From Candidatus Stercoripulliclostridium merdipullorum (GTDB lineage Bacteria > Bacillota > Clostridia > Christensenellales > DTU072): a stretch of 51,098 nt of DNA. Numbering within the stretch: the first letter of the stretch is position 1; the number at the start of each line of letters is the position of its first letter. The DNA is taken from NCBI GenBank assembly GCA_018713745.1, contig DVOH01000054.1:1-51098 (forward strand), in the 5' to 3' direction. Positions 1 to 51,098 of this stretch are shown one piece after another. The position numbers and the translations under genes are program-made. Below the pieces are notes generated by a model. It made no database searches. It was not told where the DNA came from and saw only the letters and a list, made by a program, of their open reading frames with translations.

Positions 1-5
1 AACTT

Positions 6-2471
6 ATGAAAGCCCCGCGCAATCTGCCGCAGGGACTGACTTCGGAAGAAGTCCGTGTCCGCGTCGTCGAAGGCAAAGTCAACGGGGACCAGAATATCAA
101 AACAAAAAGTGTCGGACGGATTCTGTTCGAACACTTTTTTACGTTTTTCAACTTTTTGTTCCTCTCCCTTGCCATATTGTTACTGTTTGTCATCGATCAT
201 AATATGGCAGGATATGCCAACCTCGGGTTTATGGGTGTCGTTATCACCAACCTGTTGATCGGCGTCATTCAGGAGGTCAAGGCGAAGCGCACCATCGACA
301 AACTTTCCTTGTTGTCGGCGCCCAAAGTCAACACCATCCGCGACGGCGTCGAAACCGAAATTCCCCTCGAGCAAATCGTATTGGACGATGTCATCGTCCT
401 GAAAACCGGCGATCAGATCTGCGCCGACGGTCAGCTTCTCGAAGGATTTATCGAAGTCAACGAGTCTCAGCTGACCGGCGAACCGGACGCCATCGCAAAA
501 CAACAGGGCGATCGGCTTTTCTCCGGCAGTTTTGTCGTATCGGGCAGTGCTTCCTACACCGTCACCGCAGTCGGCAAAGACAATTACGCCACCAAAATTT
601 CGGCAGGCGCCAAGTATATCAAACGCACCAACAGTCAGATTCTGCGTTCGCTGAACCGTCTGATCAAAACGATGTCCCTGCTGATTTTGCCGTTGTTTAT
701 CGCTTTGATGACCATCAAACTGCTGCAACGCCCCGACAGCGTCGATCAGACGATTATTTCGGTCGTCGGCACGATTATCGGCATGATTCCGAGCGGACTG
801 GTCGCCCTTTCATCGGCGGTTTTTTGCGTCAGCGTCGTCCGACTTGCGCGCCACAAAACGCTGGCGCAAGACCTTTATTGCGCCGAGTCCCTCGCCCGCG
901 TCGACGTTCTCTGCCTTGACAAAACCGGCACGATCACCGAGGGGACGATGGAAGTCAAAGGGATCGAATCCGACCTCTCCGAAGCGGAATTCCGCCCCCT
1001 GCTCGCCCGTTTTGTCGCTGCGACCGGGGACAGCAATCCCACCGCCGACGCGATTCGTTTATATGCCGGCGAAGTCGCCTCCGACGCGCTTACGACCGTT
1101 CCGTTCAGCTCGCAACGCAAATGGTCTGCCGCCAATTTTGCAGACGGCAACTTTGTATTGGGCGCACCCGAATTTATCTTCGGCGACTTCGATCCGGCCC
1201 CGGTCGCTCATTATGCCGAAGAAGGAATCCGCATCCTCGCGCTTGCCCGCGCGGCAAGCCCCGTCACGACGGATCAACCCCTTGACGCCCCCGTTTTGGT
1301 CGGATACGTTCTGCTGAGCGACAAAATCCGCAAAGAAGCGCCCGATACCCTGCGCTTCTTCGCAGAACAAGGCGTCGATCTCAAGATTATTTCGGGCGAC
1401 AACCCCGTCACCGTCAAAGCGATCGCCGCGCGTGCGGGGCTTCAGAACGCCGACGCTTATATCGACGCATCCACTCTGCATTCCGACGCCGAAATCGCCG
1501 ACGCCGTCAACCGCTATTCCGTATTCGGCAGAGTATCGCCCGACCAAAAACTTGCTTTCGTCAAAGCGTTACGCGCCGGCGGCCACACCGTCGGTATGAC
1601 CGGAGACGGCGTCAACGACGTTCTGGCGCTGAAAGAAGCCGACTGCTCCGTCGCTATGGCGGCAGGCTCGGACGCGGCAAAAAACGTTGCGCAGCTCGTC
1701 TTGCTTGACAGCAACTTTGCTTCGATGCCTCGGATCGTTGCCGAAGGAAGACGCTCGATCAACAACCTCGAACGATCGGCATCCCTCTTCCTGATCAAAA
1801 CGATGTACAACTTCTTGTTTGCCGTCATTTTTATGATTCTTTCGGCACACCTCCCCTTCCTGCCCAAACAAATGACGCTGCTCGGGGCGCTGACCATCGG
1901 AATCCCTTCCTTTATTCTCGCGCTTGAACCCAACAGTGCCTTGGTCAAAGGCAACTTCATGCGCAAAATCCTGTTTAACGCAGCCCCTGCCGCACTGACC
2001 ATCGTTATTGCAGTTGTAGCGGCGACCTTATACCGTCCCAATCTCCCTTATATCGTCACCAACGAACAGTTCAGCACCATGCTCCTGCTGATTACGGGAG
2101 CGATTGCGTTTTTCTATCTGATCTATCTTTGCTATCCTTACAACCCCATTCGGATTGCACTGTGCCTCGTCCTGATCGCTTGCTTCATCGCAACGCTGTT
2201 TGTCGATCTTGCCGGCACACTGTTCGGGATTTCCCAAAATCTCCCGCAAGACGCATACAAGCTGATCCTGATCGAGCTTGCCGTCGCCATCCCCTTCCTC
2301 GCGGGACTGATCGCCCTGGGAAGATGGTTGCAGACCAAAGACTATGTCGACCGCTTTGTCGCGTGGCTCGGTCGAAAATGGCGTCCGATCGGCGACTTCC
2401 TGTTAAAATTTGTGCCCAAACCGCTCCGCAAACACGTTTCCTTGCGGGAGTTTGACGACGAATCGGTATAA
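6..2471 (+). CDS. P-type cation-transporting ATPase
   Basis: An 821-residue ATP-driven cation pump of the inner membrane. The phosphorylation motif DKTGT has its acceptor aspartate at about residue 305, the actuator loop reads LTGEP, and the hinge GDGVND lies near residue 530. Hydrophobic segments occur near residues 40-100, 220-290 and in the C-terminal third (six in a row), the usual ten-helix plan without an N-terminal heavy-metal domain. The M4 motif is IPSGL. The N-terminal GLTSEEV...GKVN resembles the CtpE-like group, some members of which move calcium, but the ion cannot be told from this sequence. Only five bases precede the ATG, so the RBS cannot be checked; the N-terminus looks natural. 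It stands alone and ends at a terminator. Confidence 0.88.
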   Translation: MKAPRNLPQGLTSEEVRVRVVEGKVNGDQNIKTKSVGRILFEHFFTFFNFLFLSLAILLLFVIDHNMAGYANLGFMGVVITNLLIGVIQEVKAKRTIDKLSLLSAPKVNTIRDGVETEIPLEQIVLDDVIVLKTGDQICADGQLLEGFIEVNESQLTGEPDAIAKQQGDRLFSGSFVVSGSASYTVTAVGKDNYATKISAGAKYIKRTNSQILRSLNRLIKTMSLLILPLFIALMTIKLLQRPDSVDQTIISVVGTIIGMIPSGLVALSSAVFCVSVVRLARHKTLAQDLYCAESLARVDVLCLDKTGTITEGTMEVKGIESDLSEAEFRPLLARFVAATGDSNPTADAIRLYAGEVASDALTTVPFSSQRKWSAANFADGNFVLGAPEFIFGDFDPAPVAHYAEEGIRILALARAASPVTTDQPLDAPVLVGYVLLSDKIRKEAPDTLRFFAEQGVDLKIISGDNPVTVKAIAARAGLQNADAYIDASTLHSDAEIADAVNRYSVFGRVSPDQKLAFVKALRAGGHTVGMTGDGVNDVLALKEADCSVAMAAGSDAAKNVAQLVLLDSNFASMPRIVAEGRRSINNLERSASLFLIKTMYNFLFAVIFMILSAHLPFLPKQMTLLGALTIGIPSFILALEPNSALVKGNFMRKILFNAAPAALTIVIAVVAATLYRPNLPYIVTNEQFSTMLLLITGAIAFFYLIYLCYPYNPIRIALCLVLIACFIATLFVDLAGTLFGISQNLPQDAYKLILIELAVAIPFLAGLIALGRWLQTKDYVDRFVAWLGRKWRPIGDFLLKFVPKPLRKHVSLREFDDESV

Positions 2472-2486
2472 CGCGCCCGATGCGAC

Positions 2487-2528
2487 AAAAAGCCGTCCCT
2501 TCGTTCGATTTTGAGGGACGGCTTTTTT
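2487..2528. terminator. Bidirectional terminator between the P-type ATPase and metH
   Basis: A ten-base stem (AGCCGTCCCT with AGGGACGGCT) is flanked by A-runs on the left and T-runs on the right, so it can act as an intrinsic terminator for the ATPase on the plus strand and for metF-metH arriving on the minus strand. Confidence 0.88.
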
Positions 2529-2564
2529 GATTTCCGATTGCATCACGGATCGGTTGGCGAACTT

Positions 2565-4886
2565 TTATTTCCCAAACACTTCCCGCGCAATGCGCACGGT
2601 TTCGGCGGCATCCTTGGCATAATAGTCGGCACCGATCTTCCGCGCAAACGCCGCCGTAATGACAGCACCGCCCACCACGGTTTTTCCCCGATAGCCGCTT
2701 GCGCGCAACAATGCGACCGTTTCTTTCATCGACTCCGCCGTCGTCGTCATCAATGCCGAAAGCCCCACCAGCCCGATGTCGTTGTCCAATGCTTCCCGCA
2801 CGATCCGTTCGGGCGCGACGTCTTTGCCGAGATCGATTACTTCATATCCGTAATTCTCGACCACGGCTTTGACGATATTTTTGCCGATGTCATGAATATC
2901 GCCTTTGACCGTCGCAAGAATCATCGTTCCTTTGCTCTCCCGCCTGCGCTCCATCTTGGAACGGATCACTTCAAATGCCGCCTTTGCCGCATCGGCGGAT
3001 CCGATCAGCTGGGGCAAAAAGATCTGTCCGCGTTCGTACAAAGCGCCGACCTCGTCCAGCGCGGGAATGAGTTTTCGATCGACGACATCACCGGTTGTTT
3101 CGGTCCCCAATGCCGCTTCGGTACGGCGGACGGCTTCCTCTTTCAATCCTTTGACGATTGCGTAAAACAAACTGCCGTCGTCGACATTCTGCTTCGCCTG
3201 TACGCCGCTCTCCGCCGCCGACCACTCTTTGACGGCAGGCAACGCGCCCGCGCCGTGAAGATAGCGGTGTGCGCCGATCATATCGACGATCAGCGGCGCA
3301 AAGGGATTTACGATAGCAAGTTTCAGTCCCGCCGCGATCGCTTCGGACAAAAACGCCGTGTTGATTAAATCTCTGTTTGGTAATCCAAACGAAATGTTGC
3401 TGACACCCAAAACGGTGCTGAACCCTTTTGCCGTCAATACTTTTAAGGTATCGAGACAGGCTTCGACCGGATAATCCCCCGTCGCAACCGTCAAGGTCAA
3501 TGCGTCAAATATAATGCGCTCGTCCCCGACGCCCGCCTCTGCAAGGCGACCGCGGATTTTGTCGGCAACGGCAAGACGACCTTCGGCGGTCTTGGAGATT
3601 CCGTTTTCGTCAAGGCAAAGAGCGACGACGCTTGCTCCGTAACGCGCGACTTTGGGGACAAAGGCTTCGAGGCTTTTGCTTTCGCCGTTGACCGAATTTA
3701 CCACCGGAATCCCGTTGTACGCACGCAAAGCACGTTCCAACGCTTCGGGATCGGAGGTATCGATCATCAGCGGAAGATCGGTCACCGCCTGAACTTTACG
3801 CACTAAAAGGGGCAATATCTCCTTTTCGTCCAGGTCGGGAATCCCGCAGTTGACATCGAGTAGCTCGGCTCCGTTTGTCGTCTGCGCCGCAGCTTCGCGT
3901 TCGGCATAGCCGTAATCGCCTTCGAGAAGCGCCTTGCGGAAGGCTTTCTTCCCCGTCGGATTGATCCGCTCCCCGACGATACGCAATTCATCCGTCGTAA
4001 CATAAACCTGTTCACTGCAAACCGCACCGCGGCAAACGACATGGCGCACCTTCGGCGTTTTGCCCTGCCGCAAACGGTTAAGAGATGCAATGTAGTCGGG
4101 CGTAGTTCCGCAACAACCGCCGATCAACGAAGCACCACGCTCGATCAGATCGGCATAATAGCGCGTAAATTCTTCCGCCGAATAATTTTCGTGTCCCGGG
4201 ACGCCCGCGTTCAGCTTAACCAGAATCGGCAAAGATGTGTGCGCGGCAAGCACTTCGACGGAAGGCGCAATCAGTTTAGGTCCCACCGAACAGTTAAATC
4301 CGACGGCAGCAGCCCCCAGCCGCTCGGCAAGCAACGCCATACACCTGACGTCGGTCCCGTTGACGGTATAGCCGCTGCGCTCGAAGCTCATCGAACATAC
4401 GACGGGCAAATTGCTGCAATCTTTGGCGGCAAGCAATGCGGCTTTCAGTTCGTAAAGAGAGGTAAAGGTCTCGAGTGCAATCAAATCGGCACCGTGTCGC
4501 ACCCCTGCCCGCACGACTTCGGCAAAGAGTTCGTATGCGGCGTCAAACGTCATGTCGCCCATCGGCTCGATCAACGCGCCCGTCGGACCGATGTCCAACG
4601 CAACGGTTTGCGCGCCGGCATTGCGGGCGTTCTCGATTGCGGCGGCAACGACACGGTCTACCGTCAGATCGGCAGGCAGTTTGTACCGATTGGCTTGAAA
4701 GGTGTTGGTATAAATAATATCGGCACCCGCATCGAGATAGCTCCGATGAATCTCGCGGATCGCTTCGGGGTGCGTGAGATTCAAGCGCTCGGGACAATCG
4801 GCAGACAGCCCCTTCTCTTGCAACATTGTCCCCATCGCACCGTCCAGCAGGACAAAGGAAGCACCGAACCGTTCAGTTAGTTTCAT
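2565..4886 (-). CDS. metH: Cobalamin-dependent methionine synthase lacking the activation domain
   Basis: Transfers the methyl group of 5-methyltetrahydrofolate to homocysteine through methylcobalamin. The 773 residues hold a homocysteine-binding TIM barrel (about 1-290) with zinc ligands Cys199, Cys258 and Cys259 (GGCCGTTP), a pterin-binding domain (about 305-560, starting GERINPTG), and a B12 cap and Rossmann domain (about 600-773). The cobalt-ligand motif DIHDIG has its histidine at about 665. The C-terminal AdoMet-binding reactivation domain of the roughly 1230-residue E. coli enzyme is absent, as in the short MetH forms of Thermotoga and many Clostridia, where a separate protein is thought to do that job; no such gene is in the window. 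The start codon overlaps the metF stop (ATGA), so the two are translationally coupled. Confidence 0.94.
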   Translation of the reverse strand: MKLTERFGASFVLLDGAMGTMLQEKGLSADCPERLNLTHPEAIREIHRSYLDAGADIIYTNTFQANRYKLPADLTVDRVVAAAIENARNAGAQTVALDIGPTGALIEPMGDMTFDAAYELFAEVVRAGVRHGADLIALETFTSLYELKAALLAAKDCSNLPVVCSMSFERSGYTVNGTDVRCMALLAERLGAAAVGFNCSVGPKLIAPSVEVLAAHTSLPILVKLNAGVPGHENYSAEEFTRYYADLIERGASLIGGCCGTTPDYIASLNRLRQGKTPKVRHVVCRGAVCSEQVYVTTDELRIVGERINPTGKKAFRKALLEGDYGYAEREAAAQTTNGAELLDVNCGIPDLDEKEILPLLVRKVQAVTDLPLMIDTSDPEALERALRAYNGIPVVNSVNGESKSLEAFVPKVARYGASVVALCLDENGISKTAEGRLAVADKIRGRLAEAGVGDERIIFDALTLTVATGDYPVEACLDTLKVLTAKGFSTVLGVSNISFGLPNRDLINTAFLSEAIAAGLKLAIVNPFAPLIVDMIGAHRYLHGAGALPAVKEWSAAESGVQAKQNVDDGSLFYAIVKGLKEEAVRRTEAALGTETTGDVVDRKLIPALDEVGALYERGQIFLPQLIGSADAAKAAFEVIRSKMERRRESKGTMILATVKGDIHDIGKNIVKAVVENYGYEVIDLGKDVAPERIVREALDNDIGLVGLSALMTTTAESMKETVALLRASGYRGKTVVGGAVITAAFARKIGADYYAKDAAETVRIAREVFGK

Positions 4887-5743
4887 CAGATCAAACTCCC
4901 GATATTTTCGTAAATTCTGCGAGCGACAAAGTCGTTGTTCATAATATAAAGATGTACCCCGTCGACGCCTTCGGCGCGCAAGGCAACGATTTGCTGTGTC
5001 GCATAAGCGATCCCCGCATCCATCAATGCCATAGGATCGTCGCCGAATCGCTGAAAGATTTTGGCAAGCGGCGCAGGTACTTTTGCCCCCGTCAGAACGA
5101 CGGTGCGTTCGATCTGCGCCTTTTTGACAATAGGCATAATTCCTGCCTGAACGGGAACGTCAATCCCTTTCGCGCGGCAAAGATCGCGGTAGCGCAAAAA
5201 ATCTTCGTTGTCAAAAAACAGCTGGGTATTGATATGCGTGACGCCGGCGTCGATCTTTTTACGCAGGTTTTCGATGTCCGTTTGGAGATCGGGTGACTCA
5301 AAGTGACCTTCCGGATACCCGGCTCCGACAATATTGAGATCGGAGTTGGCTTTGATGTAGGCGGCAAGATCGCTTGCGTACCGAAACACGTTTTGAGGCA
5401 CAATCGAAGGATTGCGGTCGCCGCGCAACGCAAGGACGTTTTGGATATTGCTTTTTTTGCACTCGGCAAGGAATGCGTCGACCGACGCTTCCGTCGACTG
5501 GATCGCCGTCAAATGCGCAAGCGGCTCGATGCCGTATGTGTTTTTGATCACGGAGGCAAGCTCCAGGGTGCGGTTTCCGCCCGCGCCGCCCGCATTGTAC
5601 GTTATGCTGATATAATCGGGCTTCAGTCCGCGGATCGCCTCCAACGTGGCATAAAGTTTGCCGATGGGAGAATCGGGCTTCGGGGGGAACAGTTCGTACG
5701 AAAACACAAAGGGTTTCCGATCAAATAAATCGCGGATCTTCAT
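4886..5743 (-). CDS. metF: 5,10-methylenetetrahydrofolate reductase
   Basis: Reduces methylene-THF to methyl-THF, the substrate of the MetH encoded just downstream. The protein is a 285-residue MetF TIM barrel with the family's N-terminal FSYELFPPK, the FAD/folate-region motif SITYNAGG, and LALRGDR in mid-protein. The ATG at 5743 is chosen because MKIRDLF matches the usual MetF N-terminus; an in-frame TTG at 5758 would add five residues but lies inside the promoter. No GGAGG-like RBS precedes the ATG. Instead a TATAAT box ends six bases before it, which suggests a leaderless mRNA. It is the first gene of metF-metH. Confidence 0.93.
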   Translation of the reverse strand: MKIRDLFDRKPFVFSYELFPPKPDSPIGKLYATLEAIRGLKPDYISITYNAGGAGGNRTLELASVIKNTYGIEPLAHLTAIQSTEASVDAFLAECKKSNIQNVLALRGDRNPSIVPQNVFRYASDLAAYIKANSDLNIVGAGYPEGHFESPDLQTDIENLRKKIDAGVTHINTQLFFDNEDFLRYRDLCRAKGIDVPVQAGIMPIVKKAQIERTVVLTGAKVPAPLAKIFQRFGDDPMALMDAGIAYATQQIVALRAEGVDGVHLYIMNNDFVARRIYENIGSLI

Positions 5744-5749
5744 ACCGAT

Positions 5750-5778
5750 ATTATACAAAAGAAAAAGCCGACCGTCAA
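5750..5778 (-). promoter_or_regulatory. metF promoter, predicted leaderless start
   Basis: On the minus strand TTGACG (5778-5773) and TATAAT (5755-5750) are separated by exactly 17 bases. Six bases (ATCGGT) follow before the metF ATG, so transcription should start at or next to the A of the ATG. The -35 box lies in the loop and 3' arm of the dhaKL terminator. Confidence 0.8.
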
Positions 5779-5796
5779 TGCGATCGGCTTTTTTTG
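5762..5796 (-). terminator. Terminator of the gldA-dhaKL operon
   Basis: On the minus strand an eight-pair stem (GCCGATCG with CGGTCGGC, one G-U pair, loop CATTGA) is followed by TTTTTCTTTT. It begins 13 bases after the dhaKL stop codon and physically contains the metF -35 box. Confidence 0.85.
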
Positions 5797-5808
5797 TCGC
5801 TTTTTGGC

Positions 5809-7560
5809 TTATTTTGCAAACTTCACCAGTTCGGTAAAGATAACGCCCAGTCCGTAAGCCCCTGCATCGGGATGTCCGATGCTGCGTTCGCCAACCGTTC
5901 CGGCTCTGCCCATCCGCGCTGCAATCTTCTTGGTGGCTTCGGCACCTTCGACCGCCGCTTTGGCGGCTTTGTCCATTGCGTCGATCAAGGCCTCTCCTTT
6001 GACGGCGGATGCACTGAGACTGTCTGCCGCGGGAACCAAGGCATCGATCAGCGTCTTGTCGCCGACGACGGCGCCGCGCCCGAAGGAGCGTTCGCCGGTC
6101 TCCTGAATCGCTTTGACGGCGGCTTGCATGATTTCGGCAAGTTGCTTCAAGTCGATTTCTTTGACGTCGCCCGCCGCTTTGCCCGCGCCGCGGAATGCCG
6201 AACCCCAGATGGGTCCCGAAGCTCCGCCGCAGTATTCCATAATAATTTCGGATGCGCTCTTCAAGAACTCACCGATGTTGCCTTTTTTGCGCGACTTCCA
6301 GTCTTTTTTGAGCTGTTTGAATCCTTTGGCAATGCTCATACCGAAGTCACCGTCACCGGCAACCGAGTCCATATCGCAGAAGTGAACTTCGTTTTCGATG
6401 ATAATATCCGCCATCTTGTCAATCAGTGCGACCATACCCGCGGTGTTGATCACGTCGGCAATAACGGGTTCGCCTTCTACTTCGTAGACGGCATCGTCGT
6501 GTTCGACCGCGTCAACAGAGCCTGTCGCAAGATCTTCGGCAACCGATTGCACCGCTTCGGTCGAATAGATTTTGAATGCGGGCGCATCGACGGGGTAGTC
6601 GATATGCGCTTTGAGTTCGTCATCCATTTTGAGAATCGTGACAGAAGCCCCTGCCATATCGATCGACGTCATGTAGTTGCCGACAAACGTGCGATAAATT
6701 TTTACGCCGGCTTTGGCAAGCTCTTTGCTGACGGAATTGTTGAAAAGATACAGTTCCTGCAAAGGAGATCCGCCGAATCCGTTGATCAACAAGCTGACTT
6801 CGTCGCCTTTTTTGACTTTAAGGTCGGCAATCAGATCCTTGACGATGCGCTTGGCAAGCTGATCGGCAGATTGAATTTTTTCTCTGGTTCTGCCGGGCTC
6901 TCCGTGAATTCCGACGCCGAATTCCATTTCGTCGTCGCCGATGTCAAACGTCGGCGTGCCTTTGGCAGGAACGGTACAGGACGTCAGCGCGAAGCCCAAA
7001 CTTCTGACATTGTCAATGGTTTTTTGCGCGATGGCTTTGACTTCCTCGAGAGATTTGCCCATTTCGGCGGCAGCGCCCGCGATTTTGTGCACAAACACGG
7101 TACCTGCGACGCCGCGGCGCCCGACGGTATAAAGGGAATCGGTAACGGCGATATCGTCGTTGACGTAAACGGCGTCGATCTGCAGTCCGTCGATGTCCTC
7201 TTTGGCAAGCTGCGCGGCATTGTTGAAGTTCATGCAGTCGCCCGAGTAATTTTTGATAATCAACAGCGTCCCTTTGTTGGACTTGGTCTGTTTGATTGCA
7301 TTGTAAACCTGAATCTGGCTGGGCGAAGCAAAAACGTCACCGCAAACCGCGGCATCGAGCATGCCTTTGCCGACAAAGCCTGCGTGTGCGGGTTCGTGTC
7401 CGCTTCCGCCACCGCTGATCAGCTGAACTTTGTTGCGGTTGACGGCTTTTTTCTTGACGACCTTGTACTGCTCGACAAATTCGAGTTCGGGATGGGCAAG
7501 TGCCAAGCCGTGGCACATATCGTATACAAAGGTTTCGGGGGTGTTAATGATCTTTTTCAT
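5809..7560 (-). CDS. Dihydroxyacetone kinase, fused DhaK-DhaL
   Basis: Phosphorylates dihydroxyacetone to DHAP in the cytoplasm. The N-terminal DhaK part (about 1-330) has GGGSGHEPAHAGFVG and IHGEPGR, whose histidine (about 219) is the residue that binds the substrate covalently in this family. The C-terminal DhaL part (about 375-583) has DMDSVAGDGDFG near residue 400, the aspartates that hold Mg-ATP. A K-L fusion of this length is typical of ATP-using enzymes such as that of Citrobacter; no DhaM phosphotransfer gene is nearby. The ATG is preceded by AGGAGG at ten bases. It follows gldA on the same strand with an 82-base gap that holds a hairpin, and the two form a glycerol-oxidation operon. 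Confidence 0.94.
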   Translation of the reverse strand: MKKIINTPETFVYDMCHGLALAHPELEFVEQYKVVKKKAVNRNKVQLISGGGSGHEPAHAGFVGKGMLDAAVCGDVFASPSQIQVYNAIKQTKSNKGTLLIIKNYSGDCMNFNNAAQLAKEDIDGLQIDAVYVNDDIAVTDSLYTVGRRGVAGTVFVHKIAGAAAEMGKSLEEVKAIAQKTIDNVRSLGFALTSCTVPAKGTPTFDIGDDEMEFGVGIHGEPGRTREKIQSADQLAKRIVKDLIADLKVKKGDEVSLLINGFGGSPLQELYLFNNSVSKELAKAGVKIYRTFVGNYMTSIDMAGASVTILKMDDELKAHIDYPVDAPAFKIYSTEAVQSVAEDLATGSVDAVEHDDAVYEVEGEPVIADVINTAGMVALIDKMADIIIENEVHFCDMDSVAGDGDFGMSIAKGFKQLKKDWKSRKKGNIGEFLKSASEIIMEYCGGASGPIWGSAFRGAGKAAGDVKEIDLKQLAEIMQAAVKAIQETGERSFGRGAVVGDKTLIDALVPAADSLSASAVKGEALIDAMDKAAKAAVEGAEATKKIAARMGRAGTVGERSIGHPDAGAYGLGVIFTELVKFAK

Positions 7561-7599
7561 AACGGGTTATCCTCCTGTTTTCTCTCAAAAAACAGTATT

Positions 7600-7620
7600 T
7601 GCCACCCTTGTGGGGTGGCA
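7600..7620 (-). promoter_or_regulatory. Intercistronic stem-loop between gldA and dhaKL
   Basis: TGCCACCC and GGGTGGCA form a perfect eight-base stem with a five-base loop. A second, weaker inverted repeat (CTGTTTT with AAAACAG) follows directly upstream of the dhaKL RBS. The hairpin is followed by AATACTG and then T6, so it could act as a leaky terminator or an mRNA-stability element that sets the ratio of the two proteins. Confidence 0.55.
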
Positions 7621-7642
7621 GATACTCGATCGGCAATCTGTA

Positions 7643-8779
7643 TTAGTCACAGCAGCAGCAACCTTTGGCAGCGGCACCGAGTTTGTCAGCGGCTACGATT
7701 GCGGCGGCTACATCGGCAGGCGTGACGGGGAAAGGCATCGAATGTACGCTTTCTTCGGGGATGCACGCCTTTTCGGCAACGGTCATCAGGCGATCGCCGA
7801 TGTCTTGGACACCGAGGTCGGCAAGGCAAACCGGAAGTCCTACCGTCATGCAGAAATTGATAACCTGATCGATTTCTTCTTGATCGGCGTTTTCGAGAAC
7901 CAGCTGGCAGATGGTGCCGAAGGCAACCTTTTCGCCGTGGAACATGTGGTGGGTCTCTTCCAGAACGGTCAAGCCGTCGTGGATTGCGTGTGCCGCAGCA
8001 AGACCGCCCGACTCAAATCCGAGACCGGACAGCAGGATGTTGGCTTCGATAATGTTTTCGAGCGCGGGGGTAACGACGTTGTTTTCGCAGGCGAGCTTCG
8101 CTTTGTAACCGTCTTCGAGCAAGGTCTGATAACAAAGCGTTGCGAGCGCAAATGCCGTTTTGGTGCCTTTTGCGGGCGCGGCAAATCCTTCGCGTGCACC
8201 GCAGGGAAGACCTGCGTTGACGTTGGCAAAGGACTGAACGTTGGCGCGCGCTTCAAAATACGTGCTGAGGGCGTCGCCCATCCCCGAAACCAGGAAGCGG
8301 GCGGGAGCTTTGGCAATGACCGTCGTGTCGATCAGAACGACGCTGGGGCTTTGCTTGAAGTATGCATAGTCGTCAAACGCTCCGTCGGGCGTGTAGAGAA
8401 CGGCAGAGTGGCTGGTCGGTGCGTCCGTTGCCGCAATGGTGGGAACAATGATCAGGTTGGAGCCTTCCGCCACGCATTTTGCGGTGTCAATCGCTTTGCC
8501 GCCGCCGAGACCGATGGTGCAGTCGCATTTGTTTTCGGCAGCAAGTTTTTGAAGAGCGGCAACTTCTTGACGGGAGCATTCGCCGGTAAAAGGAGCATTG
8601 ACAAATTTAACCCCGAACTTTTTGGCAGTGGCGTCGAGCTTGGCTTTGACGCGGGCAACGTCGTCCTTATGGGCGATCAACAGTGCGTTGGTGCCGAACG
8701 TTTTGACGAAATAACCGAGGTTTAAGAGTTCGTCTTCGCCTTGCACATACTTGGTGGGGCAAATAAATGCTTTTCTCAT
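7643..8779 (-). CDS. gldA: Glycerol dehydrogenase, iron-containing ADH family
   Basis: Oxidises glycerol to dihydroxyacetone with NAD, feeding the kinase encoded downstream. The 378 residues contain the nucleotide-binding GGGKAIDT (92-99) and metal ligands Asp169 (GMGDA), His264 or His267 (AAHAIHDG) and His281 (FHGEKVAFG), all characteristic of GldA. The ATG has AAAGGAG nine bases upstream. An unusual end is GCCCCD, four consecutive cysteines at 374-377, which is not part of the known catalytic fold. Glycerol-1-phosphate dehydrogenase is the main alternative in this superfamily, but the neighbouring dihydroxyacetone kinase supports GldA. Confidence 0.93.
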   Translation of the reverse strand: MRKAFICPTKYVQGEDELLNLGYFVKTFGTNALLIAHKDDVARVKAKLDATAKKFGVKFVNAPFTGECSRQEVAALQKLAAENKCDCTIGLGGGKAIDTAKCVAEGSNLIIVPTIAATDAPTSHSAVLYTPDGAFDDYAYFKQSPSVVLIDTTVIAKAPARFLVSGMGDALSTYFEARANVQSFANVNAGLPCGAREGFAAPAKGTKTAFALATLCYQTLLEDGYKAKLACENNVVTPALENIIEANILLSGLGFESGGLAAAHAIHDGLTVLEETHHMFHGEKVAFGTICQLVLENADQEEIDQVINFCMTVGLPVCLADLGVQDIGDRLMTVAEKACIPEESVHSMPFPVTPADVAAAIVAADKLGAAAKGCCCCD

Positions 8780-8819
8780 ATAACAATTCTCCTTTAGAAA
8801 AATGGTAGATTTTACCTAT

Positions 8820-8848
8820 ATTATACCCCGACCCTATAGACAAGTCAA
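8820..8848 (-). promoter_or_regulatory. gldA-dhaKL promoter
   Basis: On the minus strand TTGACT and TATAAT have a 17-base spacer. The expected start lies about 35 bases before the gldA ATG, leaving room for the AAAGGAG site. Confidence 0.85.
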
Positions 8849-8884
8849 TAGGCAATTTGGGTAGAATTTGTCCCTTGACGGCAT

Positions 8885-8912
8885 AAAAAAGCACGCCGCA
8901 GAAGCGGCGTGC
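8885..8912 (-). terminator. Terminator of the giant surface-protein operon
   Basis: On the minus strand GCACGCCGC, loop TTCT, GCGGCGTGC is followed by T6, starting about 20 bases after the stop codon of the 2477-residue protein gene. Confidence 0.9.
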
Positions 8913-8931
8913 CGATCGGGAACTTCAAGAA

Positions 8932-11900
8932 TCAATTCCCTTTCTTCACTTTCTTGCGCGCGGCAAAGAATACGATCGAAGCGCAAGCAAGCCCGATGAT
9001 TACGCCGATTGCGATCCAAAGCCACGTCAAACTGCGCGGTGCTTCGATGACCAACGTATAAGTCGCCGTCGTTGCGGCATAATTGCCGTCGCCTGCGTAT
9101 TCGAGTTTGACGGTATAGGTCCCGGCTTCGGTGGGCATTGCCGACAGGGTCTGCCCGTTTGCGTCAATATAGGTGATCGTCACTTCGCCTTCATACGACT
9201 CAGCGTCTTTGATGATGGCGTTGAGGGAAGAACCCGACCCGCTCTCCTGTTTGAGATCCCCTTCCAGAATCAGATCGGGCAAGGCTTTTTCGACCGTCAG
9301 TTCGATCACACCTTCCTCTACCGTATAATGTGCGCTGTCGTACGGAACAAACTTCCAACGGTATTGCTTGGTTCCGACCGAAAGAACCGTCCCTTCCGCA
9401 AACGTGATGGTACCGGAGTTGGCGGGATAAACCGACAACTTGGGCAAAGCGTCTCCGTAGCGCAACACGACGTCTTTGTCTGCAAGACGAACGCTGACTC
9501 CGAGCTTTCCGGGACGAATTTTAAGTTGGGCGCTGACTTCGACATCGCGATAATTGGGTTTGGACAGCACGGCGGTCACGGTATAATCGCCGACTTCGAC
9601 GTACTCTACCGGTGTCGTATAACGCAACTTAACGCTTTCGTCGTTCAGGATGGGATGCGGAAGGAGTGCGAGGGAATGAGGTTTGCCGTCGTACACAAAC
9701 ACATTGCGGTCGTTGGCGACGTCAAATCCGAATGCGATTCCGCCGAAGTCGATTTCGGCAGGAATAATATAGTAACGCCGACTCGTTGCGCCCGATGCGA
9801 CATAATCGGAATTATCCCAGGACACCGACGCGGTAAAGCCCGCTTCCGTAACATCGACGCGATTGCCTTCGTACACGACCGAAAATGCCAGAGTTTCTCC
9901 TTCGATCACGCCTTCGACGCGGACATTTGCGGTTTTGAGGGTGTTGTCGTAAACGGCGTTTTCGATCTCGTCGAAGATAAACGTCACTTCTTTGGGATCG
10001 ATCCGATACATCTCACCGCTCAAAAAGTCGATGGAATAATTGGAACTACAGGCAAGCGTCCCCCTGACGATCTGATAACTTCCCGCATGAACGGCGTCGG
10101 TGCCTTGCGGCGTGACGGCACGCAGCGCACCCGTACCGATCCAGGCGTCCGCGGTCTGCCAAACGTCGCCTTCGATCCGGAAGCGGAATGCAATCGCCGA
10201 AACGGGCTGTCCGTCATACACTTTGAACTGCGGTACTTTATCCTCTCCTACCATCACGACGGGCTGAACTTCGACCTTCAGCGCAAGGATGGAAACGGCA
10301 CCCTTAAAGGTTTCGCTGGCGGAAGCGAAGTTGCTGTTCCCTTTGAACGTTACGCGCACGTCGTATTCTCCCGCATTGACGGGACGGTCGAGCAATGTCC
10401 AAACGCCGTCGATGAGATATTCGATGGTCAGCAGCCCGTTAAGATAATCGACACTGCCGGTAGATCCCGTTACTTTAACTTGACCCGCCTCTACGGCGTT
10501 TCCGCTGTATTTGGCGACTCGGTACTCCAACGTAATCTGCGGCTTTTCTTTGGCAATATTAACGGCTCCGCCGACGACTTGGGCGTTGTCGATATAATTT
10601 CCGTCCAGGGAGCGGAATTCGATACGAACGTCATAGATTCCGCTTGTGACAGGCAACTCGGGCGAGAAGTCGGAAGCCCCTTCTTTGCGATAAGTAACGG
10701 CTATAACACCTTCGGGTTTTTCGTTGCGCACACCGCTCACGACAGGAACGACTTCGAACGGTTGACCGGTATAACTGCCGCCGACCTTTGATTCGACGCC
10801 CAAAGTCGGACGAACGGGCACAATGATCAAGCCTTCGGCAAACTCTTTGGTCTGTCCGGCATAACTGTCGTTGGAAACATACGTTACGCGGATATTATAA
10901 GTGCCCGCATCGACGGGAGCTTCGGTATTCCATACCGAATTGTAGTAGTATTCGTAGCGGATCTCGCCCCGCGGTCTCAGCGAAGGCGAAATTCCCGAAG
11001 CGCTGACGAGAGAGCGAACGACGGGCAAGCCCGAATAATTGGCGGTACGGCTGGCTTCGGAAAGAAGCTCGATCATGCATTCGACGGGATAAATGGTCAA
11101 CGCGCTTTCAAAAACGCGCGGCGTCGTGCGATAGTTGTCGGCATTGCCGGGGGTGTAGACGACACGCACGTTGTAGACGGCGGCTTCTCTTGCCGACGGC
11201 ATGTAGTTGCCCGCTCCGTTTGCCTGATATTCAAAGGACCACCGTCCCGTCGGAACGCTTCCGCCGTCGGGGATCACAAAGGAAAGATGGTTTTCCGCAT
11301 TAAAGGCAAACGCACTGCCGTTGTAGTCGGTCGCTTCGGTGGCAAGCGACAAAGAAGGCGTCAAATCGTAACGTTCGATCACGACGGCATCGACAAACTG
11401 CTTCGAGGTCGTATTATAATTGGATAATCCCGTCGCATCGTAAGTCACGCGCACAACGTAAGCGCCGGCATTGTAAGGAGCTTCCGAAACCCAGTTGCCG
11501 TTGACCAGATATTCGTAAGAAATCCTGTCTTGCGGCAAGGTGTCGCGGTCGTTGCCCACACCGAAGGCTTGCGCAACCGCCGCCGCCACCGGAACGGGTT
11601 TTCCGTCCGCCGTCGAATAAACGGCGGTATTGGCGTCGAGAGACAGATTGACGTCTACCGAACGAACTTCGATGACGGTATGCTCCGATACCCATACGAT
11701 TTCTTTGTAATTGTCGCCTTCGGCGGGCAGATAGCGCGCTTCGACGAAATACCTGCCGGCATTGACGGGGATATCGGACACATAATCGACACCGTCTGCC
11801 GAATAACGATACGCAAACGTACCGAGAGGACGGCTGCCGTTTTCGATCGCGTCGGCGACTGCGAAAATCAGATCGGTATTGATGGGATCGCTGGTATAGG

Positions 11901-14900
11901 CGACGGAATAATCCTGCATCGAAACGACGGGTGCAACCGGCATAATCTGCAACCCGCTTTCAAACACGACAACGGTATCGCGGTAGTTGTCCCCTTCTTC
12001 GGCACGGAACGTCACTTCGACGGCATAAGTCCCGGCATTGACGGGGAGATCGTAAGTCCACTCACCCGCAATCATATATCGGTACGAAAGCCTTGCGGGA
12101 TCGTCTTTCCCGATGGGGGCGGTGGGGGCAACGGATTCGCCCTCGACGCCTTCGAAGCCCGTAACCGTTGCGCCCGAAACGGGCTTGCCGCTCCCGTCGT
12201 AGTCCGTCGTAGCGGGGGTCAGATTGAGCGACACTTCGGCGGGAACGACTTGAATCTCTGCAACGGAAGACCCGATGGTAAAGATATAATTGCGCGCCGA
12301 GATCCCGCTTTCCTTAAGATCGACGGTATAAACGGTACCGACGGAATCGAAGCGGTTGCGCGGAATTTCGACCGCGGGAGGCGTATAGTCGTCTACAGTC
12401 CCGTCTTCGACCGACTCGCCGTAACGGAAGCCGTCAAAGATCAGATTGAAATTGATTTGATCTTCGGCGTCGCCATAAACGATTTCGGAGCTGCCTTCGC
12501 TCGAAACATTGACCGATACTTCGGCGGGAACGACCGTAATCGTACTGCCGACAAACTCAAAAACATAGTTTTTATGCTCGTTGATCATCAGTTCGGGCAT
12601 CAGATCGTAAGTACCGACGTCTTTATGAAGTGCGATATCGTAGTTGACGCTGAGCCCAAGCCCTTCGAGAATCGATTGGGGAGTATCGGATCCCGGAAAT
12701 CCTTGGCTGGTATCCCCTGCCCCGCTTGTCAGATATGTAAACGTAAAGTTTGGCGTATCGCCGTACGGGATGGAAAGGATTTTGCCGAGATAAATCGTCA
12801 TCGTCCGTTTGTGTACCGTGACTTCAACCTCTTCCTTGACCGAAAGGGTATAAATCCCGTCGTTATCGCGATACCCGGGGTGGAACACCGTCAGGGTTGC
12901 GGTGCCGGCTCCGGTAATTTTGATATAGCGGTCGTTACGATTTTCGTACCCCGGCATCACTTCGAGAATCGAAGGATCGGAAGAGGTCAGCGTAAAGTCG
13001 GTGCGCCCCGAATCCAGCTGCACCTGAAAACCGTAAGCGGGGTTGCCGTAGGTTTTTTCGACGGGAATATCGGACACGTCTGCCGAATGGGCTTTTTTGA
13101 TGCAGAACGTATAAATATGATCGCCCGAATCGACATAGTTTTCATTGTTGAGATAAGCCGTAACGCGGAAGGTCCCGAACCCGCCCGTCAGACGCATCGT
13201 TACGCCGGTACGGGAGAACTGCGTTGCTCCTGACGAAAATCCGGCAAACTCTCCATAGTAGTATTCGACTTTGGTCGAAGTAATCTCGGCATAAGGCTGT
13301 TCGCCGCCGCCGACGTTTTCAACCAGAACCGTTGCCTGAAGGGGATTGGGATAAATCGCCGTCGTCATAAAATAGAACGTAAATACGCCGATATCGGACG
13401 GGATCTCGTAATCCGCGCCCGATACGCTGTCGGCGCGGATCCCGCGTTCGTCATCGGTGGGATCGACAAACAGAAATTCCTGATGCGCGCGGACGATCAC
13501 AAACGTCAGCGCAATACCGCCCGTATAATTGTTACGACCGTTGATTACGACGCGGGCGGTCGAGCCGACGCTGAAGTTGTTTTCAAAGCGCAGTTCATAG
13601 TCGACTTGGTTGACGAGCTGTTGCTCGCCTTCGGGGCGTCCGCTGTCGATCACGGTAGGATCGGGTTCGTGGTACTGTCCGGTAAATTCATATTCGGACT
13701 GCGGGAGAGACGCCCAGCTTTGCTGCAGTTGTTTGGGGTTGATCGTAAAGGTGACTTCGATTTCGCCGGTATAGTTCCCCTGCCCTTCGAAGTACATTTT
13801 TCCGCCGGGATTTACGTTGATGTTCTCGCCGTAAGACACAAAGCGATAATCCGTCCCTTCCAGCAAGATTGCCTTGCGGTCGGGATCGGTCCATACAATC
13901 GTGCTGCTATCGGGTTGATGCGCATATCCCGTGTAGGTAACGGAAGGCAGATTGCCCGCCCACTCCTGCGAAAGCTCTTTGGGCAAAATATCGAAGGAAA
14001 CGCTTAATTCGCCCCCATAGTTTCCGATCCCTTTGACTTTGACGACGGCGCCGGATTCCGTCACGTTCCGATTGTTGAAATACTCCAACGCGTATTCTTT
14101 GTTGTATGCCAGCGTAACGCCTCTGCCGTCGTTGCGATCGGGATCGAACACCGCAGGCATCGGCGTAATCGCGCCGCCGGTGTAAGTATAAGATGCTTCG
14201 ATGCCGCTCAGCCATGCGCTCTGCAAGGCGCGCGGAAGGATACGGAAGGGAATATCGATCTGCCCTTCAAAATTGACCCTTCCTTCGATCCGGATGGTTC
14301 CGCCCGTTGCGACCTCGATGTTATCGCCGTAACTTAAAATCACGAAGTCTTGCAGATTGGTCATGGTATAAACGACCGAACCGTCCCCGTTGCGAACCTG
14401 AACGGTGGTCGGTTGGGGGCGGAAGGCGTTGCCGGTATAGGTAACGTCATCGGAATACAAAGCCACAGCGTCGGCGGTCAAATCTTTTTTGGCAATTTGG
14501 AAGGTCAGTGTCTGCTCGCTTCCGTAATTCCCGATGCCGCGCACGGTCACGGTTCCGCCGGTGGCAACATATTTATTTTCGCCGAAGACGACTTCATAGT
14601 CCTTTCCTTCGACCGGCACATAAAAAGACTGACCGTCCGCTAACACGATATTTTTGTCTCGAATGGAAACTACGGGCGCAATTTGTCCCGCCGTGTAGAC
14701 ATAGCTTTCACGGATTCCCGAAAACTCCCAGCTTTTGGTCACGGGACGCGGCGTGATTTTGAACTCGAGCTCCATCGTACCCGTATAGTTTCTTAAGCCT
14801 GTCAAAATTATCGTTGCCGAGTCGGTTACGTTAAGATTGTTGCGGTAGGTCGCGTTAAGATCGGGGTTGGTGCCTCCGATGATCAACTTCTGATCGGAGT

Positions 14901-16365
14901 TTTTATTGCGCAACGTCGGAAGCGGCTTGATCGGACTTCCTGTGTATTCCATTTCGGAAGGCGACTCGACGCTGATATAATCGGTATCGTTGATCGATCG
15001 CGGATTGATGGTGAAATAAATAATTCTTTCCCCGGTGAAATTACCCTTCCCGATGACTTTGATCTGCGCTTGACCGGCGTCTTTGATCGAAACAAACTGT
15101 ACGGTAAAATCGCCCGCGCTGGCTTTCATATCGGCGGTAAATTCTTTTCCTCCTTCGGTAAAGAGCAACTGAAGCGCATCCCATTCGGGCACTCCCTCCC
15201 CGTTTGTCTTGAAAACGATATCTCTGCCGGTATAAATATAGTCGTCGGAGATAAAATCGTCCAGCTTGTCTGCGAGATCGATGGGACGCGGGATAATGCT
15301 GAAGTCGGAGGAAGCGATTTCGCCGACTTTGGTTCTGGTGCCGAATCCCAGCGTCGAAGTATAAACGCTTGCGCTTAAACTATAATTACCTACGGTAACC
15401 GGACGTCCCGACACGGATTCGCCGATCGTCAAATCCATATAGCTTTGCTCCAGCTGGAAGCCCGAAAGATTCAACGTTGCGGTTGCGCCCGTTTCCGCCC
15501 CCGTATAAGTATATGGATTGGCGTTGTTCAATCCGATTTTGGTGAATTTCGGCGTAATCTGCGTCGAAGGGCTGAACAGATACAAAGGCTTGGTCGTCAT
15601 ACGGAACCCCGTGACGGATTGACCGCCACTGCCAAGATTCCACCCGGTATAGACATAACCGTCGGCGTAACTTGCCTGATACGTTACGGTATCGGCAGGC
15701 GTTTTGGGCGCGGCGGAAGTCCTGTTTGTGCTGCCGCCGGTCAGGCTTTCGGGAACGTTAACTTCAAGATTCCACTCGGTCACTTTGACGGTGACCGAAT
15801 TGATTCTTTGATAAATTTCCGCCGAACATTTTTTACCGAACGCCCCGGACGTCGAGTTTGTCGCAACCGCACGCATGCTGATCGTAAAAGAATTTTTGTT
15901 CAGCGGCCCCGAATATCCCGTCAGATTGGAATTGCTCGACATCGCCGACGCACCCTGACCGTTGACCGTCAAAGTGGTTCCGTTGTCCCGCCCTTGTCTT
16001 AGATCATATACATAATCAAGGGTAATCGTAACGCTTTTGACACGACCGTTGCTGATCGCGGTGCCGAGATTGCCGCCAATATAAAATGTCGTGCTGTCGC
16101 TAACATTAACATTTGCGTGCACCTGATTGCCGACCCAAGAGCCGGGACTGGTATGGTGACCACCGACTTGCCAGTTGACATTACTGAACGTTACGGTCGG
16201 ATTGGCAAAATTATTGCTGCTGGCATGCTTGTCGGATGCCGCCTCAGCAAAAGGAGCAAACCTTAAAAACGGCAGTCCCCCTGCGCCCAGCGCAAACAGC
16301 GCCGTCAGTGCGACGATCAGAATCAAGCCGATCAAGCCGATCTTCCCAACACGTTTCGCTTCCAT
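8932..16365 (-). CDS. Giant membrane-anchored surface protein with MBG-type repeats (2477 aa)
   Basis: A secreted, cell-attached repeat protein. Residues 1-42 form a signal peptide (cleavage near FAEA). A unique domain (about 50-205) contains FYIGG...LGTAISNGRVKSVTI and is related to the N-terminus of the upstream giant. An InlB/Listeria-Bacteroides-type segment follows (ADGYVYTGW, about 210-265), then some 22-24 tandem beta domains of 65-100 residues to about 2400. Early copies start YTG..(P)P and end NYTG..F.I.PR; later ones carry PVNAGTYDVRVTF. These resemble MBG/bacterial Ig-like stalk domains. The last 33 residues are a transmembrane helix followed by RKKVKKGN; there is no LPXTG motif. 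GGGAGG precedes the ATG and abuts the upstream stop, 12 bases away, so it is coupled to that gene. Role inferred: adhesin or surface fibre. Confidence 0.82.
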   Translation of the reverse strand: MEAKRVGKIGLIGLILIVALTALFALGAGGLPFLRFAPFAEAASDKHASSNNFANPTVTFSNVNWQVGGHHTSPGSWVGNQVHANVNVSDSTTFYIGGNLGTAISNGRVKSVTITLDYVYDLRQGRDNGTTLTVNGQGASAMSSNSNLTGYSGPLNKNSFTISMRAVATNSTSGAFGKKCSAEIYQRINSVTVKVTEWNLEVNVPESLTGGSTNRTSAAPKTPADTVTYQASYADGYVYTGWNLGSGGQSVTGFRMTTKPLYLFSPSTQITPKFTKIGLNNANPYTYTGAETGATATLNLSGFQLEQSYMDLTIGESVSGRPVTVGNYSLSASVYTSTLGFGTRTKVGEIASSDFSIIPRPIDLADKLDDFISDDYIYTGRDIVFKTNGEGVPEWDALQLLFTEGGKEFTADMKASAGDFTVQFVSIKDAGQAQIKVIGKGNFTGERIIYFTINPRSINDTDYISVESPSEMEYTGSPIKPLPTLRNKNSDQKLIIGGTNPDLNATYRNNLNVTDSATIILTGLRNYTGTMELEFKITPRPVTKSWEFSGIRESYVYTAGQIAPVVSIRDKNIVLADGQSFYVPVEGKDYEVVFGENKYVATGGTVTVRGIGNYGSEQTLTFQIAKKDLTADAVALYSDDVTYTGNAFRPQPTTVQVRNGDGSVVYTMTNLQDFVILSYGDNIEVATGGTIRIEGRVNFEGQIDIPFRILPRALQSAWLSGIEASYTYTGGAITPMPAVFDPDRNDGRGVTLAYNKEYALEYFNNRNVTESGAVVKVKGIGNYGGELSVSFDILPKELSQEWAGNLPSVTYTGYAHQPDSSTIVWTDPDRKAILLEGTDYRFVSYGENINVNPGGKMYFEGQGNYTGEIEVTFTINPKQLQQSWASLPQSEYEFTGQYHEPDPTVIDSGRPEGEQQLVNQVDYELRFENNFSVGSTARVVINGRNNYTGGIALTFVIVRAHQEFLFVDPTDDERGIRADSVSGADYEIPSDIGVFTFYFMTTAIYPNPLQATVLVENVGGGEQPYAEITSTKVEYYYGEFAGFSSGATQFSRTGVTMRLTGGFGTFRVTAYLNNENYVDSGDHIYTFCIKKAHSADVSDIPVEKTYGNPAYGFQVQLDSGRTDFTLTSSDPSILEVMPGYENRNDRYIKITGAGTATLTVFHPGYRDNDGIYTLSVKEEVEVTVHKRTMTIYLGKILSIPYGDTPNFTFTYLTSGAGDTSQGFPGSDTPQSILEGLGLSVNYDIALHKDVGTYDLMPELMINEHKNYVFEFVGSTITVVPAEVSVNVSSEGSSEIVYGDAEDQINFNLIFDGFRYGESVEDGTVDDYTPPAVEIPRNRFDSVGTVYTVDLKESGISARNYIFTIGSSVAEIQVVPAEVSLNLTPATTDYDGSGKPVSGATVTGFEGVEGESVAPTAPIGKDDPARLSYRYMIAGEWTYDLPVNAGTYAVEVTFRAEEGDNYRDTVVVFESGLQIMPVAPVVSMQDYSVAYTSDPINTDLIFAVADAIENGSRPLGTFAYRYSADGVDYVSDIPVNAGRYFVEARYLPAEGDNYKEIVWVSEHTVIEVRSVDVNLSLDANTAVYSTADGKPVPVAAAVAQAFGVGNDRDTLPQDRISYEYLVNGNWVSEAPYNAGAYVVRVTYDATGLSNYNTTSKQFVDAVVIERYDLTPSLSLATEATDYNGSAFAFNAENHLSFVIPDGGSVPTGRWSFEYQANGAGNYMPSAREAAVYNVRVVYTPGNADNYRTTPRVFESALTIYPVECMIELLSEASRTANYSGLPVVRSLVSASGISPSLRPRGEIRYEYYYNSVWNTEAPVDAGTYNIRVTYVSNDSYAGQTKEFAEGLIIVPVRPTLGVESKVGGSYTGQPFEVVPVVSGVRNEKPEGVIAVTYRKEGASDFSPELPVTSGIYDVRIEFRSLDGNYIDNAQVVGGAVNIAKEKPQITLEYRVAKYSGNAVEAGQVKVTGSTGSVDYLNGLLTIEYLIDGVWTLLDRPVNAGEYDVRVTFKGNSNFASASETFKGAVSILALKVEVQPVVMVGEDKVPQFKVYDGQPVSAIAFRFRIEGDVWQTADAWIGTGALRAVTPQGTDAVHAGSYQIVRGTLACSSNYSIDFLSGEMYRIDPKEVTFIFDEIENAVYDNTLKTANVRVEGVIEGETLAFSVVYEGNRVDVTEAGFTASVSWDNSDYVASGATSRRYYIIPAEIDFGGIAFGFDVANDRNVFVYDGKPHSLALLPHPILNDESVKLRYTTPVEYVEVGDYTVTAVLSKPNYRDVEVSAQLKIRPGKLGVSVRLADKDVVLRYGDALPKLSVYPANSGTITFAEGTVLSVGTKQYRWKFVPYDSAHYTVEEGVIELTVEKALPDLILEGDLKQESGSGSSLNAIIKDAESYEGEVTITYIDANGQTLSAMPTEAGTYTVKLEYAGDGNYAATTATYTLVIEAPRSLTWLWIAIGVIIGLACASIVFFAARKKVKKGN

Positions 16366-16377
16366 AAAAACCTCCCG

Positions 16378-19300
16378 TTAAGGTTTTTGAATTAAGTTTT
16401 CCGCAACAAACGGCGTTGCGTATCCGACGGAAACCGAACCTAAGTTTTCGCCGTTGATCTCTACTTTGGCAGAAGTTTCATACTCTTCGCGGATCAGATC
16501 GTAACCCGACTTGTTGGTCCCCGCTACCAAACCGGCATAGGCCGTCGCGCCGTAAACGCGGATGGTATCGACGACCACGTTCATTTCGGTAATGGCATTG
16601 AGCATAAAGCTGCCTTCGGTCTCGGTTCTGCCGACGATGCTGCCGATGACGCCTCCGACTTCGGCGGTTGCCGCCGTTACGTTGATCTGAATCGACGTGA
16701 TCGCACCGAAGATCTGTCCGCCCTCGGCAACCCCGATGACGCCGCCGATCTTTACCCGACTTCTGCCGACGGTGTTGACGTCGATGACGCCTTGCACTTT
16801 GACCGAATTAACTTGTCCGCCGACGCGGTTATAATCCGCCACCGTACCGAAGACGAGATCGGCGTCGGGCTCGGCGATTTTAGCGGTTTTTACGCCCGCG
16901 GGGATCTGACTTTCATCGGAGTAAATCCGGTAGTCCACGATGAGATTGAGGTTGCGGACGTCGCCCCCGTTGAGGTGGAACAACGCCTCCGTCAGCCCCA
17001 TGATGCTTTTTCCGTCGCCGTCAAACGTCCCTTTGAATTCGGCATTGCCGCCGAGCGATTGGAAGTCGTAGCGATAATTGTCGGCTTCGGTCAATTCGCC
17101 GTCGCCGTCAAAATCTCCGATGACGATGTCGTTGCCGAGCTTGAACGAAGCAAACATATAACTACCGACTTTCAAGAGATCGGTGTAAGTATAAATCACA
17201 AACGGATCGAAGTCGCTGCCGTCCCCGTCGCGGAAGGGATAGAAACCTTCTAGAATCTCGCTGACGCGCCGGCCGCCGAGTTCCATGCCGACCTCTTCGC
17301 CGTAGCCGATGACTTCGGAATATTGTTTGGTCGCGATATCGGTCAAGTTGCCCGCGCTGTCGTTTTGTCCGATCGTTTTATTCAGCAGACTGCCGTTGAC
17401 GTAAACATTGCCGACAACGTCATAAATGCCGCGTCCCGTCACAGCCGAACCGTCGACATATCCGATCGCACCGCCCACAAACCCTTTGGCATAACTTGCG
17501 GTAATCACGGATACGCTCAGTACGTCGCGGACGGAAGATGCCGATTCGGCACGCGCGATGACACCGCCGACCAGAGCTTCTCTTGCTCCTTCGACCGCGA
17601 TCGACACCATCGAAACGGCAAGGTTAACCGATCCGCCTTTTTGAGCGGCGACGATTCCGCCGATATATCCCGAGCCCGATCCTTCGGTCATAACGATCGT
17701 ACCGCTTGCCACGACGTTTTCGATCGAAGCTCCTTCATAAAGGAACGCCGCCGCCGCGCCGGCATAAACCTCTGCCCCACCGAGGACAAAATCGATATTG
17801 AGCAATACGAGATTGCGGATCGTCCCTTTCAGTTGAACGATAAACGCCGCAACCGACCCTTCCGTCACCGTTAAATTAGAAATACTGTAACCGTCCCCGT
17901 CGTAAACGCCGGCAAACGGAACCCGTTGTCCGAGCGGATTGAATGCCCCGGAAACGCTGAGATTGAGGGTCTGGCGGAAATATGCCCACGGTAGCCATTC
18001 CAGCGCCAACAATTTGTCGACGTGATCGATCAGGAAGGGATCTTCCGCGGTACCGGATCCTGCCAAGCCCCAGGAACCGAGGCGTGATGCCGTCAGTTCG
18101 GCAACGGTATTGACTTTTTGGAGAGATGCTTCTTCCCCTACGATTTCTTCCGATTCCATGAAGAATGCAAAGTCCTGTCCGACAAAGCTATCGGGAATCA
18201 CAATACTTTCGGCATCGCCGAACAAACGATCGGGCATTGCCGTCGCATTGACAAAGACTGCATTACGATTGTAATGGAAGGTACCCGTAATCGTATCCGC
18301 TCCGTCTCCCACCGATGTTACGAGATCGGTGACCGACCCGGCGACCGAACCGACCGAAGCGCGCGTTCCTTCCGATACAACGACGCCGACGGAATATCCG
18401 CCGATCAGCACGAGGGTGGAAGCTTCCCCGACCATACCGCCGATCTTACCGGAAGACGCGGAGGAAACATCGATATCGACATACGAGTAACAAGTGCTGA
18501 CGCCGCCGATTGCCGTCGCAATGCGTCCGACAATCCCGCCGAAGACGACATCTTCCGCATCCGAAATCCGAACGGCACCGAGCGCATACGAGCCGGTAAT
18601 ACCCGTCGTGTCGCCTGTCAGAACGGCGGCATGATAACCGACGACGGCATGATCGGATGCGATTTCGAGATCCCAGGACACGCCGAGGTTGGTGATCAGT
18701 CCCTGAAGATTTGCAAACAAACCGAACTTTTCGGACGAAACCGTTATCGTTTCCTCTGCAAAGATCCGATAGCCCTGTCCGTCATAGGTCGCGGTAAAGG
18801 GATATTCCGTGCAAAGCGGACGGAAATCGGCAGTGACCTCGATATCCGCCGTCTGATAGAAACGTGCCTGCATCCGAGCCGTCGAAAGGAAGTCGTAGCG
18901 TCCGTCGGGATTGACATACAGTTCGACATAGGCAAGATCCTCTGCCGAATTGACATGGAAAATGGCGCTGTCGTTGTCGCTGTAATCCTTAAAGTATACC
19001 AATTTATATTGCTGTCCCGTCCCGTTCGCGATCAGGAAGTTGTCAATTGCGGGCGTCACGACAAGGTCAAAAACGCCGAGCGCTTTGTCGCCGAGCAGAC
19101 TTTCGATGTCGGAATAGGCATAGCCGAACGTCGCTTCGCTGAATCCGACGTTCAAGACGATTTCGCCGAACAAATCGAAGGCGTCTTCGTCGGTGATTGT
19201 AATTGCGGGTCCCGTTGCACCCGCCTGCAACGCTTCGGACAGGTTGTCGTAACGCAGATAAATCGAACGGTAAAGCTGTACTTCGCAAATTATATTCGCC

Positions 19301-22300
19301 CCTTCGACGACAACCGAGAGCGTTGCTTCGGTCGTCGAAGTATTTTCGGCTTCCGTCCCGACGGGTTCCTCGAAGGCATCCGACGTTACCGAAAGGGAAC
19401 GGAAGAAATACGGAGCCGCCGTCGAAACCGCGAAGTCCACCGTTTCGCCGCGGAGATAGTTGCCTGCGCCCGATACAAACGCAAACCCTTCTCCCGCAAC
19501 TTCGCCGACTTTGGCAACCGTCGAAACTTTATATCTTCCGCTGTCCAGACGGATGATCCCGAGATCGTCGATGGCAGAACGCACGCCCGAACCGCTGAGC
19601 ACGCTGAGCTGATAATAGCGTTCGATCCCGCCGCCGCCGTTTCCGTCAATACAGGTTTCGTCGTGAACGGCAAAGGAATACCTGTCGCCCTCGAGTCCGG
19701 CATCGATCCACTCTCCCCAATCGGAACCGTTATCCGATACCCGATACTGGGCTACCGCACCCGACGTCCCCGTCAGGGACAGGAAGTAGGTATAAACGAT
19801 ATCGCCCTGTTTGACATACCATCCGGTCGATGCGTCATAATAGCTTTCGGAGTCGTGCGACGCCGTAAATTGCGGAATGACGCGATCGATGCGGACAAGC
19901 TGAACGTCGCTTTCCCACTCGATGCCCGATCCGCTGACCAGCTTCAATTTGAATTCTTTTTGAATATCGGTATCGATCAGATAAGAATCTCCGCCCGCTT
20001 CGACATAATCGCTCCACACGCCCGATGCCGGTTCGCTTTCGGCGACCAAAACCGTATATCCCGACGGACCCGAAACGATTTCGTTCAAGGTCAGCGTGAC
20101 CGCTTGATCCGTCCAAGCGCCCGTATAAGGAGCGCCTGAGGCAACGGCTTCGAAAGAAGCGGAAACTTCGGTCTTATCGATTCGGATCGCGACCGAAGAA
20201 GCGATGGTCGAAGCTTTCCCGTTGTTTCCGACCAGTCGATAGAAGAAATATTTGCCGTTTGTCGTCTCCGAAACGGTTTCGACGCGTTCGATCCCGCGAC
20301 CTTCCCCGACATCGCCAAGCTTGGTCCATTGCGCATCGGAAAGATCGGCATCCGCCGTATCGGCAATGACATACTCGAGTACGGCACCCGCCGCCCCGAC
20401 GTTCATCAACACGTTCAGCAAAATATCGGACGCCGTCCAGAAGGTGCCGTCATACGGAAGATCCGCCGCTTCGGCTCCCACCGAAACTTCGGGGGTAACG
20501 GTGTCTTTGCAGAACAAAATTTCGCCGTCGTACATCGCAACGGTTCCCGCCCCGGTCACGGCACGGAAGCGATAGCGATTGGCTTGCGACGCCGAGAGGA
20601 TCAACGACGGATTCAAGGTGTCGTTACCCACAATCGTCTGATGAATATTGCCCCCTGTAACGACATCCAAAATATCGCTTTCGGTTACCCAATTTATACC
20701 GTCCGTACTAAACTCAACCCAGCCGCCACTTGCGCCGAAGCCGGTATATCTGCCGTCAAACACGATCGAAAACTCGATGAGGGCCTGCTCGGAGTCGTCA
20801 TTGAGCCAAGTGCCGCTGACATAGTCGGTTGTAAGCGACAAGCTGAACCCGTCCGTCGTATCGATCAACGGACGCACTGCGGAATACGTCGCAATGTTTC
20901 CGGCAACGTCGGACATTGTAATCACATAGTAAGCGTCGTCTGCCGCCGCAAACGAGTAATTGACATTGTCAAGAGAAGTCAACGCGACATCTTCCCCTTC
21001 TCCCGAAAGCGAAGCGTCAAAATATTTTTTGACGGCTACCGTCTGAATGCCGCTTCCCGTCGGACCGTCCGTTGCGACAAAGGAAGCGATTGTCGCGCGG
21101 TTCACCCATTTCGTGCGAATCGAGGGATATGCCGTGCCGTTTTCGGCGTCGCGGAAAATCACGGAAGGCGTTGCCGGAGTGGTGCTGTCGATCCGTACGA
21201 CGCCGAAATCGATGGGGCCGCGAACGACACCCGACCCGGTCAAAAGGCGAATCTGCAAAACATCGTTCTGTTCGGCGCGGATTTCGATGACTTCGGAGCG
21301 ATGCTGAATATCCCCGTTTTCGTTGCCTTCTTCAAAGACAAACCCGCTCTCGCAGAACGGGAAGTCGCGCCACGTTCCGCCGGTGCCGATCATATATTGC
21401 AATTTGACGCCCGAAGGACTGAAAGTCAACTCGGTATCGATTCTGAGATAAGCATCGTCGCCATAGACCTGACGGCTGATCCAGGTCGCCGTTGCGGGAT
21501 CGTCGTCGGCGACATAGGCTTTATCGGTACTGCCGATAAACGCTCCGTACGCCAGTTCGGGTTCTACCTGGTCGATATTGGCGCGGAACACGACGCTGAT
21601 CGCATTCCCCGCGGCGTCGGTCACCGTCACGACATAGTCGGTACACTTGGTCATCGAAAATTGGTAACGCCCGCCTTCGTAACTGACTGCGACAACGTCT
21701 TCCCCGTTGACGGCATTCACGGTCAAACCGCCGCTGTTGACGATCCCGAGGGTGTCTTCCGCCGTCAGCCAGGCAAGGAGCGTTTCTTTGCGCCATTCGG
21801 TCTGGTACGGCGTCAGATCGATCTGATCGGAAATACGCGGCGCGGTCCGATCGATCTTGACGTCACCGAATGCAGTGACGTCCCCGGTCAGCTCTCCTTT
21901 CGAAACGGCGCGGAAAACGTAGTTTTGCGCCTGCTCTGCCGTCAAACGGACTTCATACGTTACCGTTCCGGTAATATTGGTCTTGTAGTATTCGTCGGCA
22001 TTGTCGACATTCAGATATACCGATCCGTCCTCGATCAGTTGTCGGAAGGAAGTTCCGTCGTTGGAAACCAGCGGTCTTACGCCCGAAGCGCCCGTCGTAA
22101 CGGTCAGCAGAATTACGATTTCGTCGGCATTGACCCAAACACCGGGGGTGTAGTCGCTCGAAACGCTGACGGTCGGGACAACGATATCGACATTGGCGCG
22201 AACCTCGAGGGGGCGTTTGTCGGGATCGTCGTTTTCAAACGTCGAACAGTTGCCCGCTTTGTCATAGACCGTAAACCGATAAATCCGGTTGTCCGTCAAA

Positions 22301-25185
22301 AGATAGGTGAAATCGGCGTTGAACAACGTAGCCGACCCGCTTTTGACCACTTCGCCGCCGAGATCGCATTCGACGCGGTCGATCCCCGACCATCCGGTTG
22401 CTTCGAGCGCTTTCATCGTGAGCGTTGCGCCGTTATAGTACCAACCGTTTCGTTGCGCACCCGTGATCGATTGACGGGTCAAGGAAGGCGCCGTCTTATC
22501 GATTTTGACATCGAAGGCAACGTCAAATACGGCTTCGCGCCCCGTCCCGTTGCGCAGACGGAAGCGATAAACATTATTTTGTTCGGCAGAAAGCACCAGC
22601 GTAAACGTTCCTTGATTGGTGATCGTCTCGTCGTCGGTCGGGTTGAAGTCCAGTCCCGGAACGGTGGGCATGCCTTGCGGAGCCATCGAAACCGCTGCCG
22701 AAATCCACTCGGAGCTACCGTTCAGGCTGTATTCGATGGCGGCGCCGCTGCCGCCGAACGTCAGTGTGAACGTAACGGTGATATTGCGGTTGTACCAGGT
22801 CATTTCGGCACCGTCGTATGTAATGTTGTCGATCGAAGGCGCCACCGTGTCGATCTTGCAGCTGAACGGCTCGGAAAGTCTTGCGACCACATGTTCGCCC
22901 GTTGCGGGATCGGACACACCGTGCGCGGAGTCGGCAGGCACTGCGACAAACAAATAATGCGTCGTGCGGCTGACATCGGGCTCCGTGGGTGCAAGGAAGG
23001 ACAGCGCACATCCGAGGCTGGCGGAAGGCGCGGTACTTCCGTCCCGATTTTGGGCGTCATGCCAGGTCGCACCGTCGTCGGTGCTGTACATATATTTGGC
23101 AATGCTTCCGACCGCCGCATTCTGAACGCTGATATTAAAAGCGATTTTTTCGCCCCATCCGATTGCGGCATTATAAAAACTTTCGTCGTCGGGGGTCATC
23201 ACCAACAGAATATCGGCGACTTCGATCGCGATATCGACGATATGCGTCGCGATCAGCGTCCGATTGCCGTCACTGTTGTTATAGATTGCAATCGAAGCGG
23301 TATACGCGCCGATTGCGACGGGATACGTCCCCGACGAATAAACCGGATCGTCATAAACAATCTTGAAGGTCGAAGGACGGCTGTAGGTGAAAGCGGGCAG
23401 TACAAACACGGACGATCCGTCATACGGGCGTCTGACGTCTTCGGTCGTAACACCGATGAAAACTCCTTGGAAGTCGATCGCTTCTTCTTGATAGTCGGCG
23501 GGTAAGGGGTAGGAATAAACTTTCTCTAAGGTAAAGTAGGCATTTCCCGTCCGCCATCCCGCAAAGTAGAAGGCACCCGCCTCGTCGGGCGTTGCGCGCA
23601 GTCCGATGTATGCGATATTATCTTTTACGAAAGTATAAGCGGCGTCATAGTCGAACGCGACAAGATTTTGGGGATGATCGGTTTCGTCCCCTTCGAGCTT
23701 GGACAGCGTCAGCCCGTTGGCGGTGGAAATGGTCGCCCCTCCCGTCATGACGAGGTTATTGTTGTAGTTGTTGGCATAATAATACCAAGTTCCGCTCGAC
23801 TGCACGTCGTTGAGAACAACGCGGAAGGTCTGTCGGGAAGTCCCGTACGGAAGACGAATACCGCCGTCCGTCCACTCGATGTTATAAGACGCGACCGTGC
23901 CGCCCTGGAGCCCCGCGCCGTTGATATAAGAAAGCCCGAGCGAAGCGTCGGATGCGTGACGAATCACGACGTTGCCTGCGAGATCGAACGCCGCCTGCGA
24001 CAGCACCTGTCCGTAAAGCGCCGTCCCCTCGAGCGTCGCCGTCAGATCGGCGCGTTCGATCGTAAAGGATACCGTCTTGGTTCCGACCGCAACGCCGCTC
24101 GGATTCTTGATCGTCGCGGTGGCGGTATAATTGCCGGCGTCGGTGGGCTTGGTCGTACTTTCACCATACGAAACACCGTTGAAGCGCGTCCCTTGATAAC
24201 TGTAAGTCGCGCTGTATTCGCCGGGAAGTCCCGTCACGGCAGGCGCTTGGGGCTTGCCGTTGTAAACATAGGTCCCTACCGGGAAATTGATTGCGGCAAA
24301 ATTAGCGGTATAGGTAGGATTGCTCCCGATATTGTATGCTTGCGTCGTGGTAAGCGTGGGGGCCTCTAAGCCCGTACTCCATCCGCTGAAATAAAAGCCG
24401 TCTTTTGCACTGGCGGTAGACGAAGCGGTGTTATAAAAATCCGGGGTGGCGGAAGCGGTGCTTACCGTCCCCATCGACGTGTTTGACGACTTGAACGTCA
24501 CCGTCGGTTTTGTAAAAGACAGCTCCACCCGTACGTTCCAAGTATTGAAATGCGCACGCGACCAACAACGTGTCGTTCTGAAAGCTTTGGAGCCGGCATT
24601 GCCCCATGCCGCCGTCTGCTGAAAAATCGTAATCGTGGGATTGCTCGCGTTGATCTTACCGGATGCGACGCGAATCCCGCCGGAGTAACTGGCGCCAAAC
24701 GTCCCGCTCCCGCTCAGTCCGCCGCTGACGGAATAGTTGCGATAATTGACGCCGCCGCCGCCGCTGTCGCCGCCGCCGCCGCTCGCGCTGTCCCCGTAAA
24801 TATAAACCGTAGCGAACATGCGACCGTTTTTGATTGCGGTCAGGACGTTGCCGGAAAAATAGATATAGTAGCGCGCCTCTGTATAAGAGCTGCACGAGGA
24901 ACTGCCCCACCATCTACTCTTACTATCCTCGTCGTTTCCGTTAAAGCCTCCGTAAGTTGCGGAAGTATAACTGGATATCGTTTTTTCACCGTTACCGGCT
25001 TCCGCTTTGATTCCGTCGATATAAACGTCGAGCCCGATCGTCCCGTCGTCGGGCAGAAGTTGCGAAAAATCGACGGCTTCTTCGATCACACGGTTGACGC
25101 TTGTCGCCGCGGTCATAAAGACCGCAACCGCAAACACGACGGCGATCAGTGACAAAACTGCGTATTTGGCAAAACGTTTTTTCAT
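16378..25185 (-). CDS. Giant secreted repeat protein with Ig-like and GLUG-type regions (2935 aa)
   Basis: First gene of the giant pair. After a signal peptide (about 1-29) comes a Gly/Ser-rich domain (about 45-235) containing YYIYFSGN..TAIKNGRMF, like the N-domain of the second giant. Then come a GFYFSGWSTG repeat unit (about 250-300) and one MBG-like unit (GTYVYNGKPQAP). About ten Ig-like units of roughly 105 residues occupy about 775-1880, each opening with a variant of VKIDKTAPS. The C-terminal third (about 2050-2935) has GLUG/M26-like repeats (PFAGVYDGDGYSISNLTV). One unit carries an EF-hand-like loop, DFDGDGELTEAD, near 2690. No C-terminal anchor or sorting signal is seen. GGAGG lies seven bases before the ATG. 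It is probably exported and held by another surface component, perhaps its partner. Function unknown. Confidence 0.8.
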   Translation of the reverse strand: MKKRFAKYAVLSLIAVVFAVAVFMTAATSVNRVIEEAVDFSQLLPDDGTIGLDVYIDGIKAEAGNGEKTISSYTSATYGGFNGNDEDSKSRWWGSSSCSSYTEARYYIYFSGNVLTAIKNGRMFATVYIYGDSASGGGGDSGGGGVNYRNYSVSGGLSGSGTFGASYSGGIRVASGKINASNPTITIFQQTAAWGNAGSKAFRTTRCWSRAHFNTWNVRVELSFTKPTVTFKSSNTSMGTVSTASATPDFYNTASSTASAKDGFYFSGWSTGLEAPTLTTTQAYNIGSNPTYTANFAAINFPVGTYVYNGKPQAPAVTGLPGEYSATYSYQGTRFNGVSYGESTTKPTDAGNYTATATIKNPSGVAVGTKTVSFTIERADLTATLEGTALYGQVLSQAAFDLAGNVVIRHASDASLGLSYINGAGLQGGTVASYNIEWTDGGIRLPYGTSRQTFRVVLNDVQSSGTWYYYANNYNNNLVMTGGATISTANGLTLSKLEGDETDHPQNLVAFDYDAAYTFVKDNIAYIGLRATPDEAGAFYFAGWRTGNAYFTLEKVYSYPLPADYQEEAIDFQGVFIGVTTEDVRRPYDGSSVFVLPAFTYSRPSTFKIVYDDPVYSSGTYPVAIGAYTASIAIYNNSDGNRTLIATHIVDIAIEVADILLVMTPDDESFYNAAIGWGEKIAFNISVQNAAVGSIAKYMYSTDDGATWHDAQNRDGSTAPSASLGCALSFLAPTEPDVSRTTHYLFVAVPADSAHGVSDPATGEHVVARLSEPFSCKIDTVAPSIDNITYDGAEMTWYNRNITVTFTLTFGGSGAAIEYSLNGSSEWISAAVSMAPQGMPTVPGLDFNPTDDETITNQGTFTLVLSAEQNNVYRFRLRNGTGREAVFDVAFDVKIDKTAPSLTRQSITGAQRNGWYYNGATLTMKALEATGWSGIDRVECDLGGEVVKSGSATLFNADFTYLLTDNRIYRFTVYDKAGNCSTFENDDPDKRPLEVRANVDIVVPTVSVSSDYTPGVWVNADEIVILLTVTTGASGVRPLVSNDGTSFRQLIEDGSVYLNVDNADEYYKTNITGTVTYEVRLTAEQAQNYVFRAVSKGELTGDVTAFGDVKIDRTAPRISDQIDLTPYQTEWRKETLLAWLTAEDTLGIVNSGGLTVNAVNGEDVVAVSYEGGRYQFSMTKCTDYVVTVTDAAGNAISVVFRANIDQVEPELAYGAFIGSTDKAYVADDDPATATWISRQVYGDDAYLRIDTELTFSPSGVKLQYMIGTGGTWRDFPFCESGFVFEEGNENGDIQHRSEVIEIRAEQNDVLQIRLLTGSGVVRGPIDFGVVRIDSTTPATPSVIFRDAENGTAYPSIRTKWVNRATIASFVATDGPTGSGIQTVAVKKYFDASLSGEGEDVALTSLDNVNYSFAAADDAYYVITMSDVAGNIATYSAVRPLIDTTDGFSLSLTTDYVSGTWLNDDSEQALIEFSIVFDGRYTGFGASGGWVEFSTDGINWVTESDILDVVTGGNIHQTIVGNDTLNPSLILSASQANRYRFRAVTGAGTVAMYDGEILFCKDTVTPEVSVGAEAADLPYDGTFWTASDILLNVLMNVGAAGAVLEYVIADTADADLSDAQWTKLGDVGEGRGIERVETVSETTNGKYFFYRLVGNNGKASTIASSVAIRIDKTEVSASFEAVASGAPYTGAWTDQAVTLTLNEIVSGPSGYTVLVAESEPASGVWSDYVEAGGDSYLIDTDIQKEFKLKLVSGSGIEWESDVQLVRIDRVIPQFTASHDSESYYDASTGWYVKQGDIVYTYFLSLTGTSGAVAQYRVSDNGSDWGEWIDAGLEGDRYSFAVHDETCIDGNGGGGIERYYQLSVLSGSGVRSAIDDLGIIRLDSGRYKVSTVAKVGEVAGEGFAFVSGAGNYLRGETVDFAVSTAAPYFFRSLSVTSDAFEEPVGTEAENTSTTEATLSVVVEGANIICEVQLYRSIYLRYDNLSEALQAGATGPAITITDEDAFDLFGEIVLNVGFSEATFGYAYSDIESLLGDKALGVFDLVVTPAIDNFLIANGTGQQYKLVYFKDYSDNDSAIFHVNSAEDLAYVELYVNPDGRYDFLSTARMQARFYQTADIEVTADFRPLCTEYPFTATYDGQGYRIFAEETITVSSEKFGLFANLQGLITNLGVSWDLEIASDHAVVGYHAAVLTGDTTGITGSYALGAVRISDAEDVVFGGIVGRIATAIGGVSTCYSYVDIDVSSASSGKIGGMVGEASTLVLIGGYSVGVVVSEGTRASVGSVAGSVTDLVTSVGDGADTITGTFHYNRNAVFVNATAMPDRLFGDAESIVIPDSFVGQDFAFFMESEEIVGEEASLQKVNTVAELTASRLGSWGLAGSGTAEDPFLIDHVDKLLALEWLPWAYFRQTLNLSVSGAFNPLGQRVPFAGVYDGDGYSISNLTVTEGSVAAFIVQLKGTIRNLVLLNIDFVLGGAEVYAGAAAAFLYEGASIENVVASGTIVMTEGSGSGYIGGIVAAQKGGSVNLAVSMVSIAVEGAREALVGGVIARAESASSVRDVLSVSVITASYAKGFVGGAIGYVDGSAVTGRGIYDVVGNVYVNGSLLNKTIGQNDSAGNLTDIATKQYSEVIGYGEEVGMELGGRRVSEILEGFYPFRDGDGSDFDPFVIYTYTDLLKVGSYMFASFKLGNDIVIGDFDGDGELTEADNYRYDFQSLGGNAEFKGTFDGDGKSIMGLTEALFHLNGGDVRNLNLIVDYRIYSDESQIPAGVKTAKIAEPDADLVFGTVADYNRVGGQVNSVKVQGVIDVNTVGRSRVKIGGVIGVAEGGQIFGAITSIQINVTAATAEVGGVIGSIVGRTETEGSFMLNAITEMNVVVDTIRVYGATAYAGLVAGTNKSGYDLIREEYETSAKVEINGENLGSVSVGYATPFVAENLIQKP

Positions 25186-25248
25186 ACCATACCTCCGGGG
25201 GAAGGAGTATCGGAGCGCGATATACGCGCGTAATATATAATATACCTA

Positions 25249-25320
25249 CGCAAAGTTTAGCATATATGCGCGCGCAAAAGCAAGATTTAATGTTGCATTT
25301 TACCAAAATAAAACTTTGCG
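25249..25320. repeat. Ten-base inverted repeat flanking 52 bases upstream of the giant operon
   Basis: The arms CGCAAAGTTT and AAACTTTGCG are perfect complements, 52 bases apart, and lie 64-135 bases before the giant-gene start codon. They could be an operator pair or the ends of a small invertible segment. Confidence 0.55.
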
Positions 25321-25405
25321 GATGCTTAGAGTCCTCGATATTTGCTCTTTCGGGGGGAGTGATACAAGTGCGTTTCGCCCCTTCGCTCCGTGCCGCAAAA
25401 CGCCA

Positions 25406-25430
25406 TCAAAAAGGCGCACCGGCGTCTTTT
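25406..25430 (-). terminator. Possible terminator of the tyrosine phosphatase gene
   Basis: On the minus strand AAGACGC, loop CGGT, GCGCCTT has one mismatch in the seven-base stem and runs into T5. It lies about 75 bases after the phosphatase stop codon. The stem is weak. Confidence 0.35.
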
Positions 25431-25504
25431 CCGACCGAACAATCTTTTGCCCAAAATTTAAGGAAACGACAAATATATTTATATTCGGGAAACCAAAACT
25501 TTAT

Positions 25505-25978
25505 CTATAGATTCCCTTTTTTGATCATATCGACAATCGCATTGCAACCCGCGTCGACATCGCGGAAGGTCAGATCAAAGTCCCCCGTATACCACGGATC
25601 GGCAACGTCCCGACCGCTTCCGACCAAAGACATCAGCTTGATCACTTTGCCCTCAGGATCGCCGCCGAACAACCGAAGCAAATCGCGGATATTGTAGTCG
25701 TCCATCCCCACGATCAGATCGTATCGGTCATAGTTCTCCCGCGTGACGCGCACGGCACGTTTTCGGCTGTAGTCGATCCCGAGCTGATTCAGGATCTTTT
25801 GCGTACCGCGATGCACGGGCGATCCGATTTCGTCACTGCGCGTCGCCGCACTTGCAACACAGGCAACAAGTCCTTCCTCTTCGAGTTTTTTCTTTAGGAC
25901 GAATTCCGCCATCGGCGAGCGGCATATATTGCCGTGGCAAACAAACAGAATGCGGGGTTGTCGTCGGGATTGTCGCAT
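25505..25978 (-). CDS. Low-molecular-weight protein-tyrosine phosphatase
   Basis: A 157-residue cytoplasmic phosphatase. The P-loop CHGNICRSP near the N-terminus gives nucleophile Cys14 and Arg20, and the general acid is Asp127 in DPWYTGDF, as expected for the LMW-PTP/Wzb/ArsC-like fold. The start at 25978 is chosen because AAAGGAG lies just upstream and the catalytic loop then begins at the usual distance; the open frame extends 42 codons further upstream without homology. It follows the Wzz-like gene on the same strand after a terminator hairpin, with no promoter of its own visible, so it is probably expressed by read-through. In capsule systems such phosphatases work with a Wzz/BY-kinase pair, but no kinase is encoded here. 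Confidence 0.9.
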   Translation of the reverse strand: MRQSRRQPRILFVCHGNICRSPMAEFVLKKKLEEEGLVACVASAATRSDEIGSPVHRGTQKILNQLGIDYSRKRAVRVTRENYDRYDLIVGMDDYNIRDLLRLFGGDPEGKVIKLMSLVGSGRDVADPWYTGDFDLTFRDVDAGCNAIVDMIKKGNL

Positions 25979-26023
25979 TGCTTCTCCTTTTCGGTTTGGG
26001 TTTGTTTTGGTTCGGTCGCCGAC

Positions 26024-26050
26024 AAAAAAGGGGAGCGTGCTCCCCTTTTG
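26024..26050 (-). terminator. Terminator after the Wzz-like gene
   Basis: AAAAGGGGAGC and GCTCCCCTTTT form a strong stem followed by T6 on the minus strand, 20 bases after the stop codon. It lies between the Wzz-like gene and the phosphatase gene and may be partly leaky. Confidence 0.85.
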
Positions 26051-26069
26051 ATATCGGATTGACCCGATC

Positions 26070-27599
26070 TTATTCGGCTTTTTGTTTGTCGGAAGCCGCC
26101 ACAACCATTTTCTTTTCTTTTTGGTACGTCACGACAACTGCCGCCGTAAACGCCAGCACGACCGCCACTGCGCCGAGCAACAGGATCATCTGCAGATTGC
26201 TGCTTTGGTTCAGTTCATAAACCGCGGGAATCGATTTGCTGACGGCGTTGGCAAAATACTCGGTGTCCAGATACTCCGCAACGGTCGCGTTAAGCTCTGC
26301 CGTAAGCGCCTCGATCTTCGCGTTGATTGCCACAATCTTTTCGTTGGCAGACGTCTTGTTTGCGGCGATTTCCGCGTCTGTTTTTTCAGCATACGGCGCA
26401 ACGGAAGGTACGTTCCGGAGATCTGTCGTCGTCGTTTCTTCAAAGATAATCCCGTCGTAGACATAGGAAGGATCGAACTTCTGGATGCGATCGATCAATA
26501 TTTTGGTCTGTTGACGGATGGTCGACAACATATTCTGGGCGTCGACGCGCTGCTGTGTCAGGCTGTTGTACTGCTCGGTCGGACCGCCCTGCACACCCGT
26601 AATCGGTCCGCTTTCGTTGCCCACAATAATAATATCGCCGAGTTTATAGTCGTTGATCGCGTCGGTCAGATTTTTGACGTCGGTCTGATATTTGGTATAC
26701 TGCGCTTCGTAGTTGGCAATGCTCGTCTTGATATAATTGACGACGGTGTCGACGTCGCCCTTGGTAATCCCGTTGTTGACGACAAACGACTCCAGCTGGA
26801 AGAGGTCGGTCCTGCGGATAATGTCAATCTGCTGCAAGAGATCGCCGAAGGTCAGCGAGGTGGCGTTGGCGCGGAAGAGCGGCGCGTCGCTCTTTTTGGC
26901 GTTGACGTAATTGTACATCGTCGTCAGTTGCGCGTCATACAGATCGATCATTTCGATATAATCGTAACTGTCGAAGTTGACGCTGGTGATATTGGCGATC
27001 AGGTCTTCTTCGGAATAAGTCTTTTTGAAATAGCTGACATATTGCGCTACGATTTCGTCGACCAAGCGTACGGCATCCCCTCTCGAAAGTCCGCACTCGC
27101 CGAAATCTCCGAGCGTAATGCGGTAGCGTGAAGGATAAAATTTGATATCGTTCAGCTGAGACAACACATCGGGCTTGCTTTGAGCAATCTGCTGCAACGT
27201 AACGATCTGCTTCAGAATATCGTCGGGGACGATCCCCTGCACCGTAATATTGTTGATGATGGTGTCCTGGTATTTGAGATCGATCTGATCTTCTTTCTTT
27301 TTTCCGTCGTTGAGCGCGCGGATGGCGGCATTGACAACGGTAGGCGCCTTGATTTTGTTGGCGTCGAACGTTTTGCCGTGCGGATCCTTGCCCTCTTCGA
27401 TCCCTTCGAAGTTGAAGTCGACAACGGCACTGACCGTCTGATTGGCGTCTTTGGTGGCGATCATCACGGCGGCGCCGGCGACGCCTACGACAAAGACGGC
27501 GATAAGCACAAACAAAACGATGCGATACGCCGAACGCTTGATCAGCGCAAAGAGCTGACGAAACGTAAATGCGCTTTGTTCTGGTGTCTGATAATCCAT
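26070..27599 (-). CDS. Wzz-like membrane protein (polysaccharide co-polymerase architecture)
   Basis: A 509-residue protein with a transmembrane helix near 28-50 and another near 465-488, enclosing about 415 extracytoplasmic residues rich in predicted helix and coiled coil (for example about 285-330 and 400-455). Both short ends face the cytoplasm. This is the layout of Wzz/YveK-type chain-length regulators, and the N-terminal FRQLFALIKRSAYRIVLFVLIAV fits their N-terminal domain. There is no fused tyrosine kinase and no polysaccharide gene nearby, so the partner is unknown; a general coiled-coil membrane protein is the alternative. GGAGA precedes the ATG. It has a strong promoter and a leader hairpin. 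Confidence 0.72.
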   Translation of the reverse strand: MDYQTPEQSAFTFRQLFALIKRSAYRIVLFVLIAVFVVGVAGAAVMIATKDANQTVSAVVDFNFEGIEEGKDPHGKTFDANKIKAPTVVNAAIRALNDGKKKEDQIDLKYQDTIINNITVQGIVPDDILKQIVTLQQIAQSKPDVLSQLNDIKFYPSRYRITLGDFGECGLSRGDAVRLVDEIVAQYVSYFKKTYSEEDLIANITSVNFDSYDYIEMIDLYDAQLTTMYNYVNAKKSDAPLFRANATSLTFGDLLQQIDIIRRTDLFQLESFVVNNGITKGDVDTVVNYIKTSIANYEAQYTKYQTDVKNLTDAINDYKLGDIIIVGNESGPITGVQGGPTEQYNSLTQQRVDAQNMLSTIRQQTKILIDRIQKFDPSYVYDGIIFEETTTTDLRNVPSVAPYAEKTDAEIAANKTSANEKIVAINAKIEALTAELNATVAEYLDTEYFANAVSKSIPAVYELNQSSNLQMILLLGAVAVVLAFTAAVVVTYQKEKKMVVAASDKQKAE

Positions 27600-27614
27600 T
27601 CTTTTCTCCGGTAA

Positions 27615-27637
27615 AGCGGCGCCTTGCAGGCACCGCT
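27615..27637 (-). promoter_or_regulatory. Leader hairpin before the Wzz-like gene
   Basis: On the minus strand AGCGGTGCC and GGCGCCGCT form a nine-pair stem (one G-U) with loop TGCAA, between the predicted transcription start and the RBS. No T-run follows, so it is more likely a stability or translation element than a terminator. Confidence 0.55.
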
Positions 27638-27654
27638 ATCATTAGAATAGATAT

Positions 27655-27683
27655 ATTATAACATAATTATACCGCGATTTCAA
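27655..27683 (-). promoter_or_regulatory. Promoter of the Wzz-like gene
   Basis: On the minus strand TTGAAA and TATAAT have a 17-base spacer; a second TATAAT lies within the spacer. The start codon is about 55 bases downstream. Confidence 0.82.
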
Positions 27684-27694
27684 CTCTTTTCGCC

Positions 27695-27712
27695 AAAAAA
27701 CGGGCGAGCCCG
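27695..27712 (-). terminator. Possible terminator after the MBL-fold hydrolase gene
   Basis: On the minus strand CGGG, loop CTCG, CCCG runs into T6. The stem is short, but the position, about 120 bases after the hydrolase stop and just before the Wzz promoter, fits a terminator. Confidence 0.35.
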
Positions 27713-27830
27713 ACCGCCGCAACGGAGATTTGCGTCAAGCGTACCGTTTCGGCTCCCGAATATTGAAATTCCGCTCCCCTCTATCCGAAAACGCGTCGAT
27801 CTTGCCCTGCTTACTTCCATCGACTTTCGG

Positions 27831-28517
27831 TCAGATTTCGTACAAGATTTCTTCTTGTGCGCTTCTGACGCCCGTCTTATCGCGGAAATACGGTTCGGGA
27901 TCGTACTCGGGGCTTTGATGCGTCGCAAGCACTCTGACGCCCGTTCGCCTGCGGATGGTCAGCGCGTCAACGACCGTCATATGGGAACCGCAAAAACCTT
28001 CGGGTTTGGAGCAGTCCGCAAGCACCAGATCGGCGCCCGACGCCGCATCGAACACCGCAGGGCAAAGCGCGGTATCGCCCGTATACAACAGCGTTTTGCC
28101 GCCTTCGACGCGTACGGCAAGATTGTTCACCGCGTGCCGCATTTGCAAAAACCGCAGCGTCACGTCTTTCAGCGTTACGGTTTCGCCGTCCCGTACGGTG
28201 ACGACTTCGAGATTGGGATGGTCCAGTAACACCGTCTCCCACGCCCCGCTTCCGGGCGGAGCAAAGACTTTGAGCGTGACGTTGTTCTGTTCCAACCAAT
28301 AGCACAGCGGTAAAAGATCGGATGTGTGGTCATAATGAAAATGCGTCAGCACCAGCGCGTCCAAACATTCGGGCGAACACGCCTTGAACAACCGTGCCAA
28401 AACACCCGTACCGATGTCGCAAAGAATCCGGGTATCGCCTTCTTCAACCAGATAACCGCTGCATGCGCCGCCCGATTTGGGGTAGGGACCGTATTTGCCG
28501 AGAACGGTAAGTTTCAT
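27831..28517 (-). CDS. MBL-fold metallo-hydrolase
   Basis: A 228-residue cytoplasmic metallo-beta-lactamase-fold hydrolase. The metal motif is THFHYDHTSD (His59, His61, Asp63, His64), with a further histidine in RHAVNN, aspartate in YTGDT and a late histidine in ATHQSPEY. The pattern resembles the RNase Z/YhfI-like or phosphodiesterase branch, but the RNase Z exosite arm is not evident; the substrate cannot be named. The start codon overlaps the stop of the upstream PI-PLC-like gene by four bases (ATGA), with GGAGAT as RBS, so both proteins come from one transcript and may act on related phosphodiester substrates. Confidence 0.88.
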   Translation of the reverse strand: MKLTVLGKYGPYPKSGGACSGYLVEEGDTRILCDIGTGVLARLFKACSPECLDALVLTHFHYDHTSDLLPLCYWLEQNNVTLKVFAPPGSGAWETVLLDHPNLEVVTVRDGETVTLKDVTLRFLQMRHAVNNLAVRVEGGKTLLYTGDTALCPAVFDAASGADLVLADCSKPEGFCGSHMTVVDALTIRRRTGVRVLATHQSPEYDPEPYFRDKTGVRSAQEEILYEI

Positions 28518-29410
28518 TGCAATATCTCCTTAAAAATCTCAACGGATTCTTCTTTTATGTTACCTTTCAGCAGATTCAGCCGCAGAATGGATTTGACTTT
28601 GTTTTCGTCGCGGGTCATAAAATCGCCGCTGACAACATTGACTTTGCCGAGATAATCGGGGTTTCGGGCAATCCCGTCGATCAGATCGCCGAAATGTCTG
28701 CGTCCCATCTCATCGAGTTTGGCGGGATTGACAAATCCGATCTCCGTGCCGAAGTTGGGTGTTTGCTGGGTCTGAAACCAAAACAATCCTTTGCCGTCAT
28801 AACGGTCGAACATCGTCAGGGCTTTTGTCGCAAACCGATGCGGCAGCGCCCCGTAAATCGCCTTGTCCCAGGCAAGCAAGGTCGGCACCGCCACGCTGTA
28901 ACGATATTCGGCATTGTAATTGACGATAAGATACCGCTTGCCGCTTTTGCGAATATCGCCGACGGTCAGATCGTCGATACTCCCGAAATCGGTCAACGCA
29001 TAACGCTCGGGCGCAAGATAACGCTCGATCAGTGCGTCGACTTTATGGGGATCGGCAGGAAAGCGCAAGGTAAACGGTCCGATTTTCTGATCGTAATAAT
29101 TGCGAAGATCGAGGATAAAAAAGTCGTCATACTGCTCAAGAAAGCGGCGAAAATCCTCAAAAATCTCCTTAAGCGGCACTCCTTTGGTGATCCCGTGACA
29201 GATCCGCAGTTCTCCTTTTCGCCCGGTATCGATCCGGATGCAGAAATGTCGGATCCCGCACATCAGTTGGGTAAAAATATCGTCGTCCTGACAACGGCCG
29301 AAGCGATGCATGGCGTATGCTCCCGCGTTATGCGCACCGGGCATAACCAGCTTCGGAACGGTCACGTCGTCCTTCACATAAGACATCCAATCGGAATACC
29401 GCATTGCCAC
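28514..29410 (-). CDS. Phosphatidylinositol-specific phospholipase C-like protein
   Basis: A 298-residue PI-PLC X-domain-type protein. The first catalytic-region motif is MPGAHNAGAY (usual form PGTHNS), followed by GIRHFCIRIDT and the second histidine in RICHGI, in the expected order and spacing. There is no signal peptide or membrane segment, so unlike the secreted Bacillus enzymes it would stay in the cytoplasm or leave by another route. Substrate is unknown; relatives cleave phosphatidylinositol or glycerophosphodiesters. The start is GTG at 29410 with AAGGA six bases upstream; an ATG two codons later is possible. It has its own promoter and is coupled to the MBL-fold gene. Confidence 0.78.
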   Translation of the reverse strand: MAMRYSDWMSYVKDDVTVPKLVMPGAHNAGAYAMHRFGRCQDDDIFTQLMCGIRHFCIRIDTGRKGELRICHGITKGVPLKEIFEDFRRFLEQYDDFFILDLRNYYDQKIGPFTLRFPADPHKVDALIERYLAPERYALTDFGSIDDLTVGDIRKSGKRYLIVNYNAEYRYSVAVPTLLAWDKAIYGALPHRFATKALTMFDRYDGKGLFWFQTQQTPNFGTEIGFVNPAKLDEMGRRHFGDLIDGIARNPDYLGKVNVVSGDFMTRDENKVKSILRLNLLKGNIKEESVEIFKEILQ

Positions 29411-29437
29411 CCTTCATCCTTCGTATTACTTTATGAA

Positions 29438-29455
29438 ATCCGCCCCCCTGCGGAT
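29438..29455 (-). promoter_or_regulatory. 5'-terminal hairpin of the PI-PLC-like transcript
   Basis: On the minus strand ATCCGC, loop AGGGGG, GCGGAT starts at the predicted first transcribed base (six bases after the -10 box). It is too T-poor to be a terminator and may protect the 5' end. Confidence 0.5.
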
Positions 29456-29461
29456 ACAATC

Positions 29462-29490
29462 AATATAACATATCTTTTATCACCCGTCAA
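29462..29490 (-). promoter_or_regulatory. Promoter of the PI-PLC-like / MBL-fold operon
   Basis: On the minus strand TTGACG and TATATT are separated by 17 bases, about 55 bases before the GTG start. Confidence 0.78.
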
Positions 29491-29532
29491 TATGCCCCGG
29501 ACGGGAGAGCCGCAACCCTTACCGCCGCGGTA

Positions 29533-30663
29533 TCACTCGTATTTGAGTTCGACATTGACATTCAGACGGGCTTTTGTCAGATAATCCCCTGCTTTTGCAG
29601 GAAAGCCTTTGGGATCGTCGGCGTAAAACCCTTCGTACAGTTCGAAGACATCGGCGCCCGCCTCTGCCGCACGGTTAAAAATTTGCAGGACGCTGTCGGC
29701 AATCGTCTGCTTCAATCGTTGATCTTCCGACGCACTCAGCGAACACGTCGCGACAGGACGCACCTCGCCTTCCGGCGAAATAATTTCTTTCAGAATAATC
29801 CGAAGCGATATGTCGAACGTTGCCGTCAGCGCGTCGGCATCGTACTCGCGTTTACAACCTCCTTTTGCGATATAAAGCTCGATCGCCTCCCCCGCATCGC
29901 CTTCGAGATACAACCCGCCGCGCTGAATCTCGGGCTCGGCATAATTCAGTCCTGCCGTTTCGGTGCGGTTTGCCGTAAACACATATTGTTCCTTAATCAG
30001 AATCGCCGTTTGGGACAAATCGAACACATAGGCGGGATCTTCTCCGCCGCCCCCTTGTCCGCCGCTCTCCATCGGCGGTTCGGCGGGTACCGGGCGCACG
30101 ACGGGCAAACGGTTTGCGCCGTTGAACGTACTGAAATCGGCACGGTATTCTTTGATCGTACGGTAAACGATATCCTGATACTGTCCGTCCGAAATCAACG
30201 GCTGCTGCATAAAAAACGCAGTGGTCTGCGCATAGGCTCCTTTGGCGGAAAGAACCTCCCGCGCACTGCTTTCGGAGGTGACAAGCAAAGCGTTTTCGGA
30301 CAAATACGCGTTGCGGGACAAATAGTCCAGCGTTTTCTGCGCGTATCCGTCAAGGACGGAAGGTCCCAGAATAACCAGATTGCAGTGCGACAACGTAACG
30401 AGCATCCCCGTCTGCTTGCTGATTTCGTTCAGCGCACCCGACAACGTGGGATATTCGACGCTGACGACACCCGACGACGTCGATTGATCCTGCCCCGACG
30501 ACGCCATCAGAATTTGAGCCGATACCATGTAGGCGTCCTCTTCGCGGTCCACCGCAAGCCCGATGACGATGGCACGATCGCTGATCGGGACGGACTCGAT
30601 GCCAAACAGCAATATCACCGCAAACGCAACGGCAAACACCGTCCATTTAACCCACCGTTTCAA
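29533..30663 (-). CDS. GerC-family spore germination protein without lipobox
   Basis: C subunit of a nutrient germination receptor in the spore inner membrane. About 376 residues; the region VPISDRAIVIGLAVDR followed by YMVSAQIL matches the start of Ger(x)C proteins, and the C-terminal domain (LYIAKGG...KARLNVNVE) fits the family. The usual GCWD lipobox after the hydrophobic N-terminus is replaced by FGIES, with no cysteine, so the protein should be held by its uncleaved N-terminal helix. The TTG at 30663 is chosen because AGGAGG lies eight bases upstream; a TTG at 30687 would include the RBS in the coding region. It overlaps the gerB end by 17 bases. Confidence 0.86.
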   Translation of the reverse strand: MKRWVKWTVFAVAFAVILLFGIESVPISDRAIVIGLAVDREEDAYMVSAQILMASSGQDQSTSSGVVSVEYPTLSGALNEISKQTGMLVTLSHCNLVILGPSVLDGYAQKTLDYLSRNAYLSENALLVTSESSAREVLSAKGAYAQTTAFFMQQPLISDGQYQDIVYRTIKEYRADFSTFNGANRLPVVRPVPAEPPMESGGQGGGGEDPAYVFDLSQTAILIKEQYVFTANRTETAGLNYAEPEIQRGGLYLEGDAGEAIELYIAKGGCKREYDADALTATFDISLRIILKEIISPEGEVRPVATCSLSASEDQRLKQTIADSVLQIFNRAAEAGADVFELYEGFYADDPKGFPAKAGDYLTKARLNVNVELKYE

Positions 30664-31741
30664 TCGTCCGCCCTCCTTTTTCCGCAACGGTGATTTTCAG
30701 CTTCAGCGTAATCAGGATAACCAAAAGCGAAAGAAAAGTTACCCCTATTACGATATAACTGACGACACTTGTTCCGAGCACATAAGCCTTCTCGACATTG
30801 TTGAACCACAGATACCCGACGATGCCGACGACCGTCAAAAAGACGATGATCCCCGCTTCGCGCCGAATCCCGGCGTTTTCGAAAATCATCCCCGAAGCAA
30901 ATATTTTGGACGCAAGCGTCACCGTTGCCATGCCGATCCACAGCGCGACGGCGGGCCAGTCGATACTGCCGATCTGCGTATTGACGACGTTAAACGCGGC
31001 AAGCCTTGCAAAGGCATTTTCGATCAATTCCGCCGAAGCCCCGTAGTTCATCACAAAAAAGAGATACACCGCCGTTACGCCGCCGAAGGCAAGCACGGCC
31101 GCAATCGGGACATAGTATTTTTTTGCACCCTCCGGCTTTTCGACGCGGCAGAACAACAGCGGCGTAAGGTTTGCCGTCCACATCAGATGCCCTCCCGACG
31201 TATCGAAGACGTCCCGCGTGCCGTCGCCCAGGACCGGCAGCAGGCGCATGGGTTCGATATGCACCTTCCCGAACAGCAAGCCGAGCACCAGAATCATCGG
31301 CAACAACCACGCGATCAGTTCGGTCACGCGCACGACCGCCGTCATTCCGCGCAGCGCGACGTATCCGATGACAACGAGAAATATGACGGCAACCGAAAGA
31401 TTGGTGATATTATAAAATAAATACGCCGTAATATAATTGATGGCTTCGGACAAATAAACGATGGTCTTTGCGCCGAACGCAAACAAAAGCGGCACCAACA
31501 CAATATTTGACAAAACCGCCCCCGCTTTTTCGCGGAACGCGGACAATCCGCCCGCGCGGTGAATGAGCAGGATCAAAGCGAGTTCGGCAAGTTCGATTGC
31601 AAGCAGCAACGCTACCGAAAGCCATGCGTCCCGTCCCGCGCCGCGCGCAAGATACCCCGGCAGCATAACGACCTTAAAGACGAACGGAACAAAGAAAACA
31701 TATAATGCCATTTGACGGCGATTGACGGAAGGAAGATTCAT
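30647..31741 (-). CDS. GerB-family spore germination permease
   Basis: B subunit of the germination receptor: a 364-residue integral membrane protein with about ten hydrophobic segments, of the amino acid-polyamine-organocation transporter fold that senses the germinant in GerAB proteins. The N-terminal QMALYVFFVPFVFKVVMLP and the mid-protein region with MRLLPVLGDG are typical of endospore germination permeases. It sits between gerA and gerC in the standard A-B-C order, with a four-base ATGA overlap upstream (gerA stop) and a 17-base overlap downstream, so the three subunits are co-translated. The germinant cannot be predicted from the sequence. Confidence 0.9.
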   Translation of the reverse strand: MNLPSVNRRQMALYVFFVPFVFKVVMLPGYLARGAGRDAWLSVALLLAIELAELALILLIHRAGGLSAFREKAGAVLSNIVLVPLLFAFGAKTIVYLSEAINYITAYLFYNITNLSVAVIFLVVIGYVALRGMTAVVRVTELIAWLLPMILVLGLLFGKVHIEPMRLLPVLGDGTRDVFDTSGGHLMWTANLTPLLFCRVEKPEGAKKYYVPIAAVLAFGGVTAVYLFFVMNYGASAELIENAFARLAAFNVVNTQIGSIDWPAVALWIGMATVTLASKIFASGMIFENAGIRREAGIIVFLTVVGIVGYLWFNNVEKAYVLGTSVVSYIVIGVTFLSLLVILITLKLKITVAEKGGRTIETVG

Positions 31742-33186
31742 TTTTGCCTCGTACGATTGCGAATCCCCAACGAAGCCGGTCGGGTTTTGAGATCGGGTTG
31801 CTCCAGTTTGATCATACTGTCTTTCAGATCGGACACGGTTAAAGGCGCAAACGGAGCGAGATAGGCGACGCCGAACACCTCGAGCGAAACAAGATAAGCC
31901 GCAAGCGCAACCGCACCGACAACGATGCCGAAGAGTCCCGACGTACCCGCAACAATCACCAGAAAGAGGCGAATGACCGAAAACGTGCCGACCTCATCGG
32001 GGATTGCGTAAAGTCCGATGCCGCTGAGCGCGGTGATCAGAACGGTCAGCGACGACAAAAGCCCCGCCTGCACGGCGGTATCGCCGAGGATAATCGCGCC
32101 CACGACCGAAATTGCCATCCCGACATACCGCGGCATCCGAACGCTTGCCTCGTTGAGGACGTCAAACAGCAACAGTGCGATCAACATTTCGAGGATGGGC
32201 GAAAACGGAATCCCTTTGATACTGTTCAGCACGGTAATCAGAAGTTTGAGGGGCAGGATCTGAAACTGATACGATTGCAGGGCAACGAACGCCGCAGGAA
32301 GAAAAACGGCAAAAAAGACGGCGATCAGGCGCATGATTCGCAGAACGGAGGCGCGCGTCGCGCGTTTGAAATAGTCTTGCGTATCCTGAAAGTCCTCGAG
32401 CAGCAAAAACGGCAACGTCAGCGCAATCGGCGACCCGTCCACCAGAATTGCGATACGCCCTTCGAGAAGCTTTGCCGCGACGATATCGGGTTTTTCCGCC
32501 GTTCCCGTCTGGCGGAACACCGAGTAACGCCGTCCTTCGAGTAGTTTGGCGACATAACTGCTGTCGATGATTCCGTCGACGTCGACGGCTGAAATTTTTG
32601 TTCTAACGGTTTTGACGAGCGTTTCGTCGGCGATGCCCTTGACATATCCGATCGCGATCGCCGTGTCGGTAAATCTTCCGATTTTGGCGGTTTCAAAGAC
32701 CAGCTTGCCCGAATGAAACCGTTTGCGAAGCAGAACCATATTGGTCTTGATATCTTCGACAAACCCTTCCCGCGGACCTTTGAGTACGGCGGACGTCGGC
32801 GGTTCCGCCACCGGACGGACGGGAAGCTTACGCAGCATCAATACAAAATACTTTTCACACCCCTCGATCAGCAACAGACATTCGCCCGAAGCAACGTCGA
32901 TCACGGTATCGGCAAGCGCCGTTTCGGGACGGAGCGTAACGCCGGTATACAAAAGATTGCGCACGCCTTCTTCGGTGCGCTCAAACGAGCCGCCGCTTCT
33001 GACGATCGGTTCGACCACAGAGCGTTCCAGCCCTTCCAAATTAAGCATTCCGTCAAAATAGACCGCGGCGACGCCCGCCCCGGGGATTTCGCGCACGACG
33101 AGATCGCCCGAATCGCACATCAGCCGACGGATGGATTTGACGTCCTTGACCAGATTGACCATAGCCCGATTGTTGCCAAACCGCAC
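31738..33186 (-). CDS. GerA-family spore germination protein
   Basis: A subunit of the germination receptor, about 482 residues. The soluble N-terminal half (DVKSIRRLMCDSGDLVVRE onward) includes the conserved FETAKIGRFTDTAIAIGYVKGIAD region and a segment with EGRIAILVDGSPIALTLPFLLLEDFQ, hallmarks of GerAA. The C-terminal half has about five membrane helices (AFFAVFLPAAFVALQ, PILEMLIALLLFDVLNEA). GTG at 33186 is preferred because GAGG lies nine bases upstream; TTG at 33201 and ATG at about 33162 are alternatives. It heads gerA-gerB-gerC, diverging from the lipid kinase gene. No clear sigma-G promoter could be read in the 95-base gap. Confidence 0.9.
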   Translation of the reverse strand: MRFGNNRAMVNLVKDVKSIRRLMCDSGDLVVREIPGAGVAAVYFDGMLNLEGLERSVVEPIVRSGGSFERTEEGVRNLLYTGVTLRPETALADTVIDVASGECLLLIEGCEKYFVLMLRKLPVRPVAEPPTSAVLKGPREGFVEDIKTNMVLLRKRFHSGKLVFETAKIGRFTDTAIAIGYVKGIADETLVKTVRTKISAVDVDGIIDSSYVAKLLEGRRYSVFRQTGTAEKPDIVAAKLLEGRIAILVDGSPIALTLPFLLLEDFQDTQDYFKRATRASVLRIMRLIAVFFAVFLPAAFVALQSYQFQILPLKLLITVLNSIKGIPFSPILEMLIALLLFDVLNEASVRMPRYVGMAISVVGAIILGDTAVQAGLLSSLTVLITALSGIGLYAIPDEVGTFSVIRLFLVIVAGTSGLFGIVVGAVALAAYLVSLEVFGVAYLAPFAPLTVSDLKDSMIKLEQPDLKTRPASLGIRNRTRQK

Positions 33187-33209
33187 CGATCTATACCTCA
33201 AAAAAAGTC

Positions 33210-33238
33210 TTTACATTTTGTTAAAAATTGATTAAAAT
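33210..33238 (+). promoter_or_regulatory. Promoter of the lipid kinase gene
   Basis: TTTACA and TAAAAT have a 17-base spacer in the very AT-rich gap between the divergent gerA and lipid kinase genes. Confidence 0.65.
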
Positions 33239-33280
33239 ACAATCATCTTAATTTGCGATTCGGCAATTACGGGAGGAATT

Positions 33281-34147
33281 ATGTACGACATTATCTTCAA
33301 CCCTGTTTCGGCAAAAGGCAAAAGCCGCGCCGCCCTCAACGTCGTCGAAGGGGTTTTGCACTCGAAATCGATCCCTTACACCGTGCACGAAACACAATAT
33401 CAAGGACACGCCAAAGAGCTCGCCGCCGCGCTGTCGGCGCAACCCGTCAATCTGATCGTCATGGGCGGCGACGGAACGTTCAGCGAAGTTCTCAACGGAA
33501 TCGAAAATTTCCAAAACGTCGTTTTGGGTCTTATTCCTTGCGGAACGGGTAACGATTTTGTCCGTGCGACGACAATTCCGTCCGACGTGCAAGGAGCCCT
33601 CGACATCATTTTGCGCGGGGACAAGGGATATGTCGACTTTATCCAGCTGGGCGACCGCCGCGCCTTGAATTGCGCCGGCGCAGGCATGGACGTCGACACG
33701 CTCGTCCGTTACGAAACCATCAAATTTTTCAAAGGGAAGCTCCGCTACTACGCCGCGCTGATCGACGTCCTGCTCCACACCAAATTTCACAAATTGCGCC
33801 TGACCGTCGACGGCGTCACGCAGGAAAAATCGGTTTTTCTGATCACTGCCGCCAACGGCACCTGCATCGGCGGAGGCATGCCCATCTCCCCCAATTCCGA
33901 TCCCTTTGACGGAAAATTCGATATCGTCGTCGTCAACGAAATCAAAAAACGCAAGATTCTTCCCCTGCTGATCAAGTTTCTCAACGGCGGCAAGCACATC
34001 AACGCGCCCTGCACCGAGGTCTACCGCACCGACCGCGCCGTGATCGAAATTCTGGACGACGGCAAAACCGAAGTGGACGGCGAAGTTTTTGACGGAAAAG
34101 TTCTGGACTGCCGCATCGTAACGGATACCTTGACGATTTTCCGCTGA
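33281..34147 (+). CDS. Diacylglycerol kinase-family lipid kinase
   Basis: A 288-residue cytoplasmic lipid kinase of the DagK/YegS fold. The N-terminal FNPVSAKGKSR, the nucleotide-binding MGGDGTFSEV (GGDGT at 62-66) and IPCGTGNDFVR are the family signatures. A GGMPISPNSDPFDGKFD region closes the second domain with the expected metal-site pattern. It likely recycles diacylglycerol to phosphatidic acid, for example diacylglycerol released from phospholipid head-group transfer reactions, but sphingoid or undecaprenol-type substrates cannot be excluded. GGGAGG precedes the ATG at four bases. It is a single gene ending at a strong shared terminator. Confidence 0.9.
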   Translation: MYDIIFNPVSAKGKSRAALNVVEGVLHSKSIPYTVHETQYQGHAKELAAALSAQPVNLIVMGGDGTFSEVLNGIENFQNVVLGLIPCGTGNDFVRATTIPSDVQGALDIILRGDKGYVDFIQLGDRRALNCAGAGMDVDTLVRYETIKFFKGKLRYYAALIDVLLHTKFHKLRLTVDGVTQEKSVFLITAANGTCIGGGMPISPNSDPFDGKFDIVVVNEIKKRKILPLLIKFLNGGKHINAPCTEVYRTDRAVIEILDDGKTEVDGEVFDGKVLDCRIVTDTLTIFR

Positions 34148-34167
34148 TCGAGGCGTTTCCCGACAAC

Positions 34168-34195
34168 AAAAAAGCGACCGATCGGTCGCTTTTTT
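34168..34195. terminator. Bidirectional terminator between the lipid kinase gene and lgt
   Basis: AAAAAAGCGACCG faces CGGTCGCTTTTTT in a long near-perfect stem; U-tracts follow on both strands, so it serves the convergent lipid kinase and lgt genes. Confidence 0.9.
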
Positions 34196-34212
34196 CTTTT
34201 TTTCGGGCTTGG

Positions 34213-35064
34213 TTATTTTTGTTTGTCCTTCTTTTCGGCTCGTTTTGCCTTCCATTCGGCGTACGATTCTTTCAGCGATTTTTCGGGCGTTTCGACGATC
34301 GGATGCTCGGCAAGATAGGCTTTTCTTCTCGCAACGATGGGACGCATCGTAAAAATCAGCACGATTCCCAGTACGACCATGACAAGTCCCCAGAATTGGG
34401 AGGGGCTCATCCCCGGTACAAAACCTCCGCGATCGTCGTCGCGGATATATTCGATCAAAAAGCGGAAGATCCCGTATCCGATCAAATAAACGGGCATATT
34501 GTAAGCAAACTTCTTTTTGAGGAACAGGAAAGCGCAGATCCCGAACAAAACAAACAGAAAGATCGCTTCAAACAGCTGGGTGGGATAGACCTTTTGGGTC
34601 ATACCGACAAACTGAATGCCGAAAATCGAGTCGGTGGGCTTGCCGTAGCAGCAACCCGCGAAAAAGCATCCGACCCTGCCGAAGGCGTGGGCGACCAGAA
34701 TACTGCAGGGCAAAATGCTGATAACGTCGATCAAACGGGACTGATACTTTTTGCGGAAAATAAAATAGATGATCAAAAAGCATACCGCGCCCCCGATCAG
34801 ACCGCCGATAAACGTCAGACCGCCGTTGAATTGAAATCCTTGAGAGGGATCTTCGATATAATCGTAAATGCTCTGAAACAGCGACGCCGACAAAAACCCG
34901 ACGACGATCGACACGATGGCGTTAAGGGTAACAAAATCGTTAAAGCGGCTTTCGACGTGATTGCGTTTGCTGAACGTCCACAACACGACAAAACAAACCG
35001 CGATGCCGATCCCGATCATCAGCCCGTACAGGTTGATAAATCCGAGAATTTTATAGGGATACAT
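34213..35064 (-). CDS. lgt: Prolipoprotein diacylglyceryl transferase
   Basis: Moves diacylglycerol from phosphatidylglycerol to the lipobox cysteine of exported lipoproteins. It has 283 residues with about seven membrane helices. The family core reads HAFGRVGCFFAGCCYG (His126, Arg130), a variant common in Firmicutes, and GFLSASLF and GGLTFIGGLIGG match the periplasmic and substrate-groove regions. The C-terminus carries a charged 45-residue tail (KSLKESYAEWKAKRAEKK) that is longer than usual. AAAAGGAG precedes the ATG. A likely client in the window is the ABC transporter binding protein (lipobox LVAC), while the GerC homologue here lacks a lipobox. Confidence 0.94.
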   Translation of the reverse strand: MYPYKILGFINLYGLMIGIGIAVCFVVLWTFSKRNHVESRFNDFVTLNAIVSIVVGFLSASLFQSIYDYIEDPSQGFQFNGGLTFIGGLIGGAVCFLIIYFIFRKKYQSRLIDVISILPCSILVAHAFGRVGCFFAGCCYGKPTDSIFGIQFVGMTQKVYPTQLFEAIFLFVLFGICAFLFLKKKFAYNMPVYLIGYGIFRFLIEYIRDDDRGGFVPGMSPSQFWGLVMVVLGIVLIFTMRPIVARRKAYLAEHPIVETPEKSLKESYAEWKAKRAEKKDKQK

Positions 35065-35078
35065 AGATTCTCCTTTTC

Positions 35079-35109
35079 AAGCGGAAGTTTCCGCTTTAAT
35101 TATATTATA
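35079..35109 (-). promoter_or_regulatory. lgt -10 box and 5'-terminal hairpin
   Basis: On the minus strand TATAAT (35109-35104) is followed after seven bases by the inverted repeat AAGCGGA-AACT-TCCGCTT, which would start at or next to the first transcribed base. No convincing -35 box was found at the right distance; a T9 run lies there instead. Confidence 0.55.
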
Positions 35110-35165
35110 CGAAATATAAAAAAAAAGCAAGCCGTTGCCTTCGGTGAAACCATTGTAAATCGTGC

Positions 35166-35194
35166 TTGCACCCGGGCAAAAAGCGTGATATAAT
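35166..35194 (+). promoter_or_regulatory. Promoter of the GNAT acetyltransferase gene
   Basis: TTGCAC and TATAAT are separated by 17 bases, about 65 bases before the TTG start codon. Confidence 0.8.
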
Positions 35195-35260
35195 AAGTTT
35201 TAGTGCGCTACGACCGATTGCGACGCGCATCCCGAAATTTCTGAAAGGACGGAATTTGTC

Positions 35261-35701
35261 TTGATCCGCTACGCCACCCCCGACGACCGGGAATTTTACA
35301 TCGAACAAATGGAGCAATTTTACGCTTCGCCCTACGTTTTGCATCCCATTCCGCACGACGCCGTGGTACGCAACTTCGACGAAGCCATGCGTCCCGACGC
35401 GTTTTTGGAGATTTTTATCCTCGAGTACGAAGGCAAACGCGTGGGCTTTGCCAACGTAACCAAGTCCTATTCGACCGAAGTCGGAGGCAAAGTGATTCAA
35501 CTCGAAGACATTTATATGATGCCCGGTTACCGCAACAAAGGGCTGGGACGGGAGTACCTCAAATATCTCGAACAACGCTTCGGCGGTCTCGTCAAGCGCC
35601 TCCGCCTCGAAGTCGAACCCTCCAACACCGTAGCGATTTCGCTGTACGAAAAGCTCGGTTATACCGAACTCAATTACCGTCAGATGATCAAAGATCTCTG
35701 A
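35261..35701 (+). CDS. GNAT-family N-acetyltransferase
   Basis: A 146-residue acetyltransferase of the GNAT fold. The acetyl-CoA loop is MMPGYRNKGLGREYL (R-x-x-G-x-G type), preceded by the beta-4 strand LEDIYM and followed by LRLEVEPSNTVAISLYEKLGY, the typical C-terminal strand-helix unit. It probably acetylates a small molecule or protein N-terminus; the sequence does not say which. Translation appears to start at TTG (35261) because ORF and homology begin there and AAAGGA lies 11 bases upstream; no ATG exists near the N-terminus. It is monocistronic, with its own promoter and terminator. Confidence 0.87.
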   Translation: MIRYATPDDREFYIEQMEQFYASPYVLHPIPHDAVVRNFDEAMRPDAFLEIFILEYEGKRVGFANVTKSYSTEVGGKVIQLEDIYMMPGYRNKGLGREYLKYLEQRFGGLVKRLRLEVEPSNTVAISLYEKLGYTELNYRQMIKDL

Positions 35702-35726
35702 GTCCCGGATTGTTTTCCGAACAGCG

Positions 35727-35749
35727 GCGGAGCGACGCTCCGCTTTTTT
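35727..35749 (+). terminator. Terminator of the GNAT gene
   Basis: GCGGAGC, loop GAC, GCTCCGC is followed by T6, about 25 bases after the stop codon. Confidence 0.88.
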
Positions 35750-35785
35750 CTTGCAAAAAATTTTTTACGACCTGCCCCAAAACGC

Positions 35786-35814
35786 TTTACTTCTTTAGCG
35801 AACTAAAGTATAAT
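35786..35814 (+). promoter_or_regulatory. Promoter of the amino-acid ABC transporter operon
   Basis: TTTACT and TATAAT have a 17-base spacer, 44 bases before the ATG of the binding-protein gene. The spacer is almost filled by a 16-base palindrome. Confidence 0.82.
35793..35808 (+). promoter_or_regulatory. TrpR-operator-like palindrome in the promoter spacer
   Basis: CTTTAG-CGAA-CTAAAG is a perfect six-base inverted repeat with a four-base centre between -35 and -10. Its right half AACTA and the TAG-N4-CTA core match the E. coli trp operator core CTAG-TTAA-CTAG. A TrpR-family gene is the last cistron of the operon. Confidence 0.55.
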
Positions 35815-35858
35815 GAAACCGTTCCGTCAGGGATAAATCAATTCAGGAGAGTTTTACT

Positions 35859-36698
35859 ATGAAAAAATTCTTAGTCGCTTTCGTTGCCGTTGCACTGATC
35901 GTTGCCACTGCCGTAACGCTGGTTGCATGCGCAAATGACGAACTTAATTTCGGCAAACAATATGTCGCGGCAAAAGCTCAGGTCGATATTCTGACCGAAC
36001 TTAACGCCAAAACAGCCGACATCGGCGTAATGGATTCGGTTATGGCAGGTTACTACCTCAAAAACAGCGAATACGCCGACAAACTTACTTTGGTAAAAGA
36101 CCTTGTCCTCGCCGACGAAAACTACGGCATTGCCGGCCGCAAAGGCAGCGCTCTGATCGCCGCCATCAACGCCGAACTGGTCAAGCTGACCAAAGACGGA
36201 ACAATGGCAACGATCGCCGAAGCCTACGGACTGCAAAACGAAATTTGCGTCGACGCCACCCAACAGATCACCGTCGACACGACCGAAAGCGATTATCAAT
36301 ATGTCACCGGCAAAGGGAAAGTCGTAGTCGGATACACCCTCTTCGCCCCCATCGCGTACAAACGCAACGACAAATTGGAAGGATTTGACATCGATCTTGC
36401 CAAAAAAGTTTTTGAAAATATGGGCTTGACGGTCGAATTCCAACTGATCGACTGGGACACCAAGGAAGTCGAACTGCAAAGCAAAACCATCGACGTGATC
36501 TGGAACGGTATGACCATCACCGACGAACGCCTTGCCTCGATGGAAATCAGCATCCCCTACATGAAAAACAAACAAGTCGCCGTGATCCGCAAAGATGACG
36601 CCGACAAATATACCGCAGATACTTCGACCTGGAAAAAAGCTACGCTGATCGCGGAAAGCGGTTCGGCGGGTGAAGGCTGCATCGTCAAAAAGAAATAA
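35859..36698 (+). CDS. Amino-acid ABC transporter binding lipoprotein, circularly permuted
   Basis: A 279-residue lipoprotein (signal peptide 1-23, lipobox LVAC, Cys24) that should capture a polar amino acid outside the membrane. The family-3 binding-protein fold is complete but in reversed order. Residues about 31-126 correspond to the usual C-terminal half (TELNAKTADIGVMDSVMAGYY, YGIAGRKG, INAELVKLTKDGT). After a linker (about 127-150), residues 151-279 correspond to the usual N-terminal half (KVVVGYTLFAPIAY, LEGFDIDLAKK, IDVIWNGMTITDER, KQVAVIRKDD, ending ESGSAGE). CAGGAGA precedes the ATG. Its stop overlaps the permease start by one base. An incomplete tandem fusion is the alternative, but no region is duplicated or missing. 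Confidence 0.85.
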   Translation: MKKFLVAFVAVALIVATAVTLVACANDELNFGKQYVAAKAQVDILTELNAKTADIGVMDSVMAGYYLKNSEYADKLTLVKDLVLADENYGIAGRKGSALIAAINAELVKLTKDGTMATIAEAYGLQNEICVDATQQITVDTTESDYQYVTGKGKVVVGYTLFAPIAYKRNDKLEGFDIDLAKKVFENMGLTVEFQLIDWDTKEVELQSKTIDVIWNGMTITDERLASMEISIPYMKNKQVAVIRKDDADKYTADTSTWKKATLIAESGSAGEGCIVKKK

Positions 36699-37345
36699 TG
36701 AGTTTTGCAGAAGTTACATTAGAACTGCTGAAAGGGTTTGCCGTAACCTGTCAGCTCTTTATCCTCACGCTGATTATCGCGTTACCTTTGGGTCTGCTCA
36801 TCGCCTTCGGGTCGATGAGCAGATTCCTGCCCTTACGCTATCTGACCAAAACGTTTGTGTGGGTGATCCGCGGCACGCCGCTGATGCTGCAGGTGATTGC
36901 GGTATTTTATGTCCCGGGCCTTTTGTTCGATCTGCCGATGAGCTCGAGAATGCTTGCCGTTCTGATTGCGTTCGTCATCAACTACGCCTGCTACTTCAGC
37001 GAAATCTATCGCGGCGGAATCGAAAGCATCAGCAAAGGTCAGTACGAAGCCGGACAAGTTCTGGGACTGACAAAGACGCAGATCTTTTTCAAAATCATCC
37101 TGTTTCAGGTGATTAAGCGCATTATCCCGCCGATGAGCAACGAAATCATCACGCTGGTCAAAGACACTTCGCTGGCAAGAGTCATCGCCGTCGAAGAGCT
37201 TACCCGCTTGTCGCAGGATATCGTCAACGTATACGGCATCATCTGGCCGCTGTTCTACGCCGGAGTTTTTTATCTGGTTTTCAACGGACTGCTCAGCTTG
37301 CTGTTCGGCTGGATCGAAAAGAAAATGGATTTTTACAAAGGTTAA
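36698..37345 (+). CDS. Amino-acid ABC transporter permease
   Basis: A 215-residue membrane subunit of the polar amino-acid uptake (HisM/GlnP) family, with about five helices. The cytoplasmic EAA loop that docks on the ATPase reads [22 protein letters not shown], and [11 protein letters not shown] lies at the usual place ahead of it. A single permease gene means the transporter probably uses a homodimer. The start codon shares a base with the stop of the binding-protein gene (TAATG), and the stop lies one base before the ATPase start, so expression is coupled across the three transport genes. Confidence 0.93.
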
Positions 37346-37346
37346 T

Positions 37347-38237
37347 ATGGCGTTCTTACAGGTACAAGGCATCCAAAAAAGTTACGGCTCGTTGCACGTG
37401 CTGAAAGGCATCGATTTTTCTTTGGAAAAAGGAGAAGTCCTTGCCATTATCGGCGCTTCCGGAAGCGGCAAAACAACGCTCCTTCGCTGTCTGAACATGC
37501 TCGAAACACCTTCCTGCGGCAGCTTCAGCCTGGACGGAGAACTGATCTACGACGCAGGAAAGCATTCCAAGGCAAACGATGCCGAATTGCGTAAAAAACG
37601 CCTGCATTTCGGTCTGGTTTTTCAAAACTTCAATCTCTTCCCGCAGTACAATGTCAAACAAAACATTATGCTCGCGCCCAAACTGCTCAAAAAGCAGGAG
37701 TTTGCAGCCCGTCGAAGACAACTGCGTTGCAAATCACTCTCCTTATTATTTGCGCGTTCTGCCGACAAGCCTGCTCTGAAAGAAAGCCTTGACCGCGACA
37801 AAAAACGTCTTGCGGAAGAAGAAAAACTCTTTCTTGCCGAACTTTCCGATCGGACCGAAAAAATTCTTGCAAAGGTCGGGTTGTCCGACAAAGCCGAAGT
37901 GTACCCCTGCCAACTGAGCGGCGGGCAAAGTCAACGCGTTGCCATTGCAAGAGCGCTTGCCCTGCAACCGGATATTCTGTGTTTCGACGAGCCGACCTCC
38001 GCCCTCGATCCCGAGCTGACGGGCGAAGTGCTTAAGGTCATCAAAAGTCTGAAAAGCTCTTCGAGCACGATGATTATCGTCACGCACGAAATGGCGTTTG
38101 CCAAAAACGTCGCCGACAAGGTAATTTTTATGGCAGACGGCGTAATTGAAGAATCGGGTACCCCGGAAGACGTATTCGATTGCCCGAAAAGCGAAAAAAC
38201 CAAGGCCTTCCTCCAAAAATCTCTCGAAACCGTATAG
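37347..38237 (+). CDS. Amino-acid ABC transporter ATPase with a charged helical insert
   Basis: A 296-residue ATP-binding subunit. Walker [10 protein letters not shown] (36-44), Q-loop Gln93 in [10 protein letters not shown], signature LSGGQ (190-194), Walker B ILCFDEP (210-216) and the H-loop VTHEM are all intact, as in GlnQ/HisP. Family members are usually about 240 residues; the extra length is a highly charged, probably coiled-coil insert at about 115-168, between the Q-loop and the signature in the helical subdomain that touches the permease. AAAGG precedes the ATG, one base after the permease stop. The next gene, a TrpR-like regulator, starts eight bases after this stop. Confidence 0.93.
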
Positions 38238-38245
38238 GAGCCGCT

Positions 38246-38524
38246 ATGCCCGAAAACGCCGAAGAAATGATCCGCGAATTATATCGCGCCATACTTTCGC
38301 TCCAAACAGAAGAGGAGTGCCGCGACCTGTTTGCCGATCTTTGCACTTACAAAGAGATCGAGCAGATGGCAGGCAGAATCCGTGCCGCCCGACTGCTGAC
38401 CGAAGGCAAAACGTACGCGCAAGTCATTGCCGAAACCGACATCAGTTCGGCAACGTTGTCGAGAGTGTCGCGTTGCGTCAAACACGGCAACGGCGGTTAT
38501 GCGAGATTGTTTGAAAAACGCTGA
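38246..38524 (+). CDS. YerC/YecD-type TrpR-family regulator
   Basis: A 92-residue DNA-binding protein of the TrpR-like YerC group. The pattern FADLCTYKEIEQMAGRIRAARLLTEG followed by YAQVIAETDISSATLSRVSRCV is the family's helix-turn-helix core and covers nearly the whole protein; no separate ligand domain is present. The start at 38246 is set by TAGGAG five bases upstream. As the last gene of the amino-acid transporter operon it is a natural candidate for autoregulating that operon through the palindrome in the promoter. Its last 28 bases overlap the end of the convergent HAD phosphatase gene. Confidence 0.9.
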   Translation: MPENAEEMIRELYRAILSLQTEEECRDLFADLCTYKEIEQMAGRIRAARLLTEGKTYAQVIAETDISSATLSRVSRCVKHGNGGYARLFEKR

Positions 38525-39156
38525 ATCAGTTGAAGCAATTCTTGGGGGCGATCGATAACGACGGTCGCCCCTTTTTTGATCAGTTCTTCTTTCGGTCGAA
38601 ACCCCCACGAAACGGCGACGCCGTCCATCCCGGCGCGGCGGGCGGTTTCGATATCGACGTCGGAATCTCCGACATAAAGACAATCTTCTTTTGGGAATCC
38701 GTAATCGCTCACGATCCCGAACAGCGCGGCGGGATCGGGTTTTAAGGGCACGCCTTCTTGTTGACCGCGGCAAATCCCCAGCAGATTCCCAAAATATCGC
38801 CGACAGAGTTTTTCGACGGCAAAGTCCGGTTTGTTGGACAACACCGCACATTTCACCCCCGCCCCATCGAGTTGCCGAAGCAATTCGACAATCCCTTCGT
38901 AGGGCTTGGTCGCATCGCACAAATGCGCGTCGTAATACGCGCGGAACGCCGCAACGCAAGCGGGCAACGCCTCCACCCGTTCGCCGAGGCACAGACGAAT
39001 CAGATTGTTTGCGCCGTTACCGACAAACGATCGGATTTCCTCGCGCGTATACGGCGCGACCCCTACCGTGCCGACGGCATGATTGGCGCTTGCCGCTAGA
39101 TCGTCCAAGGTGTCGAGCAGAGTTCCGTCCAGATCGAAAATTACAAGTTTTTTCAT
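38497..39156 (-). CDS. HAD-superfamily phosphatase, phosphoglycolate phosphatase-like
   Basis: A 219-residue cytoplasmic phosphatase. Motif I is FDLDGTLLDT (Asp8 nucleophile, Asp10 acid/base), followed by a helical cap, motif II VLSNKPD, the motif III lysine in GVPLKPDP and motif IV YVGDSDVDIETA, all in the order of the Gph/PpaX group. The substrate may be phosphoglycolate or pyrophosphate; the motifs do not decide. GAGGAG lies seven bases before the ATG. The gene converges on yerC with a 28-base overlap of coding ends, so no terminator separates the two, and transcription of either could affect the other. Confidence 0.9.
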   Translation of the reverse strand: MKKLVIFDLDGTLLDTLDDLAASANHAVGTVGVAPYTREEIRSFVGNGANNLIRLCLGERVEALPACVAAFRAYYDAHLCDATKPYEGIVELLRQLDGAGVKCAVLSNKPDFAVEKLCRRYFGNLLGICRGQQEGVPLKPDPAALFGIVSDYGFPKEDCLYVGDSDVDIETARRAGMDGVAVSWGFRPKEELIKKGATVVIDRPQELLQLIQRFSNNLA

Positions 39157-39166
39157 ATCGATTCTC

Positions 39167-39203
39167 CTCTTATAAGAGTACGCTTTCCGCCCTCTTTTGT
39201 CAA
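39167..39203 (-). promoter_or_regulatory. Promoter of the HAD phosphatase gene with overlapping palindrome
   Basis: On the minus strand TTGACA (39203-39198) and TACTCT (39180-39175) are 17 bases apart. The perfect 12-base palindrome CTCTTATAAGAG (39167-39178) overlaps the -10 box and touches the RBS. Confidence 0.6.
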
Positions 39204-39268
39204 GGTTTCACATTTTCCGCCCTTGATTTAATAGGATGTAATAGAATCTGACAAAAGGAGAATCCACT

Positions 39269-39961
39269 ATGTGTTTTATTTGTTCCAACAACCCTTGCCA
39301 GGGCCGCTGCCGCTGCTCTTGCTACTCTACTGCCCCGCTCTGTGCTGCCATGGGTCCCCAAGGCCCTGCCGGCCCGACGGGCCCTGTCGGCCCGATCGGT
39401 GCGACGGGTGCAACCGGTGCCACGGGTGCGATCGGTGCGATCGGTGCGACGGGTGCAACCGGTGCGACCGGGGCCACCGGAGCTACCGGTGCGACCGGGG
39501 CTACCGGAGCTACCGGTGCGACCGGGGCGACCGGGGCTACCGGAGCTACCGGTGCGACCGGTCCGATTACGATCGGGGGAGCCGGCTCTTTTGAAGCGGC
39601 TACCGCTGTAGCCGTCAATCAGAACGCCCCCGTCACTTTCACCTCCAATCAGATCGTCGGCACCGACGTTTCCCTCGCTTCGGGCGATCAGGCGGTCGAC
39701 GTCAACACGACCGGCACCTATCTCGTGTCGTTCGGGACCGACGTCGACAGCGCAACCGCAACGGGCGGCGTGGTCGAACTGCAAGTCAACGGAGCGGAAC
39801 AATATCAATCCAACGTTAAGCTTGCCAACGCCGAACCCGTATCGGTTACGCGCCAGGTGATTCTGCCCCTCAACGCAGGCGATACCGTATCGCTGGTCAA
39901 CGGAGCAACCGCGGCATGTACGTTCACCAACACCGCTTTGACGTTGGTTCGTCTGTCGTAA
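39269..39961 (+). CDS. BclA-like collagen-like protein
   Basis: A 230-residue protein probably displayed on the spore surface. It has three parts: an N-terminal segment with eight cysteines in the first 25 residues, about 24 Gly-X-Y triplets at 29-99 ([16 protein letters not shown], then mostly GAT), and a C-terminal globular domain (about 103-230: [17 protein letters not shown]..., ending [10 protein letters not shown]) of the BclA-C/TNF-like trimer type. Threonines in GAT triplets are the usual O-glycosylation sites in such proteins, and a glycosyltransferase gene follows 50 bases downstream. There is no signal peptide, as expected for a protein made in the mother cell. AAAAGGAG precedes the ATG. 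Confidence 0.88.
39353..39568 (+). repeat. Collagen-type Gly-X-Y coding repeat
   Basis: Tandem nine-base units (ggt gcg acc, ggg gct acc, gga gct acc) encode GAT triplets. The region is prone to slippage, so copy number may vary between strains, and short-read assembly may have collapsed it. Confidence 0.9.
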
Positions 39962-39972
39962 CCCGACCTTAC

Positions 39973-39999
39973 TTTGCGCCCGGCAACGGGCGCAAATTT
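39973..39999 (+). terminator. Hairpin after the collagen-like gene
   Basis: TTTGCGCCCG, loop GCAA, CGGGCGCAAA is a perfect ten-base stem with a GNRA loop followed by only TTT. It may terminate weakly and leave partial read-through into the glycosyltransferase gene. Confidence 0.6.
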
Positions 40000-40011
40000 A
40001 CATAATCGCCT

Positions 40012-41139
40012 ATGATTTCTTTATCCTTATGTATGATTGTCCGCAACGAAGCCGACGTGATCGCACGTTGTCTTGCTTCGTTTGCTCCCGTTGTCGACGA
40101 AATCGTTATTGTCGACACCGGGTCTTCCGACGAAACCGTCAAAATCGCATCGGAATTCACCGACAAAATTTATCGCTTCGAGTGGATTGACGACTTTGCC
40201 GCGGCAAGAAACTTTGCCTTTTCCAAAGGAACATGCTCACATCTGATGTGGGCGGATGCCGACGACGTTTTGCCCCAATCGCAACAGGAAGCGTTCCTCC
40301 GCCTGAAACAAACGCTCGAACCCGACGCCGATGTCGTTTATCTTGACTATACCGTGGCGTTTGACGGATCGGGACGCCCGACCTTATCCTTCCACCGCGA
40401 GCGGATTGTCAAAAACGACGGGAGTTTCCGCTGGGAAGGCGCGGTACACGAATTCATACCGCCGCACGGCAAGCTGTTCTACGCACCGACGCGAATCGAG
40501 CATCGCCCCGTCGAAAAGGTGTCGCGCCAAGGGCGCAATCTCGCCATCTACCGCAAAAAACTTGCCGCGAACAAGCGGCTTTCGACACGCGATCAGTTTT
40601 ATTATGCACGGGAACTGATGTTTAACGGACTGTATGAGGATTCGGTCGACGCCTTCCGCCTTTTTCTTACCGCACCCGACGGATGGAACGTCAATCGCGT
40701 CGAAGCCGCGCGAAACTTAAGCGGCGTCCTGCTCAAACTCGGCAGAAAGGAAGAAGCGTTGTCCGCGCTGACCGACGCCCTCGGCTATATGCCGCCGGCG
40801 GGCGAACTGTGCTGTGAAATCGGAAATTTCTTTTTCAACGAAAATCGGCTCCCGGACGCCGCATTCTGGTATCTCTTAGCTACCACATTGAAGCCGAACC
40901 GCACCAGCGGAGCATTTATCAACGAGGATTGCTACGGGTATATCCCCTACCTGCAGCTTTGCGTTGTATATTATCGCCTCGGCAGAATCGACGACAGCAT
41001 CGACTGCAACGAAAAAGCTCTCGCTTTAAAACCCGAGAGCCCCGAATGCAAGCAAAACCGCTTGTTCTTTGATCGCTTCAAGCAAACCCCTTCCTCCGAA
41101 TCTTCCGAGGAGTGCGGCAAAGCTCATCGTTTGTTGTAA
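40012..41139 (+). CDS. Family 2 glycosyltransferase with C-terminal TPR-like region
   Basis: A 375-residue cytoplasmic glycosyltransferase. The GT-A N-terminal part opens LSLCMIVRNEADVIARCL, continues VIVDTGSSDETV and has the metal/nucleotide-sugar motif ADADD (81-85); W-E-G-A-V-H-E near 145 is the family acceptor-side motif. Residues about 190-360 are TPR-like helices (YARELMFNGLYEDSVDAF, LGRIDDSIDCNEKALAL). The arrangement is like SunS/sgtA-type enzymes that modify proteins, and the adjacent collagen-like gene suggests its product as acceptor; C. difficile shows a comparable sgtA-bclA neighbourhood. No RBS precedes the ATG; CATAAT lies five bases upstream. The end overlaps the convergent serine dehydratase gene by 16 bases. 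Confidence 0.88.
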   Translation: MISLSLCMIVRNEADVIARCLASFAPVVDEIVIVDTGSSDETVKIASEFTDKIYRFEWIDDFAAARNFAFSKGTCSHLMWADADDVLPQSQQEAFLRLKQTLEPDADVVYLDYTVAFDGSGRPTLSFHRERIVKNDGSFRWEGAVHEFIPPHGKLFYAPTRIEHRPVEKVSRQGRNLAIYRKKLAANKRLSTRDQFYYARELMFNGLYEDSVDAFRLFLTAPDGWNVNRVEAARNLSGVLLKLGRKEEALSALTDALGYMPPAGELCCEIGNFFFNENRLPDAAFWYLLATTLKPNRTSGAFINEDCYGYIPYLQLCVVYYRLGRIDDSIDCNEKALALKPESPECKQNRLFFDRFKQTPSSESSEECGKAHRLL

Positions 41140-42329
41140 AGTTTTGCCAGTCCCCCTTCTCCCGTTTCGCGGTATTTATTGGACAGATCGCGTCCCGTCT
41201 CCCGCATGGTTTCGATGACCATATCGAAGGAAATCTTACGCGTATAAGTCAGAAAGTCGGCAAGATGCAGGGCGTTGAGCGCGCGCATTGCGGCAACGGC
41301 GTTACGCTCGATGCAAGGGATCTGTACCAGCCCGTAAACGGGATCGCAGGTCAGCCCCAGGTGATGCTCCATCGCTACTTCGGCGGCATATTCGATCTGG
41401 TCGATTTCCAGCCCGTGGAGGGAGGCAAGCGCCGCCGCCGCCATCGAACAAGCCGACCCGATTTCCGCCTGACAACCGCAGTCGGCACCGCTGATCGAAG
41501 CGTTGGTTTTAATGAGATTGCCGATCAGTCCCGCTACCGCAAGGGCGCGCAGAATCTCGGTCGTGCTGAACTCTTTGCGTTCGTGCATCGACATATATTT
41601 CAGCACGGCGGGCAACACGCCCGACGCGCCGCACGTCGGCGCGGTGACGATAATCTGTCCGTCGGCATTCTGCTCGCTGGTTGCATAGGCATACGCGCAG
41701 ATCAGACGGCTTTCCCGCGTTTCGGGACTCTCGTCGATATGCCTTAGCTGAAACAAGATCCTTGCCTTCCGTTCGACGTTCAGTCCTCCGGGAAGCGTCC
41801 CCGTTGCGACCAGTCCTTCGCGGATCGTGCGTTGCATCCGATCCCAGACGGTGTTGAGATAATCCCAGATCTCGGCGCCTTCGCACTCTTCGACATATTG
41901 CCACAGCGTGATTTCTTTTTTCTCACAGTATGCTTTGATCGCGGAAAACGTCGTCAACGGATAAATATCGGGAGATTCATAGGTCGGCTCTCCTTCGATT
42001 TCGATGGCGCCGCCGCCCACGCTGTATACCCGCCAGCGCAACACTTCTTCTCCGTTGCGATAGGCAAACAAATCCAGCGTATTGGGATGATACGGCGTCG
42101 GCGTTTCGGTATCGTAGACGATTTCGACCGGCTTCGGAAACGTGCGGCACAACACGACGTCGGTTCCGTGCCCCTTCCCCGTCAACGCCAAAGATCCGTA
42201 CAGGATCACCTTATAATCGGTCGCGGCGGGCGTCCGTTCGGTAAACAGTTTTGCCGCTGCTTCCGGACCCATTGTATGCGAACTGCTGGGACCTCTGCCG
42301 ATCCGATAAATTTCTCTGATCGTTTTCAT
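41124..42329 (-). CDS. L-serine dehydratase, single-chain iron-sulfur type
   Basis: Deaminates L-serine to pyruvate and ammonia. About 401 residues with the beta domain first (IGRGPSSSHTMGP, residues about 10-22) and the catalytic alpha domain after, as in E. coli SdaA/TdcG, not split into two genes as in many Firmicutes. Cysteines in APTCGASG, DCGCQAEIGSACS, GLTCDP and VQIPCIERNA include the three that hold the oxygen-sensitive [4Fe-4S] cluster. The start at 42329 is preferred over an upstream in-frame codon because AAGGAG lies seven bases before it. It is monocistronic; the coding end overlaps the convergent glycosyltransferase end. Confidence 0.93.
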   Translation of the reverse strand: MKTIREIYRIGRGPSSSHTMGPEAAAKLFTERTPAATDYKVILYGSLALTGKGHGTDVVLCRTFPKPVEIVYDTETPTPYHPNTLDLFAYRNGEEVLRWRVYSVGGGAIEIEGEPTYESPDIYPLTTFSAIKAYCEKKEITLWQYVEECEGAEIWDYLNTVWDRMQRTIREGLVATGTLPGGLNVERKARILFQLRHIDESPETRESRLICAYAYATSEQNADGQIIVTAPTCGASGVLPAVLKYMSMHERKEFSTTEILRALAVAGLIGNLIKTNASISGADCGCQAEIGSACSMAAAALASLHGLEIDQIEYAAEVAMEHHLGLTCDPVYGLVQIPCIERNAVAAMRALNALHLADFLTYTRKISFDMVIETMRETGRDLSNKYRETGEGGLAKLYNKR

Positions 42330-42348
42330 TGCGTTCTCCTTCGGGACC

Positions 42349-42377
42349 ATCATAGCACAGTCCCGACGTTTTGTACA
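42349..42377 (-). promoter_or_regulatory. Promoter of the serine dehydratase gene
   Basis: On the minus strand TGTACA and TATGAT are 17 bases apart, with an extended TGC before the -10 box. It ends about 20 bases before the start codon. Confidence 0.65.
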
Positions 42378-42398
42378 GACTTCGGGTTTTCCGCAGGT

Positions 42399-43730
42399 TC
42401 AGCGGTGCTTCTTCAGATAGTTCAACTGCCCTTCCCTGGTCAGCAAACCGCGGTCGACGGTCGTTTCTTCCAGCAACGCCTCCAGCAAACGTCCCCGCTT
42501 TTCGCGCGGGACGTCCAGCGCGATCAGATCCTCCCCGCCCACCTGCAGTTCTGCCACCGAAAACGGAACGCCTTCTTCGCGCATCGCCTGCCGCGTCCGC
42601 TCCAGTCGCTCGGCGGAAGGACTTTTGCCGCTCAGTCTGCCGCCGCCGAGATGATCGGCATTTTTTAAGGCGATCAGATCGTCGAGAAGTTTTGCGTTTT
42701 TCTGAATATAAGTGCGCACCGTCTTTTCGGAGGCGTCGCCTTTCAGATCGAACATATGCCCTTCGACCAACTTGACGACACGGCTGATCTCGGCGTTGGA
42801 ATAGCAAAGATGACTCATCCTTCTTCGCGCAAATTCCCCGCCCGCTTCGGCATGCCCTGCCATCGTACCGGTCTCGGCTTTCAGACGGGGTTTGGCGATA
42901 TCGTGCATTACCGCAGCCAAACGAATGGCGGGCGGCGACAGTTCCACCGTTTTGAGGATATGCCCGAAGACGTCGTACTTATGGTAGTCGGGACGCTGTT
43001 CGACGCCGATCCCTTCCAACAATTCGGGGACGACGTACTCCATCGCGCCGATCGCGACAAGAAGCCTTAATCCTCTGATATGGGCGCCTTTTACGCCGTA
43101 AAAGGTATCCGCAATCAGAATTTTGTCAAATTCCTCTCGGATCCGTTCGGGTGAAATCGAAGCAAGCGAAGGGCTGAGTTTCTTGGCGGCTTCGTATAAG
43201 CCGATTTCCATCTCGAAGTCAAGACTTACGGCAAAGCGTACCATCCGCAAAATCCGCAGTGCGTCCTCTGCAATTACCGATTCGGGCGCGCGCGTCGCGC
43301 GGATCAAACGCGTCTGCAGATCGACTCTCCCGCCCGTCAGATCGACATAGCGGTCGGCTTTGACGTCATAGTAAATCGCGTTGACGGTAAAGTCCCGCCG
43401 CAGGGCATCCTCCATCATCTCGCGCGTAAAACGTACGCCGATCGGAAGATGCGACCCGTCCCCGGCATAGCAATCGGTGCGGAAGGTCGTATATTCATAG
43501 CTGTCCCCATCCGCCTTCAGACGGAGCGTTCCGAGACGGCGGTTGATCGTAACGGCGGCAATTCCGTTTTCCCGGCACAGCGCGATCACGGCGTCGGTCG
43601 GCAGTTCGGAGGCAATGTCATAGTCTTTCGGAGGGTACCCCAGAAGCTCGTCGCGCACGGCACCGCCGACAACATAGAGCGGTACGGGAAACAAGTCGGC
43701 AAGTTTTTTTAACGTGGCGGGAACTTTCAC
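42399..43730 (-). CDS. cca: CCA-adding tRNA nucleotidyltransferase with HD domain
   Basis: A 443-residue class II nucleotidyltransferase that builds or repairs the CCA end of tRNA. The head domain has VVGGAVRDELLG (GGAVRD at 22-27) and catalytic Asp36 and Asp38 in KDYDIAS. RRDFTVNAIYYD and the EDALRILRMVRFA motif follow. A C-terminal HD domain contains VMHDIAKP. The start is GTG at 43730, overlapping the hpt stop by four bases (GTGA), with GAGG about ten bases upstream. It is the last gene of tilS-hpt-cca. An activity restricted to A or C addition cannot be excluded. Confidence 0.93.
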   Translation of the reverse strand: MKVPATLKKLADLFPVPLYVVGGAVRDELLGYPPKDYDIASELPTDAVIALCRENGIAAVTINRRLGTLRLKADGDSYEYTTFRTDCYAGDGSHLPIGVRFTREMMEDALRRDFTVNAIYYDVKADRYVDLTGGRVDLQTRLIRATRAPESVIAEDALRILRMVRFAVSLDFEMEIGLYEAAKKLSPSLASISPERIREEFDKILIADTFYGVKGAHIRGLRLLVAIGAMEYVVPELLEGIGVEQRPDYHKYDVFGHILKTVELSPPAIRLAAVMHDIAKPRLKAETGTMAGHAEAGGEFARRRMSHLCYSNAEISRVVKLVEGHMFDLKGDASEKTVRTYIQKNAKLLDDLIALKNADHLGGGRLSGKSPSAERLERTRQAMREEGVPFSVAELQVGGEDLIALDVPREKRGRLLEALLEETTVDRGLLTREGQLNYLKKHR

Positions 43731-44272
43731 TTGGCGTAAACCTCGGGTTTCAGCACGCCGACCATCGGCAGATTGCGATATTTCTCGTTGTAGTCAAGCC
43801 CGTAGCCCACGACAAACTCGTTGGGAACTTTGAAGCCGACGTAATCTCCTTCGAGTTCGACTTCGCGCCGCTCGGGCTTGTCGAGCAGGGAGCAGATTTT
43901 GAGGGAGGCGGGACCGCGGTTGAGCAGCATATTGTAAAGATATTTCAGCGTATGCCCGGTGTCGATAATGTCTTCCACGACGATGACGTCCAATCCGGCA
44001 ATCGGTTGCGAAATGTCTTTGACGATCTTGACTTCGCCGCTCGACGAAGTCCCCGCACCGTAACTGGAACAGGCAATAAAGTCCATCCGGACGTCAAGGT
44101 CGATATATTTGACCAGATCGGCAAAAAACATCACCGCGCCGCGCAGGGTACAGATCATCAGCACCGAACGCCCGGCATAATCGCGGGTGATTTCGGCGGC
44201 GATTTCTTTGACGCGTTGCTGAATGGAGGCTTCGTCAATCAGAATTTTTTCGAGATCGGGGTGCAGTTTCAT
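43727..44272 (-). CDS. hpt: Hypoxanthine phosphoribosyltransferase
   Basis: Salvages hypoxanthine and guanine to IMP and GMP using PRPP. The 181 residues are the normal length; the PRPP-binding motif is VIVVEDIIDTGHT, the flexible-loop region SSYGAGTSSSG and the base-binding segment NEFVVGYGLDYNEKYRNLP are all present. AAGGAG lies eight bases before the ATG, inside the end of tilS, whose coding region overlaps this gene by 38 bases. The tilS-hpt pairing is conserved in many Firmicutes, including Bacillus, where ftsH follows; here cca follows instead. Confidence 0.95.
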   Translation of the reverse strand: MKLHPDLEKILIDEASIQQRVKEIAAEITRDYAGRSVLMICTLRGAVMFFADLVKYIDLDVRMDFIACSSYGAGTSSSGEVKIVKDISQPIAGLDVIVVEDIIDTGHTLKYLYNMLLNRGPASLKICSLLDKPERREVELEGDYVGFKVPNEFVVGYGLDYNEKYRNLPMVGVLKPEVYAK

Positions 44273-45542
44273 AGTCGTTCTCCTTGTAAACTTTCAGTAT
44301 CTTCGTCGTGGTTGGATCCACTTTGACGGATTCGGATATTTCGAGTCCGAGCACGGCGTATACCGTCTGCCCTCCGGCAAGCACAAGCATACGGTCGCGC
44401 TCGGCGCGCGGAATCTTAGCGTCGATCAGATAATCGGACAACAATTTTTGTTTTCCGCCGCATCTGCGGAAACGGTCGCCGTCTGCCCGCAACCGGATCA
44501 CCGCGCCGGAGGGAAGTTTGTCGGGATCGAAGGTTAAGCCGCGCTCGATCGTCCGTGCCGGCTCAAAGCGATATGCCGCGCCCCCATAGCGGTAAACACG
44601 GTCGGCATCGAACGGAGTCGGTGCAAAGCCTCCTTCGGGCGTTACGCGTCGGAAGGAGATTCCGTCGTACTCCCGCGTCGCGCGGAAGCCCCCCGGCAGA
44701 TCGATGCCGCTCCCGTTGGGGAGATCGTTGAGTCCGCGCAACGCCTCGAGATTCCTGTGCCCGAGATCGTGCGACGCTCCCGCCCGACGCGCCGCTTCGG
44801 CAAGCGACTTCTTGGCAAGAACGGGAGAATTGTCCAGCGCCGCAAGCGGCAAAACCACGGCGTCGCCGCGCACAAAACTCGGCGTTACGGCGTCGGCAAG
44901 ATATCGATCGACTTCTTCAAACCGTTCCGCCGTCCGGCACAGCGTGTCCCGAACGTTCGGAAAGCGCGTTTCGATCAGCGGCAACAGGCGATGTCGGATA
45001 AAATTGCGGGTAAACCGCAGATCGGCGTTGCTTTCGTCTTCCGTATAAGGAAGGTCGTGCTCGCGCGCATAGCGTTCGATTTCCGCCCGCGTCCGATGCA
45101 ACAACGGATGGATATAGCCCGCGCGATCGACGATGCCGGCAAGCCCTTTCGTCCCCGTTCCGCGCAGAAAACGCATCAGAACGGTTTCGGCATTGTCGTC
45201 GGCATGGTGAGCAAGCGCAACGACGTCGACTTCGCCCTCCGCAAGCAAACGGTCGAATACGCCGTAACGGAGTTCGCGCGCGGCAACCTCGAGCGATACC
45301 CCGTGTTCCGCCGCATAAGCGGGCGCGTCCACATGAAAACATCGGAATTCGTACCCGTTCCGCTTGCAGTACGCCTCGACAAACGCCGCGTCCCCGAGAG
45401 ATGCCTCCCCGCGGATCCCGTGCTCGACGTGCAGTACGACGAAATCGCATTCTTGCCGCAACAAATCCAGGAGCGTCATCGAGTCGATCCCGCCCGAAAC
45501 CGCAATCCCGACCTTATGATACGCGCGCTGCAACAGTTTCAT
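44235..45542 (-). CDS. tilS: tRNA(Ile)-lysidine synthetase
   Basis: Changes the wobble C of the AUA-reading tRNA-Ile to lysidine, an essential step. The N-terminal PP-loop is VSGGIDSMTLLDLL (SGGIDS at 16-21), HHADDNAETVLMRFLRGTGTKGLAG is the family's second signature, and RFTRNFIRHRLLPL completes the catalytic domain. The C-terminal third includes FRRCGGKQKLLSDYLIDAKIPRAERD, the TilS C-terminal domain. 435 residues is normal. There is no RBS before the ATG; instead TATAAT ends exactly six bases upstream, which points to a leaderless transcript. It heads tilS-hpt-cca and diverges from the flavodiiron gene. Confidence 0.94.
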   Translation of the reverse strand: MKLLQRAYHKVGIAVSGGIDSMTLLDLLRQECDFVVLHVEHGIRGEASLGDAAFVEAYCKRNGYEFRCFHVDAPAYAAEHGVSLEVAARELRYGVFDRLLAEGEVDVVALAHHADDNAETVLMRFLRGTGTKGLAGIVDRAGYIHPLLHRTRAEIERYAREHDLPYTEDESNADLRFTRNFIRHRLLPLIETRFPNVRDTLCRTAERFEEVDRYLADAVTPSFVRGDAVVLPLAALDNSPVLAKKSLAEAARRAGASHDLGHRNLEALRGLNDLPNGSGIDLPGGFRATREYDGISFRRVTPEGGFAPTPFDADRVYRYGGAAYRFEPARTIERGLTFDPDKLPSGAVIRLRADGDRFRRCGGKQKLLSDYLIDAKIPRAERDRMLVLAGGQTVYAVLGLEISESVKVDPTTTKILKVYKENDYETAPRSRKNSD

Positions 45543-45548
45543 AGTGCT

Positions 45549-45577
45549 ATTATATCAATTCATGGTCCGCTTGTAAA
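45549..45577 (-). promoter_or_regulatory. tilS promoter, predicted leaderless start
   Basis: On the minus strand TTTACA (45577-45572) and TATAAT (45554-45549) have a 17-base spacer, then AGCACT and the tilS ATG. This is the same -10-to-ATG spacing as at metF, with no ribosome binding site. Confidence 0.78.
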
Positions 45578-45658
45578 ACAATTCCGATCAAACAGAGCGA
45601 CTCCCGCGCGATTTGCTTTTTCTTTTCCGACGAAATCCCGATACTTGCCGCAATGAGT

Positions 45659-45686
45659 TTGATTTTTTCCGCCGATATGCTACAAT
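45659..45686 (+). promoter_or_regulatory. Promoter of the flavodiiron protein gene
   Basis: TTGATT and TACAAT are 16 bases apart, and the -10 box is extended (TGC TACAAT). The RBS AAGGAG follows about 15 bases later. Confidence 0.7.
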
Positions 45687-45714
45687 CTTATTAGTCAAGC
45701 AAGGAGAACCGTTT

Positions 45715-46908
45715 ATGAAAAGAGCCGTCTCGGATTCGATTTACTATGTCGGGGCAAGCGATCGCCGCCTCGCCTTGTTCGAAAATACTTTCCCCCTTCC
45801 CAACGGAGTTTCGTACAATTCTTACCTGATCGACTCCGATCGCACCGCGCTGACCGATACCGTCGACCGTTCCGTCGCCGACGTCTTTTTCGACAACCTT
45901 GCCGAAGCCCTCGGCTCGAAACCCCTCGACTACCTCGTCGTTCATCATGTCGAACCCGATCACGCCGCCACGGTTGCCGACCTTCTCCTGCGTTACCCCG
46001 ACGTCAAAATCGTAACTTCCGCCAAAGCGCTGGTTCTGCTCAACCGATTCAACGACGCCGATTATACCGCCCGCACGATCGTCGTCAAAGAAGGCGATAC
46101 TCTCGATCTCGGCAAGCACACCCTCCGGTTTGTCGCAGCTCCCATGGTGCATTGGCCCGAAGTATTCGTCAGCTACGAAACCGCCACCAAAACCCTGTTT
46201 TCGGCGGACGCCTTCGGAACTTTCGGCGCGCTCGGCGGCAATCTGTTTGCCGACGAAATCGACTTTGACCGCGATATCAAGGACGAAATGCGCCGCTACT
46301 TCATCAACATCGTCGGAAAATACGGCGTACAGGTTCAGAATCTCCTGAAAAAAGCCGCTTCCCTCGAAATTGCTGCGATCTGCCCTCTGCACGGACCGAT
46401 CTGGCGAAAAGACCTCGGCAAAGTCATCGCCCTCCACGACACCTGGAGCGCATACCGACCCGAAGATCAATCGGTCGTCATCGCCTGCGCCTCGATCTAC
46501 GGCAATACCGCCCGCGCCGCCGATTATCTTGCCGACCGCCTTGCCGAACGCGGCATAAAAGGGATCCGCATTTACGACGTCAGCAAAACGCACGTTTCCT
46601 ACGTCGTCGCCGAAGCCTTCCGCGCAAGCCACGTCGTCTTTGCCGCCCCGACTTACAACAACGGCATTTTTATCGAAATGGAGCACCTCCTGCACGATCT
46701 CGTCGCCCACAACTTCCGCAACCGCCGCTTTGCCCTGATCGAAAACGGCAGCTGGGCGCCGCAATCGGGCAAGTTGATGCAGTCGATGCTCTCCGCACTC
46801 CCCGGCGTCACCCAAATCGGCGAAACCGTAACGGTATGCTCCGCCCTGAACGCCGACGCCCGCCGCGCCCTCGATTGTTTGGCTGAAGCCGTCGCTTCGG
46901 AGTTTTAA
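45715..46908 (+). CDS. Flavodiiron protein (A-type flavoprotein, O2/NO reductase)
   Basis: Reduces oxygen to water or NO to N2O and protects anaerobes from both. In 397 residues the metallo-beta-lactamase-like domain (1-250) holds the diiron ligands of HHVEPDHA (His78, Glu80, Asp82, His83), with further ligands in MVHWPE, FSADAFG and CPLHGPIW. The flavodoxin domain (about 255-397) starts VVIACASIYGNTA and has APTYNNGIF for the FMN. There is no rubredoxin domain, so a separate electron donor is needed. The start at 45715 is fixed by AAGGAG and homology; an open frame 34 codons longer has no support. nifJ follows on the same strand with its own promoter. Confidence 0.94.
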   Translation: MKRAVSDSIYYVGASDRRLALFENTFPLPNGVSYNSYLIDSDRTALTDTVDRSVADVFFDNLAEALGSKPLDYLVVHHVEPDHAATVADLLLRYPDVKIVTSAKALVLLNRFNDADYTARTIVVKEGDTLDLGKHTLRFVAAPMVHWPEVFVSYETATKTLFSADAFGTFGALGGNLFADEIDFDRDIKDEMRRYFINIVGKYGVQVQNLLKKAASLEIAAICPLHGPIWRKDLGKVIALHDTWSAYRPEDQSVVIACASIYGNTARAADYLADRLAERGIKGIRIYDVSKTHVSYVVAEAFRASHVVFAAPTYNNGIFIEMEHLLHDLVAHNFRNRRFALIENGSWAPQSGKLMQSMLSALPGVTQIGETVTVCSALNADARRALDCLAEAVASEF

Positions 46909-46931
46909 CAGCACCTCCAACGCCGCTTCCG

Positions 46932-46957
46932 AGCCGCCTTCGGGCGGCTTTCATTTT
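46932..46957 (+). terminator. Terminator of the flavodiiron protein gene
   Basis: AGCCGCC, loop TTCG, GGCGGCT is followed by TTCATTTTTT, about 25 bases after the stop codon. Confidence 0.8.
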
Positions 46958-47080
46958 TTCAAAAAATCATTTATTTCGGTAGCTACAGATACCATATTAT
47001 ACAAAATTTTGTTATGACAAGGTGTTCGTTTCGGCGTGTGACGTCGCGTTTGACGGGCGCGACAATGTGCTCCGATTTGC

Positions 47081-50660
<3,580 letters not shown>

Positions 50661-50680
50661 GTCTTATATCGCTTCCAAAA

Positions 50681-50711
50681 CAGCCTCTCCCGCGGGAGGG
50701 GCTGTTTTTTT
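50681..50711 (+). terminator. nifJ terminator
   Basis: A stem of about 11 pairs (CAGCCTCTCCC facing GGGAGGGGCTG) is followed by T7. Confidence 0.9.
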
Positions 50712-50738
50712 ATAATCCGATCGGGGGTGCGCATACTA
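50710..50738 (+). promoter_or_regulatory. Possible forespore-type promoter of the last gene
   Basis: CATACTA (50732-50738) equals the sigma-G/sigma-F -10 consensus. TTATA lies 17 bases upstream, inside the nifJ terminator T-tract, and is one base off GYATA. Only five bases separate CATACTA from the ATG. Confidence 0.35.
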
Positions 50739-50743
50739 TCGGT

Positions 50744-51098
50744 ATGAACAAAAAATGTCTTGCGCTACTGACCGTAATCGGACTGACGATTGTTGCAACC
50801 GTTCTGCTGTGCGGCGTTATGACGCCCGCGCGCACGCTGACTTTGACCGACGGAGATTCCTACACCCGAACGCTGACCTATCGCGTCTCGATGGCGACGC
50901 GACTTAAAATCCGATTTCGCTACCGTGACGATTATCTTGCCTTCCGCCAAGGCGAAGGCGGCGGCTTTCGGGCAGCGGACGCTTTGTCCGACGAACTTCA
51001 GCCGTTTATCCGACAAGCGGCGGAAGAGGCAGGCGTCGCGCCACGGGACGCAACCGTCGTACGCAAGCAAGACAAAACTTTTACGTTTACGGCAGAAC
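50744..51098 (+). CDS. Exported or membrane-anchored protein, truncated by the window edge (possibly VanW/YoaR-like)
   Basis: An open frame of 118 codons runs off the right end without a stop. Residues 4-25 are a hydrophobic signal or anchor segment (CLALLTVIGLTIVATVLLCG), followed by an extracytoplasmic part. The stretch IRQAAEEAGVAPRDATVVRKQDK, then TFTFTAE, resembles the domain found in VanW/YoaR proteins (usual form ..P.DA.....G.....PE..G), but the visible part is too short to be sure. No RBS precedes the ATG; the bases before it (CATACT-ATCGGT-ATG) recall the leaderless metF start (TATAAT-ATCGGT-ATG). Confidence 0.5.
   Translation, partial: MNKKCLALLTVIGLTIVATVLLCGVMTPARTLTLTDGDSYTRTLTYRVSMATRLKIRFRYRDDYLAFRQGEGGGFRAADALSDELQPFIRQAAEEAGVAPRDATVVRKQDKTFTFTAE

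Follow-up and report, generated by a model that had tools for sequence, protein, structure and literature searches.

The metF-metH locus

The window analysed, a stretch of 51,098 nt from Candidatus Stercoripulliclostridium merdipullorum, an uncultured bacterium of gut type within the Clostridia, carries on its minus strand the genes dhaKL, metF and metH in that order of transcription (Table 1). The dhaKL-metF gap is 65 bp, and within it an apparent terminator for the upstream gene and the metF promoter overlap. Upstream on the same strand lie two adjacent very large ORFs (8932-16365 and 16378-25185; 2477 and 2935 aa). The product of the first has an apparent signal peptide, a membrane anchor at its C-terminus and many repeats that contain YTG.

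Table 1. Coordinates of the features discussed (window positions unless a genome locus is given)
Feature	Position	Strand	Description
metF -35 box, TTGACG	5773..5778	minus	Falls within the hairpin loop of the dhaKL terminator and the first bases of its 3' arm
metF -10 box, TATAAT	5750..5755	minus	17-nt spacer, 3' of the -35 box
metF discriminator, ATCGGT	5744..5749	minus	6 nt from -10 box to ATG; T at -1
metF ATG	5741..5743	minus	A5743 is the predicted first transcribed base; leader of 0-2 nt predicted from geometry
metF	4886..5743	minus	Methylenetetrahydrofolate reductase, 285 aa; Pfam MTHFR, E 4e-73; predicted leaderless
metF-metH junction	4884..4900	minus	GGGAG SD at 4900-4896; TGATG stop/start overlap at 4888-4884
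metH	2565..4886	minus	Cobalamin-dependent methionine synthase, 773 aa; S-methyl_trans, Pterin_bind and B12-binding domains; second gene of the unit
dhaKL terminator hairpin with T-tract	5762..5793	minus	Intrinsic type; overlaps the metF promoter; fold -19.5 kcal/mol, z -4.07
dhaKL	5809..7560	minus	Dihydroxyacetone kinase with Dak1 and Dak2 fused in a single protein
tilS start	45540..45577	minus	TTTACA-17-TATAAT-AGCACT-ATG; second predicted leaderless start in the window; CDS 44235-45542
dnaA of this genome	G000:C41:12977-13014		Locus L182; orthologue loci L189-L218 and L249-L277

The arrangement that a sequence-only reading had described, TTGACG and TATAAT 17 nt apart and ending six bases before the metF ATG, is exact (minus strand, 5778-5741). 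With 11 of 12 consensus bases at a 17-nt spacing the promoter is one of two that good in the 7.5 kb scanned, and it conforms to the sigma-70/sigma-A pattern of TTGACA and TATAAT 16-18 nt apart. By contrast, the promoter of the neighbouring dehydrogenase gene (start 8779) is of the ordinary kind: its -10 box ends at 8820, approximately 40 bp before the ATG. At metF the A of the ATG lies 7 nt from the final -10 base, the usual start distance, and on this geometry transcription is predicted to begin on that A. Transcription starts can shift one to three bases around the optimum and G is an acceptable initiating base, so that a start a few bases upstream, at G5746 or G5745 for example, would yield a 2-3 nt leader and an mRNA that is functionally but not strictly leaderless. 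Such a start is nevertheless unlikely, given the optimal distance of the A and the pyrimidine found at -1 in 27 of the 28 genomic matches to TATAATN6ATG described below, which favours A as +1. The base is T in 25 of these 28, whereas T occupies this position in 51% of SD-led genes and in front of 23% of all ATGs, and a pyrimidine preference at -1 is as expected if +1 is the A of the ATG.

The metF start codon is fixed by the agreement of two lines of evidence: the Pfam MTHFR domain reaches from residue 2 to residue 282 of the 285, which places the AUG at the true N-terminus, and the start position, together with a similar N-terminus, is common to most orthologues in the alignment. A TTG upstream (5758) was rejected as the start, because it overlaps the -10 box and is without an SD, and because the orthologues begin at the ATG. 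The view that metF has no ribosome-binding site also held: the anti-SD duplex energy is +0.9 kcal/mol, where -4 or better is called an SD, and by that threshold 72% of the first-ATG starts sampled from 451 kb of the genome have one. The first T of the -10 box (T5755) is exactly 12 bp from A5743. In this position of the TANNNT motif, in the missing SD and in the sigma-70-like consensus, metF resembles the leaderless (TA-led) genes surveyed by Zheng et al. 2011, in which the first T lies approximately 12 bp before the start codon (PMC3160421).

The dhaKL terminator is of the intrinsic type, a GC-containing hairpin of 13 pairs followed by CTTTTG, and the metF -10 box comes after its T-tract. A single 65-bp spacer would both terminate dhaKL, as its fold and T-run suggest, and start metF, with terminator and promoter merged. 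Such a fusion could couple dhaKL termination with metF initiation, and some read-through from dhaKL may pass beyond the terminator. That metF is chiefly translated from a longer read-through mRNA, the promoter-like box being weak or silent, is improbable: dhaKL is indeed on the same strand and only 65 bp away, but a strong hairpin and T-tract lie between the genes (Table 1), and the longer mRNA would likewise give metF no SD.

Initiation at the metF promoter is thus preferred as the source of the metF message, but the original proposal that metF and metH are both leaderless stands for the first gene alone, where promoter geometry supports the prediction. The second gene is not leaderless, because it has its own SD, 9 nt upstream of its start, and overlaps the metF stop. 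Within metF-metH, only metF is predicted to be leaderless, and metH is coupled to the metF stop.

It had further been argued that a leaderless methionine operon would be free of any riboswitch. SAM-I (S-box, RF00162) control of methionine genes acts in the same pathway, but here an Rfam search of the window gave no match, and hence no S-box aptamer for the methionine operon, and no RF00162 match occurs across the whole genome although metF-metH is present. A SAM-I riboswitch as an alternative metF leader was rejected on these grounds. The lack of a riboswitch is therefore nothing special at metF: no SAM-I riboswitch was found anywhere in the genome, so its absence here does not follow from the gene being leaderless.

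A class of -10-adjacent starts in the genome

The frequency of this architecture was assessed by whole-genome pattern searches and in the 451 kb sample, which includes the window and provides 349 genes with a usable ATG start from a simple codon-based gene caller. The genome-wide search for TATAAT close before ATGs, suggested at the outset, yielded 28 matches to TATAATN6ATG versus 8 for the reversed pattern. Twenty-two of the 28 lie at the start of an ORF no shorter than 60 aa, and a -35 box matching at no fewer than four of six bases, 16-18 nt away, accompanies 14 of these 22 but none of the six that open no ORF, where agreement is only 1-3 of 6. The fuller motif TTGN20TATAATN5YATG occurs 13 times in the genome versus once in the control. 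In the sample, a -35 box (at least 5/6), a 16-18 nt spacer, TATAAT and 5-7 nt to the ATG were found together at 5 of 10,308 ATGs, and at none in the reversed sequence. The reversed-pattern control is imperfect, since the neighbourhood of genes is itself enriched in both ATG and TATAAT, and therefore an offset histogram and an internal-ATG control were added. The offset of -10-like boxes peaks at exactly 6 nt before the first ATG (11 of n=349 genes, p 8e-5), compared with 2.6 per offset elsewhere and 0.84 for internal ATGs.

An SD is present at none of 18 sampled genes with a -10 box at 5-7 nt, versus 58 of 64 with the box at 20-45 nt, although this absence is partly mechanical, as the box occupies the SD position. 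It was accordingly rejected as fully independent evidence, and the -1 pyrimidine, the offset peak, the -35 match and recurrence among orthologues were relied on instead. AT-rich intergenic DNA often contains consensus matches, and 6 of the 28 genomic matches open no gene, but a chance adjacency of TATAAT and ATG at metF, with the true promoter or start codon elsewhere, is very improbable in the face of the 13-to-1 and 5-to-0 excess of the full architecture in genome and sample and of a start codon fixed by Pfam boundary and orthologues.

The 22 gene-opening matches include TilS and MetF, as well as genes that we take, from their sequence, to encode DnaA, MrnC, thiamine pyrophosphokinase, SpoIIIAA, an RqcH-like protein, a low-molecular-weight phosphatase, glycerate kinase and others. 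On the sample census, roughly 3-5% of the genes of this genome are predicted to be leaderless. Elsewhere in the genome (G000:C47:14678-14760, L186), two divergent genes have predicted leaderless starts facing apart, with ATGs approximately 80 bp from each other; these genes are presumably YbaK-like and thiamine pyrophosphokinase-like.

Relatives and known leaderless systems

Among 102 distinct metF orthologue sequences, 87 are SD-led. A -35/-10 pair lies 6-7 nt before the ATG in only four (the window, L026, L016 and L083), each with 17-nt spacing, and these four come from different families; orthologues from the same family (L006, L010, L012 and L027) have leaders. Conservation was therefore rejected as proof of a leaderless metF, the arrangement being sporadic. 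Those metF relatives that have names are MAGs of uncultured Clostridia, among them Candidatus Borkfalkia and one labelled Christensenella, so that the order is probably Christensenellales-like.

The class as a whole is distributed differently. Counts of TTGN20TATAATN5YATG were compared between 121 genomes of the order and 289 Bacillota genomes from outside the class: the former have a median of 5 and reach 34 at most, the latter a median of 1 and at most 8, a difference with p 3e-31 before any correction for kinship or base composition. The clearest case is the replication gene dnaA: of 27 orthologues sampled within the order, 13 carry a -10-like box at 4-9 nt from the ATG, and these 13 stem from several families. 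Twelve of them, of the TTG-17-TATAAT type with the box 6-9 nt from the ATG, lack an SD; in each of the 12 a TTG is found at 16-18 nt and a T or C at -1. Outside the order, no adjacent box was found in 29 Bacillota dnaA genes (Fisher p 1e-5 versus the order), 27 of which have an SD, mostly a very strong one. For tilS, 6 of 17 orthologues show the leaderless-type arrangement. Judged from these promoter and start-codon arrangements, leaderlessness is not conserved for metF, yet is a recurrent trait of the order.

Leaderless mRNAs had been considered uncommon in Bacillota, but they are less exceptional than this suggests. TA-led genes occur in 56 of 209 Firmicutes genomes, where they average 4.2% of genes, comparable with the estimate made here; the cases are concentrated in Lactobacillales and Mycoplasma, whereas the present ones belong to a Clostridia order of uncultured bacteria (PMC3160421). 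In Streptococcus pneumoniae D39, transcription of 9% of operons begins precisely on the first coding base, and translation without a ribosome-binding site was demonstrated for pbp2A by a direct reporter test; those starts were measured and the present ones are predicted, in a distant lineage and for other genes (PMC6212727). Leaderless mRNA in Deinococcus-Thermus is driven by a -10 box placed a few bp ahead of the ORF, for which a specific spacing is needed; the -35 box is described there as an enhancing addition, whereas here most cases keep the -35 TTG at 17 nt and SD-led genes are still the majority (PMC12340547). Among clostridia, RNA-seq studies report leaderless transcripts for C. acetobutylicum (PMC4533764) and, rarely, for C. 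difficile, with 15 candidates (PMC7438776). A literature search on leaderless genes in Christensenella-like bacteria found no relevant paper. Leaderless genes are thus already known in Bacillota, and metF by itself is ordinary.

Initiation at metF and its meaning for the order

A leaderless sigma-A transcript starting at the metF AUG is the best-supported reading and a highly probable one, its start site being deduced from promoter geometry. The case is built on promoter geometry, the missing SD, the genome-wide class with its -1 pyrimidine, and the recurrence of the arrangement among orthologues in many families. RNA polymerase would use a housekeeping sigma-70/sigma-A type promoter and start on the A of the AUG, leaving a leader of 0-2 nt. 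Ribosomes, probably as 70S particles, would then recognise the 5'-terminal AUG directly, without an SD, as is expected from the known behaviour of leaderless mRNAs, including the S. pneumoniae reporter test (PMC6212727). On this transcript the metH cistron would follow, translated by means of its own SD and by coupling to the stop codon of metF.

Descriptions of leaderless initiation in Bacillota have so far come mainly from Lactobacillales and Mycoplasma, supplemented by some RNA-seq reports on clostridia. The present data point to a large order of Clostridia with frequent leaderless starts that, for dnaA, recur across the phylogeny. It is tentatively proposed, as a possibility somewhat short of an even chance, that a whole order of uncultured Clostridia has adopted leaderless initiation as a permanent second way of expressing genes, and that this includes dnaA, which in many families would have exchanged the strong SD seen in other Bacillota for a -10 box immediately before the AUG. 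If so, dnaA, tilS, uvrC, rarA and metF would be controlled as a group via leaderless translation, for instance through the balance of IF2 and IF3 or the availability of 70S ribosomes. On the practical side, gene finders that score SD sequences may misplace starts in these genomes. It is the order-wide pattern with its recurrent leaderless dnaA that is worth pursuing, and the coexistence of SD-led and leaderless dnaA provides a clean comparative system for asking why genes change their mode of initiation.
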